A stretch of DNA of 64,000 bases from Chitinophagales bacterium 65-1. Its GTDB lineage: Bacteria; Bacteroidota; Bacteroidia; Chitinophagales; Chitinophagaceae. Below the pieces are notes generated by a model. That model saw only the letters and a list, made by a program, of their open reading frames with translations, was not told where the DNA came from and searched no databases. This document shows, one piece after another, positions 1 to 64,000 of the stretch (the stretch's first letter is position 1; each line of letters opens with the position of its first letter). A program made the translations under genes and the position numbers. The stretch is from assembly GCA_002050465.1 (NCBI GenBank), contig MWYX01000064.1, positions 1-64,000 on the forward strand, in the 5' to 3' direction.

Positions 1-314
1 CTATGTTTCCTTTTATTGTGGCGCCGTTTACCGGATATTTTTTAATTTCTGCTATCCTTCCTTCCGGATCTATTAAATTGCAAATACAAATTATTACTAC
101 TAACAGAGGGTAAGCCTTTATCATATACATAACCTTTAAACCAGATAGTTTCCCCGGCAGCATAATAGGGTTTGTCAAAATGGATATATATTTTTTCAGT
201 AGCTACATTGTTATTTAGAGTATCTGGTATAAACGCTGTTTGGGCAGAAATGGGTATAGTAAAAATCCAAAATAGTATTCCAGGAAAAACCTTTAATAAC
301 AGTTCTTTTTTCAT
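1..314 (-). pseudogene. N-terminus of a large surface/TonB-associated protein with MG2-like domain, apparently frameshifted, running off the left edge
   Basis: MKKELLLKVFPGILFWIFTIPISAQ signal peptide, then EKIYIHFDKPYYAAGETIWFKGYVYDKG (macroglobulin/MG2-like motif common in Bacteroidota). The frame closes at 42, but the +1 frame continues LIDPEGRIAEIKKYPVNGATIKGNI. Confidence 0.6.
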
Positions 315-408
315 TATCAAATTTTTGCAATCTAAATATAATGTATAATTTTTATTACAGAGATGTACAAATACTATTTTAATATCTTGCATAAAAGTCG
401 ACTTGCAC

Positions 409-1377
409 ATGGGTTTAAAAAAGAATGTTTTAGTTACAGGAGGTGCAGGATTTATAGGCAGCCATCTTATTGATTATTTATTATCAACTAATCAATATTC
501 CATTACATGCATAGATAACTTCGATAATTTTTACGCCCCATTTTTAAAAAGACTGAATATTAAACCTCACCTTAATAATCCTGATTTTACATTAATAGAA
601 GCAGATATAACTGATAAGGATTTGTATTTAAAATTAGATGATCATTATGATGTGATTGTACATCTTGCTGCAAAAGCGGGGGTGCGGCCAAGCATACAGG
701 ATCCTGTACTTTATCAGCATGTAAATGTAGTTGGATTGCAAAATATCTTAGAGATTGCAAAACGTAAATCAGTTAAGCAATTTGTTTTCGGATCTTCAAG
801 CAGTGTGTATGGAGTAAATCCCAACTATCCCTGGAAGGAAAGTGATACTGAATTGATGCCTGTAAGCCCTTATGCATCCTCAAAAATTGCAGGTGAATGG
901 ATTGGTAAAACATATAGCCGGTTATATGATATGAGATTTATAGCACTTCGCTTTTTTACTGTTTTCGGTCCCCGGCAAAGGCCAGATCTGGCAATAAATA
1001 ATTTTACCCGTAATATATTAAACGATGAGCCAATTGATTTTTTTGGCGGGGGAAATACATTAAGAGATTATACATACATAAAAGATATTGTTACAGGTAT
1101 AGTGTCTGCAATCCAATACCATAAAACAGGTTTTGAAATAATAAACTTAGGAAATAACAAGCCGGTTACTTTATCTCATTTAGTGTCTACGCTTGAACAA
1201 ATATTAAACAAAAAAGCTATTCTTAATAAGCTTCCTGAGCAGCAAGGTGATGTTTCTGTAACCTGTGCAGATATTTCCAAAGCAAAGCAGCTGCTAAGTT
1301 ATAATCCGCAAACAAAGCTGGAAGATGGGTTGAAACTTTTTATTGACTGGACCAACAAAATGGCTAAATCTTTTTAA
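409..1377 (+). CDS. NAD-dependent epimerase/dehydratase (UDP-glucuronate 4-epimerase-like, extended SDR)
   Basis: [10 protein letters not shown] Rossmann motif, SPYASSKIAGE (YxxxK), RFFTVFGPRQRPD, GGGNTLRDYTYIKDIV. Confidence 0.85.
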   Translation: MGLKKNVLVTGGAGFIGSHLIDYLLSTNQYSITCIDNFDNFYAPFLKRLNIKPHLNNPDFTLIEADITDKDLYLKLDDHYDVIVHLAAKAGVRPSIQDPVLYQHVNVVGLQNILEIAKRKSVKQFVFGSSSSVYGVNPNYPWKESDTELMPVSPYASSKIAGEWIGKTYSRLYDMRFIALRFFTVFGPRQRPDLAINNFTRNILNDEPIDFFGGGNTLRDYTYIKDIVTGIVSAIQYHKTGFEIINLGNNKPVTLSHLVSTLEQILNKKAILNKLPEQQGDVSVTCADISKAKQLLSYNPQTKLEDGLKLFIDWTNKMAKSF

Positions 1378-1400
1378 TGCCTGAGTTTTTATTTTTGAAA

Positions 1401-2267
1401 TTAATAATTATCCGCCACCATTTTTAGATATTGGCCATAGCCACTCTTTTTTAAATTGTTTGCAAGCTTAAGCAAAGCCTTTTTATCAATATATTCCATC
1501 CTGTAGGCTATCTCTTCGGGGCAACCTATTTTAAAACCCTGTCTTTTTTCTATTACTCTTACAAATTCTGATGCGTCATGCAGAGAATCAAATGTCCCCG
1601 TATCCAACCAGGCAACTCCTCTATCTAAAACGCCAACTTTTAATTTTTTATTTTCCAGGTAGTATTTGTTTACATCAGTTATCTCATATTCCCCTCTTTC
1701 ACTCTTGGGAATTTCTTTTGCAATATTCACAACCTCATTATTATAAAAATATAAACCCGGCACTGCATAATGGGATTTCGGGTGTTGTGGTTTCTCCTCA
1801 ATACTTATAGCACAAAAATCTTCATCAAACTCAACAACACCATATCTTTCAGGATCACTAACCTGGTAAGCGAATATTACCGCTCCTTCAGGAGCAGCAG
1901 ATTTTTGTAAAAGTCCCGTTAGCCCGCTACCATAAAAAATATTATCTCCTAAAACTAATGCAACAGCATCTTTACCGATAAAATTTTCGCCAATTACAAA
2001 TGCCTGTGCAAGACCATTTGGAACTTCCTGCACCGCATATTGAATATCACATCCCCACTGCGAACCGTCGCTTAAAAGTTTTTTAAACTGAGATTGATCT
2101 TCAGGTGTAGTAATTATTAAAATTTGTTTTATACCTGCAAGCATCAATGTGCTTAAAGGATAATAGATCATTGGTTTATCATAAATGGGCATTAGCTGTT
2201 TACTGATACCCATTGTAATAGGATACAATCTTGTGCCTGATCCGCCTGCTAAAATTATCCCTTTCAT
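1401..2267 (-). CDS. rmlA: glucose-1-phosphate thymidylyltransferase
   Basis: [42 protein letters not shown] is a canonical RmlA N-terminus. Confidence 0.95.
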
Positions 2268-3322
2268 TATCGTTTATGATATTGTGTTTCGTAATAATTT
2301 TGATAATCCCCGCTGGTTACATGGTTTAGCCATTCGGTATTATTTAAATACCAATCAATTGTTTTTGATAAGCCTTCTTCAAATTGTAAGGAAGGTTTCC
2401 AGCCTAATTCATTTTTTAGTTTAGTAGCATCAATAGCATAGCGCATATCATGACCAGCCCTGTCTTTTACAAAGATTATCAGCCTTTCAGATTCACCATT
2501 TTCTCTTCCTAATTTTTCATCCATTTGTTTACAAAGCTCTTTAATAATGTCAATATTCTTCCATTCATTATGTCCGCCGATATTATAGGTCTCTCCGGTT
2601 CTTCCTTTATGAAAAATAACATCAATTGCCTGTACATGGTCTCCAACAAAAAGCCAGTCTCTCACATTTTCTCCTTTGCCATAAATGGGTAAAGGTTTTT
2701 TGTTTAAAATATTATTGATACAGAGGGGAATCAATTTTTCAGGGAAATGATATGGCCCATAATTATTAGAGCAATTAGAAATAATTACCGGCAGGTTATA
2801 AGTATGATAAAATGCTCTTACAAAATGATCTGAAGATGCTTTGGAAGAAGAATATGGGCTACGGGGATCGTATGGTGTTTCTTCTGTAAAAAAACCATTA
2901 TTTCCTAAACTGCCATATACTTCATCAGTTGAAATATGATAGAATAATTTTCCATTCAGATTATCTTTCCAATATTCTTTGGCAATTTGTAATAAGGTTA
3001 CTGTGCCTAAAACATTTGTTCTAACAAAAGCTAAAGGATCAGAAATAGAACGATCCACATGGCTTTCAGCAGCACAATGCAAAACAGCAGTGAACTTATA
3101 TCCTTCAAAAAGATCATTTACAAAATCACCATTAGTAATATCACCTTTTACAAAAGTGTAATTTGGTTGATTTTCAATATCCTTTAAATTCTCAAGATTA
3201 CCAGCATATGTAAGTTTATCAAGATTTACAATTTTGTATTGCGGGTATTTATTTACAAATAATCTCGTAAGATGAGAGCCTATAAATCCGGCGCCCCCAG
3301 TTATTAAAATGATGTGATTCAT
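2267..3322 (-). CDS. rmlB: dTDP-glucose 4,6-dehydratase
   Basis: [46 protein letters not shown]; overlaps rmlA start. Confidence 0.95.
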
Positions 3323-3894
3323 ACTTTGCTAACCCTGTTTTCTTTTAAAAAGTATTTTTCCCCGCTTTCTCCACAAACAGCTTTTCCCTCTTCATTAAAT
3401 TTTAATTTTATCCCATATTCACTTACCCAGCCGGTTTGCCTGGCAGGGTTTCCGATTACTAATGCATATGGGGGAACTTCTTTGGTAACAACAGCACCTG
3501 CACCGATAAAGGAATATTCACCAATATTATTACCGCAAACTATTGTAGCATTTGCTCCAATTGAGGCTCCTTTTTTTACCAGTGTCTTTTTATATTCATG
3601 TTTACGAACTATAGCGCTGCGGGGGTTTATAACATTTGTAAAAACCATGGAAGGTCCCAGGAAAACATCATCCTCACAGACAACTCCTTCATAAAGTGAA
3701 ACATTGTTTTGCACCTTTACATTTTTACCTAGTTTAACACCTGAAGAAACTACTACATTTTGACCTAGATTACAATTGTCTCCTATAATACTATTTGGCA
3801 TTACATGGGTAAAATGCCAGATCTTAACGCCAATCCCTATTTTACATCCTTCATCAATAACTGCTGTAGGATGGGCAAAATAATTTTCCTTCAT
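3319..3894 (-). CDS. left-handed beta-helix acyltransferase, WlbB/WbpD-like N-acetyltransferase
   Basis: Hexapeptide repeats; [57 protein letters not shown]. Confidence 0.8.
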
Positions 3895-4002
3895 GTTATT
3901 TATAAATTTTGCAATATTAAGCAATATCAGGCGAGGAAGTAGAGAATAGCAATCAATCTCCTGTTAATCCATATAATCCCCAAAATCATGGTTCAGACAA
4001 AT

Positions 4003-4010
4003 TACCTTTG
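4003..4010 (+). promoter_or_regulatory. Bacteroidota -7 box TACCTTTG (TAnnTTTG)
   Basis: Exact match to the Bacteroidota -7 consensus immediately upstream of the ABC-F start codon. Confidence 0.4.
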
Positions 4011-4015
4011 CTGCC

Positions 4016-5902
4016 ATGCATTATGCTTCGGTTGAAAATATCAGTAAATCTTTTGGAATAAGAACGCTATTTAAGAATATTACCTTTTATGTGGAAGAAG
4101 GCGATAAAATTGCTTTTGTTGCCAGAAATGGTACAGGAAAATCTACATTATTAAAAATTATTGCAGGGTTGGATACAGTGGATAGCGGAACTGTATGGGT
4201 TCATAAAGAGGTAAAGGTTATTATGCTTCAACAGGATACGGTTTTTGATAATAATAAATCCATCTGGGATAATATTTTACGGATGGATAACCCCATTGTG
4301 AAAGTGGTTAAAGAATATGAGGTGTACTTAGAGAAAGGTGGTCACGATGAAAACAAATTGCATAAGCTTATAGATCAGCTAAGTGAATTGAATGCATGGA
4401 ATTTTGAAAGTGATCTTAAACAAATTTTAGGTAAGCTAAACCTCCATCATTTAAATGAACCGGTTAAAAACTTAAGTGGCGGACAAAGAAAGAGAGTTGC
4501 TCTTGCACAGGCATTGGTAGAATCACAGCTTCATGAAGGAAGATGTTTGTTGATATTGGATGAGCCTACCAACCATTTGGATGTTGAGATGATAGAATGG
4601 CTGGAAAATTTTCTTTCTACTCAAAAAAGCACTTTATTACTGGTAACCCATGACCGTTATTTTTTAGATACAGTTTGCAATGAGATTATTGAAATGGAAG
4701 ATGAAAAACTTTATGTGTATAGGGGGGATTATGATTATTTTTTAGAGCAAAAATCTTTGCGCCAGGAAGTACAACAAAGTGAATTACAAAAAGATAAAAA
4801 TATTTTCAGGAAAGAACTGGAGTGGATGCGTAAGCAGCCAAAGGCACGTACAACAAAATCAAAAAGCAGGCAGGATGCATTTGTTGATATCCAGGATAGG
4901 GTTAGCCGGCAAAAAGATGACCCGGAAATTTCATTACAGGTAAAGATGACAAGGCTTGGCGGAAAGGTGGTGGAGATGAAAAAGATTTATAAAAGCTATG
5001 GCGACAAACCGATAATGAAAGGTTTTGATTATACTTTTAAGAGAGGTGAACGGATAGGTATTGTTGGAAAGAATGGAGTTGGTAAATCTACCTTTTTGAA
5101 AATTGCATTGGGTAGTGAACCACCAGATAACGGAAAAATAAATCACGGCGATACTGTTGTATTTGGAAATTTTGCACAGGAAGGGTTACAATATAAAGAA
5201 GATAAAAGGGCAATTGAATATGTAAAAGATTTTGCCGAGTTTTTTCCTTTGGCTGATGGCAGTAAGATCAGCTCTACCCAATTCATGGAAAAATTTGGGT
5301 TTAATGCTCAGCAGCAATTTACACCATTGAGTAAACTTAGCGGCGGTGAAAAAAGAAGGCTTCATTTATTAAGTGTTTTGTTTCTCAACCCGAATTTTTT
5401 AATACTCGATGAGCCAACCAATGACCTCGATCTCCAAACATTAAGAACGCTGGAAGAATTTTTAAAAGATTTTCCCGGATGTATTTTAATTGTTAGTCAT
5501 GACCGTTATTTTATGGATAGAGTGGTTGACCACCTTTTTGCATTTGAAGGCGAAGGGGTTATAAAAGATTTTCCCGGCAATTATTCTGAATACAGGGAAT
5601 GGAAGGAAAGAGAAGAGACAAGTGACAAGTTAGAAGTCACCAAAGAAAGTTCATCTAAAACCCCCAACCCCCAAGCTACAAATAACAAACTGCAACATTC
5701 TTTTAAAGAGAAGTTTGAATTTGAAAAATTAGAGCAGGAAATGCCAGCACTGCAAAAAGAAAAAGTTAGTCTTGAAGAAAAAATGAATTCTGCAAATATT
5801 GGTTTTGATGAATTGCAAAAATCATCTGAAAGAATTAATGAAATTATAAAGCTTCTCGATGAAAAGGAAATGCGTTGGCTGGAATTGAGTGAGAGAATTT
5901 AA
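4016..5902 (+). CDS. ABC-F family ATPase (Uup-like)
   Basis: Two NBDs: GTGKSTLLKI/LSGGQRKRVALAQAL/LILDEPTNHLD and GVGKSTFLKI/LSGGEKRRLHLL/LILDEPTNDLD; C-terminal coiled coil. Confidence 0.9.
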   Translation: MHYASVENISKSFGIRTLFKNITFYVEEGDKIAFVARNGTGKSTLLKIIAGLDTVDSGTVWVHKEVKVIMLQQDTVFDNNKSIWDNILRMDNPIVKVVKEYEVYLEKGGHDENKLHKLIDQLSELNAWNFESDLKQILGKLNLHHLNEPVKNLSGGQRKRVALAQALVESQLHEGRCLLILDEPTNHLDVEMIEWLENFLSTQKSTLLLVTHDRYFLDTVCNEIIEMEDEKLYVYRGDYDYFLEQKSLRQEVQQSELQKDKNIFRKELEWMRKQPKARTTKSKSRQDAFVDIQDRVSRQKDDPEISLQVKMTRLGGKVVEMKKIYKSYGDKPIMKGFDYTFKRGERIGIVGKNGVGKSTFLKIALGSEPPDNGKINHGDTVVFGNFAQEGLQYKEDKRAIEYVKDFAEFFPLADGSKISSTQFMEKFGFNAQQQFTPLSKLSGGEKRRLHLLSVLFLNPNFLILDEPTNDLDLQTLRTLEEFLKDFPGCILIVSHDRYFMDRVVDHLFAFEGEGVIKDFPGNYSEYREWKEREETSDKLEVTKESSSKTPNPQATNNKLQHSFKEKFEFEKLEQEMPALQKEKVSLEEKMNSANIGFDELQKSSERINEIIKLLDEKEMRWLELSERI

Positions 5903-5928
5903 TTAACTTTCTTTTTTCAAACCTGCAT

Positions 5929-7104
5929 ATGAAAGAAAGATTTTATTCACTTGATGTGTTTCGGGGCGCCACAGTTGCATTAATGATACTGGTAAATAAT
6001 CCCGGTTCCTGGAGTCATATTTATTCGCCACTAAAACATGCACCCTGGCATGGCGCCACACCAACTGATCTTGTGTTCCCGTTCTTTTTATTTGCTGTAG
6101 GTAATGCATTGGCTTTTGTTATGCCAAGATTAGAAGCTGCAGGCGAAGGAGTTTTCTGGAGAAAAATTTTAAAAAGAACCTTTCTTATTTTTTTTATTGG
6201 CTTAATGCTTAACTGGTTTCCCTTTATAAAGTGGGAGAATGATGTTATAGCGTTTAAACCATGGGAATATATTGATGCCAATGGAAAGGCGCAGGGGGTA
6301 AGAATTTTAGGAGTGTTACAAAGAATTGCGCTTGCTTATTTTTTCGCATCTGTAATCATTCATTTTTTTAAAATAAGAGGTGCTTTTGTTGCTGCCGCAG
6401 TAATATTATTAGGTTATTGGTTTTTGTGTGTAGTCGGCAATCCTGCTGATCCCTTTAGTTTACAAGGCTGGTTTGGAACTTCTGTTGACAAAAATATTTT
6501 AGGCGATGCACACATGTATAAAGGCGAAGGAGTCGTTTTTGATCCTGAAGGATTAATGAGTTTGTTTGCAGCAATAGTACAGGTAATATTTGGATATTTT
6601 GCCGGAGATTATATTTTAAAAAAAGGCAAAACACATGAAATGGTTAACGGATTATTTGTTGCCGGTTGTGTATTGGCGCTGGCAGGACTTTGCTGGGGGA
6701 TGGTATTCCCGATCAACAAAAAAATATGGACAAGCTCTTATACAGTTTATACAACAGGGTTAGCGCTTCTAACACTATCAGTTTTCATCTATATAATTGA
6801 ATTTAAAAACTGGCGGGGTTGGTGGAGTAAGTTCTTTGATGTATTCGGGAAAAACCCTTTGTTCATTTTTGTTTTGAGTGGTGCATTGCCCAGATTGTTG
6901 GGGCTGATAAGAATTCCTAACGGAATAAATCCTGATGGCAAACAATTATATACAACCCCCTTCGGTTGGTTTTATGAGCATATTTGCAAACCCATTTCTT
7001 CCAATCTTAATAATGGCTCCTTATTGTATGCAGTTTCTATGATACTGATGTATTGGTTAATTGTATGGTTTATGGATAAGAAGAAGATTTATATAAGGGT
7101 ATAA
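5929..7104 (+). CDS. heparan-alpha-glucosaminide N-acetyltransferase-like (DUF1624/DUF5009) membrane protein
   Basis: RFYSLDVFRGATVALMILVNNPGSWSHIYSPLKHAPWHGATPTDLVFPFFLFAVG, multiple TM helices. Confidence 0.8.
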   Translation: MKERFYSLDVFRGATVALMILVNNPGSWSHIYSPLKHAPWHGATPTDLVFPFFLFAVGNALAFVMPRLEAAGEGVFWRKILKRTFLIFFIGLMLNWFPFIKWENDVIAFKPWEYIDANGKAQGVRILGVLQRIALAYFFASVIIHFFKIRGAFVAAAVILLGYWFLCVVGNPADPFSLQGWFGTSVDKNILGDAHMYKGEGVVFDPEGLMSLFAAIVQVIFGYFAGDYILKKGKTHEMVNGLFVAGCVLALAGLCWGMVFPINKKIWTSSYTVYTTGLALLTLSVFIYIIEFKNWRGWWSKFFDVFGKNPLFIFVLSGALPRLLGLIRIPNGINPDGKQLYTTPFGWFYEHICKPISSNLNNGSLLYAVSMILMYWLIVWFMDKKKIYIRV

Positions 7105-7180
7105 TTTGTTTATATCTTAGGCACATACCAATTAAATCTTTTATATTTTTAATCCATCCCATTGTTAACAAATACTTACT

Positions 7181-7672
7181 ATGCCCAACCTTTCCAAAAC
7201 GTTAATCAATACGCTTGATTTTCCAAACTCCGGCTATGCTGAAATAAGAACAGATGTTATCACTGATGACCGTTCTTTATTTGCTAAAAAAACATTTAAT
7301 AAAAATGTTGTTATCAGCGATTTTTATTGGACAGAAGTTTATGATAAGCCTACCCGTTTAACTGTTCAGATAGGAGAGCATCAGCACATTGAGCTTTTAC
7401 CAACCTACCTGGAATGTATTAATCATAGCTGTGATCCGAATTCTTTTTTTGATATCAAAAAAAAGCAGCTTGTTTGTATAAGACCGATTAATAAAGATGA
7501 AGAGATTACTTTTTTTTACCCATCAACAGAATGGGAAATGGATGCGCCCTTTAATTGCTGCTGTAATAGCCAATATTGCGTTGGCTACATTGCAGGTGCA
7601 AAATACCTTACCATAAACCAACAAAAACGTTACAGGTTCACCGAGCTTATTCAACAGAAACTTTCTAAGTAA
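7181..7672 (+). CDS. stand-alone SET-domain protein with post-SET-like Cys motif
   Basis: ECINHSCDPNSFFDIKK (NHSCxPN), DEEITFFYPSTEWEMDAPFNCCCNSQYC (CxCx4C post-SET). Confidence 0.8.
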   Translation: MPNLSKTLINTLDFPNSGYAEIRTDVITDDRSLFAKKTFNKNVVISDFYWTEVYDKPTRLTVQIGEHQHIELLPTYLECINHSCDPNSFFDIKKKQLVCIRPINKDEEITFFYPSTEWEMDAPFNCCCNSQYCVGYIAGAKYLTINQQKRYRFTELIQQKLSK

Positions 7673-7676
7673 AAAA

Positions 7677-8777
7677 ATGGGTTTCAAAAGAAATAAAGAT
7701 TTGTACAAGGTGTGGGTGTTTGCACCTTTTTTAGAAACCACTGATAATAATCTTAAATGTTATTATGATTATACGCAAAGCATATCAGAGTACACAAAAA
7801 TTTTTACAGAAATTGATTGCGACTGGGAATGGGTAAATATTACTCAGGATAACCTCGAAGCTGAGATCAAAAGAGTAAAGGCTCACTTCATCAAAAAAAA
7901 TATTGTTCTCAACCTTTGTGACGGAGATGAGCTAAATGGTTTACCGGGAATCTCTGTTATATATGCTTTGGAAAAAAATAATATTCTGTATACAGGAGCA
8001 GATGCTTATTTCTATGATATTACCACTTCTAAAATAAGTATGAAAAAAGCGTTTGACCTGGATAATGTATCTACCCCCAAATGGGTTTTGTTAAATGGAA
8101 GTGTTAATAAAAACGTCATGGAAAAACTGGGTGAATCAGCTATTGTAAAACCGGCAGTATCAGCAGGAAGTATGGGCCTGGGAATTAAGAATGTAGTAAG
8201 TAATTTTAGAGAAATGGAAAATGTTGTTGCTGATATAAGATTGGGATACAGGGGATGGAAACTTGATAACGAGGGTTTGATTGCAGAGGAGTTTATTAAA
8301 GGAAGGGAATTTACAACCTTTCTAATAGGCTCATCATCTATCCCTGCAAGTATTAAATTCTATCAACCTGTTGAAAGAGTATTTCATTCATCATTACCTG
8401 ATGAAGAACAATTTTTATCTTTTGACAGGCTTTGGGAAACGTATGATGAAGAAAGTCCAATGCCTGGCAATGAATATTTTTATCAGTACGCACCGGTAAA
8501 ATCTCCTGAATTAATCGAAGAATTACGATCTCTTAGTTTTCTTGCCTACATATCTGTGAAGGGAAACGGATATGCCCGGTTGGATTTCAGGATGGATAAA
8601 GAAACAAAATGTTTACAAGTTTTAGAAGTGAATGCTCAATGTGGTTTAAGTGAAGATGAAGACTATACTTCAATAGGAGCCATATTGCGTTTCAGTAACA
8701 AAAATTTTTCTGATATAATTTTTGAAATTTTAGATGATGCTTTGCTTCGTGAAAAAAAACCACTTATAGTACAATGA
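7677..8777 (+). CDS. ATP-grasp ligase, D-Ala-D-Ala-ligase-like
   Basis: NLCDGDELNGLPGISVIYALEKNNILYTGAD, AIVKPAVSAGSMGLGIKNV, LIAEEFIKGREFTTFL, GYARLDFRMDKETKCLQVLEVNAQCG. Confidence 0.8.
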   Translation: MGFKRNKDLYKVWVFAPFLETTDNNLKCYYDYTQSISEYTKIFTEIDCDWEWVNITQDNLEAEIKRVKAHFIKKNIVLNLCDGDELNGLPGISVIYALEKNNILYTGADAYFYDITTSKISMKKAFDLDNVSTPKWVLLNGSVNKNVMEKLGESAIVKPAVSAGSMGLGIKNVVSNFREMENVVADIRLGYRGWKLDNEGLIAEEFIKGREFTTFLIGSSSIPASIKFYQPVERVFHSSLPDEEQFLSFDRLWETYDEESPMPGNEYFYQYAPVKSPELIEELRSLSFLAYISVKGNGYARLDFRMDKETKCLQVLEVNAQCGLSEDEDYTSIGAILRFSNKNFSDIIFEILDDALLREKKPLIVQ

Positions 8778-10273
8778 AAATATGTGTTCTCCAACCTGAC
8801 TATTCAACGAGTAATGTAGATTATAAGAATTATGATCCGCCTCGTAATCTCTCAAAATTATTGCCTGATGATGAAGTGCATCATGTATTCTTAAATAAGT
8901 TAACTACTTACCGGCAACTCAAAAAACTAAGTAAGCAAGGATTTGATATATATATCAATTTATGCGAAGGATATTTAGATTGGTCTGTGCCTTCCATTGA
9001 TGTAATTCATTTTTTGGAGTTGCTTAATTTACCATATACAGGTCCTGATGCAACAATATATGATCCTTCCAAACCCTTGATGAAATATGTAGCGTATTGT
9101 GCCGGAGTAAAAACTCCAAATTATGTTGAAATGCGGGATAATAACAATATCGAAGCAACAATTCAACACCTCACATTTCCACTTTTTATAAAACCTGCGC
9201 ATGCAGGCGATAGTTTAGGAATTGATGAAAACTCACTCGTTCATAATTTGAATGATATAAAAAGTAAAATTAATTCTTTATTGAAGGAGGAATATGACGA
9301 CATATTGATAGAAGAATACATAGCAGGAAGAGAGTTCACTGTTCTTGTTGCAGCTAACCCGGCTTCTGACAAATCATGCAAAGTATTTAAGCCTGTTGAA
9401 TATGTTTTTTCAAATAATAAACAATTTAAAACGTATGCATTAAAAACATCCTGCCTGCATGCCGGTGCTAATGTGCCATGTGATAATAAATTGCTTGAAG
9501 AAAAACTAAAACAGGCTTCTGAAAAAATATTCACCGGGTTTTCCGGGGTTGGATATGCCCGGTTAGATTTTAGGTTAGATGCAAATGGTGAAATTTATTT
9601 CCTGGATATAAATTTTACATGTTCGGTTTTTTATGAAGATGGCTATGAAGGTTCAGCAGATTATATACTTAAATTCGACCCCATTGGTAAAACAGGATTT
9701 TTAAAAAATATCATAGATGAAGGAATAGCCAGACATGCCTCTAAACAAAAAAAATATATTCTTAAAGGAAATTCACTGGATGGGTATGGAATATTTGCAA
9801 AGCAGTTTATAAAAAAAGGTGAGATTATTTTTAAGCAGGAAACAAGTGCCCATCGTATTGTAACCAAACGATTTGTAGAAAATACCTGGGCACCTTACCA
9901 GGTTAAGGAATTTAAGAAATATGCTTATCCCATTTCTGATGAAGTATATATTCTATGGGATAATGATCCGCAGCAATGGGCTCCTCAAAATCATAGCTGT
10001 GATGCTAACACTGGCTATGATGGATTGAATTTAATTGCATTATGTAATATAAAAAATGAGGATGAATTGACATTGGATTATCAGGATCTTTTGGACGATA
10101 GAATGGATGCTTTTACATGTAAATGCGAGAGTAAAAATTGCCGGAAAAAAATTACTGGCACTCCTGGAAATTCAATTTCAGCAAAAGAGAAAGAAAAAAG
10201 GCTGATGCGATCAGGTAGATTAGTAAAAAAGAAATGGGTAAACCTCGTACCTGTTTTTGAAAATGGGAGGTAA
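8774..10273 (+). CDS. ATP-grasp ligase fused to C-terminal SET/post-SET domain
   Basis: N-term: FPLFIKPAHAGDSLGI, ILIEEYIAGREFTVLV, GYARLDFRLDANGEIYFLDIN; C-term: GNSLDGYGIFAKQFIKKGEIIF, APQNHSCDANTGYD, DELTLDYQDLLDD, FTCKCESKNC. Confidence 0.85.
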   Translation: MKICVLQPDYSTSNVDYKNYDPPRNLSKLLPDDEVHHVFLNKLTTYRQLKKLSKQGFDIYINLCEGYLDWSVPSIDVIHFLELLNLPYTGPDATIYDPSKPLMKYVAYCAGVKTPNYVEMRDNNNIEATIQHLTFPLFIKPAHAGDSLGIDENSLVHNLNDIKSKINSLLKEEYDDILIEEYIAGREFTVLVAANPASDKSCKVFKPVEYVFSNNKQFKTYALKTSCLHAGANVPCDNKLLEEKLKQASEKIFTGFSGVGYARLDFRLDANGEIYFLDINFTCSVFYEDGYEGSADYILKFDPIGKTGFLKNIIDEGIARHASKQKKYILKGNSLDGYGIFAKQFIKKGEIIFKQETSAHRIVTKRFVENTWAPYQVKEFKKYAYPISDEVYILWDNDPQQWAPQNHSCDANTGYDGLNLIALCNIKNEDELTLDYQDLLDDRMDAFTCKCESKNCRKKITGTPGNSISAKEKEKRLMRSGRLVKKKWVNLVPVFENGR

Positions 10274-10372
10274 AATATCTAACAAACAAGTCTCAAATTC
10301 AGCCTAATAAAAGTTGGTTACAGTTATTGTTTGTATTTCATTACTGATCTCAATCAATAACCCTGATTAGTT

Positions 10373-11530
10373 TCATATTATTATCTTATGTGTCCCATCC
10401 CCAATCTTCACATCAATCACTTCCGCGTCTATCTGAAATTTCTTTTTATAAGCAGCTGTTGCATCAGCTAAAAAGCCTTGCACACTTTCTGTTTTTATAA
10501 TATTAATGGTGCAACCACCAAAACCACCACCCATCATTCTTGAGCCAATAACATCTTTATTTTCCCGGGCTTTTTCAACAAGAAAATCCAATTCTTTACA
10601 ACTCACTTCATATAGCTTGCTCAAGCCTTCATGCGTGGCAAACATGAGCTTTCCAAATTCAGTTAAATTATCTTCTTTTAAAAGCTTTGCAGCTTCCTGT
10701 GTTCTTAAAATTTCTTCAACTACGTACTTACAACGATCATAAACTTTCGCATCCATTTTATCTTTAAATGGTAATAATTCATCTAAGCTTTTTATATCCC
10801 TGAAAGAATTAATTCCTTTTTCTTTTTTTAATATCTCCAATCCTTTTTCACATTCTTTTCTTCTAATATTATATTCTGATGAAGCAAGTGAATGGTGAAC
10901 TTTAGTATTGATAAGCACAATTTCATATCCTTCTAATTTCAGAGGAAAATATTGGTGTTCAATACTTTTACAATCCAGTAAAATCACATTATCCTTTTTC
11001 CCGAACATATTTGCATATTGGTCCATAATGCCACACATCACTCCCGGAAAATTATGCTCAGCACGCTGACAAAGCAATGCCAGTTCTTTTCTATCCAATC
11101 CAAAATTAAAAAGCTCGTTAATACCAAATGCAAGTCCGCCTTCTACAGCAGCAGAAGAAGAAATACCAGCGCCATCTGCAATATCACCGCCGAAAACGCA
11201 ATCAAAACCCGCCACCTCTTTTTTTAATAATAAAAATTCATTCACAACACCCAATACATAATTCTTCCAGCCGGTCATTTTTTTAATATCACTGATCTTA
11301 ATAGAAAGCTTCTCATTAAAATCTACTGAATGAAAATTTATAACATCAGTATTATTTATTGCAATAGCATAATAAATTCCTTTGTTAATTGCCGCTGGCA
11401 TTACAAAGCCATCATTATAATCAATGTGTTCGCCAATAAAATTTATTCTGCCGGGAGAAAAGTATAGATTGGGAGTAGAAGTAAAATTTTCTTTAAAAAT
11501 ATCCCTGACTATTTTAGAAACTGTATTCAT
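10373..11530 (-). CDS. galK: galactokinase
   Basis: SPGRINFIGEHIDYNDGFVMPAAI, GAGISSSAA, RMMGGGFGGCTINII (GHMP kinase motifs). Confidence 0.93.
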   Translation of the reverse strand: MNTVSKIVRDIFKENFTSTPNLYFSPGRINFIGEHIDYNDGFVMPAAINKGIYYAIAINNTDVINFHSVDFNEKLSIKISDIKKMTGWKNYVLGVVNEFLLLKKEVAGFDCVFGGDIADGAGISSSAAVEGGLAFGINELFNFGLDRKELALLCQRAEHNFPGVMCGIMDQYANMFGKKDNVILLDCKSIEHQYFPLKLEGYEIVLINTKVHHSLASSEYNIRRKECEKGLEILKKEKGINSFRDIKSLDELLPFKDKMDAKVYDRCKYVVEEILRTQEAAKLLKEDNLTEFGKLMFATHEGLSKLYEVSCKELDFLVEKARENKDVIGSRMMGGGFGGCTINIIKTESVQGFLADATAAYKKKFQIDAEVIDVKIGDGTHKIII

Positions 11531-11534
11531 GCAT

Positions 11535-12491
11535 CTAAGTTATTAAAGTGATCTTATAAGATGTTTTAAAGTTCGCAGATTCACCGGGCTGTAATGTTTT
11601 CAAACCCATACCATTATTAAAGGCATCCGGAGCCCCGCTTATATTTTCAATAGCAATACTGTTTCTATGCGATGGCGTATACAATTGCAAATAAGGATAT
11701 GATTCATCGGTATGAATTTCTATCTCTATATTTTTTTCGCTATTCTGTAATAAGCATATTGGCTGCCCTTCAGAAAAATTTAGCGTAAAGCAATTATCAA
11801 AAAAAGTATCGCCAAGTTCTTTCAATTTATCAAATTCTTTATAGGGAATTAATTTTCCGGTAGGTAGCAGTTCGTCATTAAATTCAACCATTTCAAACGA
11901 TCTGAATTGCAACTTCAGATCATCGATCTTTGCATCCAGCGTAAAATAGGGATGCCAGCCATCCTGTAAAGGAATTGAAACCTCATCTTTATTGGTAATC
12001 TGTGTAAATACATTTAACCTGCTATGTTTTTCAAGTTCATAGGTTATAATACAAGCGTAATTAAAAGGATAACCCTGGTCAGCAGCCCTGTATTCATGCA
12101 TCATTGAAACTGCCGCACTATTTTTGTTGGACTGTCTGGCAGTTACTTTAAAAGGCTGGTCATACAGCATACCGTGTAATGCGTTATTCCTGTCGTAATA
12201 TTTTTCAATCGTAAACTCTCTTCCTTCAAAATTATATTTGCCTTTGTTTATCCTGCAAACAAAAGGTGAAAGTTTAGTTCCCAGAAATCCTTTAGAGGTT
12301 ACATTCTTTTCAAAATCTTCAGCATTATCATAACTTTCTATCACATTAAATTCTTTACCATCTTTAATAATTGTAAACGCATGTAACATAGCTGAACAGG
12401 AAGGGATGATTTCTGCAAAAGTTCCATTTCCTTCATCTTTTAATACGACCTTATCAAAACCATTTTCTGATTTATTTTGAATACTAAACAT
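11535..12491 (-). CDS. aldose 1-epimerase family protein
   Basis: FVCRINKGKYNFEGREFTIEKYYDRNNALHGMLYDQPF, DGWHPYFTLD; adjacent to galK. Confidence 0.8.
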   Translation of the reverse strand: MFSIQNKSENGFDKVVLKDEGNGTFAEIIPSCSAMLHAFTIIKDGKEFNVIESYDNAEDFEKNVTSKGFLGTKLSPFVCRINKGKYNFEGREFTIEKYYDRNNALHGMLYDQPFKVTARQSNKNSAAVSMMHEYRAADQGYPFNYACIITYELEKHSRLNVFTQITNKDEVSIPLQDGWHPYFTLDAKIDDLKLQFRSFEMVEFNDELLPTGKLIPYKEFDKLKELGDTFFDNCFTLNFSEGQPICLLQNSEKNIEIEIHTDESYPYLQLYTPSHRNSIAIENISGAPDAFNNGMGLKTLQPGESANFKTSYKITLIT

Positions 12492-12555
12492 CGAATTTTA
12501 TTTGCATGGTTGTGTTATAAATGTAATCACAAAATTAATGATCGCATGGTGAGTC

Positions 12556-12612
12556 TGCCCGACGATAGGCAAGTTAGCAACTCTCCCTATCGGGGGAGTC
12601 AGGAGGGGGCTT
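12556..12612. repeat. composite dispersed repeat: TGCC..GGCA hairpin plus CTCTCCCTATCGGGGGAG hairpin and GGAGGGGGC tail
   Basis: Inverted repeats visible at 12556-12571 and 12581-12598; related to copies at 29013 and 48473. Confidence 0.6.
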
Positions 12613-13699
12613 TTTCTAAAATTTTCATCAGCACTTTCTCTTCAGGTGTAAGATCGGCTTTGTTATCATTTTTTTCGATTTTATCCAGCTCTGCAGTATA
12701 TTTTTCCAGCTCTCTGCTTTCATATAATGATAAAATAAGCGGATGAACATAATACTTTTTACAAACAGTTCTTGTATTTCCCAGATCTTTTGCAACCATA
12801 TCAAGTGCTTCTACAATTTTTCTTTTTGTTTCAGTTTGGGTTTCACAGCATCCTATTGAATTTAAGGCAAGCAAAGCGTGGACAGTTCCGGCCCATGTTC
12901 TAAAATCTTTTGCCGTAAAATCACATCCCCCGCATATCTCTTTAATATATTCATTTACCATTCCCGAATCAATTGAATGTTTTCCTCCATTCTCATCAAA
13001 ATACTGAAACAGTTCTTTACCCGGAATATCCCTGCATTGTTTTACAATTTTGGAAAGCTTATTGTTTTTAATACTGATGTCATGTGAAACTCCTTTTTTT
13101 CCTTTAAACGTAAACTTTAGGTTATTTCCTTCAATTTTTACATGCTTATCTTTTAGTGTTGTTAAGCCATACGAGCCATACAGCTTTTCATAAAAATTAT
13201 TACCTACCCGTATGTTGGTTCTTTCCATCAGGCTTACTACAGCTGCTAAAACTTTTTCCTCGCCAAGAGTAGGTAAAGCAAGGTCTTTCTCCAGGCGCAA
13301 TCTTATCGAGGGTAATATCTTTCCGAATTCATAAAGACGATAAAACTTTGTTTGATTTCTAAACTTGTTCCAATCCGAATGGTATTTATATTGTTTTCTT
13401 TCTTTTACATCAACACCCGTAACCTGCAAATGGCCATTTTCTTTAGGGCATATCCAAACATTTGTCCAAGCTGGGGGAATAACCAAATGCTTTATACGTA
13501 ACAATTCTTCATCATCTGCTACTTTTTTGTCTTTAAAAAAGTATTCAAATTTTTCACCTTTTTTAATTCTTGTGATCCCGGGCTCGGTATCATTCACATA
13601 TACCAGGCTTATGGCTTTGGCTGTTTTTTCAGGATCACTGCCAATACTTTTTATTTTTCTATTTGATATCTTAATTTCTTCTCCGCTTTCTGTTGTCAT
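12599..13699 (-). CDS. DNA topoisomerase IB (poxvirus/eukaryote-like bacterial type)
   Basis: HLVIPPAWTNVWICPKENGHLQVTGVDVKERKQYKYH, ERTNIRVGN, DFTAKDFRTWAGTVHA. Confidence 0.9.
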   Translation of the reverse strand: MTTESGEEIKISNRKIKSIGSDPEKTAKAISLVYVNDTEPGITRIKKGEKFEYFFKDKKVADDEELLRIKHLVIPPAWTNVWICPKENGHLQVTGVDVKERKQYKYHSDWNKFRNQTKFYRLYEFGKILPSIRLRLEKDLALPTLGEEKVLAAVVSLMERTNIRVGNNFYEKLYGSYGLTTLKDKHVKIEGNNLKFTFKGKKGVSHDISIKNNKLSKIVKQCRDIPGKELFQYFDENGGKHSIDSGMVNEYIKEICGGCDFTAKDFRTWAGTVHALLALNSIGCCETQTETKRKIVEALDMVAKDLGNTRTVCKKYYVHPLILSLYESRELEKYTAELDKIEKNDNKADLTPEEKVLMKILEKAPS

Positions 13700-13707
13700 A
13701 TGCTTTA

Positions 13708-14580
13708 TTAACCATTTACGATTTCCCCGCCATTTGGATGTATTACCTGCCCTGTAATATAACTTGAATCATCACATGCAAGGAATAAAAATGACGGAGC
13801 CACTTCAACAGGCTCGCCGGCACGTTTCATCGGTACATCACTGCCGTGTTTGGCAACCTTGTCTCCGTCAAATGTGGAGACTACCAGTGGTGTCCATATG
13901 GGCCCGGGAGCAACTGCATTCACCCTGATACCTTTCTCAATTAAATTTTGTGCAAGGCTTCTTGTAAAACCTACAATTGCTGCCTTTGTTGATGCATAAT
14001 CTATAAGATCGCTGCTGCCCCTGTATGCTGTAACCGAAGTTGTATTAATAATTGTACTTCCTTTTGGCATATCGGGTAACGCTGCTTTTGTTATCCAGAA
14101 GAAGGAAAAGATATTTGTTTCAAAAGTTTTTACTAATTGTTTTGTTGAAATTTCTTCAAGGCTTTTGCTTTCCCAATGAACAGCTGCGTTGTTGACTAAA
14201 ATATCAATTCTTCCAAATTGTTTTATCGCTTTTGCCACTGCATTTATACATGCTCTTTCTTTGCTGATATCTGCTGCGATCAATAAACATTTTCTTTTAT
14301 ATTGTTGCTCTATAACATATTTTGTATCTGATGCGTCCTTTTCTTCATCATTTAAATAAACAATCACCACATCAGCGCCTTCTTTTGCAAACAGCACAGC
14401 AACAGCTCTTCCAATCCCGCTGTCGCCACCAGTAATAAAAGCAATTTTATTAGCAAGCTTCCCTGATCCTGTTGCTGCAGGATTATCAAAAACGGGTAAA
14501 GGGATCATCCTGTTTTCTTCACCCGGCTTTTCCTGCTTTTGTGATGGTCTTAATGTTTTTTTTGGATTAGTTTTTTGCAT
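13708..14580 (-). CDS. SDR-family oxidoreductase (YghA/glucose dehydrogenase-like)
   Basis: [58 protein letters not shown]. Confidence 0.88.
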
Positions 14581-14633
14581 CTGTTTTATTTATTTCCTGA
14601 GGAAATAATTCTACGGAATTGTAAATTAATATT

Positions 14634-14903
14634 CTATCGTGTTCTCTCTGATTCGTCTGAAGCTGAATCGTCATCAACATTTTCCAGATCGTCCTCAAGA
14701 ACATCATCTTCTTCATTAATGTCTTCCGTAAGATCCTCATCTTCCAAATCATCATCATCTATATCAGTGTCAGTGTCATTTTCCAACACGCCCTCATCAT
14801 CGGTACTGGTTGTACTTGTATCATTATCCCCTGGTGTATCCCGGTCTTCGTCACTTGTATTTTTAAATCTGTCTTGCTGGTCGTTGTTTTCATTAACTGT
14901 CAT
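14634..14903 (-). CDS. highly acidic low-complexity small protein
   Basis: 89 aa, Asp/Glu-dominated, follows intergenic ATG; the opposite-strand ORF is Ser-rich and likely spurious. Confidence 0.5.
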   Translation of the reverse strand: MTVNENNDQQDRFKNTSDEDRDTPGDNDTSTTSTDDEGVLENDTDTDIDDDDLEDEDLTEDINEEDDVLEDDLENVDDDSASDESERTR

Positions 14904-15037
14904 AAAAAAATTTTGAGATTATTAATAATTCATCAAGAGAAAATTATATGCCAATAAAATATGTATTTATTATTCTTCAACTTTGGGGTTTCGTATTTCT
15001 GTTATTCTTTAGCTTTACTAACCTTAAATATTTAAAA

Positions 15038-15427
15038 ATGACCATTTTTTCTAAAATAATAAACGGAGAAATTCCTTGTTATAAAATTGCTGAAAATGAA
15101 AATTTTTTTGCTTTTTTAGATGTGTATCCCTTAGTTAACGGGCATACATTAGTGGTACCAAAAATTGAAGTGGATAATTTTTTTGATGTACCCGATGATT
15201 ATTTAAGAGAAATGTTATTGTTTTCTAAACCTATTGCAAAAGCAATTGAAAGCGCATTTTATTGTAATCGGTGTGGAATAAGTGTTATTGGCCTGGAAGT
15301 ACCCCATGCACACATGCACCTTGTTCCTATTAATAATGCTGATGATCTTAATTTTACCCGTTCCAAAAGGAAAACTTCACCCGAAGAGTTAAAGACTGCC
15401 CAACAAAAAATATTAAAATATTTGTAG
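15038..15427 (+). CDS. HIT family protein
   Basis: TIFSKIINGEIPCYKIAENENFFAFLDVYPLVNGHTLVVPK, VPHAHMHLVP (HxHxH). Confidence 0.93.
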   Translation: MTIFSKIINGEIPCYKIAENENFFAFLDVYPLVNGHTLVVPKIEVDNFFDVPDDYLREMLLFSKPIAKAIESAFYCNRCGISVIGLEVPHAHMHLVPINNADDLNFTRSKRKTSPEELKTAQQKILKYL

Positions 15428-15432
15428 AATAA

Positions 15433-16017
15433 TTATCTGAATCTCCCAGGGTTTTTTAGAATAAAATCTTTCCATCCTGCCATTTTTTTTGTTGAGCCCT
15501 TTAATAAAACATTATCCTGGAAATGATGGCAAACAGCTACTGCCAACGCATCGGTAGCATCTAAATGTTTTGGGTCATCGCTAAAGCTTAAAATACGCTG
15601 GAGCATTTTCATCACCTGTTGTTTATCTGCATTGCCATTTCCCGTAATTGATTGTTTTATTTTTCTCGGGGAGTATTCAGTAACAGGTAACCCGGATTGC
15701 ATTGCTGCTGCTATCGCTACCCCTTGTGCCCTGCCCAGCTTAAGCATGCTCTGAACGTTTTTGCCAAAAAAAGGAGCTTCAATTGCCAGCTCATCAGGGG
15801 CATGTAATTGTACCAGATCACAAACTTTATAATGAATCAAGCGTAATCTTTCGTAAGTATCTTTTTTAGCAGACAGCTTTAGTACATCCATTTCTATCAG
15901 GTTAACCGTATTGCCTGTTACTTTTATTATTCCAAAGCCCATAAGCAATGTACCGGGATCAATACCTAAAATGATTTTTGATGGTTTATGCAAAGCGAAG
16001 ATTATTTTTGAACACAT
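15433..16017 (-). CDS. ruvC: crossover junction endodeoxyribonuclease RuvC
   Basis: ILGIDPGTLLMGFGII, AIEAPFFGKNVQSMLKLGRAQGV, HLDATDALAVAVCHH. Confidence 0.93.
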   Translation of the reverse strand: MCSKIIFALHKPSKIILGIDPGTLLMGFGIIKVTGNTVNLIEMDVLKLSAKKDTYERLRLIHYKVCDLVQLHAPDELAIEAPFFGKNVQSMLKLGRAQGVAIAAAMQSGLPVTEYSPRKIKQSITGNGNADKQQVMKMLQRILSFSDDPKHLDATDALAVAVCHHFQDNVLLKGSTKKMAGWKDFILKNPGRFR

Positions 16018-16024
16018 GTTCAGG

Positions 16025-17029
16025 ATGAACAAAAATATTAAATTATTCCTCAACTATGTGCTTGGTCCACTGCTTGGGGTATGGTTATTTTACTCATTAT
16101 ATCAACAGGTAAAAATACAGCCGCAACTTTACGAATCAGTAAGTTTAATTAAACAGGCACCTTTCGGTGAACAGGCCTGGAAATTCTGGTTGGTTATAAT
16201 ACTAACGTTTATTAATTGGGGACTGGAAGCCAAAAAATGGCAGGTGTTGATGATAAATCTTCAGCCAATAAATTTTTTTACCGCATTTAAAGGAGTATTA
16301 GCGGGAGTAACTCTTTCGTTAAATACACCTAACCGGATAGGCGAATATGGCGGAAGGGTTTTGTATGTAAAAGAAGGAAACAGACTAAAATCAGTTTCGT
16401 TGTCCATTGCAGGAAGTATATGCCAGCTTACAATTACTGTTTTAATGGGTTGCTTTGGATTAATATTTCTCCTGAATACAGAGCATACCCATGGAAATAC
16501 TATCATGGGTCTTTCATTTTTTTGGTTAGAGGTTTTATTATCGTTATCAGTTTTTGCTACGGTTATTCTTTTATTATTTCTTTTTCGGTTATCATGGATA
16601 ATTAGATTGTTTGAAAAAGTTCCTACATTTTCTAAATACATTCAGTACATAAGTGTGCTGGATGAATTTACTCCCAAATTATTGTTAAGGTTATTGTTTA
16701 TCTCTTTACTCCGGTATCTCGTTTTCGTCATACAATATATATTATTACTTCAGGTATTACAGGTTGAAGTTACGTGGCAGCAAGGGTTTTGGCTTATCTC
16801 TATTTTATATTTAGTAATGGCTATTATTCCGTCATTCGCAATAGCAGATCTTGGTATAAGGGGAAAATTTAGTGTAGAACTTTTAAGTTTGTATAGTGCA
16901 AATACAATAGGGATTCTGGGAACTACGTTTGGTATTTGGTTTATCAATCTTTTTGTTCCTGCACTTGCCGGCAGTTATTTTATTATAAGCAAAAAGTTTT
17001 TTAAAGACAGAAGCAACGAAGTACGATGA
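16025..17029 (+). CDS. lysylphosphatidylglycerol synthase TM-region-like (UPF0104) integral membrane protein
   Basis: Multiple TM helices; WGLEAKKWQVLM, GVTLSLNTPNRIGEYGGR. Confidence 0.7.
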   Translation: MNKNIKLFLNYVLGPLLGVWLFYSLYQQVKIQPQLYESVSLIKQAPFGEQAWKFWLVIILTFINWGLEAKKWQVLMINLQPINFFTAFKGVLAGVTLSLNTPNRIGEYGGRVLYVKEGNRLKSVSLSIAGSICQLTITVLMGCFGLIFLLNTEHTHGNTIMGLSFFWLEVLLSLSVFATVILLLFLFRLSWIIRLFEKVPTFSKYIQYISVLDEFTPKLLLRLLFISLLRYLVFVIQYILLLQVLQVEVTWQQGFWLISILYLVMAIIPSFAIADLGIRGKFSVELLSLYSANTIGILGTTFGIWFINLFVPALAGSYFIISKKFFKDRSNEVR

Positions 17030-17826
17030 GACATTTATTGAAAAGTATAGCAACACTCCTAATTATTCTTACTGCTTTTTCTTTAAAGGCTGGAGATGAA
17101 TTTTGCGGGGTAAGAAATTCTGCATTCCGGCCTGCAGAGGTGGTTACCATGAAAGTATATTATACTACAATGGGGATGTATATAGCCGCCGGTGAAGCAT
17201 CATTTTCTGTAAGGCTTGAAAAATTTAATGGCCGCCCTGCGTATCATTGTATAGGCATTGGAAAGTCATATTCGTTCTTTGATAATTTTTTTAAAGTAAG
17301 AGATCGTTATGAGAGTTATATTGATACAGCTACTATGCTACCATTAAAATTTATCAGGGATGTTAGCGAGGGAGGATATAAAACTTATAATAATGTAACC
17401 TTTAATCATGCTGCAGGTACAGCAATAAGTACAAAAGGAGTGTATAAAATACCCAATTGTATCCAGGATGTTGTAAGCGCAATGTATTATGCAAGAAATG
17501 TAAACTTTAGTAAGTATAAAGTGAATGATAAAATACCTTTTGATATGTTTTTAGATGATGAGGTACATCATTTATACCTCAGGTATATGGGAAAAGAAAA
17601 TATTAAAACCAGGTATGGGAAATTCCGTTCCATAAAGCTTAAACCATTGCTGGTGAAGGGAACCATGTTTGAAGGCGGAGAGAGAATGGTTGTATGGGTT
17701 AGTGATGATGCTAACCGGTTAGTACTACGTGTAGAATCTCCGATTTCTGTAGGCAGCGTAAAAGTTGATATGATGGGATATAAAAATTTAAGATATCCGA
17801 TTACTTCGCTGATAAACACCAGGTAA
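17026..17826 (+). CDS. DUF3108 domain-containing periplasmic protein
   Basis: Signal peptide; KVYYTTMGMYIAAGEASFSV, YESYIDTATMLPLKFIRDVSEGGYKTYNNVTFNH. Confidence 0.75.
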   Translation: MRHLLKSIATLLIILTAFSLKAGDEFCGVRNSAFRPAEVVTMKVYYTTMGMYIAAGEASFSVRLEKFNGRPAYHCIGIGKSYSFFDNFFKVRDRYESYIDTATMLPLKFIRDVSEGGYKTYNNVTFNHAAGTAISTKGVYKIPNCIQDVVSAMYYARNVNFSKYKVNDKIPFDMFLDDEVHHLYLRYMGKENIKTRYGKFRSIKLKPLLVKGTMFEGGERMVVWVSDDANRLVLRVESPISVGSVKVDMMGYKNLRYPITSLINTR

Positions 17827-18687
17827 TTAAATATCAGAAAGGTAAAAAGTGTCTTTGCTTCTTATTCCCTTTTCTGTTAATTGCAGGGTACAGCATTCAA
17901 TTAAAGGATCGTGTTCAAAAAATAAAATGTAATCTTTTTGATGGGCTTCCGTTAGAAATGATTTTTTTTCCTGTAATGTTTGTAAAGGTTGTGTATCGTA
18001 AGCCATAATGTATGGCACAGGTATATGTGCAACTGATGGAAGCAAATCCGCCATATAAACAATTGTTTTTCCATTATAATTTAGTTGGGGCAACATCATT
18101 GCTTCAGTATGACCATTCATAAACCGAACCGCAATATTTTCTGAGTAGGAAATACCATCTTTTACTTCAATGAATTTTAATTTACCACTCTGTTCAATTG
18201 GCAAAATATTTTCTTTAAGAAAACTGGCTTTCTCCCTGTCATTTGGATTAGCAGCCCATTCCCAATGAACTTCATTGCTCCAATAAGTTGCATTTTTAAA
18301 AGCCGGAACTAATTTACCTGCCTGTCCGGCAGGCAGGTCTCCCTTTTTTTCAATGGAGCCGCCACAATGATCAAAATGCAGGTGAGTAAGAAAAACATCG
18401 GTTACATCATCTTTACTAAAACCATTTTTTTCCAGTGATCCATCAAGGGTATCCTCTCCGTGTAAATAATAATGACCAAAAAATTTTTCATCCTGCTTAT
18501 CTCCCATCCCGTTATCAACTAAAATCAATCGTTCGCCATCTTCAATTAATAAACAACGCATGGCCCAGCTGCACATATTATTTTCATCAGGCGGATTTAA
18601 TTTTTGCCACATGCTTTTTGGAACAACTCCAAACATGGCACCCCCATCAAGTTTAAAATATCCTGTATTTATTGAATACAATTTCAT
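17827..18687 (-). CDS. MBL-fold metallo-hydrolase (lactonase-like)
   Basis: HLHFDHCGG (HxHxDH), DNGMGDK, NGHTEAMMLPQL. Confidence 0.88.
   Translation of the reverse strand: MKLYSINTGYFKLDGGAMFGVVPKSMWQKLNPPDENNMCSWAMRCLLIEDGERLILVDNGMGDKQDEKFFGHYYLHGEDTLDGSLEKNGFSKDDVTDVFLTHLHFDHCGGSIEKKGDLPAGQAGKLVPAFKNATYWSNEVHWEWAANPNDREKASFLKENILPIEQSGKLKFIEVKDGISYSENIAVRFMNGHTEAMMLPQLNYNGKTIVYMADLLPSVAHIPVPYIMAYDTQPLQTLQEKKSFLTEAHQKDYILFFEHDPLIECCTLQLTEKGIRSKDTFYLSDI
18316..18338. repeat. 23-bp palindromic element ACCTGCCTG-TCCGG-CAGGCAGGT inside MBL hydrolase gene
   Basis: 9-bp perfect inverted arms; encodes LPAGQAG in frame. Confidence 0.7.
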
Positions 18688-20105
18688 GCTATAGCTGTCT
18701 TCTTTTTTGGATCAACAAACAATAATAAAATACCTCCGATGATAAAAAATATCATAAGCGCTAAAACCGAATTTCCCATGCCGCCATAAAATTCAGCAAC
18801 ATAACCAAAAGATAATGTTCCTATCACTGTCCCCACTTTATCACATACATCATAAAAGCTAAAGTATGATGCAGTGTCTTTAGTAGGTGGCAAGAGCTTT
18901 GAATAGGTAGAGCGTGACATAGATTGAATTCCCCCCATCACCAATCCTACTATGGTTGCAACAATATAAAACTCGTAGCTGATAGGGGTTTGGATCGGTT
19001 TCATCTGCTCTCTTACAATTCCAATTTGTTTATTTATTTCTTCCCTGGAAATATTTGGAACATCTCTTTGTTTTTCTAATACGGTAATTTTTTCGGTAAA
19101 TGGTTTTAAAACTTTAGCCTGTTTGGAAATTGCAAATGCTGAAATGCATACAACAATCCAGACACAGATAATTACTCCCAACGTGAAAATATTATTTGTT
19201 CGCTTTGATAATCTGGCAAACATAGTAGCACCTGCTATTGCCACCAGTTGAATGATGAGAATAGTAATAATTAATTGAGAAGTTTCCAGCTTTAGCTCTT
19301 CTGCTGCAAAATAGCTCGACAGATACATTACAGTTTGTACCCCCATATTATAAAAAAAGAAACTTCTTAAAAATCTTTTTGTAACCGGGTATTCGCGTAA
19401 TTGTTGCCATACTTTTTTTAATTCATAAAAACCGTTTACAAAAATATTTTTCTCAGGACGTTGTTTAGATGCTATTGACCGCGGAAGGTTTTTAAATGTT
19501 ATCTGTGCAAAGCCTGCCCACCACAAGCCTACTGCCAGAAAAGATAAACGGGTAGGCCAGGCCCCTAATCCCCAATGCATTGCATCATTAAGCATAATGG
19601 CAGCGAGGCAAATGATCATTAGAATTACGCTGCCAACATAGCCTGTTGCAAATCCTTTTGCACTTATCCTGTCCTGATCTTCTTCCGAAGCTATCTCCGG
19701 TAAGTACGCATTATAAAAAACAATGCTGCCGCAAAAACCAATGGAGCCAAATACGGAGCAAATAATACCAAATGAAATATTATCTCTGGTAAGAAAACTT
19801 AATCCAATGCAGGCTGCGGAGCCGAGGTAACAAAAGAATTGCATAAAGGCCTTTTTATTTCCTTTATAATCAGCAATTGAAGAAAGAATAGGAGAAAGGA
19901 TTGCAATTATCAAAAATGAAAATGAAATTGAGTACGATGCAAGAGCAGCCCGGTCAAAAGTCCGCCCTATAAAATCAACCTTTGCAGGTGCAATAGCAGA
20001 ATAATATGCCGGAAATATCGCTGAAACTATAACGAGTGAATACGCACTGTTTGCCCAGTCGTACATGGTCCATCCTCTTATAACATTTTTTGGAGCAGTT
20101 TGCAT
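18684..20105 (-). CDS. MFS transporter, UMF1/Atg22-like
   Basis: GWTMYDWANSAYSLVIVSAIFPAYY, about 12 TM; MGGIQSMSRSTYSKLLPP. Confidence 0.85.
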   Translation of the reverse strand: MQTAPKNVIRGWTMYDWANSAYSLVIVSAIFPAYYSAIAPAKVDFIGRTFDRAALASYSISFSFLIIAILSPILSSIADYKGNKKAFMQFFCYLGSAACIGLSFLTRDNISFGIICSVFGSIGFCGSIVFYNAYLPEIASEEDQDRISAKGFATGYVGSVILMIICLAAIMLNDAMHWGLGAWPTRLSFLAVGLWWAGFAQITFKNLPRSIASKQRPEKNIFVNGFYELKKVWQQLREYPVTKRFLRSFFFYNMGVQTVMYLSSYFAAEELKLETSQLIITILIIQLVAIAGATMFARLSKRTNNIFTLGVIICVWIVVCISAFAISKQAKVLKPFTEKITVLEKQRDVPNISREEINKQIGIVREQMKPIQTPISYEFYIVATIVGLVMGGIQSMSRSTYSKLLPPTKDTASYFSFYDVCDKVGTVIGTLSFGYVAEFYGGMGNSVLALMIFFIIGGILLLFVDPKKKTAIA

Positions 20106-20175
20106 TGTTGGTTAAATGAATATTGAAAATAGCGAAAAAATTATCACTATTATTAATCCAGCTTATTATACAGCT

Positions 20176-20970
20176 TTAAGATTTTAGCCATCCTGAATAA
20201 ATTAATATCAACAGTACTATACCCACAATTATTCGATAGACCCCCCACACCCTAAAGCCATACTTCTGTAAAAATGTAATAAAAAATTTTATAGCCAGCA
20301 GTGCAACAACAAAAGCTACAATATTTCCAATGCTCAATAATTTTATTTCGTCTGAAGTAAATGATCCGTTTTCTTTACTATGCATGTATAATTTATACAC
20401 CGTAGCAGCAAGCATGGTAGGCACTGCTAAAAAAAATGAGAATTCTGCAGCTGCATTCCTGGTAAGCTTTTGCTGCATACCGCCAATTATTGATGCGGCA
20501 CTTCTGCTAATACCCGGTATCATGGCAAGGCATTGCCATATGCCGATAATAAAGGCATTTACAAAGGATATTTCATTTTCATTATGGATATGAGGCCGTT
20601 TATAAGCTTTATCGATAAATATCAAAATAATTCCCCCCGCAAGCATTGCTATTGCAACAGTTAAAGAGCTATCAAGCAATGCATCAATTTTTTTTGAAAA
20701 TAAAAAACCAATTATTAATGCGGGTAATACCGCTACAGCAAGCTTTGCATAAAATTTCCATTGAGAGAAATTAAAAAACTTTTTATAATAAAGAACTACA
20801 ACAGCTAAAATTGCTCCTAACTGTATTGCAACTGTAAAAACCTTGGTAAATGCATCATCATGCGTTTGTAATAATTTTTCAGCAATGATCATATGACCGG
20901 TGGAAGAAATGGGAATAAATTCCGTTATTCCTTCAACAATAGCTATAATGATTGATTCAGTAATGGTCAT
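20176..20970 (-). CDS. uppP: undecaprenyl-diphosphate phosphatase
   Basis: IVEGITEFIPISSTGHMIIAE, GIWQCLAMIPGISRSAASIIGG. Confidence 0.95.
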   Translation of the reverse strand: MTITESIIIAIVEGITEFIPISSTGHMIIAEKLLQTHDDAFTKVFTVAIQLGAILAVVVLYYKKFFNFSQWKFYAKLAVAVLPALIIGFLFSKKIDALLDSSLTVAIAMLAGGIILIFIDKAYKRPHIHNENEISFVNAFIIGIWQCLAMIPGISRSAASIIGGMQQKLTRNAAAEFSFFLAVPTMLAATVYKLYMHSKENGSFTSDEIKLLSIGNIVAFVVALLAIKFFITFLQKYGFRVWGVYRIIVGIVLLILIYSGWLKS

Positions 20971-20989
20971 CTAAGTGATTGAATGTGCA

Positions 20990-21021
20990 ACATAAAAAAA
21001 GGCGATGAATAAATCATCGCC
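20990..21021 (-). terminator. Rho-independent terminator (minus strand)
   Basis: GGCGATGA-ATAAA-TCATCGCC hairpin with T-tract on the minus strand after the DUF3098 gene. Confidence 0.7.
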
Positions 21022-21043
21022 AAACATATTATCTTAAAAAAAA

Positions 21044-21340
21044 TTATTCAGGCTTCTTCATTATAGCAAATATTTCAATAATAAGGCCGGCAATAATTAA
21101 TATAGGGGCAATAGTGATCCGGGTTGTACTATACACGTCCTTATCCTGAAAAACATTGGGATCACTGCTTTTACCACCTGCCATCAAAAAAAATCCAATG
21201 GCCATTACCACAAGGCCTATAAGCATCCACTTGTAATTCTCTCTGCCAAATAATTGTGCGGATGGTGACTGAGTAACTGCTTTTTCTTTAGTGGTTACGG
21301 GCATCGCAGTTTTTTTATTTTGGGTTTTTGTATTTGCCAT
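21044..21340 (-). CDS. DUF3098 family membrane protein
   Basis: YKWMLIGLVVMAIGFFLMAGGKSSDPNVF..., two TM; next to ftsX as is typical in Bacteroidota. Confidence 0.75.
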   Translation of the reverse strand: MANTKTQNKKTAMPVTTKEKAVTQSPSAQLFGRENYKWMLIGLVVMAIGFFLMAGGKSSDPNVFQDKDVYSTTRITIAPILIIAGLIIEIFAIMKKPE

Positions 21341-21356
21341 AATTTATATTTCAATA

Positions 21357-22235
21357 TTAATAAAGATCATCCAGTTTCATTTTTAAATATTTGAGAACAG
21401 AGCGATGCGTACTGAACAGTGAGATCAGTAATCCTAATACTACCATAACCATAAATAGAAAAAGCATGCTACTGTTATCATGAAGTACCTTAAAGTAAGG
21501 CACAAGTTTTTCTGCTACAGCAATAAAAGCAATCATAAGTACAATAGCAATTCCTGCCGCTATCAATCCATTGATGATTGCTCTTATATTTAATGGCCGT
21601 GCAATAAAACTTCTTGTTGCACCTACCATTTGCATGGTTTTTATTAAGAACCGGTTGCTATACATTGCAAGCCGTATGGTATTATCAATAGAAATAATTA
21701 CAAGGATAGAAAGTATAATTGCGATAATAAGAATCCATATTGCAGCCGTTTTTACAAATTTACTCACATAGGTAACTGTATCAGTAGGATATTGAAATTC
21801 TGAAATAACATTCTGATAATTATTTGTTAGATAATTACCAAGATTGGCAAGGCTATCCTGTTGCATATAGTCAGCCTTTACAAAAAAGTCTATGCTTTCA
21901 GGAAGTGGATTATTGTCTAAAAATTTTCTCCAGGTGGTATCATTTTGCGCATTCCATTTTTCTACAGCCTTTTCTCTTGTAACATATTCAACATCTTTTG
22001 CGTAAGGCAGGGAACTTATATAATTTTTTACAGTATCAATTTGTTTTTTTGTTGCCGTTCTTTCAATCCATGCATGTACCTGGATGCTCTCTTTAAAATA
22101 TTCTCCTGTTTTGCGGATATTTAAAAATATCCAACCTACAATGCCAAATAAAAATAAAACCAGCGCTACTCCTATTATTGCATATATGTAAGATGGTTTT
22201 CCACGCTTTGCAGATGCTTTACCAAATTGAGCCAT
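21357..22235 (-). CDS. ftsX: cell-division ABC transporter permease FtsX
   Basis: ESIQVHAWIERTATKKQIDTVKNYISSLPYAKDVEYVTREKAVEKW, C-terminal FtsX TM domain. Confidence 0.85.
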   Translation of the reverse strand: MAQFGKASAKRGKPSYIYAIIGVALVLFLFGIVGWIFLNIRKTGEYFKESIQVHAWIERTATKKQIDTVKNYISSLPYAKDVEYVTREKAVEKWNAQNDTTWRKFLDNNPLPESIDFFVKADYMQQDSLANLGNYLTNNYQNVISEFQYPTDTVTYVSKFVKTAAIWILIIAIILSILVIISIDNTIRLAMYSNRFLIKTMQMVGATRSFIARPLNIRAIINGLIAAGIAIVLMIAFIAVAEKLVPYFKVLHDNSSMLFLFMVMVVLGLLISLFSTHRSVLKYLKMKLDDLY

Positions 22236-22490
22236 TAGTTTACGATTATGATTATGTAAGGTGCCGGCAAAAATAATTGTTTTTACAGACGTTTAGTATT
22301 TTTGTGGTTACATTGTATTGCTAATATATTTTAGTTAATCCAGTGATTGGTGATTTAAGAAAGTTGAATAACATTTCTTTCACAAATTTTTTTTGGTAGC
22401 CCGCATTTGTTTTTCATAGCATCATCGTGAAGTTTATCCAGAGCTTGACGAAGGATCACTCACTTGTACCGCATACCATTATGGAACAGT

Positions 22491-25376
22491 ATGGAATATA
22501 ATTTCAGACATATAGAAAAGAAATGGCAGCAAAGATGGAAAGAAGCGGATGCTTATAAAGTAAGGAATCATTCTTCCAAACCTAAATGCTATGTGCTGGA
22601 TATGTTTCCTTATCCCAGTGGAGCAGGCTTACATGTGGGTCACCCCCTTGGATATATTGCCAGTGATATTTATGCAAGGTATAAGCGCCTGAAAGGGTTT
22701 AATGTACTGCATCCTATGGGTTATGACAGTTTTGGATTACCTGCAGAACAATATGCTTTGGAAACGGGACAACATCCTGCAGTTACTACAGAAAATAATA
22801 TAAATACTTTTCGTGAGCAACTGGATAATATTGGTTTTTCTTTTGACTGGAGCAGGGAGATACGAACCAGCGATCCGAAATATTATAAATGGACTCAATG
22901 GATATTTCTGCAATTGTTCAATAGTTATTTCTGTAACACAGAAAAGAAAGCATTACCAATATCAAAACTCATAAATAAATATGCCACTAAAGGAAATAAA
23001 GATTTTACTCCTGAACAATGGTATGCATATTCAGAAAAAGAGAAAGAAGATATATTAATGAAGCGTCGGTTGGCATACTTAGCTTATGGTGAAGTGAACT
23101 GGTGTGAGGCACTGGGAACAGTTTTAGCTAATGATGAAGTGATCAATGGAGTAAGTGAACGTGGCGGGCATCCGGTTGTAAAAAAGAAAATGCATCAATG
23201 GTATTTACGGATAACCGACTATGCCGAAAGATTGTTGCAAGGTTTGGAAACAGTGGAATTCAGTGATGCAATGAAAGAAATGCAAAGGAACTGGATCGGG
23301 AAGAGTGAGGGAGCTGAGATCAGCTTCGAGCTTCGAGCTAATAGCCATGAGCAAAGACACAGCTCACAGCTCAGGGCTCACAGCTCAAGGCTTGGCGTTT
23401 ACACTACCCGACCAGATACCATCTTCGGCGTTGACTTTATGGTACTTGCGCCAGAACATGAATTGGTGCAACAAATAACAACCTCTGAACAAAAAGAAGA
23501 AATTGAAAAATATCTTGATTATGCAAAAAGCCGTAGCGAAAGAGAGAGGCTAGCAGAAGTAAAACAAATAACGGGTGCCTTTACCGGCGCTTATGCAGTA
23601 AACCCTTTTAATGGAAAAGAGATCCCGATCTGGATATCTGAATATGTATTAGCTGGCTATGGTACAGGAGCAATCATGGCTGTGCCTTGCGGTGATCAGC
23701 GTGATTTTAATTTTGCAAAGCATTTTAATATTCTCATCACAAATATAATTGGTGAACATTTTAACGGTGAAGAAGCCAATCCCACTAAAGATGCTATTCT
23801 TACCAATTCGGATTTTTTAAATGGGATGTTAATGAAAGATGCTATTTCTGTAGTAAATAATAAATTGGAAGAACTTGGAATAGGTAAAAGAAAAATAAAT
23901 TATAAGATGAGAGATGCAGGTTTCAGCCGCCAGCGATATTGGGGTGAACCGTTTCCTATATTTTATAAGGGTGGTATTGCTTATCCTGTTGATGAAAAAG
24001 AATTACCGGTTGAATTACCGCATGTGGAAAATTACAAACCCGGTCCGGAAGGAGAAGGACCATTGGCTAATATTACTGACTGGGTTAATTTAAATGATGG
24101 CTCAACAAGAGAAACAAATACAATGCCCGGCTATGCAGGTTCATCGTGGTATTTTTTAAGATATATGGATTCGGATAATGATAAAGCATTTGCTGATAAA
24201 AAAGCAACAGATTACTGGAACCAAGTGGATGTGTATGTTGGCGGAACGGAGCATGCAGTCGGGCATTTACTCTACAGCCGCATGTGGACAAAAGTTTTAT
24301 TTGATTTAGGGTATATAAATTTTGATGAACCATTTAGAAAGTTGGTGAATCAAGGAATGATACAGGGAAGCAGCAGATTTGTATATAGATTAGATTATTA
24401 CAAACTTGATTTGATTAAAGATTTATCGGAAGGACATCAACTTTTTCTTTCAAAAAAAATTAAAGAAAAATTGCCTTCTGATGAATCAAGAATTTTGATA
24501 AACCAAGCTTTAGGAATCCATTCAGAAAGTAAAAATATTACTTGGCAAATTGCTGAACTTCATGTTGATGTAAATCTTGTTGATGGAGTTGAATTAGACA
24601 TTGATGCATTTAGGAAATGGAAAAACGGAGAATATGCAAATGCAACATTTATTTTAGAAGATGGAAAATACATCTGTGGTGTAGAAACAGAAAAAATGTC
24701 AAAATCAAAATACAACACGGTTAACCCTGATGTATTAATAGAAAAATACGGCGCCGATACCTTCCGGATGTATGAAATGTTCTTGGGGCCGGTTGAAGCA
24801 AGCAAGCCATGGGATACCAAAGGAATTGAAGGTGTTCACCGCTTTTTAAAAAAATTATGGCGTTTATTTTTTGATGAGCAAAAAGGTAAAGTCTGGACTG
24901 AAGACAAAGCCACCGATGCCGAATTAAAAGTACTGCATAAAACCATTAAAAAAATTGAAGAAGACACAGAAAGATTTTCATATAACACGGCAGTAAGTGC
25001 ATTTATGGTTTGTGTAAATGAACTGCATGATCTAAAATGCCATAAAAAAGAAATTTTAGAACCACTCCTGATCTTATTAACGCCTTATGCTCCGCATATT
25101 ACAGAAGAATTGTGGAATCAATTAGGAAATAAAGAAAGCATCCTGGATGCTCCGTTTCCAAAGTTTGAATCAAAATATTTAATTGAGTCCACAAAAGAAT
25201 ATCCCATTTCAATAAATGGTAAATTGCGTACTACTATTAATATAGCATTAAATGCTTCTCAGGAAGAAGTTGAAAATATTGTTCTTAATAATGAGGTAAT
25301 AAAAAAATGGATTGATAGTAAAGCGCCAAAGAAAATTATTTATGTAAAAAATAAGATGGTAAATGTGGTTATATAA
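22491..25376 (+). CDS. leuS: leucyl-tRNA synthetase
   Basis: DMFPYPSGAGLHVGHPLGYIASD, VYTTRPDTIFG, GGTEHAVGHLLYSRMW, EKMSKSKYNTVNPD. Confidence 0.96.
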   Translation: MEYNFRHIEKKWQQRWKEADAYKVRNHSSKPKCYVLDMFPYPSGAGLHVGHPLGYIASDIYARYKRLKGFNVLHPMGYDSFGLPAEQYALETGQHPAVTTENNINTFREQLDNIGFSFDWSREIRTSDPKYYKWTQWIFLQLFNSYFCNTEKKALPISKLINKYATKGNKDFTPEQWYAYSEKEKEDILMKRRLAYLAYGEVNWCEALGTVLANDEVINGVSERGGHPVVKKKMHQWYLRITDYAERLLQGLETVEFSDAMKEMQRNWIGKSEGAEISFELRANSHEQRHSSQLRAHSSRLGVYTTRPDTIFGVDFMVLAPEHELVQQITTSEQKEEIEKYLDYAKSRSERERLAEVKQITGAFTGAYAVNPFNGKEIPIWISEYVLAGYGTGAIMAVPCGDQRDFNFAKHFNILITNIIGEHFNGEEANPTKDAILTNSDFLNGMLMKDAISVVNNKLEELGIGKRKINYKMRDAGFSRQRYWGEPFPIFYKGGIAYPVDEKELPVELPHVENYKPGPEGEGPLANITDWVNLNDGSTRETNTMPGYAGSSWYFLRYMDSDNDKAFADKKATDYWNQVDVYVGGTEHAVGHLLYSRMWTKVLFDLGYINFDEPFRKLVNQGMIQGSSRFVYRLDYYKLDLIKDLSEGHQLFLSKKIKEKLPSDESRILINQALGIHSESKNITWQIAELHVDVNLVDGVELDIDAFRKWKNGEYANATFILEDGKYICGVETEKMSKSKYNTVNPDVLIEKYGADTFRMYEMFLGPVEASKPWDTKGIEGVHRFLKKLWRLFFDEQKGKVWTEDKATDAELKVLHKTIKKIEEDTERFSYNTAVSAFMVCVNELHDLKCHKKEILEPLLILLTPYAPHITEELWNQLGNKESILDAPFPKFESKYLIESTKEYPISINGKLRTTINIALNASQEEVENIVLNNEVIKKWIDSKAPKKIIYVKNKMVNVVI
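23322..23393. repeat. AGCTCACAGCTC-type low-complexity repeat inserted in frame in leuS
   Basis: agcttcgagcttcgagctaatagccatgagc...agctcacagctcagggctcacagctcaaggct. Confidence 0.65.
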
Positions 25377-25408
25377 AAAAAGCCCCGGATTTTTCGGGGC
25401 TTTTTTAT
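25374..25408. terminator. bidirectional Rho-independent terminator between convergent genes
   Basis: AAAAAAAGCCCCGGATTTTTCGGGGCTTTTTT. Confidence 0.9.
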
Positions 25409-25426
25409 CATTAGTATTATGTAAAC

Positions 25427-28000
25427 TTACTTCACCGTCAATACATCATCAATAAGAAATACCAGATTACTCCTGTGTGCTTTTGTTTCTTCGTTAGTTG
25501 ACGCAGCAGTTGCAAGCCTTGTCTTTAATTTTTTTAATGTATAACGTGCAGCAGCCTTTGATAAATCATCTACGGGTGATTGTATATGGGCAATCTGAGC
25601 CAGTTGTTTTACATAGGCTGTTTGCAGATATTGCCTGTAGGTATTTACACTGCTGTTAATATCAGCATCAAAAATACCTTTGTTCAGATCATTCATTACA
25701 TCAGCAAGGCTATATTGATTACCATACATCCGGCTGTTAGTTATGCGTTGCATAGTTACAGGATGCAGAATATGATTTAATGAAGCAGTAGCAAGTACGT
25801 TGTATATACTGCTCAACTTCGGGTCTTCAGTACTTGAAAAGAAATTAAAGCCTCTCCTCTGGGTTTGCAAATAAGGCAATAAATAAGCATCACTGGCAAA
25901 TGCATTTGGAGAGAAAACATTTTTATTTAATACAGCCATTGCTCTTTTTTGCGTGACTATTGGTACAGGTGTATAAGGCTTATTTTTGGTACCCTGACCC
26001 ACAAAGCTCCTGTCAATATAAACGCCGCCAACATAACGGCTAACAGCATTGATCATATCTAACCTTTGATTGTTTAAAAGTCCATACCTCGATCTTAATT
26101 CTGCATAGCTCTTGCCGTCTTTACTATATCTATCTTTCAGCTTTGGAACAAGGTTATTTAGCAGAGTAAAACGATCTTCGGCATATCCAAGTGCATCACT
26201 GCTCATATCACCCACATTAACACGTGGATCAATTCCGCTACCGGGCGAACGCATATCATCAGCGTCATTACCAAATGCAAGATCGTGTTCAGTACTACGG
26301 CTCAGTATTTTTTTACGAAAAGCCTCTTCTTGTTCCGCCGGTACTGGAGTATAGCCAAATTCAATTGCCCAAAGATCATAAGGGCCGGGTTTAGTGGTAT
26401 AATAATCTCCCTGCTTACTTCTGTCTATACTTACATTAATTGCCGGATAATCCATTACGCTGCCTATCAACCCTTTCTTTTGTGTTATAGCTGTATTATT
26501 TAATTCAGCAGGCGATAACATCTGGCTTGCCATCATGTTGTGGTTAAGGCCAAGCGTATGGCCCATTTCATGCAAGATCAGGTAAGTTAAAAACTGTTTG
26601 TGCATTTTTTTTACTTCCGCTTCCGGGGCTCCTGCAGCTTCTAAGGCCGTAAGTCCCGTTGTAAACTTTGCTTTTAATTCCGAAGTCAGCCTACAGCACA
26701 CATGAGTACCTTCCCTTCCGGGTATATAAAACGGTGCAGATGGCGAATTGTAAAATTCCTCAAAAATTGGCGTGGCATTTCCGCTAAACCACTCTATAGT
26801 TATATCCGAACCCAGTATTTGGCCTGTTTGGGGATTAACATGGCTTGGGCCAATAGCACCATAGTTAGGAATGGAAGAAGAAACCCACCTGATAACATTA
26901 TACCTGAGATCACTTGGATCCCAATCAGCGTTATCTGGCATCTGCTTCATTATTACAGCATTTTTAAATCCAGCTTTTTCAAACGCCTCATTCCATTTTT
27001 CTCCTGCTTCCTTAATGATCTGCCGGTATTCGTAAGGGGTTGTATTTTCTATCCACCAAACAATTGGTTCCACTGGTTCACTTAGGGCTGCTGAAGAATC
27101 TTTTTTTACCAGGTGCCACCGGTTTATTACATCTCTGGACCGGATGGGATCTATTGTAGTTAAATTTTCTTTCTGCACAGTAAAATAGCCAACACGTGGA
27201 TCATCCAGTCGTGGGCGAAAATTATTTTTGGGCATTTCTATAAAGCTGTGTTGTATTCTTACCCGTACATACCGGGCATCTGTTATATCAGCACTACCCC
27301 TATTATAAGGTGCAGGATTATCGTACGCAAGATCCACCTGAACATCTATATTTCCAGGGAATGAACGAATTACATTATACTTCGACTTTGAAGGATTAAG
27401 CGTGCCAAGGTTAAAGAAAAGTGATGGTGGTGCACCAATTGGAGTTAATGGCTTTACCGGGTCCATCTTATCTGAAAGAAATAATCCGTCAACACTTACC
27501 ATATAACCTTCTGCATCATCTACAGTATATTTTTCTGCCAGTAAAACAGCTTCAGCAATATCTACTCCTGCTGTTCTGCTTACAGGATTAGCAGAATCAT
27601 AATAAAATCTTGTATTTACTACCTGAAATTCGAGCTTGTCAAATGCTTTTACAATTTTAAACACCTCTGTACTCCGGTGCATGCTCTGGTTCAACCTTAA
27701 ACTTGTAGGGCCACTGATAGAGAAACTCTGGTAGATAAACTCTTTACCCAATTGATTTTTCTTTACAAACATTTGTAAGGAACCGGTTACGGTATCCTGG
27801 TAAATGGCAAACAGTCCTGGATATTTTTTACTGCTTTTTGTTTTTTCTGCAAGTGATACTTTTTTCACTCTTGCAGTATCGAGTGTAGGTTTAACCTCGG
27901 TGGTTGGTTTTACCAGTACAACTACCGTATCTTTTTTAATTTGTGCAGTTGCTGAAATTGCGAAAGTTGACAGGAAGCAGGCTAATAAAAATTTATTCAT
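25427..28000 (-). CDS. zinc-dependent metalloprotease (DUF5117/DUF5118 family)
   Basis: HEMGHTLGLNHNM metzincin-like site, secretion signal, GSVMDYPAINV. Confidence 0.88.
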   Translation of the reverse strand: MNKFLLACFLSTFAISATAQIKKDTVVVLVKPTTEVKPTLDTARVKKVSLAEKTKSSKKYPGLFAIYQDTVTGSLQMFVKKNQLGKEFIYQSFSISGPTSLRLNQSMHRSTEVFKIVKAFDKLEFQVVNTRFYYDSANPVSRTAGVDIAEAVLLAEKYTVDDAEGYMVSVDGLFLSDKMDPVKPLTPIGAPPSLFFNLGTLNPSKSKYNVIRSFPGNIDVQVDLAYDNPAPYNRGSADITDARYVRVRIQHSFIEMPKNNFRPRLDDPRVGYFTVQKENLTTIDPIRSRDVINRWHLVKKDSSAALSEPVEPIVWWIENTTPYEYRQIIKEAGEKWNEAFEKAGFKNAVIMKQMPDNADWDPSDLRYNVIRWVSSSIPNYGAIGPSHVNPQTGQILGSDITIEWFSGNATPIFEEFYNSPSAPFYIPGREGTHVCCRLTSELKAKFTTGLTALEAAGAPEAEVKKMHKQFLTYLILHEMGHTLGLNHNMMASQMLSPAELNNTAITQKKGLIGSVMDYPAINVSIDRSKQGDYYTTKPGPYDLWAIEFGYTPVPAEQEEAFRKKILSRSTEHDLAFGNDADDMRSPGSGIDPRVNVGDMSSDALGYAEDRFTLLNNLVPKLKDRYSKDGKSYAELRSRYGLLNNQRLDMINAVSRYVGGVYIDRSFVGQGTKNKPYTPVPIVTQKRAMAVLNKNVFSPNAFASDAYLLPYLQTQRRGFNFFSSTEDPKLSSIYNVLATASLNHILHPVTMQRITNSRMYGNQYSLADVMNDLNKGIFDADINSSVNTYRQYLQTAYVKQLAQIAHIQSPVDDLSKAAARYTLKKLKTRLATAASTNEETKAHRSNLVFLIDDVLTVK

Positions 28001-28175
28001 TATTTGAATGTTTTACGTTTAAAAATAAAGAGAAAAAAGTATAAAAAATGTTATTTGTATGAGTTGGACCTATGATGTGTGCGCAGATATTTATTCTTTT
28101 TGTCGGTAAAAATGTTGCATCGTTATTTTTTGCATTCCTTTCCTTTCACAGATGTTATTGTGTAAACCAAAAAAC

Positions 28176-28946
28176 ATGGAATGGAAAGAAATGATGAACT
28201 TGCAATATATTAACAAACCTTATGCAATGAGCGTTTACGGAAATATATTACATGAGCGGTTGATAGCACATTCTCATACCTTTCATAAGGTAGTGGATTT
28301 TAATTCTGCAAAAGAAAAATTAATACATTTTAGTTTTACAGATCAGAATCAAGAGCTAACTGGTATTGATCTTACAAACACCGAAAATTTCTCTGCATAT
28401 ATTCTAAAAAAATTAAAAGATAAAAAAGCTAAATATGGGATAGGGGGCTATAATGAATTAAGGCATTTATACGAAAGAAGTGAAGTTTTTAATGGAATAA
28501 ATTTCAGCGATGAACCCCGGCGATTACATTTAGGGATAGATATTTGGGGAGAAGCGGGCACAAAAGTGTATGCTCCCCTGGGCGGTATGGTACATAGTTA
28601 TGGTTACAATAATAACTTTGGTGATTATGGAGCTACCATTATTCTTCTTCATCAATTGGATACTATAACATTTTATACTTTATACGGCCACCTTAGCCTG
28701 GATGATATTGCCAGAGTAACCGAAGCTCAGTATATTATTCGTGGACAGGTAATAGGGCATTATGGTAACCCGCAGGAAAATGGTAGCTGGCCCCCGCATT
28801 TACACTTTCAAATAATAAAAGATATGGAAGAATATAAAGGGGATTATCCAGGGGTATGTAAATTCAGCGATAGCAAAAAATTTTTGGATAATTGTCCTGA
28901 TCCTGATTTGATACTAAATATGATGGAGTATGCAGAGAGCTTATAG
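28176..28946 (+). CDS. M23-family peptidase (LytM-like)
   Basis: RRLHLGIDIWGEAGTKVYAPLGGMVHSYG, YGHLS, HLHFQI. Confidence 0.8.
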   Translation: MEWKEMMNLQYINKPYAMSVYGNILHERLIAHSHTFHKVVDFNSAKEKLIHFSFTDQNQELTGIDLTNTENFSAYILKKLKDKKAKYGIGGYNELRHLYERSEVFNGINFSDEPRRLHLGIDIWGEAGTKVYAPLGGMVHSYGYNNNFGDYGATIILLHQLDTITFYTLYGHLSLDDIARVTEAQYIIRGQVIGHYGNPQENGSWPPHLHFQIIKDMEEYKGDYPGVCKFSDSKKFLDNCPDPDLILNMMEYAESL

Positions 28947-29006
28947 TTTGTTGTTTTGTAGTCTATATTCCGGAGATGAAATTATGCTTCGAATTTAAAA
29001 TCACTA

Positions 29007-29041
29007 CCAAAGTCTCCCTTTAGGGAGATTTAGAGGGTTTT
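29007..29041. repeat. short palindromic dispersed repeat (TCTCCCTTTAGGGAGA-tttagaggg)
   Basis: Perfect hairpin 29013-29028, intergenic. Confidence 0.6.
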
Positions 29042-29069
29042 CATTATTTTTACATAATATATTAAATTA

Positions 29070-31028
29070 ATGGATATCTCTCCCGGCCCTCTTCTCAAAA
29101 CAATAAATTCACCCGCTGATCTTAAAAAGCTTAAACGTAACCAGCTTCCAAAGCTGTGCGATGAGCTTCGTCAATATATTATTGATGTGGTAAGTGTTTA
29201 TGGAGGCCATTTTGGAGCAAGCCTGGGTGTTGTAGAATTAACAGTTGCCCTGCATTATGTATATGACACTCCTTATGACCAATTGGTTTGGGATGTTGGT
29301 CACCAGGCATATGGACATAAAATTCTTACCGGCCGCAGGGATAATTTTGCAACTAACAGAAAATATAAAGGTTTGAGTGGTTTTCCTAAACGTACTGAAA
29401 GTGAGTACGATACTTTTGGTGTAGGGCATTCATCCACATCAATTTCTGCAGCGTTGGGTATGGCCATGGCTTCTCACTATAAAGGAGAAACTGACCGCCA
29501 GCATGTTGCAATAATTGGTGATGGCGCTATGACAGCCGGTTTAGCATTTGAAGGAATGAACCATGCAGGCATTGAAAACAGCAACCTCCTTATTATCTTA
29601 AATGATAATTGCATGAGCATTGACCCCAATGTGGGTGCCTTAAAAGAATACTTAACTGATATTACAACCTCTCATACCTATAATAAAATAAGAGACGATT
29701 TTTGGAAGCTCTTAGGCAAACTTCCTGTTGGTACAACCTTTTCCCGTAATATGGCTTCAAAGTTTGAAGCAAGTTTAAAAGGGTTGGTTAGCAAGAGTAG
29801 CAATCTGTTTGAAGCTTTAAGGCTTAGATACTTCGGACCAATCGACGGACATAACATCACCAAGTTGGTTGATACTTTAAAAGACTTAAAAGATATTGGC
29901 GGTCCCAAATTATTACACATCAAAACAGTGAAAGGTAAAGGATACGATCTGGCAGAAAAAGATCAAACCATTTGGCACGCCCCCGGCTTATTTGATAAGA
30001 TAACAGGAGAGATATACAAAAAAACATTTGATATTCCCCAGCCTCCAAAATATCAAGATGTATTTGGACATACCATAATTGAGCTGGCAGAAAAGAATGA
30101 AAAGATACTGGCAGTTACACCGGCAATGCCAAGCGGCTGCTCTTTAAAATATATGATGGCGAAAATGCCTAACCGTGCATTTGATGTAGGCATTTGCGAA
30201 CAACATGCCGTTACCCTAAGTGCCGGTTTGGCAACACAGGGGATGAAAGTTTTCTGTAATATTTATTCATCATTTATGCAACGGGCATACGACCAGGTGG
30301 TGCATGATGTTGCCATTCAAAACCTACCCGTAGTATTTTGCTTAGACAGGGCCGGGCTTGTAGGTGAGGATGGGCCAACGCACCATGGATGCTATGATAT
30401 TGCTTATATGCGCTGTATTCCAAACATGATAGTAAGTGCACCAATGAACGAAAGTGAACTTAGAGACCTGATGTATACCGCTCAGCTTGAAAAAATAAAG
30501 AACCCTTTTGTTATCCGGTATCCAAGAGGCGAAGCGGTAAAAGCAGAATGGAAAACAGAAATGAGGGAAATTAAAATTGGCAAAGGAAGAAAATTAAAAG
30601 ATGGAAAAGATATTGCCATCCTGTCTTTCGGCCATCCCGGGAATTTTGCAGCGGCTGCAATAAGAGATGTGAAAGCAGATAAAATTAATCCTGCACATTA
30701 CGATATGCGTTTTGCAAAACCGATAGATGAGGAATTGCTTCACGAGGTTTTTAATAAATACAATAAAATAATTACGGTAGAAGACGGAACAGTTATGGGA
30801 GGATTTGGCTCTGCCGTATTGGAATTTATGGCTGCCAATAATTATAAAGCAGAAGTAAAGATCATGGGAATTCCGGATACTATAATTGAGCATGGCTCAC
30901 CAAAAGAATTGTATAATGAGGTTGGTATTGATGCCGATCATATAGCAGATGCAATAAGAGAAATGTCCGCCAGTGCCGGTACGGACGGGCATAAAGTTGA
31001 TGTGGAAAAATTAGTAAGCCGGCAGTAG
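29070..31028 (+). CDS. dxs: 1-deoxy-D-xylulose-5-phosphate synthase
   Basis: VGHQAYGHKILTGR, GDGAMTAGLAFEGMNHAG, DRAGLVGEDGPTHHGCYDIAYMRCIPNM. Confidence 0.96.
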   Translation: MDISPGPLLKTINSPADLKKLKRNQLPKLCDELRQYIIDVVSVYGGHFGASLGVVELTVALHYVYDTPYDQLVWDVGHQAYGHKILTGRRDNFATNRKYKGLSGFPKRTESEYDTFGVGHSSTSISAALGMAMASHYKGETDRQHVAIIGDGAMTAGLAFEGMNHAGIENSNLLIILNDNCMSIDPNVGALKEYLTDITTSHTYNKIRDDFWKLLGKLPVGTTFSRNMASKFEASLKGLVSKSSNLFEALRLRYFGPIDGHNITKLVDTLKDLKDIGGPKLLHIKTVKGKGYDLAEKDQTIWHAPGLFDKITGEIYKKTFDIPQPPKYQDVFGHTIIELAEKNEKILAVTPAMPSGCSLKYMMAKMPNRAFDVGICEQHAVTLSAGLATQGMKVFCNIYSSFMQRAYDQVVHDVAIQNLPVVFCLDRAGLVGEDGPTHHGCYDIAYMRCIPNMIVSAPMNESELRDLMYTAQLEKIKNPFVIRYPRGEAVKAEWKTEMREIKIGKGRKLKDGKDIAILSFGHPGNFAAAAIRDVKADKINPAHYDMRFAKPIDEELLHEVFNKYNKIITVEDGTVMGGFGSAVLEFMAANNYKAEVKIMGIPDTIIEHGSPKELYNEVGIDADHIADAIREMSASAGTDGHKVDVEKLVSRQ

Positions 31029-31099
31029 TTACCACGAATATTTATTTTTTTTGTACTTTGCAAAGTGTAAACACATTCTATAAACTTTAAACAACAAGT

Positions 31100-31576
31100 A
31101 TGAAAAAGTTATCCGCATTATTGCTGCTGATTATTAGCGTATGTGCAAATTTAAAAGCACAGGATCATACCATGAATTCAGGTACGCATGTTCGTTTAAA
31201 TGCAAATGATCTTGTTTGGAAAGATGGACCTGCCTCTTTACCTGCAGGTGCTAAAATGGCTCATATTGAAGGGGACATGTCTAAGGCTGAGCTTTTTACT
31301 ATTCGATTATCATTGCCTGCAAATTACAAGGTTCCTCCACATTGGCATCCTGCTATAGAGCATGTTACGGTAATTAAGGGAGCATTTTTTATGGGTACAG
31401 GCGATCAGTTTAATGAGGCTACCGCAATTAAATTATCTGAAGGTGCTTTTGCTTTAATGCCTGTAAAACAAACGCATTTTGCTTTTACAAAAAAGCGTAC
31501 TATTATTCAGCTTCATGGAATGGGCCCCTGGGGGATTAATTATGTAAACCCTGCAGATGATCCAAGAAAGAAATAA
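31100..31576 (+). CDS. secreted cupin-domain protein
   Basis: Signal peptide; VPPHWHPAIEHVTVIKGAFFMGTGD, LMPVKQTHFAF. Confidence 0.8.
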   Translation: MKKLSALLLLIISVCANLKAQDHTMNSGTHVRLNANDLVWKDGPASLPAGAKMAHIEGDMSKAELFTIRLSLPANYKVPPHWHPAIEHVTVIKGAFFMGTGDQFNEATAIKLSEGAFALMPVKQTHFAFTKKRTIIQLHGMGPWGINYVNPADDPRKK

Positions 31577-31581
31577 ATATT

Positions 31582-32634
31582 ATGCCTGCTGAAGCCGGAT
31601 TATTTCTTAAAAATCTTTGGTATGTTGCTTTTTATGGAGCCGAGCTTAAAAAACAAAAATTATTATCAAAAGAAATATTAAGCGAAAAAATTGTTTTTGG
31701 CAGAGACGATAAAGGCGACCCCTTTGCATTAAAAGATAATTGTCCTCATCGTGGAGTGCCTTTATCGTATGGGTGGTTTGATGGAAAATGTATTCAATGC
31801 TGCTATCATGGATGGAAATTTGATACCCAGGGTACCTGTACAGAAATTCCCGCTCTTGCTCCGGAGAATAATATAAACGTTGGTAAAATAAAGACCGGAA
31901 ATTATCCGTGTAAAGAAGTGAATGGCATTATCTGGGTTTATATTTCTGATAAAAAATTAAGTGAAAATACTACTGTTAATAAATTGCCTGACCTGTTGCT
32001 AGACAGTAATAAAAAATTTAAACATGTTGAAAAAGTTGTCCTTCCCTGTAATATTGATCATTCAGTTATAGGATTAATTGATCCGGCCCATGTTACTTTT
32101 GTTCACCAGTCGTGGTTTTGGCGCTCAAAAAAATCTTTACGAATAAAAGAAAAATATTTTGAGCCCTCGCCAATGGGTTTTAAAATGAGCCGTCATGCAC
32201 CTTCTACTAATTCAAAAGGGTATAAAATTTTAAAAGGGGGAAAATCAACGGAAATAGATTTTCAAATCCCCGGTGTAAGAATTGAGCATATAAAAATAGG
32301 AGAAAAGAATGAAGTGGTCTCCATTACCACGCTAACTCCCCTCAATGAAAATGAAACTGAGTTAAATCATTTTTTTTATACAACACTTGCTGTGGCAAAT
32401 ATTTTTTGGCTGCCATTAAAAACATTGGGCAAAACTTTTATCGGCCAGGATGTTGGAATATTCAATAAATTAAAAAAAGGATTAGAAACTGATCCAAAAC
32501 TTATGTTGGTTGGGGATCCTGATACACAGGCCAGATGGTATTATGAATTAAAAAAGCAATGGAACAAAGCGCAGGAAGAAAATGTTCCATTTGTAAATAC
32601 ATTGGAGACACAAAAGTTGCAATGGGTTACTTAG
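31582..32634 (+). CDS. Rieske [2Fe-2S] oxygenase (aromatic-ring-hydroxylating / PaO-like)
   Basis: NCPHRGVPLSYGWFDGKCIQCCYHGWKFD Rieske motif; NIDHSVIGLIDPAHVTFVHQ mononuclear-iron-like region. Confidence 0.85.
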   Translation: MPAEAGLFLKNLWYVAFYGAELKKQKLLSKEILSEKIVFGRDDKGDPFALKDNCPHRGVPLSYGWFDGKCIQCCYHGWKFDTQGTCTEIPALAPENNINVGKIKTGNYPCKEVNGIIWVYISDKKLSENTTVNKLPDLLLDSNKKFKHVEKVVLPCNIDHSVIGLIDPAHVTFVHQSWFWRSKKSLRIKEKYFEPSPMGFKMSRHAPSTNSKGYKILKGGKSTEIDFQIPGVRIEHIKIGEKNEVVSITTLTPLNENETELNHFFYTTLAVANIFWLPLKTLGKTFIGQDVGIFNKLKKGLETDPKLMLVGDPDTQARWYYELKKQWNKAQEENVPFVNTLETQKLQWVT

Positions 32635-32712
32635 TTTACTGAATTGGTTTAAGTTACCATGATTGCAAAATAATTAGAAATTAAAAATCATTCTATTTAA
32701 AAAACTAACCCG

Positions 32713-33459
32713 ATGAATAAGACGATCAAAGCAACTTTAATTTATCTGTGCTTTATTAGTAACATAGCTTATGCCCAACAACAGGATGTGGCAACTCCAG
32801 ATAAAAAGAATATTGTTAAGATAAATTTACCTGCATTGTTATTTAAAAATATTTCATTGGAATATGAAAGAGCTCTTGCAAAACGCACTTCATTGGCGGT
32901 TAATGTTCATTTTATTCCCTTTGGAATATTGCCATTTCAAAATATTTTTAAGAATATAACTGATAATTCAGATGTTAAGTATGAGCAGTTCAAGCTTGGC
33001 AGTTTTGGCGTTGTTCCGCAATTCAGATATTATGTCGGTAAAAAAGGTGCTCTTCATGGATTTTATATCGGGCCATTTATATCATATGCAAATTATAAAA
33101 TAAATCTTCCCATCAGTTACAGTAATGATACTAAAACAGGAATTTTTGATGGCAAACTTGATGCATTTACAGGGGGCTTACAAATAGGTGCACAGTTTAA
33201 AATTGGTAAAAACATGAGCCTGGATTGGTGGATATTTGGCCCAAATTATGGTTCTGCAGATGGAGAGCTTAATTTTTCCGGCACATTATCACAGGTTGAA
33301 CAGGATGAATTAAGAAGGCAATTAGAAGATCTGAAAAATGATGCCCCGTTAAAAACAATCAGATCATATTCTGTTAGCAGTACCGGCGCCAGCGTTGTTG
33401 CAAAAGGACCATGGGGAGGCTTGAGAGGATTGGGATTTAGTTTGGGATATAGATTTTAG
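32713..33459 (+). CDS. outer-membrane beta-barrel protein (DUF3575-like)
   Basis: Signal peptide; KNISLEYERALAKRTSLAVNVHFIPFG, terminal aromatic GLGFSLGYRF. Confidence 0.65.
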   Translation: MNKTIKATLIYLCFISNIAYAQQQDVATPDKKNIVKINLPALLFKNISLEYERALAKRTSLAVNVHFIPFGILPFQNIFKNITDNSDVKYEQFKLGSFGVVPQFRYYVGKKGALHGFYIGPFISYANYKINLPISYSNDTKTGIFDGKLDAFTGGLQIGAQFKIGKNMSLDWWIFGPNYGSADGELNFSGTLSQVEQDELRRQLEDLKNDAPLKTIRSYSVSSTGASVVAKGPWGGLRGLGFSLGYRF

Positions 33460-33489
33460 ACTTAATCTTTTATAATATTCCATTATAGT

Positions 33490-34272
33490 TTATGCAATTG
33501 CTTCTTCCGGGGTATCAATTTCCTCCCTGTTCTCATTATACTCCACAATAAAATTATTTCTTCCCTCCCCTGTTAGTATAAAAAAATATTTTGCCTGTAT
33601 CAGTTCCAGCATATTTAAAAAAAGAAAGATTGCATGAATGCGGTTTTCACAAACTTCAAATATTTTTTCAAAAGAAATGGAGCGCTCTCTTTTAATTAAC
33701 TCAAGCATGTACTCACGGCTGCCTTCCATGGTATAATTGTACTGCATCACGGTGTGTACAGGCTGATGCCTTTTTTCATGAAGCCGTTGTGCTACTCTCT
33801 CAAAAGCCCTCATTAGCTTAAATAATGTAACCGTTTGTATTTCGGTGCCTTCACCGGCTTCTTCACCAATCCTGGCAAGTTCATCCGCAAGGTTACCTCT
33901 CTTCACCATCATCATACGTAAAGCTTCCATCTGTTGCATTTCAGTAGCCGCCTGTTTAAATTTTTTATATTCAAGTATTTTATCTATCAACTCCTGCCGT
34001 GGATCTATTTCATTTCCTTCCGCATCAATCTCTTTCCTGGGCAAAAGCATTTTTGCCTTAATACGCATTAATGTACTGATGAATAAAATAAATTCACTTC
34101 CAAGATCTACATTTAAGGCCTCGCTTTTACGAATAAAATCTAAAAACTCGTTTGTTATTTTTGTTATGGGAATATTATAAATATCCAGCTCATCCCTTTC
34201 AATAAAAAATAAAAGCAGGTCGAACGGGCCTTCGAATTGGGGTAATTTTATTTGGTAAGATTCCGTATTCAC
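33490..34272 (-). CDS. scpA: segregation and condensation protein A
   Basis: YQIKLPQFEGPFDLLLFFIERDELDIYNIPITKITNEFLDFI, C-terminal LELIQAKYFFI. Confidence 0.92.
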   Translation of the reverse strand: MNTESYQIKLPQFEGPFDLLLFFIERDELDIYNIPITKITNEFLDFIRKSEALNVDLGSEFILFISTLMRIKAKMLLPRKEIDAEGNEIDPRQELIDKILEYKKFKQAATEMQQMEALRMMMVKRGNLADELARIGEEAGEGTEIQTVTLFKLMRAFERVAQRLHEKRHQPVHTVMQYNYTMEGSREYMLELIKRERSISFEKIFEVCENRIHAIFLFLNMLELIQAKYFFILTGEGRNNFIVEYNENREEIDTPEEAIA

Positions 34273-34325
34273 AAGTAAAAGTTAGTTTTTATATAAGTCA
34301 TGATCCCGATAGCTATCAGCAGTGA

Positions 34326-34396
34326 GAGAGGTGAAACGTGAAATATTACGGTTCCCTTACACCTTTCACGTTTGACGTTTCACGATTCACGATTCA
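34326..34396. repeat. inverted TTTCACGTTTGACGTTTCACG / GTGAAACGTGAAA repeat
   Basis: GTGAAACGTGAAA followed by TTTCACGTTTGACGTTTCACGATTCACGATTCA; similar words at 45982-46012. Confidence 0.6.
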
Positions 34397-34772
34397 TGTC
34401 TTGCTGCTTTCTGATTACCAAAGAATCTCTTATTTCTATTAATAATTTATCGGTAGAGGAAACTTCTGCAACTATAGCTTCTCTTTTCTTAAGTTTATTC
34501 ATTGCCTTTATCACTAAAAAAATAATAAATGCAATAATTAAAAAATCAACCATAGCCTGTATAAACAAGCCATATTTTATGTCAACCCCGTTAACATTTG
34601 TTGTTAAAGTGGCAAAATTACTCCCGATTAAAGAGCCTATGAAGGGCATTATAATATTATCTACCAATGAAGTGATAATTTTCCCGAAGGCAACACCCAT
34701 TACTAATGCGATAGCTAATTCCAGCATGTTGCCTTTCATTACAAACAGTTTAAATTCTTTAATGAAGCCCAT
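34380..34772 (-). CDS. mscL: large-conductance mechanosensitive channel
   Basis: GFIKEFKLFVMKGNMLELAIALVMGVAFGKIITSLVDNIIMPFIG. Confidence 0.95.
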   Translation of the reverse strand: MGFIKEFKLFVMKGNMLELAIALVMGVAFGKIITSLVDNIIMPFIGSLIGSNFATLTTNVNGVDIKYGLFIQAMVDFLIIAFIIFLVIKAMNKLKKREAIVAEVSSTDKLLIEIRDSLVIRKQQDMNRES

Positions 34773-34805
34773 AGTTATAAGTTTTAATTATTATAGAATT
34801 GTTTA

Positions 34806-35564
34806 TTACATACTTTGTTTAGATTTCATCTCCGGAAATTTCATTTCAAGGTTTTTTAATGTATCGTACAACTTACTTGCTATTAAGTGCTCCTTGTACC
34901 AGTTTTGATCACTGGGTATAATAGTCCATGGAGGTTGATTGCAATTGGCAAAAGCATCTTCATACATTTTCTTATACTCACCCCATAATTCTCTTTCTTT
35001 ATAATCATTCTCATTGTATTTCCACATTTTTGCCGGATTGGTTTTCCTTTCTTCCAGCCTTTCAAGCTGTTCTTCATGTGAAATATGTAAATAAAATTTA
35101 AGAATGTGTGTATGGTTATGTTGCGTTAACAATTCTTCCCAATCGTTGATTGCCTTCATCCTTTTTTTAGCGGTTTCGTCATCACACCATTTACGTACAC
35201 GGGTTATTAAAATATCCTCGTAATGGCTTCGGTTAAAAATCTGTATCATTCCTTTTGCAGGAGCATGGTGGTGAATCCTCCACAAAAAATCATGACTTAA
35301 TTCCTCATCTGTGGGAGCTTTGTAGCTTTTTACGGTGACACCCTGCGGATTTAGGTGGCCAAAAATATTTCTTATTACGCCATCCTTTCCGCTGGCATCC
35401 ATTCCTTGTAAAATAACCAAAAGGGAGTGCTTGTTTTCTGCATATAAAAGATTTTGCAACTCATTTATCTCTTCAAGAATCTTAATTGTTTTTTCTTTTG
35501 TTGTTTTCTTATCCAGATCTTTCTCTGCTTTGGTGCTTATTTTATCAAGATAAATATCTACCAT
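34806..35564 (-). CDS. ppk2: polyphosphate kinase 2 family protein
   Basis: LLVILQGMDASGKDGVIRNIFGHLNPQGV, FNRSHYEDILITRVRKW. Confidence 0.92.
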   Translation of the reverse strand: MVDIYLDKISTKAEKDLDKKTTKEKTIKILEEINELQNLLYAENKHSLLVILQGMDASGKDGVIRNIFGHLNPQGVTVKSYKAPTDEELSHDFLWRIHHHAPAKGMIQIFNRSHYEDILITRVRKWCDDETAKKRMKAINDWEELLTQHNHTHILKFYLHISHEEQLERLEERKTNPAKMWKYNENDYKERELWGEYKKMYEDAFANCNQPPWTIIPSDQNWYKEHLIASKLYDTLKNLEMKFPEMKSKQSM

Positions 35565-35684
35565 GCGGTTTGGGTTTAAAAGGTTCCATAAGTTTCAAGA
35601 GTTTTCAAAAGTTAATTAAATATCCAATAAAAGTAATATAAAAGATTTATGTGGGAGTGGGTGTAGATAAACTTCCTAAACTTA

Positions 35685-36575
35685 TTAAGCTTTTGAAACA
35701 TCTAACTCCCTTCTAAGCTGCTTTGCTGTTTTTGTACTTCCATCATGACTCCAGCCGGGAGGCATCACTAAATATTTTATTTTGGTTAAGAGAGAGGTAG
35801 CTTTTTTCAAATCCTGCCCCATATCTTTCCATTCATGAAAAATAATTTTGGCAGGATGGTATGGATTATTAAGTGGTTTTGAAAGTCCGTACTTAATGGG
35901 GTCTTCTCTTACTTCCTCCTGAAAAGTTCCAAATAAGCGATCCCATATTATCAGAACCATTCCCATGTTTTTATCAAGGTACCGGATATTACTTGCATGA
36001 TGTACACGGTGGTGGGATGGACTTACAAATATTGCTTCGAACCATCCGGGCATTTTATTAATATACTTTGTATGTACTAATATGCCATAAATCTGCGTAA
36101 GCGAATACATAAATACAATATCTACGGGCTTAAAACCTAAAAGCGCCAATGGTATAAAATATATAAACCGATACATAGGCTGTAATACTGAAGAGCGGAA
36201 GCCTGTAGTTAAATTGAATTCTTCTGAAGAGTGATGAGTTACATGAACAGCCCAAAAAAGCCTGCAATAATGGTCAACCCTATGTTCAATATAAAACAGC
36301 AGATCTTCAAGTATAAATAGCAATCCCCAGTATATAACAGGATTAAAAGAAAGATCAACAAAACTAAAATTGAAAAACCAAAGCAGGATCACCAGATACA
36401 CAGCCCTGAATAAAAGATCAATACCTCCATTTACCACACAGAGGTAAACATTCATTAAACTATCCTTTAGCTTATAATATTTTTTTAAGTGAATATGGCT
36501 AAGCAATATTTCAACTCCTATTATTAAAAAATACAGTGGGGTAGAGATTAATATTAGAAATTGTTCTTTCAGCAT
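35685..36575 (-). CDS. sterol desaturase/fatty-acid hydroxylase family protein
   Basis: His boxes HRVDH, HVTHHSSEEF, HHRVHHASN. Confidence 0.88.
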   Translation of the reverse strand: MLKEQFLILISTPLYFLIIGVEILLSHIHLKKYYKLKDSLMNVYLCVVNGGIDLLFRAVYLVILLWFFNFSFVDLSFNPVIYWGLLFILEDLLFYIEHRVDHYCRLFWAVHVTHHSSEEFNLTTGFRSSVLQPMYRFIYFIPLALLGFKPVDIVFMYSLTQIYGILVHTKYINKMPGWFEAIFVSPSHHRVHHASNIRYLDKNMGMVLIIWDRLFGTFQEEVREDPIKYGLSKPLNNPYHPAKIIFHEWKDMGQDLKKATSLLTKIKYLVMPPGWSHDGSTKTAKQLRRELDVSKA

Positions 36576-36584
36576 ACATTAAGT

Positions 36585-37148
36585 TTATACTGACATTATC
36601 TCTTTTTCTTTAGCTGTTAAATGTTTTTCCACCAGAGATATAAATTTATCTGTGATTTCCTGTATCTCTGTTTCAGCATCCTGTGACTCGTCTTCACTAA
36701 GCCCTTCTTTCTCCAGCTTTTTAATTTGTTCAATGGCTTCACGACGAATACTTCGCACCGCAACTTTCGCCTTTTCGCCTTCTGCATTACTGCGTTTTAC
36801 CATTTCCCTTCGTCTTTCTTCAGTTAAAGGAGGTAAAAAAAGACGGATAATATTTCCATCATTTTGAGGATTGATACCAATATTGGCTGCTATAATTGCT
36901 CTTTCAATAGGTTGAAGCATATTTTTTTCCCAGGGCTGAATAGAAATTGTTCTTGCATCCATAGCACTTATATTTCCCACCTGGTTTATAGGGGTGGTAT
37001 TACCATAGTAATCCACAAAAATACCATCAAGCATAGTTGGATTTGCTTTACCTGCCCGAATTTTAACCAACTCTGCCTCCAGATGGTTAATTGCCTTCGT
37101 CATAGATTCTTTACCCTCTTCTAATATAAATGAAAGATCGTCTGTCAT
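36585..37148 (-). CDS. frr: ribosome recycling factor
   Basis: MTKAINHLEAELVKIRAGKANPTMLDGIFVDYYGNTTPINQVGNI, C-terminal region typical of RRF. Confidence 0.95.
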   Translation of the reverse strand: MTDDLSFILEEGKESMTKAINHLEAELVKIRAGKANPTMLDGIFVDYYGNTTPINQVGNISAMDARTISIQPWEKNMLQPIERAIIAANIGINPQNDGNIIRLFLPPLTEERRREMVKRSNAEGEKAKVAVRSIRREAIEQIKKLEKEGLSEDESQDAETEIQEITDKFISLVEKHLTAKEKEIMSV

Positions 37149-37254
37149 ATATTTAAATAAATAAGCGAAATAATGAATAACCACCCGATTACATACAAAG
37201 TTGTAAACGGTTACAAATTTAATACAAAGAGGCTGATAAAGTTAAACCAATAGC

Positions 37255-38382
37255 TTAGTTCTGTTCAACAGGTTCGTTTGCAACCGCAAGAATTTTATGA
37301 GATTTAAGAATGCCGGCTTCATGTTCCCTTACTTCTGTAGCAGCAAATTTTGATCTGGGTCGGCTATAATAAATGATTGATACTAATATTAGGGCAGTAG
37401 CACCTAATGCAGCAATCACTATTGTGGTTCCCTGTGCCCTCAGAATATATGCCAGGCCAATGAAAATAATATTGGTAGTAACGCAAATTAGTGTAATCAT
37501 TTTTTGGGAGAGGCCAAAGTCGAGTAAAAAATGGTGAATATGATTTCTATCGGGGCTAAAGGGTGAGCGTCTTTTGAAAATACGTAAACTAAATACTCTA
37601 AGTGTATCAATTAAAGGAATTATTAAAATGGCAAAAGCAATAGCCGGAGCCGACAATAATGGTAAATTAGCCTCAGGATTAGAAGCTATCGTCATAAATT
37701 TAATTGCAAAGATTGAATTCAATAATCCAATTAATAAAGATCCTGTGTCACCCATAAATATTTTGGCTGGAGAAAAGTTATAAATAAGAAAAGCAATAAG
37801 GCTGCCTGCCAATGATAGTGCCATTACTGAATACATTAATTCACCCGTAATAAAAAAGTAAATACCAAATAAAACAGAGGTCAGTAATCCAAGACTGCCG
37901 GCTAAGCCATCTACCCCATCAATTAAATTAAAAGAGTTGGTAATAACTATAATAGTAAAAATGGTAAGTATATAACTGGCAATTTGTGGTATTTGATAGA
38001 GGTTTAAAAATCCATATAAATTGTCTATTCTAATACCACCAAATTTAATAATGATACCTGCTGCTATTAATTGCCCTATAAATTTTTTAGTAGCAGATAA
38101 AACCAGGATGTCGTCTTTAATGCCAAGGAAGAAAATAACCATGGCCGCTGCCAGGAAGTATTGCAATTCATTTGTAGTAGTATCAGGTACTCCCATCAAT
38201 GTGGCGATAATAAATCCGGCAAAAATACCAAGTCCGCCAAGGGTTGGAACTACTGATTTATGAACCTTGCGTTCATCCGGCTCATCAAATAACTTTTTAT
38301 CTTTTGCCACCTTAATTATAGGTGGAATGGCAAAAAAGGTGATAAGAAACGCTAATGCTGAACTTAGTAAAATATTATCCAT
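37255..38382 (-). CDS. MraY/WecA-like polyprenyl-phosphate glycosylphosphotransferase
   Basis: NLIDGVDGLAGSLG, FSPAKIFMGDTGSLLIG, DRNHIHHFLLDFG. Confidence 0.88.
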   Translation of the reverse strand: MDNILLSSALAFLITFFAIPPIIKVAKDKKLFDEPDERKVHKSVVPTLGGLGIFAGFIIATLMGVPDTTTNELQYFLAAAMVIFFLGIKDDILVLSATKKFIGQLIAAGIIIKFGGIRIDNLYGFLNLYQIPQIASYILTIFTIIVITNSFNLIDGVDGLAGSLGLLTSVLFGIYFFITGELMYSVMALSLAGSLIAFLIYNFSPAKIFMGDTGSLLIGLLNSIFAIKFMTIASNPEANLPLLSAPAIAFAILIIPLIDTLRVFSLRIFKRRSPFSPDRNHIHHFLLDFGLSQKMITLICVTTNIIFIGLAYILRAQGTTIVIAALGATALILVSIIYYSRPRSKFAATEVREHEAGILKSHKILAVANEPVEQN

Positions 38383-38704
38383 GCCTCATTATTATAATAT
38401 GCAAATAAATTAAGTTTATATTGAAACCTTGCTGCATTAGACCCATCCTAAAGAGAATATGCTGCTTGCGTGTTTAGATTAACAATAAACTTGTATAGTG
38501 TTAAATACTATAACAAAAGTTGCATTAGTTATTAAAACTTTATATATACCGCCTTAAGTTCAATATACTTACTCTGTAAAAATAAACCAAGAATAACAAA
38601 AAAACGAATCTTACCATAATATTCAATTTATATGCCGAAAAAAATGAATTTGTCCTATTACAGCTTTTAATGTAGGTTCGCTTTCATATAAAAAAGTTTT
38701 TTAA

Positions 38705-39538
38705 ATGAACGATCTAAAAGCAATAACCTCACAGGTAAGGAGAGACATTATAAGGATGGTATATGATGCACAAAGTGGCCATCCAGGAGGATCCTTAGGA
38801 TGTACTGAATTTTTTACTGCATTATATTTTGAAATAATGGATAGACAGACAGGCTTTGATATGGATGGCATAGGAGAGGATATTTTCTTTTTATCAAACG
38901 GACATATTTCTCCGGTATGGTATAGTACATTGGCAAGGGCAGGATACTTTCCTTTAGAAGAGCTCAAAACTTTTAGAAAAATAAACTCACGCCTGCAGGG
39001 GCATCCCACTACCCATGAGGGATTACCAGGTGTAAGGGTAGCATCGGGTTCCTTAGGACAGGGAATGAGTGTAGCGATAGGGGCTGCGTTGGCTAAAAAG
39101 CTAAATAATGACGACCACATCGTTTTTTCGTTGCATGGAGATGGCGAATTGGATGAAGGACAAAACTGGGAAGCAATCATGTTTGCGGCACATCATAAAG
39201 TAGATAACCTGATTGCTACCATAGACTGGAACGGTCAGCAAATTGACGGACCAACAAAAAAAGTGATGAACCTCGATAACCTCCATGCAAAATTTGAAGC
39301 ATTTAACTGGCACGTACTTGAAATGGATGGCAATGAAATGGATCAGGTTATTGCAGGGCTGAATAATGCTAAGTCATTTGTTGGAAAAGGTAAACCTATT
39401 GTAATTTTAATGAAGACAGAAATGGGTTATGGAATTGATTTTATGAAAGGCAATTTTGAATGGCATGGTGTTGCGCCAAATGATGAGCAGTTAAAAGTGG
39501 CTTATGCACAGTTGCCCGTTACATTAGGGGATTATTAA
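38705..39538 (+). CDS. transketolase N-terminal subunit
   Basis: AQSGHPGGSLGCTEFFTALYF, GHPTTHEGLPGVRVASGSLGQGMSVAIGAAL, GDGELDEGQNWEA; ends without the C-terminal half. Confidence 0.9.
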   Translation: MNDLKAITSQVRRDIIRMVYDAQSGHPGGSLGCTEFFTALYFEIMDRQTGFDMDGIGEDIFFLSNGHISPVWYSTLARAGYFPLEELKTFRKINSRLQGHPTTHEGLPGVRVASGSLGQGMSVAIGAALAKKLNNDDHIVFSLHGDGELDEGQNWEAIMFAAHHKVDNLIATIDWNGQQIDGPTKKVMNLDNLHAKFEAFNWHVLEMDGNEMDQVIAGLNNAKSFVGKGKPIVILMKTEMGYGIDFMKGNFEWHGVAPNDEQLKVAYAQLPVTLGDY

Positions 39539-39661
39539 AAATTTAATTTAATGTGAAGGTCAATGGGGTCAATGAGTCATTGATCATTTTGTTCTAATTA
39601 CTAATTTCCATTAAGAGTTGCATATTTTCACATTGACTTACTGACTAATGACCAAATAATA

Positions 39662-40882
39662 TTAACTCCTCAACTCAAAAGCTTGCCTCGCTGCTTTACG
39701 GGCAGGAAGCCATGCAGCAATAAAAGCAATAATCAATGCTGTGGATGCAACCAATAAAAAATCTGTAGCAATAAGTTTTACGGGAAAATAATCTATAAGA
39801 AAAGAATTGCCTGTAAGTTTTATCAACTTAAATTGTGATTGCAGAGCACAAATAATGGTTGCCAAACACAAGCCAATAGCTGCTCCCGTAACAGCCAATA
39901 TCAATCCCTCACTCAAAAATATTTTTAATATCAGGCTTTTATCAGCGCCTAATGACTGCAACACACTAATATCTTTTCTTTTTTCCAATACAAGCATAGT
40001 CAGAGCGCTTATCATATTGAATGCCGCGATAATGAGAATGAGTGTAAGTACCGCATAAATAGCCCACTTCTCCACTTTCATACTGGTGTACAAACTTGTA
40101 TTTTGCTGATACTTAGTTTGCACGGTATACTTACTTCCCAGCATTTTTTGTAAAGCGTTCGTTACATCATCTGTTTCTTTAGGGTGTGATAAGGCAATTT
40201 CAACAGCACTATATTCATTAGCGGCATAATTCATCTGATGCTTTATAAAATCAATATTGGTAATAACATATTTATTGTCAAAATCCTGCTGAATGGCAAA
40301 GCTGCCTGAGGGATATGCATTGCCTTCACTTAAAGATTCTGAAGGGTCGGAGGAAGCATACCCTATTTTTTTTGGCAGAAAAACAGTAAGTGGTGTTAAG
40401 CTTTTATCAGCCTGAACTCCCACAGCATATTCAATTCCGGCACCCAATATTAATTGCGGCTCATCAGCAGAGCCGGTTTCAAATACTCCATTAAGCATTT
40501 TTTGTGGTACACCTGAAACATTATTGTAATTATCATCTACTCCTTTCAAAAAAACAACAGTTTGCAAATCACCGTTCTGTAACAAGGCTTTTTCCTGTGC
40601 AACAAGTGAAATGTTCTTTACTTCTTTAAAATTTTTAATAGAATTAATTTGCTCTGCTGTTAGCAGAATGGTTTTTCCCCTGGAAGCAATTACCCTTACG
40701 TCGGTATAAAAATTAGAATAAAGTGAACGTACCAGGTCCTCAAAGCCATTAAACACACTTAAAACCAATACCTGGCACATGGTTGAAAATGCAATAACGC
40801 AAACAGTAACCCAGCTTATAATATTTATCGCATTGGTGCTTTTTTTTGCTTTAAAATATCTCCATGCAAATGTGAGGTACAA
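39662..40882 (-). CDS. ABC transporter permease, LolC/LolE-like (FtsX superfamily)
   Basis: FAWRYFKAKKSTNAINIISWVTV, FNMISALTMLVLEKRKDISVLQSLGA. Confidence 0.85.
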   Translation of the reverse strand: MYLTFAWRYFKAKKSTNAINIISWVTVCVIAFSTMCQVLVLSVFNGFEDLVRSLYSNFYTDVRVIASRGKTILLTAEQINSIKNFKEVKNISLVAQEKALLQNGDLQTVVFLKGVDDNYNNVSGVPQKMLNGVFETGSADEPQLILGAGIEYAVGVQADKSLTPLTVFLPKKIGYASSDPSESLSEGNAYPSGSFAIQQDFDNKYVITNIDFIKHQMNYAANEYSAVEIALSHPKETDDVTNALQKMLGSKYTVQTKYQQNTSLYTSMKVEKWAIYAVLTLILIIAAFNMISALTMLVLEKRKDISVLQSLGADKSLILKIFLSEGLILAVTGAAIGLCLATIICALQSQFKLIKLTGNSFLIDYFPVKLIATDFLLVASTALIIAFIAAWLPARKAARQAFELRS

Positions 40883-41048
40883 AATGTTTTGTAATTAAAG
40901 TTTATAAATATCTGTAAAACTAATTATCTGTATCAATAAAATTTTACTAGTAATTCACAATCCCTTTAAGAAATATATTAGTAACAAAGCAAAAGTGCTA
41001 AAGATTTATCCAATGTATTAGATTTGGAACACTATTAACTAAATTAAA

Positions 41049-41891
41049 ATGGAAAAAAACAATAGAAAAGTTGATTCTAAAGAAGTAGGCCTTGAAATCG
41101 GATTGATTTTCTTCAAGCATTTTTTAAATACCGAATATCTGCATTATGGTTTTTTCGATGATGAGCTTCCGGCTGATATTGCCAATTTGGCGAAAGCTCA
41201 GCAGAATTATGCAGATTTTTTAATGTCTCATATTCCCACCGGTACAAAAACTATCCTGGACGTTGGTTGTGGATCAGGAAAATTTGCATTGGAATTAATT
41301 AAAAAAGGATATACAGTTGACTGCGTTTCTCCGGGCACTATTCTTACAAATCATGCCAGAGGTGTATTGGGAGATAAAGTGCAAATTTATCAGAGTAAAT
41401 TTGAAGATGTAAAAACTGATAACAAGTATGACTTAATTCTTTTCAGTGAAAGCTTTCAATATATTCCAATGGATAATTCTTTCACAAACGGATTGAATGC
41501 TTTAAATTCAGGCGGACATATTATGATATCTGATTTTTTTCAGATAGATGTGGAAGGAAAAAGCCCACTTGGCGGAGGACATAATTTTAAGGAATTTCAG
41601 GAAATAATTAAAAAATATCCGGTAAAGCTTATCAAAGAGCAAGACATCACTAAAGAAACTGCTCCTACTATAGATATAGTGAATGGTTTATACATGGAAG
41701 TATTATTTCCAATAACAAATCTTATTTCTCTTTTGGCAGAAGACCGGTTTCCCTTAGCAGTAAAGTTTATTAAGTGGAAATATAAAAAGAAATTAGAGAA
41801 GCTGCAGAATAAGCATTTTAAAGGTGAAAGAAATGCAATAAACTTTATAAAATATAAAACTTACAGATTCCATCTTTTTCAAAAAACGTAA
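41049..41891 (+). CDS. class I SAM-dependent methyltransferase
   Basis: TILDVGCGSGKFALELIKKGYTVDCVSPG, LILFSESFQYIPM. Confidence 0.85.
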   Translation: MEKNNRKVDSKEVGLEIGLIFFKHFLNTEYLHYGFFDDELPADIANLAKAQQNYADFLMSHIPTGTKTILDVGCGSGKFALELIKKGYTVDCVSPGTILTNHARGVLGDKVQIYQSKFEDVKTDNKYDLILFSESFQYIPMDNSFTNGLNALNSGGHIMISDFFQIDVEGKSPLGGGHNFKEFQEIIKKYPVKLIKEQDITKETAPTIDIVNGLYMEVLFPITNLISLLAEDRFPLAVKFIKWKYKKKLEKLQNKHFKGERNAINFIKYKTYRFHLFQKT

Positions 41892-42112
41892 TTAGTGTTA
41901 TTTGGGTATTTAGATGATTTCTCACTAAGGCTGCCTGCATAAGGAACAACAAAAGAAGGGAAGTATAACCGGGTCCCTTTAACAACATATATTTATCAAT
42001 AACAGATTTTAGAATAACACATACAAATATTTTTTACCAGGTTTATTATGAAAGAAGTTTATTAAAAAAAATACCAGCGTTTAAATGCCAATTAGGTCTG
42101 TTCTATTTAAGA

Positions 42113-42314
42113 ATGAATCAGCAGGAAATAGGATTAGAGAATTTTTCCAACACTATAGTTTTGGATGAAAGAAACTTCAAAAACAGTAAGCTTGAAGAAG
42201 GTGTTACTTTTTTGGGCATTCATTATTCAAAAAAAATTGATACAAAATTTGAGTTGGGAATTAAAAGCAGAGTTTACTACTTAGTTTCAACAGGTACATT
42301 TGAAGCAATACCAT
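42113..42314 (+). pseudogene. C-terminal remnant of an outer-membrane beta-barrel protein
   Basis: KLEEGVTFLGIHYSKKIDTKFELGIKSRVYYLVSTGTFEAI is barrel-like, then the frame continues with hydrophobic antisense-derived sequence into the neighbouring gene. Confidence 0.5.
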
Positions 42315-42334
42315 GTTGGGCGTATGTGCTGTCC

Positions 42335-43528
42335 TTACTTATCTACTTTGTTATTGTATGGAATATAATTTTGCCATCGCCATGGTATACAAGTATTGCC
42401 TATTATAGTTTCTATAAGTTCCTGAAATATTTTTTCTCCATTTTCGCTATTTATCATGATTATAATCGATGTGCCCTTGTCAATAAAATTGATATTATAA
42501 TTTTTCCAAGCGCCACCATTTCCTTCTTTAAAAAATGCTTTGCCATACTGACAATCCAGAAGCCCCCAACCCAGACCATAAGATAAATGAATGGCATCAT
42601 TTTCAGTGGTGGTTTCTTCTGTTATTGGTGGAAATTGTGTTTTTGAATGTATGGTAATTTGAGGCGAAAGCATCTCCTTATACATACTTTTTTTGATTCC
42701 TTTTTGTTGCATCACATTTTCAATAAACCTTGCATAATCGGCCATGGTAGTCACTAAAGAACCACCTGCAACAGGCTCTTTGCGTTTCTTTTTTGAATCT
42801 ATAGCACCATTATTCATATGTCCTACAGCTACATTGTCATCGCCAAACGAATCATGCCATATATAACCTGTTCTTGTCATTCTCAACGGTTTAAATATTT
42901 TCTCCTGAGCCAGTTCATCAATATTTTTTTGAGTGATTTCTTCAACTGCCAATTGCAGAAGTTTAAAACCTTCACCAGAGTAAGCATATTTTTCTCCGGG
43001 TGCAAAATAAATTTTAATAACACCCAATGAATCCATTTCGTCAGATTTAGGATTAAACCATCTTACATTTGGCAACCCACTTGTATGACTTAAACACATT
43101 CGTGGGGTTATTAGTTTCCATCTGTCGTCATTCTTTAAGTCTGAAAAATACTCATAATCGGGAATTGGTTTTTTCAGGTATTTATAAATTGGCTTGTCTA
43201 AATCAATAATTTTTTCCTCCACCAACTTCATAACCAAATACCCAAAAACAGCCTTGCTGAAGGAAGCTGCATATACAATTGTGGATGTGTTTAATAATGT
43301 GTTGTCAGGTTTATTTTTAAAACCATATGATTTAATAAAAACGGTTTTTTTATTATTCAGTATTGCTAAATTTAACCCCTGAACATTTGCGGCATCCATC
43401 AATCTTTTTACTGTTTTATCAATTTCAGCGGATGAAACTTCACTTCCATCAAGTCTTGTTACTTTTTTTGTTTGTCCATTGATGCTGCTAAATGATAGAA
43501 AAAGTGCAAATAATATTGTATACTTCAT
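42335..43528 (-). CDS. serine hydrolase (beta-lactamase/class C PBP family)
   Basis: VYAASFSKAVFG (SxxK), YAYSGEGF (YxN-like), LSHTSGLPN. Confidence 0.88.
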   Translation of the reverse strand: MKYTILFALFLSFSSINGQTKKVTRLDGSEVSSAEIDKTVKRLMDAANVQGLNLAILNNKKTVFIKSYGFKNKPDNTLLNTSTIVYAASFSKAVFGYLVMKLVEEKIIDLDKPIYKYLKKPIPDYEYFSDLKNDDRWKLITPRMCLSHTSGLPNVRWFNPKSDEMDSLGVIKIYFAPGEKYAYSGEGFKLLQLAVEEITQKNIDELAQEKIFKPLRMTRTGYIWHDSFGDDNVAVGHMNNGAIDSKKKRKEPVAGGSLVTTMADYARFIENVMQQKGIKKSMYKEMLSPQITIHSKTQFPPITEETTTENDAIHLSYGLGWGLLDCQYGKAFFKEGNGGAWKNYNINFIDKGTSIIIMINSENGEKIFQELIETIIGNTCIPWRWQNYIPYNNKVDK

Positions 43529-43645
43529 ATTTTATGGTTTGTCTGTAACAGTGTTTAATAGCATTACGCCCAACACCTACATTAACGTATAATTTTTAAA
43601 TGGAGTTGATCCTTCAAGAAATACTTATTATCCTAATCCCATAAA

Positions 43646-44014
43646 TCATAGTTGAGACTTATCCTCTTTTTTTATCTTCTCCAACAACTCTTCCATCCTA
43701 AAAACATAATCCAGGGTATCATCAATATAAAAAGTTATTTGGGGTATGCTGCGCAACTGATGGCGAACCCTGTTGCCTAATTCCTTCCTTATCTCTTTAC
43801 TTTTTTCCTGGATCTTTGTAAGCATTGCATCATTATCTTTTATCTGGAAAAAACTCAGGTAAACTCTTGCCTCAAAAAGATCAGGGGTAATTTTCACTGA
43901 AGAAATAGAAACCATTCCTCCATCCTGCATATTTAAACCCATCCTTAAAAAAATATCATTAAGCTCATGAATTATAACGCCGGCCACCTGTTTTTGTCTT
44001 TTTCCCTCTGTCAT
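43646..44014 (-). CDS. rbfA: ribosome-binding factor A
   Basis: KQVAGVIIHELNDIFLR, VSISSVKITPDLFEARVYLSFF, QIPTFYIDDTLDY-like QITFYIDDTLDYVFRMEELLEKI. Confidence 0.92.
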   Translation of the reverse strand: MTEGKRQKQVAGVIIHELNDIFLRMGLNMQDGGMVSISSVKITPDLFEARVYLSFFQIKDNDAMLTKIQEKSKEIRKELGNRVRHQLRSIPQITFYIDDTLDYVFRMEELLEKIKKEDKSQL

Positions 44015-44026
44015 TTTTATATAAGA

Positions 44027-44054
44027 TTGGTGGTTGTAAAATTAGTTACTTTGC
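44027..44054 (+). promoter_or_regulatory. putative Bacteroidota promoter TTG-N17-TACTTTGC
   Basis: Spacing and -7-like box upstream of the ABC exporter start. Confidence 0.35.
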
Positions 44055-44157
44055 AAATGCATTTCAAATTTTTGCAAACCATGTGGTTTGTGGGGAACAC
44101 AAACCATGGCAACAGCCTTGTCGCTTTCCCCACCAGCTACTATTCCTTACATCATAG

Positions 44158-45984
44158 ATGAAGAGTTTACGATCGATTTTCAGGTATATATCAAAATATC
44201 CCAAACTAATTTTCGCTTATTTCAGCTTCAATATCTTATCATCGCTGTTTTCTGTTATTTCTCTTGCTTTACTTAGTCCATTTTTACTGCTGATCTTTAA
44301 AAAAGTGGATACCCTTAATGTTGCGTCTAATCCCGATTCCTTTTTAGCAGCCATAAATCCTATCAATAAATTTAAGGCTGAATTATATAATATAATAAAT
44401 TCTCCCAACGGCGACATAAAAGCACTGGCAATTATTTGTTTGGCAGTACTTGTATCCGTTATTCTTAAAAATATTTTTTTGTATCTGTCTATGTATTATC
44501 TTAATCCTATACGCAATAATATTATTAATGATATGCGTACATCGATGTATAAAAAGATTATTGCATTGCCCATCGGGTATTTTAATGATCAGCGGAAAGG
44601 AGATATTATGAGCAGACTTACAAATGATCTGAGTGAAGTGGAAGGTTCTACAGTGGGGGTGCTGGAAACATTATTCAGGGAACCTATTTCTATTTTCCTG
44701 TTCTTTATTTATTTAGTGATGTTGAGCCCCGAGCTAACTTTATTCCTGGCGATCTTCATTCCACTTTCAGGTTTTATTATCGGGAGGATAGGACGTTCCT
44801 TAAAAAAACAAAGTACAAAAGTACAGGAAAAACTAGGCGCCATATTGTCTACCATTGATGAAACACTCGGGGGTATCAGAATTATTAAAGCATTTAATGC
44901 AGAGAAAAAGCAACTCGATAGGTTTACGCAACAAAATACTGAACTACTCCAAATAAAGAACAAAGCTAACAGGCGCAGGGACCTTGCATCTCCTGTATCT
45001 GAAATATTGGGAGTTATAGCTGTAGTTTGTGTATTGTGGTATGGCGGACGTTTAGTATTACGGGGAATTTTTTTAGATCCCGGAGATTTTTTAGCATACA
45101 TCGCAATTTTTTCTCAATTGATACAACCCTTAAAATCTTTATCCACAGCATCATACAATATTAAGAGAGGTGCAGCAAGTATTGAAAGAATTGAATATTT
45201 AATAAAAGAAAATGTATCCATAAAAGAAAATCCAAGTCCTGTACAGTTAAAGCATTTTAATAACTCAATTCAATTTAAGAAGGTTGGATTTTTATATGAG
45301 GATAAGATTATTTTGGATAGTGTGGACCTTACTGTTGAAAAAGGGAAAACTATTGCATTGGTAGGTTCATCCGGCGCAGGTAAAAGTACATTGGTTGATC
45401 TTATTCCCCGTTTTCACGACGTAGGCGTAGGTGAATTATTGATAGACAATATTAATATAAAAGAATATTCTTTATCATCCATTCGCGATCACATGGGCAT
45501 TGTAACGCAGGAAGCAATTCTTTTTAATGATACCATAGCCAACAATATTGCGCTCGGCAAGGATAACCCAACTGAAGAGCAAATAATTAATGCAGCTAAA
45601 ATTGCCAATGCCCATAATTTTATTCTACAAAAGGAAAATGGCTACCAAACCAACATTGGTGACAGGGGAAATAAATTAAGCGGCGGAGAAAAACAACGCA
45701 TTACTATTGCAAGGGCTGTTTTAAAAAATCCTCCGATATTAATTTTGGACGAAGCAACATCATCTCTTGATACAGAAAGCGAGCGCCTAGTGCAGGATGC
45801 AATTTATAACCTTATGGAAAATCGTACCAGTATTGTAATTGCTCACAGGCTTAGTACCATTCGCCATGCAGATGAGATAATTGTTTTACAACAAGGTAAA
45901 ATTGTAGAAAGGGGCACTCATGATTCTCTTATAGAAAAAAGTGGATTTTATAAGCGCCTGGTTGATATGCAGGAAGTGAAGTGA
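44158..45984 (+). CDS. ABC exporter (MsbA-like), fused TMD-NBD
   Basis: ALVGSSGAGKSTLVDLIPRFHD, LSGGEKQRITIARAVLKNPPILILDEATSSLD. Confidence 0.92.
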   Translation: MKSLRSIFRYISKYPKLIFAYFSFNILSSLFSVISLALLSPFLLLIFKKVDTLNVASNPDSFLAAINPINKFKAELYNIINSPNGDIKALAIICLAVLVSVILKNIFLYLSMYYLNPIRNNIINDMRTSMYKKIIALPIGYFNDQRKGDIMSRLTNDLSEVEGSTVGVLETLFREPISIFLFFIYLVMLSPELTLFLAIFIPLSGFIIGRIGRSLKKQSTKVQEKLGAILSTIDETLGGIRIIKAFNAEKKQLDRFTQQNTELLQIKNKANRRRDLASPVSEILGVIAVVCVLWYGGRLVLRGIFLDPGDFLAYIAIFSQLIQPLKSLSTASYNIKRGAASIERIEYLIKENVSIKENPSPVQLKHFNNSIQFKKVGFLYEDKIILDSVDLTVEKGKTIALVGSSGAGKSTLVDLIPRFHDVGVGELLIDNINIKEYSLSSIRDHMGIVTQEAILFNDTIANNIALGKDNPTEEQIINAAKIANAHNFILQKENGYQTNIGDRGNKLSGGEKQRITIARAVLKNPPILILDEATSSLDTESERLVQDAIYNLMENRTSIVIAHRLSTIRHADEIIVLQQGKIVERGTHDSLIEKSGFYKRLVDMQEVK

Positions 45985-46042
45985 CGTGAAACGTGAAAGG
46001 GAAAGTGAAAAGCTATAGGATTATGAGCCGATGAACATAAAA

Positions 46043-46957
46043 CTATTTTGCTATCCCCATTTTTGCTTCTATCGAGAGTGTAGCATGTGGCACCGCACGT
46101 AAGCGGGCTTTATCAATTAACCTACCCGTTACCCTGCAAATACCATACGTTTTATTTTCAATTCGCATCATTGCTTTTTCTAGATGATCAATAAAAGTGA
46201 TCTGCCTGCTTGCCATTTGGCTTAATTGTTCTCTTTCCATACTAAGGCTGCCATCTTCCATAGTCATATACCGGTTATCAGTGTCATCTCCCCCCATTTC
46301 ATCTTTTCTTGTAATTAATCCCTGAAGGTAACCGAGTTCTTTTTTAGCAGTTTCCAGTTTTCTCTGGATCAACTCTCTAAACTCGTTAAGTTCCGGATCG
46401 CTGTAACGCATTGTTGGTCCATTATTTTCGTAAGGTGCCTGGTCTAAAACTGACTTAGTAAACTCAGGTTCGTACTTCCGGGCTTTTGTAGTCGTAATTT
46501 TTGGTAACACTACAGGTTTTGGAGGTGGAACTTTAATATCTTTCGCTTTTGGTAAAGGCTTTAATTCAGGTTTTTTAGTTTCTGTTTTCTTTGATTCTGC
46601 TTTGATAGGTTTTTTTACAGAAGCTGCAACTTTATTTATTGCAGCAGATTTTTTTTGGATTATTTTAGCAGCTTTCTTAATGGGCATAGATTTTTTTATT
46701 GGAGCTGCTTTTTTGGGTGCTGCTTTTTTTGCAACGGGCTTAGACGCTTTTTTAACTGGAGCAGATTTCTTAACAGGTTTTGTAGGTTTTTGGGATGATT
46801 TTGTTTTAGCAACAGGTTTTTTAGGTACCGGCTTCGAAGGCTTAACCGTTTTTTTTGTTGCCGGCTTTTTAACCTTTTTAACCGCAGCTTTTTTAGCTGG
46901 TGCCTTAGAAGCAGGTTTTTTAGAAACGGTTTTAGCCGTTTTTTTGTTTGTTGCCAT
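46043..46957 (-). CDS. TraR/DksA-family protein with long Lys/Ala/Pro-rich histone-H1-like N-terminal extension
   Basis: N-term KKPASKAPAKKAAVKKVKKPATKK...; C-term YGICRVTGRLIDKARLRAVPHATLSIEAK. Confidence 0.88.
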   Translation of the reverse strand: MATNKKTAKTVSKKPASKAPAKKAAVKKVKKPATKKTVKPSKPVPKKPVAKTKSSQKPTKPVKKSAPVKKASKPVAKKAAPKKAAPIKKSMPIKKAAKIIQKKSAAINKVAASVKKPIKAESKKTETKKPELKPLPKAKDIKVPPPKPVVLPKITTTKARKYEPEFTKSVLDQAPYENNGPTMRYSDPELNEFRELIQRKLETAKKELGYLQGLITRKDEMGGDDTDNRYMTMEDGSLSMEREQLSQMASRQITFIDHLEKAMMRIENKTYGICRVTGRLIDKARLRAVPHATLSIEAKMGIAK

Positions 46958-46958
46958 A

Positions 46959-49900
46959 CTAATCTCTTTTTTTAGTTATACTTACTTTAAGTTGATAATC
47001 ATTAACTTCTATATTAAAACCATCTTTAATTTCCGACAGAAATTCAAGATTATCTGCCAAAATTTCGGCGCAAATATAGTCATAATATTGAGTAATTGAG
47101 TGCCTCATAGCCTCATTTTCTTCTACTTTAACCAATATTTTGTCAGTCAACTCCAGATTTTGCTCTTTCCTGATATTTTGAATACGGTTCACAAATTCAC
47201 GGGCTTCACCTTCCATTTTTAATTTTTCGGTAATAGTTATATCTAGTGCAACTGTAAGAGATCCTTTAGATGCTACTTCATAGCCGGGGAGTTGATCAGT
47301 GATTATTTCCAGATCCTCATTTGTAATATATATAGGGTCCTCGTTTTTTGATTCAAAGTCAGGGTTTAATAGATATTCTCCTTCCTCCATTTTATCTATT
47401 TCTATATTGTTGAGCTGTTGAATTTTTTCAGCGGCCCATTTCATTTTAGGTCCCAGTTTCTTACCTAAGGTTTTAAAATTGGCCTTTGCCTTCTTTCTTA
47501 TAAAATTATTATCTGCAGAAAGCATTTCAATTTCTTTAATATTAGTTTCACTCTTAATAATTTCCCCTACTGATATTATATTATCTGAAAGATCCGATTC
47601 AATAGCAGGTATTAAAACTTTTTGCAATGGCTGTCTTACTTTAATATTTACTTTTTTACGAAGTGACAATATTAGTGAAGAAACATCTTGTGCCAGCTGC
47701 ATTCTTTTTTCTAAAGAGGTATTTATGACAGCGGTATTTGCTTTTGGAAAATAAGTATGGTGAACTGAACTGTACTTATTTTTTTTAGTAATATTATTAA
47801 GATTAGCAAATAACCATTCGGCAAAGAACGGAGCAATCGGGGCAACAACGCCGCTTATAGTTTCCAAACATTCATATAAAGTTTGATAGGCACATATCTT
47901 ATCATGTTCGTATTCTCCCTTCCAAAAACGCCGCCGGCATAAGCGTACATACCAGTTGCTTAAGTGTTCATCTACAAAATTTTCTATTGCTCTACCTGCC
48001 GGGGTTGGTTCATAATTATCTAAATTCTCCTGAACAGTTTTTACCGTGCTATTTAAAGATGATAAAATCCAACGATCAATTTCCGGCCTCTCGGCAACGG
48101 AAATATATTTTTCTTTAAAAGCGAAAGCATCCACATTGGCATACAAGGCAAAGAACTGGTAGGTATTGTAAAGCGTTCCAAAAAATTTGCGCTGAATTTC
48201 TTTTATACCTTCAATGTCAAATTTTAAACTATCCCATGGGGATGCATTGGTGATTAAATACCAACGGGTGGCATCGGGTCCAAAGATGCTTAGTGTTTCA
48301 AATGGATCAACAGCATTTCCTAAACGCTTGCTCATTTTATTGCCATTTTTATCCAGCACCAAACCATTACTTACAACAGTTTTATAAGCAACACTATCAA
48401 ATAATAAAACACTTAAAACATGTAAGGTATAGAACCAGCCTCTTGTTTGATCAACACCTTCGGCAATAAAATCGGCCCCCTCCCAACCTCCCCCGGTGGG
48501 GGAGGAGCCTTGAAGTTTATTCCAATAGTTAATACATTCCTCTTTTGTTGGATTTATATCTTTCCTTTTTTTGGGTAATCCCCATTGAGCATAAGGCATT
48601 GCACCGCTGTCAAACCAAACATCTATTAAATCATTTACTCTAACATATAAATTAATGTCATCTAATGATCCATTTCTTGCAAATACTATTTTATCAACAT
48701 AAGGTTTATGAAAATCTATTTTAGGGAGATTTTCATCAGTAATTTCAGAGATGTAATTTTCAATTATTCTTAACGTGAATCGAAATTTATCAATTAATAA
48801 TTCTTTATTAAATCCGTTTTTTTCTACTAATCCTTTAAGGTGCTCAAAAGAGATATAGCTAAAACTATTTGCAGGGAATTGTTTATTGTATTCATTAATT
48901 TTATTTATTAAATCTGAATTATGTTTCAGAATATCTGTAGTTATTTTTTCAAAATCAATTAAAAATCCTTTACAATTCCATCCACCCGAAGATTTGATAT
49001 TTTTTAAGTCATTTTTGCTTCCCACGCAAAGCTGATCAAAAGGTTGGCTTATTCTTTTCTCATCAAAAAAATCTCTATTTGTATTATCTGAATGGTAATT
49101 AATGTCTGGATCTACCTGTCCACATTTCCATATCGGTAATGGCGTTCCCCAATAGCGACTTCTACTAAGGTTCCAATCTACCATATTTTCCAGCCAGTTT
49201 CCAAACCGGCCGGTGCCGGTAGAAGCAGGTTTCCAGTTAATGGTTTTATTTAATTCAATCATCCTGTTTTTTACAGCCGTTGTTCTTATAAACCATGCAT
49301 CCAGCGGATAATAAATGATAGGCTTATCGGTGCGCCAGCAATGCGGATAATTATGCTCATATTTTTCTACCTTAAAAGCCCTGTTCTCTTTTTTAAGTTT
49401 AACTGCGATATCAACATTTACATCTACATAATTTTTTTCATTCCGGTAATCTTTTACAAACCGCCCACTGAATTCACCTACTCCATCAATAAATTTTCCT
49501 TCTTTATCAACAAGAGTTAAAATTCCAAGGTTATTTTTTTTTCCTGCTTTAAAGTCATCAGCACCAAAGGCAGGAGCCGTATGCACTATACCTGTTCCAT
49601 CTTCTGTAGTTACAAAATCTCCTAAAATAACTTTGAATGGTTGGGCACCGGGTGTTGTCTCCAGAATTTTTTCAATTGTATTTGCTTCAGAAGGCAATAG
49701 TTGTTCAAATTTAATAAACTCAAATTCACTGCCTTTACATTCAGCCAGTATTTTCCATGGAATGTTTTTATCCCCATCTTTAAAAGAATCAAAATCACCA
49801 TTTTCATCTTCCGTCTTAAAATATTTATTTATTAGTGCCTGGGCAAGAATTACATTAATAGGAAGATTAGTGTAAGGATTAAATGTTTTAATAACAACAT

Positions 49901-50705
49901 AATTAATCTTTGGGCCTACCGTTAATCCTAAATTAGAGGGCAGCGTCCATGGAGTTGTAGTCCATGCTAAAAAATAAATGTCATAAGTCATTAAGTCATT
50001 TGGATCAATTTTCTTATACCATTGACAATTGACAATTGACTCATTGACTGCCTTGAACATTGCCACAACACTGGTATCCTTTACATCTTTATAAGTGCCG
50101 GGTTGATTCAATTCATGAGAGCTTAAGCCGGTACCTGCACCGGGAGAATATGGCTGAATACTCACATCCTCATACAATAAATTTTTATTGTACAATTCTT
50201 TTAAGCACCACCACAAGGTCTCTATGTATTTATTTTCAAAGGTGATGTATGGATGTTGAAGGTCTACCCAATAGCCCATTTTTTTGGTAAGATCATCCCA
50301 CTGGTCTTTAAATTTTAAAACCTCACGGCGGCAGGTAGCATTATAATCTTCTACTGATATTTTTTTGCCGATGTCTTCTTTTGTTATACCTAACAGTTTT
50401 TCAACACCTAACTCAACCGGCAACCCATGCGTATCCCATCCTCCTTTACGTTTTACCTGGAAGCCTTGCATGGTTTTATATCTGCATACTAGATCTTTTA
50501 ATGTTCGGGAAATCACATGATGAATGCCGGGCATTCCATTTGCACTCGGCGGACCTTCATAAAAAACGAAAGGTGGATTACCTTCTCTTAACTCAACACT
50601 TTTCTCAAATACTTTATTATTATCCCATCCAGCCAAAATTTCGGCTGCAATTCCCGGTAAATTCAATTGTTGATATTCCTTATAGCGCTTACTCATCCTG
50701 GCCAA
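46959..50705 (-). CDS. ileS: isoleucyl-tRNA synthetase (with inserted segments)
   Basis: YEGPPSANGMPGIHHVISRTLKDLVCRYKTMQGF, WTTTPWTLPSNLGL, DFIAEGVDQTRGWFYTLHVLS, KMSKRLGNAVDP. Confidence 0.95.
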   Translation of the reverse strand: MARMSKRYKEYQQLNLPGIAAEILAGWDNNKVFEKSVELREGNPPFVFYEGPPSANGMPGIHHVISRTLKDLVCRYKTMQGFQVKRKGGWDTHGLPVELGVEKLLGITKEDIGKKISVEDYNATCRREVLKFKDQWDDLTKKMGYWVDLQHPYITFENKYIETLWWCLKELYNKNLLYEDVSIQPYSPGAGTGLSSHELNQPGTYKDVKDTSVVAMFKAVNESIVNCQWYKKIDPNDLMTYDIYFLAWTTTPWTLPSNLGLTVGPKINYVVIKTFNPYTNLPINVILAQALINKYFKTEDENGDFDSFKDGDKNIPWKILAECKGSEFEFIKFEQLLPSEANTIEKILETTPGAQPFKVILGDFVTTEDGTGIVHTAPAFGADDFKAGKKNNLGILTLVDKEGKFIDGVGEFSGRFVKDYRNEKNYVDVNVDIAVKLKKENRAFKVEKYEHNYPHCWRTDKPIIYYPLDAWFIRTTAVKNRMIELNKTINWKPASTGTGRFGNWLENMVDWNLSRSRYWGTPLPIWKCGQVDPDINYHSDNTNRDFFDEKRISQPFDQLCVGSKNDLKNIKSSGGWNCKGFLIDFEKITTDILKHNSDLINKINEYNKQFPANSFSYISFEHLKGLVEKNGFNKELLIDKFRFTLRIIENYISEITDENLPKIDFHKPYVDKIVFARNGSLDDINLYVRVNDLIDVWFDSGAMPYAQWGLPKKRKDINPTKEECINYWNKLQGSSPTGGGWEGADFIAEGVDQTRGWFYTLHVLSVLLFDSVAYKTVVSNGLVLDKNGNKMSKRLGNAVDPFETLSIFGPDATRWYLITNASPWDSLKFDIEGIKEIQRKFFGTLYNTYQFFALYANVDAFAFKEKYISVAERPEIDRWILSSLNSTVKTVQENLDNYEPTPAGRAIENFVDEHLSNWYVRLCRRRFWKGEYEHDKICAYQTLYECLETISGVVAPIAPFFAEWLFANLNNITKKNKYSSVHHTYFPKANTAVINTSLEKRMQLAQDVSSLILSLRKKVNIKVRQPLQKVLIPAIESDLSDNIISVGEIIKSETNIKEIEMLSADNNFIRKKAKANFKTLGKKLGPKMKWAAEKIQQLNNIEIDKMEEGEYLLNPDFESKNEDPIYITNEDLEIITDQLPGYEVASKGSLTVALDITITEKLKMEGEAREFVNRIQNIRKEQNLELTDKILVKVEENEAMRHSITQYYDYICAEILADNLEFLSEIKDGFNIEVNDYQLKVSITKKRD
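48473..48509. repeat. palindromic repeat GGCCCCCTCCCAACCTCCCCCGGTGGGGGAGGAGCC inside ileS
   Basis: Strong hairpin core CCTCCCCCGGTGGGGGAGG at 48487-48505; encodes GSSPTGGGWEGA in frame. Confidence 0.7.
50020..50050. repeat. ATTGACAATTGACAATTGACTCATTGACTG repeat inside ileS
   Basis: Tandem ATTGACA units; related to intergenic TCAATGAGTCATTGA at about 39570. Confidence 0.55.
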
Positions 50706-51027
50706 AAAATCTTTGTGGAAAAAAGGATGCGAAGGTAAGGAATTTATACCCCACTTAAGTATAAAAGCACTTTAGTGAAAATGTATAATGGTAATAAATT
50801 TATAGGCTTACTATATACTTCTACGGGTTCTTTTATTTGGCATAATGTTGGGCATTTAGCTTTGCTAACAAACAAATCCTTGTGGATGTGATGGCCGTTG
50901 CTGATGAAACATGAAAAACTCTATTCGGTCGTAAATACTAAAAAGTATATAAAGATTTAATCTTTGCTGGTTTAGGGTTTATTAGGGCAAGAACGGGGAT
51001 GTATTATCTCCGCTCTTTTTTAATTAA

Positions 51028-52308
51028 TTATCCCTGAAAACTATCTGCAGCCTTTATTGTTTCATCCAGGTTCTCATAAGTTAATGCATTGCTCAAAAAC
51101 CAGCTTTCATATGCTGAGGGTGGTAAGTAAACTCCATGCTCAAGCATATGGTGAAAAAATTTATTAAAAAGTGGAATATCAGCTTTGGATGCAGTTTCGA
51201 AATCTGTTATATCATGATCACAAAAGTGAATGCTTATCATACTGCCCAGACTGTTAATCCGATGCTTAATTCCTTTTTTATTAAAAACTTCAGGCAGGCC
51301 TTTTTTCAGATAGCTGCACTTTTCATCCAACTCTTTGTATATGCCAGGGTTATTCTTTAATTCTGTTAGCATGGTATAACCCGCAATCATAGCTATGGGA
51401 TTGCCACTTAAAGTTCCCGCCTGGTAAACATTTCCTAAAGGAGAAATGTGCTCCATAATTTTTCTCCTACCGCCGAAAGCTCCCACCGGTAATCCGCCTC
51501 CAATTACTTTTCCATATGTAACCAGGTCTGCATCAATATTTAGTTTTTCCTGTGCACCGCCTAATGACAATCTAAAACCTGTCATTACTTCGTCAAAAAT
51601 AAAAATAATATTTTCCTCATCACAAATTTTTCTAAGTCCTTCTAAATAATTTTTTTGCGGAAGAATACATCCCATATTTCCCGCAACCGGTTCGATAATT
51701 ACGGCTGCGATTTCATTTTTATTTTCTTCAACAAGTTTTTTTACTGCTTCCAAATTATTGTAAGGAGCTGTTAAGGTATCTACAGAAACACCTGCAGTAA
51801 CTCCGGGCATTGTTTGAATATTTAATGTTGCTACACCGCTACCTGCTTTTACTAAAAAAGAATCTGCATGCCCATGGTAACAACCTTCAAACTTAATGAT
51901 CTTATTTTTTCCTGTATAACCTCTTGCCAATCTTATTGCGCTCATGCAGGCTTCAGTGCCACTACTAACCATTCTTATCAGATCAACATTCGGCACCATA
52001 CTTTTTATTAATTCTGCCATTTCAATTTCCAAAAGGGTAGGAGCACCAAAAGAGGTTGAATCAAGCGCTTTTTCCTGAATTGCTTTTACCACTGGATCAT
52101 AGGCGTGACCTAATATCATAGGGCCCCATGAATTGATATAATCGATATATTTATTTCCATCCTCATCTAGCAGGTATGCTCCCTTTGCTGACTTTATAAA
52201 TACAGGTGTGCCGCCTACACTTTTAAATGCCCGGACAGGAGAATTAACTCCGCCAGGAATTGATTGCTTGGCTCTTTCAAAAAGTTCGTTGCTGTTATTA
52301 TTATTCAT
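51028..52308 (-). CDS. hemL: glutamate-1-semialdehyde 2,1-aminomutase
   Basis: [58 protein letters not shown]. Confidence 0.97.
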
Positions 52309-52313
52309 GAAGA

Positions 52314-53291
52314 CTAATGATTTATTAACCTTACTGCATCTTTTGCAAAGTAAGTAGCTATCAAATCTGCACCTGATCTTTTCATTGAAGTAAGGGTTTC
52401 AAGAATGGCTTTCTCCTCGTCTATCCAACCCATTTTCGATGCTGCTTTTATCATTGCATATTCACCACTGATGTTATAACAACTTACCGGCACATCAACT
52501 GCATCTTTCACTTCACGAATCACATCTAAGTAACTTAAAGCAGGTTTAACCATAACTATATCTGCTCCTTCTTCCACATCCATTACTGCTTCCCTAATGG
52601 CCTCTATGCGATTGCTGTAATCCATCTGGTAAGTTTTTTTATCTCCAAAACCGGGAGCAGAATCTAACGCATCTCTGAATGGGCCATAAAAGCAGGAAGC
52701 ATATTTTGCACTGTACGCCATGATGCCTGTCTTTGTAAAATTATTCTCTTCCAAGGCCTTTCTTATTGCACCAATTCTTCCGTCCATCATATCACTTGGT
52801 GCAACAAAATCAGCACCAGCCTGGGCATGACTCACACTCATCTTTGCCAACACTTCCACTGTTGCATCATTTACAATTTCTCCATTTTCCACAATTCCAT
52901 CATGCCCATAAGATGAAAATGGGTCCAGCGCAACATCAGTCATAATTATCATTTCCGGGCAAGCATCTTTAATTGCTTTAATGCTGCGTTGCATTAAGCC
53001 ATCAGGGTTTAAAGCTTCAGTGCCTTTATTATCTTTTAATTCATCTTTAGATTTTACAAATAGCAGAATGCTTTTTATGCCAATGCCCCATAGTTCTTTA
53101 ACTTCTTTTACTGTTACGTCAGTACTCATTCTAAAATAGTTTGACATAGAAGAAATTTCCTCCCGTTGATTTTCTCCTTCAACAATAAAAAGCGGAGCAA
53201 TAAAATCATTAGAAGTTAAAATTGTTTCCGCAATCAAACTTCTTATTGCAGAGCTGCTTCTTAATATTCTGTTTCTTCTTTGTAAATACAT
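52314..53291 (-). CDS. hemB: porphobilinogen synthase
   Basis: [51 protein letters not shown]. Confidence 0.97.
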
Positions 53292-53314
53292 ACTACTAAA
53301 TTAAAATGTAAAAT

Positions 53315-54226
53315 TTAATTGATCCAGTCTATTGGATGTAAACAAACCTGTAACAATTTATCCTCTTCACTTCCAGGCTCTGGCTGATAATTATATTCAA
53401 ATCTTACAGTTGGTGGAAGGCTCATTAATATACTTTCTGTTCGGCCGTTTGTTTTTAAACCGAATAATGTTCCCCTGTCGTGAATAAGATTAAACTCAAC
53501 ATACCTTCCTCTTCTTATTTCCTGCCAGTGTTTTTGTTTTTCTCCGAACGGCACATCTTTTCTTCTTATCACAATCGGCAAATATGCATTTAAGAAACAA
53601 TTGGCATTAGCTTGCTGAAAAGCAAACAGGCGTTCTGCATCTTCTTCGTCCTTTGGTCGTTGATAATCGTAAAATACGCCACCAATTCCCCGGGCCTCAT
53701 TATTGCGGTGGTTATTTACAAAATATTCATCGCAATTTTTTTTGAATAAAGCATATAATTCTTCTCCATAATGATCAATGGCTTTTTTTAAACTGCTGTG
53801 AAAATGTTTTGCATCTTCTTCAAATAAATAATATGGAGTAAGATCAGAGCCGCCACCAAACCAGCTATCTATCCTGGTTCCACCAGCATCATATAATTCA
53901 AAATAACGCCAGTTTGCATGCACCGTTGGTGCATAAGGATTTTTTGGATGAAGAACCAGAGAAATACCCGCCGCAAAAAACTTGCTTTCGCTAACATTGA
54001 ATGCCTGTTGCATTGTTTCAGGCAATCTTCCAAAAACCTTTGAAGTATTTACTCCCCCTTTTTCAAAAATATTTCCATTTGAAATGATTCGGGATATTCC
54101 GCCACCACCTTCTTCTCTTTTCCATTCGTCGTTAAGAAATTTTTCTCCATCTAATTCTTCTAAAGCGATACAAATATCATTTTGTAAAGTCTTAATAAAT
54201 TCTATCCAATTTTGTTTGATACTCAT
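53315..54226 (-). CDS. hemF: oxygen-dependent coproporphyrinogen III oxidase
   Basis: HPKNPYAPTVHANWRYFE, WFGGGSDLTPYYLFEEDAKHFH, RRGRYVEFNLIHDRGTLFGLKTNGRTESILMSLPP. Confidence 0.97.
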   Translation of the reverse strand: MSIKQNWIEFIKTLQNDICIALEELDGEKFLNDEWKREEGGGGISRIISNGNIFEKGGVNTSKVFGRLPETMQQAFNVSESKFFAAGISLVLHPKNPYAPTVHANWRYFELYDAGGTRIDSWFGGGSDLTPYYLFEEDAKHFHSSLKKAIDHYGEELYALFKKNCDEYFVNNHRNNEARGIGGVFYDYQRPKDEEDAERLFAFQQANANCFLNAYLPIVIRRKDVPFGEKQKHWQEIRRGRYVEFNLIHDRGTLFGLKTNGRTESILMSLPPTVRFEYNYQPEPGSEEDKLLQVCLHPIDWIN

Positions 54227-54286
54227 ATTCTTTTTTGAACATCAATAAATATTTCCCATTAATCCTCTAATCTCATAAATCATGGT

Positions 54287-55312
54287 TCAGACATATTCTT
54301 TTACTGCATCCACAAAAGCCTTTGCATTATCTACCGGGATATTAGGAGTTATTCCATGACCAAGATTCACAATGTAATTCTGTACTCCAAAAGCTTCAAT
54401 CATTTCTTTAACTGCTTTTTTAATTTCAGGGATCGGTAATAATAATTTTGCAGGATCGAAATTCCCCTGTAAGGTGACATTATTATTAGTTAATTCTCTT
54501 GCATATTGTGGAGAGATGCACCAGTCAATTCCCAATCCAGAAGCATTACTGTTGCTCAGATCTTCTAATGCATACCAGCTTCCTTTAGGAAATAAAATTA
54601 CAGGAGCATTATCCTTTAGTGCATCAGCAATTTGTATAAGATATGGTTGTGCAAAGGTTTTAAAATCCTTAGGGCTCAAACATCCGCTCCAGCTATCAAA
54701 GACCTGTACAACATCAGCACCAGCTTTGGTTTGCGCTTTTAGGTATTTTATAGTGATGTCAGTTATTTTTTGTAATAACAGATGAGCCAGTTGTGGTTGC
54801 GTAAAACAAAATTGCTTAGCTTTTTCCCATGTCTTGTTCCCTTTGCCTTCAACCATATAACAAAGAATTGTAAATGGCGCTCCTGCAAAGCCAATAAGGG
54901 GAACCCTTCCATTCAATTCCTCTTTAATAAGGGTCAATGCTTTCATTACGTAACTTAAACCCTCTTCAATATTGTCAGTTACCAGGGCATCAATATCTTT
55001 TTGATTCTTGATTACATTTGGTAAATACGGTCCTTTTCCTTCTTCCATTAAAACCTCAGTACCCATTGCCTGTGGAATAACCAAAATATCTGAAAAAATA
55101 ATTGCAGCATCTACACCAATCTGATTAATAGGTTGGAGAGTAATCTCACAAGCAAGTTCCGGCGTTTGTACACGTGTAAAAAAATCATACTTAGCTTTTA
55201 GCTTCATATAATCAGGCAAATATCTTCCTGCCTGCCGCATCATCCATACAGGTGGCCGCTCCACTTTTTCCTTTCTTAATGCTCTTAATAATAAATCATT
55301 CTTCAATTGCAT
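54287..55312 (-). CDS. hemE: uroporphyrinogen decarboxylase
   Basis: [50 protein letters not shown]. Confidence 0.97.
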
Positions 55313-55313
55313 G

Positions 55314-56030
55314 CTAAACAGTTTTGGCGATGCTGAAATGCGTTATCACCTGATCGATCAGGTTTTCCTGTCCGGGTGTTTCAGCGGTTATTATTTCTCT
55401 TGTCACATGCTGAAGAATTGAATCAGCTGTTGTTTTTCCTACAGCAAAAACCTGTATCTCTTCGTTAAGTTTATTTAAACTGAAATAACTTTTTACTGCA
55501 CTCGGACTGAAAAATAAAATGCCATCATAATTTTTTCTTGACATCTTTTGCGGAGTTTCTAATGTTTCATAAACAATTATTTCTTCCACCTCACGTCCTT
55601 CAGCTTTTAATTTATTTGGCAATTCTTCTCTGCGTTGATTGCCGCAAAAGAAATACACTTTTTTTATTTCCTCATCATCCAAAATAACACTGCCAAGATC
55701 TTCTGCATTGTCTGCTATGCCTGCAATTCTCTCTGCTCCAAATATTTTTTCAGCTGTTTTTTTTGTGGCTTGTCCTGTGCAAAATATTTTCCATGGTAAT
55801 TCAGTATTTACAATTTGATCAAATGCCAATGCTGCATTTTTGCTTGTAAAAACAGCGGTAATACTTTGTTGCAAAAAACCTCTTAAAATATTTTTTAACA
55901 CATCATCTTTTATAGGTTCTGTTCTGATAAAAGGAAGCTCATCAATTTCAATATCATTTAAAGAAGCCTTATCAATAGCTTCCTGGCTTAATGCTTTTGT
56001 GCTTAATATTTTCAGCTTAGCTTTTTTCAT
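55314..56030 (-). CDS. hemD: uroporphyrinogen-III synthase
   Basis: [39 protein letters not shown]; position in hem operon. Confidence 0.88.
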
Positions 56031-57042
56031 TTCTGATGGCCTGAATTATGTTTTGCGCGGTTGGGTTTTTTAATATTTCCTGTGCTGCATCAATGCCTAC
56101 CTGTCCGCAGATTTCTATAGGAATTCTCTTTTCAATCTCAATTAAATCACTCCCATCTGGGCTACAAATGTTGCCTTTAAAAATTATTTTAGTACCTCTT
56201 ACTTTTGCCAATGCACTTATTGGTGTAGAACATCCTCCGAGCAACGTACGTAAAAATTCTCTTTCAAGCTTTGTACATAATGCTGTATTTGCATCATTAA
56301 ATTTTTGACAGATTTCAAAAGACATTGAATCATCTTCTCTGCAAACTGCCATTATTGCTCCCTGTGCAGGAGCAGGCAGCATCCAATCAAGGTCAACAGA
56401 ATTTTCAGGACGAAGATTTATTCTTTCTAAACCTGCTGCAGCAAAGATGGCACCATGCCAGTTGCTTTCTTTTAATTTGCGCAGCCGGGTATTAATATTA
56501 CCTCTAAGATTTTCAATTTTATCTTCTTTGTTTCTATTTAACCATTGAGCAATGCGCCGGATAGAACTGGTGCCAATGATAACCTGCTCCGTTTCTCCCT
56601 CTTTATATTTTTTTCTTAAAGGAATAACAAGATGACTAACTGTATCTCTTCTACCTCCACCACTTGACCACAAAAAACTATCTCTTAAAAGCCTACCTTC
56701 AGTAACAGCAAGGTCTGGATGCAGTACCAAAATGTCTTTATGTGAACCTCTCTTTAATACTGCCGCCTGTTTAATTCCCTTTGCCAATTGTGTGGGTACA
56801 TCCTTCATTGAGTGAACTGCTATATCAATTTTTTTTTTGAGAAGAGCAGCATCCAGTGTTTTTGTAAAAATTCCCTGCACACCCAATTCATACAAAGGAG
56901 TAACAGTATCAACATCACCTTCGCTTTTTATGTACACTAATTCTGATTCAACACCATTTTCTTTTAAAAGATTTTGAACCTGTGTTGCCTGCCAAACAGC
57001 CAATTCACTTTCACGAGTACCTATTTTAAGAATTTGCTTCAT
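56017..57042 (-). CDS. hemC: hydroxymethylbilane synthase (porphobilinogen deaminase)
   Basis: LKIGTRESELAVWQATQVQNLL, DIAVHSMKDVPTQLAKGI, GTSSIRRIAQWL, LREFLRTLLGGCSTPISALA-like. Confidence 0.95.
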   Translation of the reverse strand: MKQILKIGTRESELAVWQATQVQNLLKENGVESELVYIKSEGDVDTVTPLYELGVQGIFTKTLDAALLKKKIDIAVHSMKDVPTQLAKGIKQAAVLKRGSHKDILVLHPDLAVTEGRLLRDSFLWSSGGGRRDTVSHLVIPLRKKYKEGETEQVIIGTSSIRRIAQWLNRNKEDKIENLRGNINTRLRKLKESNWHGAIFAAAGLERINLRPENSVDLDWMLPAPAQGAIMAVCREDDSMSFEICQKFNDANTALCTKLEREFLRTLLGGCSTPISALAKVRGTKIIFKGNICSPDGSDLIEIEKRIPIEICGQVGIDAAQEILKNPTAQNIIQAIRNEKS

Positions 57043-58237
57043 AATCAGGATGGAGATGAGTATTTAAAGCATGTATATACAAGCATCCTTTGTTGTTTTC
57101 TGTTTTTAATTGTAAAGCGAGAGATGAAACTGTTTTATGTATTTTTTCTTTGTTACTAATAGAGGCTTTTTCAATTACCAGTTCATTCAAATGCAATTTC
57201 ATTTTGCGCAGAACAGGATTATTCGCCTGCAATACACACCATTCTTTTAGTTCCTCGATAGTGTCATCAATAATTTGTAATGCTTTTGGAATTTCCGCTT
57301 TCCGCTTGTCAATTGTTTTATTAAGAATGGCAGAGATTTCATCTACATTCATTAATTCTGTTCCCGGTATATTTTTCACTGCAGGATCAACATTCTGCGG
57401 AATGGATAAATCTAAAATCAATCTGGATTTTTCTTCAATAAAAAATGAAGGAAGTATAGAATACGATTCTGATGAGGTGCTAACAATAACTACATCTGCC
57501 TGGTTAACTGCCCCGGGCAAATCTTTATAGTTAATAAAGCCGGCATTACATTTTTTTGCAAGCTCAGCTGCTTTTTCATCTGTGCGGTTACAAAATATTA
57601 AATTGCATCCGTGCAGGTAAGTAGTAAGATTTGTAGCTACATTGTTACCGAATTTCCCTGTACCAAAAAGAAGTATTTTTTTATTTCTAATATCAGGGAT
57701 CTTTTCTTTAATTATTTCAATTGCGGCATAAGAAACCGATACAGTACCTGAACTTAGCTTCGTTTCTGTTTTAATTTTTTTTGAAGATTCTATTGCAAAA
57801 TTTATAATTCTTTCCAAAAAATTATTGATACAGTGGTGTTGTTTTGCAAATTTTGCAGCCATTTTCAGCTGAGATAAAATTTCATGATCGCCTATTATCT
57901 GAGAATCGATGCCTGCAGCCATCTTAAATAGATGTTCTACGGCTTTTATACCAGTATGAGTATATCCCTGCTCTACGAAATCCTTTATTCTACCCTGTGT
58001 ATGAAGACATAATAATTCTATAAGTTCCTGCGGAGAAGAAGTAATACCATAAATTTCAGTGCGGTTACAGGTTGATAAAACAAAAGCCCCCGGAATATGC
58101 TTTTTCACAACTTCATTTAATAACTGATCACATTGTTCGGTGGTCAAAGAAAACTTCCCTCTTACAATTACATCACTCTTGCGATAATTGATACCGGCAA
58201 TACAAAAATCAGGAAGATCGTTATGGATATTGATCAT
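57026..58237 (-). CDS. hemA: glutamyl-tRNA reductase
   Basis: VLSTCNRTEIYGI, GIDSQIIGDHEILSQLK, LDLSIPQNVDPAV. Confidence 0.95.
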   Translation of the reverse strand: MINIHNDLPDFCIAGINYRKSDVIVRGKFSLTTEQCDQLLNEVVKKHIPGAFVLSTCNRTEIYGITSSPQELIELLCLHTQGRIKDFVEQGYTHTGIKAVEHLFKMAAGIDSQIIGDHEILSQLKMAAKFAKQHHCINNFLERIINFAIESSKKIKTETKLSSGTVSVSYAAIEIIKEKIPDIRNKKILLFGTGKFGNNVATNLTTYLHGCNLIFCNRTDEKAAELAKKCNAGFINYKDLPGAVNQADVVIVSTSSESYSILPSFFIEEKSRLILDLSIPQNVDPAVKNIPGTELMNVDEISAILNKTIDKRKAEIPKALQIIDDTIEELKEWCVLQANNPVLRKMKLHLNELVIEKASISNKEKIHKTVSSLALQLKTENNKGCLYIHALNTHLHPDYEANS

Positions 58238-58395
58238 TACTTATATAAAAGCAAAAATATTTGCACTGAAAGCGGGAATAGTCATTGTTAAGTCATAAAA
58301 CTTTTATTCGGTAAATATTTGGTCTGAAATGGACGAATTATTATCTGAACGGGCATTAATTGTTTTTGCCCTGTTACATTTGCAAATATTTTTAA

Positions 58396-59448
58396 ATGAT
58401 GTCAATAATTAAAAGAGGAGTTATTTTAATGAATTTGGGTTCCCCTGATTCAACTGAAGTAAAAGATGTAAAAAAATATCTTAACCAGTTTTTGATGGAT
58501 GAACGTGTGATCGATTATCCGTATTTATTAAGGTTATTATTAGTTAAAGGAATTATAACTCCAAGGCGGGCACCTAAATCTGCAGAGGCATACAAAACTA
58601 TATGGACAAAAGAAGGTTCACCATTGGTAGTTTTCACAAAGAAATTACAGCAGGCTTTGCAGAATGAAATAGAAGAGCCTGTTGAAATAGCAATGCGCTA
58701 CGGCAATCCATCACCTGAAGCGGCTTTTGAAGCAATATTGAAAAGAGAAGCCGGCATTGAAGAAGTGATCGCTTTGCCGCTTTACCCACATTATGCAATG
58801 AGCAGCTATGAAACTGCTGTAGAGTATGCATGGGAAATCTATAAAAAGAAAAAATATTCTTTTAAGCTCACATTTATAAAACCATTTTATAAAGAGGAGA
58901 ATTATTTGCATGCACTTGCAGAAAATATCAAACCATATTTAGAAAAAGAATACGACCATCTTTTATTTAGCTATCATGGTGTTCCGGGCAGGCATATCCG
59001 CAAGAGCGATGTAACACAGGGCCATTGTTTGAAAACAGATAACTGTTGCGAAGTAGCTTCGCATGCACATGAATTTTGTTATCGCCACCAGGTAATAACT
59101 ACAACCAAATTAGTAACAGATGCTTTGAATATTCCCAAAAGCAAATACAGCATTTCTTTTCAGTCACGGTTAGGGAAAGGATGGCTTACACCTTTTACTG
59201 ATATTCGGTTACACGAATTGCCTGCCGAGGGAATTAAAAAATTATTGGTTGTATGCCCGGCCTTTGTAAGCGATTGCCTTGAGACCTTAGAGGAAATAGC
59301 AGAAAGAGGAAAAGATATTTTTATGAAAGCAGCTGGCGAATCTTATGAAATGATACCATGTCTCAATACGAATCCATTATGGGTAAAAACAATTGAGAGT
59401 TATATACAAAGTATTAAAGAAGAGAAAACTGAAATGGTATTACGTTAA
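58396..59448 (+). CDS. hemH: ferrochelatase
   Basis: GVILMNLGSPDSTEVKDVKKYLNQFLMDERVID, LLFSYHGVPGRHIRKSD, SFQSRLGKGWLTP. Confidence 0.96.
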   Translation: MMSIIKRGVILMNLGSPDSTEVKDVKKYLNQFLMDERVIDYPYLLRLLLVKGIITPRRAPKSAEAYKTIWTKEGSPLVVFTKKLQQALQNEIEEPVEIAMRYGNPSPEAAFEAILKREAGIEEVIALPLYPHYAMSSYETAVEYAWEIYKKKKYSFKLTFIKPFYKEENYLHALAENIKPYLEKEYDHLLFSYHGVPGRHIRKSDVTQGHCLKTDNCCEVASHAHEFCYRHQVITTTKLVTDALNIPKSKYSISFQSRLGKGWLTPFTDIRLHELPAEGIKKLLVVCPAFVSDCLETLEEIAERGKDIFMKAAGESYEMIPCLNTNPLWVKTIESYIQSIKEEKTEMVLR

Positions 59449-59457
59449 TTCATCAAC

Positions 59458-59988
59458 ATGTATTTCTACATAAAAGCCTTGCATATAATTTTTGTTGTAA
59501 CCTGGTTCAGCGGGTTGTTTTATATAGTAAGATTGTTTGTATACAGTGCAGAAGCCAATATAAAACCTGAACCGGAGAGGGCAATACTACTGAAACAATT
59601 CAGCATAATGCAAAAGCGACTCTGGTATGGTATTACATGGCCTTCTGCTATACTTACATTGATCTTTGGAGGGTGGCTTTGGTATTTATATTACAGTTTA
59701 CCCACATGGCTTTTGGTTAAGCTTTGTTTTGTGGCGGCTTTATTTTTATATCATCTTTCGTTGCATACAATTTTTAAGCAGCAGGCAAAAGGTTTTTTTA
59801 AATATACTTCACAGCAATTACGTGCATGGAATGAAATGGCGACGTTATTTTTAATCTCAATAGTTATGCTGGCCGTGGTAAAACAAATGCTTAGTGTGGT
59901 ATGGGCAATTGCAGGGCTGATTGTATTTGCAATTATACTAATGACTGCAATAAGACTATATAAAAAGATCAGGGAAAGCAAACAGTAA
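59458..59988 (+). CDS. hemJ: CopD/HemJ family membrane protein, probable protoporphyrinogen IX oxidase
   Basis: MYFYIKALHIIFVVTWFSGLFYIVRLFVYSAEA, IMQKRLWYGITWPSAILTLIFG; directly after hemH. Confidence 0.85.
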   Translation: MYFYIKALHIIFVVTWFSGLFYIVRLFVYSAEANIKPEPERAILLKQFSIMQKRLWYGITWPSAILTLIFGGWLWYLYYSLPTWLLVKLCFVAALFLYHLSLHTIFKQQAKGFFKYTSQQLRAWNEMATLFLISIVMLAVVKQMLSVVWAIAGLIVFAIILMTAIRLYKKIRESKQ

Positions 59989-60167
59989 TTTTTTATTTTA
60001 CATTTTATAATGAATAAAATATTAAAATTCCCCTGTTAGCATAGTCTTTTATCTTTCAAAATTATCTATAGTTGTAGAATTCCTTCTTTCGTAAAATTCT
60101 TTTCCCATTATCGCAACTAACTTTTTTGCTGCAGGTTATTTTTGCAACTTATAAATAATTGTGATTA

Positions 60168-62366
60168 ATGAAGTATAGATTTTTATGCATGATTGGTTTG
60201 TTAACTGCTGCAAATGCCATTGCCCAGGCGCCTGAGAAAAAACAACTGGATACATTACATTTAAATTATTTACCTGAAATAACGGTGGTGGGGCGAGGCA
60301 GTAAAAGTGACTATCAACAAATGCCTGAAATTGTTGGTACAAATATTTATGCGGGAAAAAAATCATCATTGATCGTACTTGATAATGTTCAGGGGAATGT
60401 TGTTACAAATACTATGCGTCAGGTATTAGCCAAAGTGCCGGGAATACATATTTGGGAAAGCGACCCGAGTGGTATCCAGATAGGTATTGCTGCAAGAGGG
60501 TTAAGCCCTAACCGCAGCTGGGAATTTAACGTTCGCCAAAATGGATATGATATTGCCGCTGATCCATTTGGATATCCGGAGGCATATTATAATCCACAAT
60601 TACAGGCTGTACAAAGAATTGAAATTGTAAGAGGACAGGGATCATTGCAATACGGGCCGCAGTTCGGGGGCTTGGTAAACTATATTTTGCGAAATGGTAG
60701 TGAAATCAATAAAAAATTTGAGGTTGAAACACAGCAAACAATAGGTAGCAATGCATTATTTAATAGTTACAATGCTATAGGAGGCAAAACCAAAAAAGTA
60801 AATTATTATTCTTTTTTCGATCATCGAAATGGTAAAGGATGGAGAGAAAACAGTAAATATTTTACAAATGCCGGATTTGGAACAATCACCTATAATTTCA
60901 CACCTAAGCTTTCTTTAACTGCAGAAGTTATGCATTCGCATATTCGCAGTCAGCAGTCAGGAGGTTTAACCGATTCACTTTTTAACATCAATGCAAAAGA
61001 AAGTTTTCGTAGCCGTAACTGGTTTGATATTACCTGGACAAATCCTGCTATAACAGTTACTAATAAGATGAGTGAAAAGGCCCGATGGACAACAAAATTA
61101 TTTGCAACGATTGGAGACAGGAATAGTGTAGGCTTTACCCCATCTATCACAACAAAGGACAGCATTAACTCTTTAACAGGTGAATACAACAACAGGGTTT
61201 TAAACCTTGATCAATACAGAAATTTTGGATTGGAGAGCCGTATAATAACAGATTATCTATTAGGCAAGATGAATAATACTCTTTCAGGCGGTATTCGTTT
61301 TTATACAGGAATCACGCATAGAAAAGCAGATGGCAAAGGAACAACAGGAACAGGATATGATATGACCGTAATTGGAAATTATCCCCGTGATATAAATTTT
61401 AAATCAAGAAATGCTGCTGCATTTATAGAAAACATTTTCAGGCTAACACCCAAATTAATACTTATACCGGGTCTGCGATTTGAATGGCTGGAAGGCTCTG
61501 CCTCAGGTCGTAATGGTTTTACATCAGGCGGAGTCGGCATTATATTGCAGAATATAAAACGGAGCCGGAACTTTTTGCTTGCAGGAATAGGTGCTGAGTA
61601 TCATGTAACAAAAGGAACAGAGATCTATGCTAATATTTCGGAGGCTTATCGGCCAATTCAATTTGCAAATCTCCAGGCTCCTCCAACAACAGATCTAATA
61701 GATCCAAACCTTAAGGATGCCAAAGGGTATAATGCTGACCTGGGTTATCGCGGCAAGGTGAGCAATTTTCTTCAATTTGATATAAGCAGCTTTTATCTTG
61801 AATACAATAATCGGGTGGGAACAATTACGCCTGCCGGTGCAACGTATCGCCTGGTTACTAATGTGGGAAACAGTACCAGCAAAGGTTTAGAAGGATATGC
61901 TGAGGTGAATATAATTAAAGCTTTATCTGAATCAAAAAATACAGATTTCATTTTATTTGGCTCATACAGTTATACAGATGCTAAATATAGTGCTGATCAT
62001 AAGGATGCTGCCACAAAAGGTAAGAGGGTTGAAAATGCGCCAGAAAATATTTTCAGAGGCGGAATGTCTTTCGGCTATAAAAACTTTTTACTTACCGGCC
62101 AGTTAAGTTATGTGGGCAAAACTTTCAGCGATGCAAATAATACTGTGCAATCTGTTGCCAATGGTCAAACCGGTTTAATTCCTGCTTACTCTATAACTGA
62201 TGTTACAGCTAAGTATAAGTTTAGCAAAAACCTGAACATAAAAGGCGGAATTAATAATCTTTTTGATGAAAGATATTTTACACGCCGTGCAGCAGGCTAT
62301 CCTGGTCCGGGATTATTACCCGGAGACGCCAGAAATTTCTTTATAACTATAGGAGCTAAGTTGTAA
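60168..62366 (+). CDS. TonB-dependent receptor, FecA-like
   Basis: VLAKVPGIHIWESDPSGIQIGIAARGLSPNRSWEFNVRQNGYDI plug domain, C-terminal NLFDERYFTRRAAGYPGPGLLPGDARNFFITIGAKL. Confidence 0.93.
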   Translation: MKYRFLCMIGLLTAANAIAQAPEKKQLDTLHLNYLPEITVVGRGSKSDYQQMPEIVGTNIYAGKKSSLIVLDNVQGNVVTNTMRQVLAKVPGIHIWESDPSGIQIGIAARGLSPNRSWEFNVRQNGYDIAADPFGYPEAYYNPQLQAVQRIEIVRGQGSLQYGPQFGGLVNYILRNGSEINKKFEVETQQTIGSNALFNSYNAIGGKTKKVNYYSFFDHRNGKGWRENSKYFTNAGFGTITYNFTPKLSLTAEVMHSHIRSQQSGGLTDSLFNINAKESFRSRNWFDITWTNPAITVTNKMSEKARWTTKLFATIGDRNSVGFTPSITTKDSINSLTGEYNNRVLNLDQYRNFGLESRIITDYLLGKMNNTLSGGIRFYTGITHRKADGKGTTGTGYDMTVIGNYPRDINFKSRNAAAFIENIFRLTPKLILIPGLRFEWLEGSASGRNGFTSGGVGIILQNIKRSRNFLLAGIGAEYHVTKGTEIYANISEAYRPIQFANLQAPPTTDLIDPNLKDAKGYNADLGYRGKVSNFLQFDISSFYLEYNNRVGTITPAGATYRLVTNVGNSTSKGLEGYAEVNIIKALSESKNTDFILFGSYSYTDAKYSADHKDAATKGKRVENAPENIFRGGMSFGYKNFLLTGQLSYVGKTFSDANNTVQSVANGQTGLIPAYSITDVTAKYKFSKNLNIKGGINNLFDERYFTRRAAGYPGPGLLPGDARNFFITIGAKL

Positions 62367-62369
62367 GTA

Positions 62370-63323
62370 TTAATGAAACAGCAGTTCACAAGGTTTTAAG
62401 CCGGTGTGTTTTTTAAAGGCGGTAGAAAAGTGAGAGATAGAAGAATAGCCAAGCAGTGAGGAAACATCTGTTACACTCAATCCCTTTTCATACAAAAGAT
62501 ATTTAGCATGTTCCATCCGCTGGCTTTGAAAAAAGTCAAAAATGGTGGTGCCATACATTTCTTTAAATCCTTTCTTTAAATAACACTCATTTATAGCAAC
62601 CTTACGGCTTAGCGCTTTAATGGTAAGGGGTTCGCTGATATGCTGCAATAAAATTTCCCTGGCATTTCTTATCTTTTCCCTGTCAGCTTCATTGGCTAAA
62701 AACTTGCTGGTGAAGTTATCAAGGCTATCACCTGTCATGCATTCCATACTATATAAAAGCAACATTTGCGTTTGTGCATTTATATAAATATTTTCAAGGC
62801 TGTCAGAATAAGAGTGATTGAGTAAAGCTTCCAGCACCATTTTGGTTTTACTGCAAAGCGGCATTATCCTGCTGAAGCTGGTGGTGTGCTTAAAATTTAA
62901 TATATCATCAGAAAACGTGGTTTGTTTTATTCCCTTTACAAATTGGGAAAGATGAGAGGGTGTAAATTTAAAACTCACCAGATCTATTGTATCAATTTTT
63001 TCTTCGCAATTAACTGATTGATGAAATTTACATGAATTACATTCAGTATTTTTTGCTCTGCAATATGTGTTACCTGAAATACAAAATTTCAATTCAAGAT
63101 GATGTTGTTTTGGCTCATCTTTTTTAAAATGATAAACCATCATACCCGTATCCTCAATATTTGTCTGCGGTAATTTTTTAAACCTTTTTATAGTATACTG
63201 AACAGACCCTGGAATAGTTTGCTCCTTCTCCTGCAGTAATAAAATTGGTTCCTGGATTACAGCGTGCTTTTGAGCAATTGATAATATGTCAGAATATTTT
63301 TCCATTAAATTAAATAGGTGCAA
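62370..63323 (-). CDS. AraC-family transcriptional regulator with N-terminal Cys cluster
   Basis: AraC HTH: LTIKALSRKVAINECYLKKGFKEMYGTTIFDFFQSQRMEHAKYLLYEKGLSVTDVSSLLGYSSISHFSTAFKKHTGLKP; FCISGNTYCRAKNTECNSCKFHQSVNC. Confidence 0.9.
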   Translation of the reverse strand: MHLFNLMEKYSDILSIAQKHAVIQEPILLLQEKEQTIPGSVQYTIKRFKKLPQTNIEDTGMMVYHFKKDEPKQHHLELKFCISGNTYCRAKNTECNSCKFHQSVNCEEKIDTIDLVSFKFTPSHLSQFVKGIKQTTFSDDILNFKHTTSFSRIMPLCSKTKMVLEALLNHSYSDSLENIYINAQTQMLLLYSMECMTGDSLDNFTSKFLANEADREKIRNAREILLQHISEPLTIKALSRKVAINECYLKKGFKEMYGTTIFDFFQSQRMEHAKYLLYEKGLSVTDVSSLLGYSSISHFSTAFKKHTGLKPCELLFH

Positions 63324-63473
63324 AGATAAACAACCACAGATGACAATCGTTGGGCAAATGTCATGCTATTGTAAACTAATAGTAAACTAAGACAAAGGAA
63401 AATATGAAATAGTACCATCTAAAAGTAATATTATACCAATAAAACATTACGGTTATAGTTATTGGGAATTTAG

Positions 63474-64000
<527 letters not shown>

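Follow-up and report, generated by a model that had tools for sequence, protein, structure and literature searches.

The window, a 64,000-nt stretch of DNA, is contig C51 of a 1.96-Mb metagenome-assembled genome (MAG) that is 79.5% complete and whose closest relatives belong to Bacteroidota. It contains an operon of three plus-strand open reading frames (ORFs), encoding a free SET/post-SET protein, an ATP-grasp ligase of the Ddl superfamily (GRA), and a second ATP-grasp ligase fused to a SET domain (Table 1). The three co-directional genes, the 4-nt gap between the first and the second, and the 4-nt ATGA overlap between the second and the third agree to the base with the original prediction for this DNA, whose coordinates coincide with the limits of the conserved unit. 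The flanking genes, ABC-F and HGSNAT-like on the upstream side and galK on the downstream side, are outside the unit.

Table 1. Genes and domains of the SET/ATP-grasp operon (positions in the window)
Feature	Position	Strand	Basis and remarks
Free SET/post-SET methyltransferase, BurB-like, 163 aa	7181..7672	+	PF00856, 4.8e-8; predicted SAM-dependent methylation of a small molecule
GRA, Ddl-superfamily ATP-grasp ligase, 366 aa	7677..8777	+	Pfam Dala_Dala_lig_C, 1.1e-10
ATP-grasp::SET fusion, 499 aa	8774..10273	+	Start within the GRA stop codon (ATGA)
Fusion, ATP-grasp half, residues ~1-325	8774..9748	+	Pfam Dala_Dala_lig_C, 5e-22; Ddl fold
Fusion, SET and post-SET half, residues ~337-463	9782..10162	+	Pfam SET, 4.6e-9, match at 9782-10084

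Pfam matches and AlphaFold models with Ddl folds confirmed the domains that had been assigned to the three proteins (SET, Ddl-like ATP-grasp, and ATP-grasp fused to SET). The free protein has a SET class V fold with post-SET zinc cysteines; these cysteines (C84, C126, C128, and C133) and the catalytic tyrosine (Y113) are invariant among 16 homologues. The SET half of the fusion was modelled with lower confidence (AlphaFold pLDDT, about 55 to 90). Its post-SET cysteines (C409, C449, C451, and C456) and catalytic tyrosine (Y436) are invariant among 22 homologues, and its NHSC and CxCx4C motifs are likewise invariant in the homologue alignment.

Elsewhere in the window, positions 51028 to 59448 hold a compact haem biosynthesis cluster with hemL, hemB, hemF, hemE, hemD, hemC, hemA, and hemH-like ORFs (named by eye).

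Both ligases have a Ddl fold and score far under the Ddl cut-off

The AlphaFold model of GRA (pLDDT, 87.5) has a Ddl fold, with TM scores of 0.77 to 0.81 to the best Ddl structures in a fold search, and the model of the N-terminal half of the fusion has a Ddl fold likewise. Among proteins of solved structure, those nearest to both are Ddl and Van ligases. Homologue alignments identified invariant residues in GRA (K119, K123, K158, S165, R301, D303, E317, and N319) and in the ATP-grasp half of the fusion (K100, K104, K140, S147, R263, D265, and N280). On the strength of established knowledge of Ddl, we take these to include the lysines that bind ATP, the residues that coordinate Mg, and the arginine that binds the carboxylate. 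Both proteins thus share with the Ddl/Van superfamily its fold, its ATP- and Mg-binding residues, and the arginine for the acceptor carboxylate. They differ from that superfamily as follows. First, both fall far under the curated Ddl cut-off (NCBIfam TIGR01205, 245.65 bits), with 57 bits for GRA and 90 bits for the fusion. Second, GRA has an extra, unusually long conserved loop above the active site (about residues 225 to 268). Third, the fusion bears a C-terminal SET domain. The host genome carries a separate true Ddl (281 bits) elsewhere, indicating that neither GRA nor the fusion is the cell-wall ligase, and we rejected a housekeeping Ddl identity for this reason.

Because the same pairing of domains is present once split and once fused, the original prediction had invoked duplication. 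Our comparisons do not support that idea. GRA and the ATP-grasp half of the fusion are only about 28% identical, and a profile of the fusion scored unrelated Ddl-like ligases at 110 to 120 bits versus 108 bits for GRA; moreover, the free SET groups with the methyltransferase BurB, apart from the fusion SET. Judged by their sequences, the two ATP-grasps may have a common ancestor, with other Ddl-like ligases about equally close.

Several matches to the ligases were set aside. Ignavibacteria-like matches at 110 to 120 bits are different ligases, mostly encoded beside a C39-like peptidase. Loci L110 to L120 encode stand-alone Ddl-like ATP-grasp proteins (about 350 aa) from several other Bacteroidota families, most of them with a C39-like peptidase gene (assigned by eye); this ligase/peptidase pair is a separate, uncharacterised one. 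We also rejected the Neorhizobium matches (L033 and L034), L033 being an ordinary ddl gene.

The free SET protein is closest to BurB among solved proteins

Most familiar as histone methyltransferases, SET enzymes include BurB and MSMT as metabolic exceptions. A profile of the free SET family matched BurB (PDB 9l4t) at 7.7e-18 versus 3.3e-8 for the best histone SET, making BurB the nearest among solved proteins. Over about 108 aligned residues, identity to BurB is 28 to 37% for the free SETs (31% for that of the window), versus 14% for the generic SET protein of the host. Two motifs, [TS]-x-Q-x5-H and Y-x-[ST]-[TA]-E, are common to the free SETs and BurB and are missing from the fusion SET and the generic SET. 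In a tree of 42 rows with a midpoint root only, the free SETs and BurB grouped together, apart from the fusion SETs; support for this was moderate (95/59). We conclude that by profile, motifs, and tree the free SET belongs to the same SET class V subfamily as BurB/MSMT of the DMSP and malleicyprol pathways, and that its sequence resembles BurB more closely than it does histone or generic SET enzymes. It also shares with BurB/MSMT the form of a stand-alone protein of about 165 to 170 aa.

BurB shares 35% identity with MSMT, which has the same function (PMC7496086), and it converts free L-methionine to S-methylmethionine (SMM) in vitro (PMC7496086; PMC12542666). Since BurB contacts methionine via the main chain only (PMC12542666), the substrate of its relatives cannot be fixed from sequence. 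Methylation of lysine side chains, the activity originally assumed for the SET proteins of this operon, is weakened as a model, since the solved protein nearest to the free SET is a free-methionine S-methyltransferase.

The genomic setting differs from that of BurB/MSMT: the free SET gene adjoins genes for Ddl-type ATP-grasp ligases rather than a burI/burD/burE set. Among the recurring neighbours at all system loci examined, we detected no burI-, burD-, or burE-like genes (SMM decarboxylase, transaminase, and dehydrogenase, respectively), and hence the product is not simply DMSP.

Two loci from Pseudomonadota contain related proteins. At L096 (8116-9988), 35 nt separate a gene whose SET product is related to the free SET (104 bits) from a gene for an ornithine/DAP-type PLP decarboxylase, the sole such pair among 48 genomes of its class; its resemblance to the BurB-BurI pair is suggestive, as an analogy from a single case. 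At L098 (995-9340), a BurB orthologue (62% identity over about 108 residues) is encoded directly after a 2591-aa NRPS-looking ORF (by eye).

Gene order is conserved across two phyla

We found the fusion in Bacteroidota (Chitinophagaceae and Cyclobacteriaceae), green sulfur bacteria, and Gemmatimonadota. When species genomes were scanned, 29 loci with full or near-full relatives of the fusion emerged (55 to 73% identity). The original prediction had called for a search for such fusions and their neighbourhoods. GRA lies directly upstream of the fusion at every one of the 27 loci (of 29) whose contig extends that far, and 18 loci of the same set have a free SET gene either adjoining or no more than about 4 kb away. 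The fusion scored above 430 bits in 15 of 297 sampled Bacteroidota genomes. At a looser cut-off it was detected in 16 of 151 Gemmatimonadota genomes, 13 of them above 620 bits, and GRA was upstream of the fusion at the Gemmatimonadota loci that we read. The distribution is patchy even within one genus, where the system is present in 6 of 20 genomes.

Eight of the 15 fusion-carrying genomes in the Bacteroidota sample belong to one genus with the FMO protein (checked in four of the eight), the mark of green sulfur bacteria. In all eight, about 60 nt at most separate a free SET gene from the fusion match, and no GRA was found in these green sulfur bacteria. Hence, GRA is not needed everywhere. 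Downstream, the two green sulfur loci that we read at length continue with genes for a full ABC exporter and for another small SET protein. This third SET protein is very short (118 to 120 aa; L058 11756-12112 and L059 4836-5198) and is encoded beside the exporter, giving three SET domains per cluster.

An ABC_membrane_3 protein (PF13748), which has no ATPase domain (NBD) of its own, is encoded downstream of the fusion at 13 loci in two phyla, and the order GRA-fusion-membrane protein-SET is common to L060 (Bacteroidota) and L086 (Gemmatimonadota). No gene for this ABC-type membrane protein was found in the window's own genome, a MAG that is 79.5% complete. The parts list of the original prediction was right about the three genes and overlooked an accessory transporter gene, which is absent from the window.

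At L057 (G214:C3:391000-409000), positions 4041 to 12099 encode a divergent fusion (450 bits) beside an FGase (N-formylglutamate amidohydrolase), a MATCAP-type peptidase, a glutathione-synthetase-like ATP-grasp protein, and a gamma-glutamyltranspeptidase; here the same ligase::SET protein may be wired differently. Two further loci, L025 and L027, come from MAGs titled Sphingomonadales. Their neighbourhoods match that of the Chitinophagaceae locus L022, and the record names are probably wrong, the organisms being of Sphingobacteriales type.

The free SET gene co-occurs with the fusion even without linkage

We searched 36 fusion-positive and 44 fusion-negative genomes with profiles of the free SET. 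It was present in 27 of the 36 and in none of the 44 (Fisher P = 6e-14; because the genomes are related rather than independent, the Fisher values make the case look stronger than it is). For the genus to which the window belongs, the free SET was found in 4/6 fusion-positive versus 0/10 fusion-negative genomes (P = 0.008, too optimistic for related genomes), and in other genera of the family in 6/6 versus 0/17. For Gemmatimonadota the counts were 8/14 versus 0/12 (P = 0.002, again too optimistic for related genomes). No true GRA was detected in any of the 44 fusion-negative genomes. Two of the nine fusion genomes that lack a free SET (G298 and G308) are incomplete MAGs with the fusion on a very short contig; no BurB-like SET was detectable in G214 or in three divergent Gemmatimonadota, all of which carry the fusion.

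In several genomes the free SET gene is present yet unlinked to the fusion: in G293 (1.7 Mb away), G211, G354, and seven Gemmatimonadota, in places on another contig. Co-occurrence without linkage is hard to ascribe to hitch-hiking and suggests a shared pathway, and chance is excluded by the conservation of gene order across two phyla together with the co-occurrence. The functional coupling originally proposed for the free SET, GRA, and the fusion has strong support.

A block of genes encoding MFS, UppP-like, FtsX-like, and LeuRS proteins at positions 18684 to 25376 of the window recurs in G293 (L128 2-6796), where the unlinked free SET gene comes immediately after the LeuRS gene.

Proposed pathway and alternatives

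We propose that the operon is a small-molecule biosynthetic unit, rather than a protein-lysine or chromatin system, that would methylate an amino acid, ligate it, methylate a second time, and sometimes export the product. We give this proposal about an even chance of being right. It draws on the domains, the intact catalytic residues, the conserved linkage, and the co-occurrence without linkage, from which we infer all of the catalytic steps; the transporter-type genes next to the operon at some loci lend it further support.

In the first step, the free BurB-like SET would use SAM to methylate a free amino acid. Our first candidate, put forward tentatively, is the conversion of L-methionine to SMM; another amino acid or N-methylation is possible, and 31% identity to BurB would leave room for a different substrate. 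GRA and the ATP-grasp half of the fusion would next activate a carboxylate as an acyl phosphate and couple it to an amine, yielding a di- or tripeptide with the methylated residue in it. The SET domain tethered to the fusion would then methylate the bound substrate or product, which in our proposal is the reason for its attachment to a ligase. In some hosts, the product would finally cross the membrane via the linked ABC-type membrane protein; green sulfur bacteria would use the full ABC exporter instead. The minimal core, to judge from green sulfur bacteria, seems to consist of the free SET and the fusion, to which GRA would add one more ligation elsewhere.

A pathway of the same type could also run on nitrogen, with SETs that N-methylate a basic amino acid (lysine, ornithine, arginine, or histidine) and ligases that build a betaine-like peptide, e.g., an osmolyte. 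The lysine nitrogen is the classical target of SET enzymes, and the profile of the fusion SET scored BurB and histone SETs about equally (45 versus 44 bits). In addition, the conserved acidic residues D327 and E328 near the acceptor site of GRA could hold a cation. However, the free SET is clearly closer to BurB, an S-methyltransferase, than to any structurally solved N-methyltransferase, and we consider N-methylation unlikely.

The original prediction had suggested a methylated amino-acid or peptide metabolite, a general idea that our proposal retains, or else a protein modified by both ligation and methylation. In the latter case, the ATP-grasps would tag a protein with an amino acid or peptide and the SETs would methylate its lysines. 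ATP-grasp enzymes of other families (RimK and TTL) do tag proteins, but both ligases here are of the Ddl type, which acts on free amino acids, and the free SET is BurB-like. Moreover, we found no conserved substrate gene or small ORF nearby, in agreement with the earlier remark that no classical substrate gene is adjacent. We regard protein modification as distinctly improbable.

Still less probable is a cell-wall branch in which altered D-Ala-D-X dipeptides are made for peptidoglycan and adjusted by the methyltransferases. The kinship of both ligases with Ddl and Van enzymes would suit such a role; against it are the true Ddl elsewhere in the genome, scores far under every Ddl/Van cut-off, and the finding that mur, vanH, and vanX genes are not recurrent beside the system. 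The patchiness within one genus is also at odds with a structural function. Finally, we give almost no credence to a cassette of RiPP-like or defence type whose precursor or target went unrecognised, an idea that would fit that patchiness, given that no precursor peptide was conserved beside the operon (and hence next to an ATP-grasp gene, as in RiPPs of the graspetide kind) at the 41 loci searched, where the small-ORF families lay inside flanking genes or were limited to close relatives, that no PADLOC model for anti-phage defence matched, and that a plasmid search gave no match.

Relation to known systems

By kind, the operon that we read as a small-molecule biosynthetic unit is an ATP-grasp peptide-ligase cluster; its novelty is the SET tailoring and the fusion. 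Like the amidoligase clusters that build small peptides with ATP-grasp enzymes, it unites two ATP-grasp ligases and a tailoring enzyme, often with a transporter, in one operon. Unlike them, it has SET-class methyltransferases for tailoring, one of which is fused to a ligase. A search of open-access full-text literature found no paper on a bacterial SET protein with an ATP-grasp enzyme, in line with the original view of the system as undescribed; subscription journals are mostly outside the scope of that search, and such an absence is no proof.

A SET domain fused to a peptide ligase would, if this second metabolic role is real, broaden the range of the SET fold in bacteria. Given the sampled distribution (15/297 Bacteroidota and 16/151 Gemmatimonadota genomes), many lineages may produce an undetected compound, possibly a sulfonium with relevance to the sulfur cycle. 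More speculatively, the products could form a new metabolite class, widespread in Bacteroidota, green sulfur bacteria, and Gemmatimonadota: peptides with a sulfonium (SMM) or other methylated residue, made by SET enzymes and tethered Ddl-type ligases and often exported.

The eukaryotic protein TTLL12 resembles the fusion in joining SET-like and ATP-grasp-type (TTL-like) domains in a single chain; it is reported to catalyse neither histone methylation nor tubulin ligation (PMC3520985). Its ligase domain is of the TTL type, in contrast to the Ddl-type domain of the bacterial fusion.
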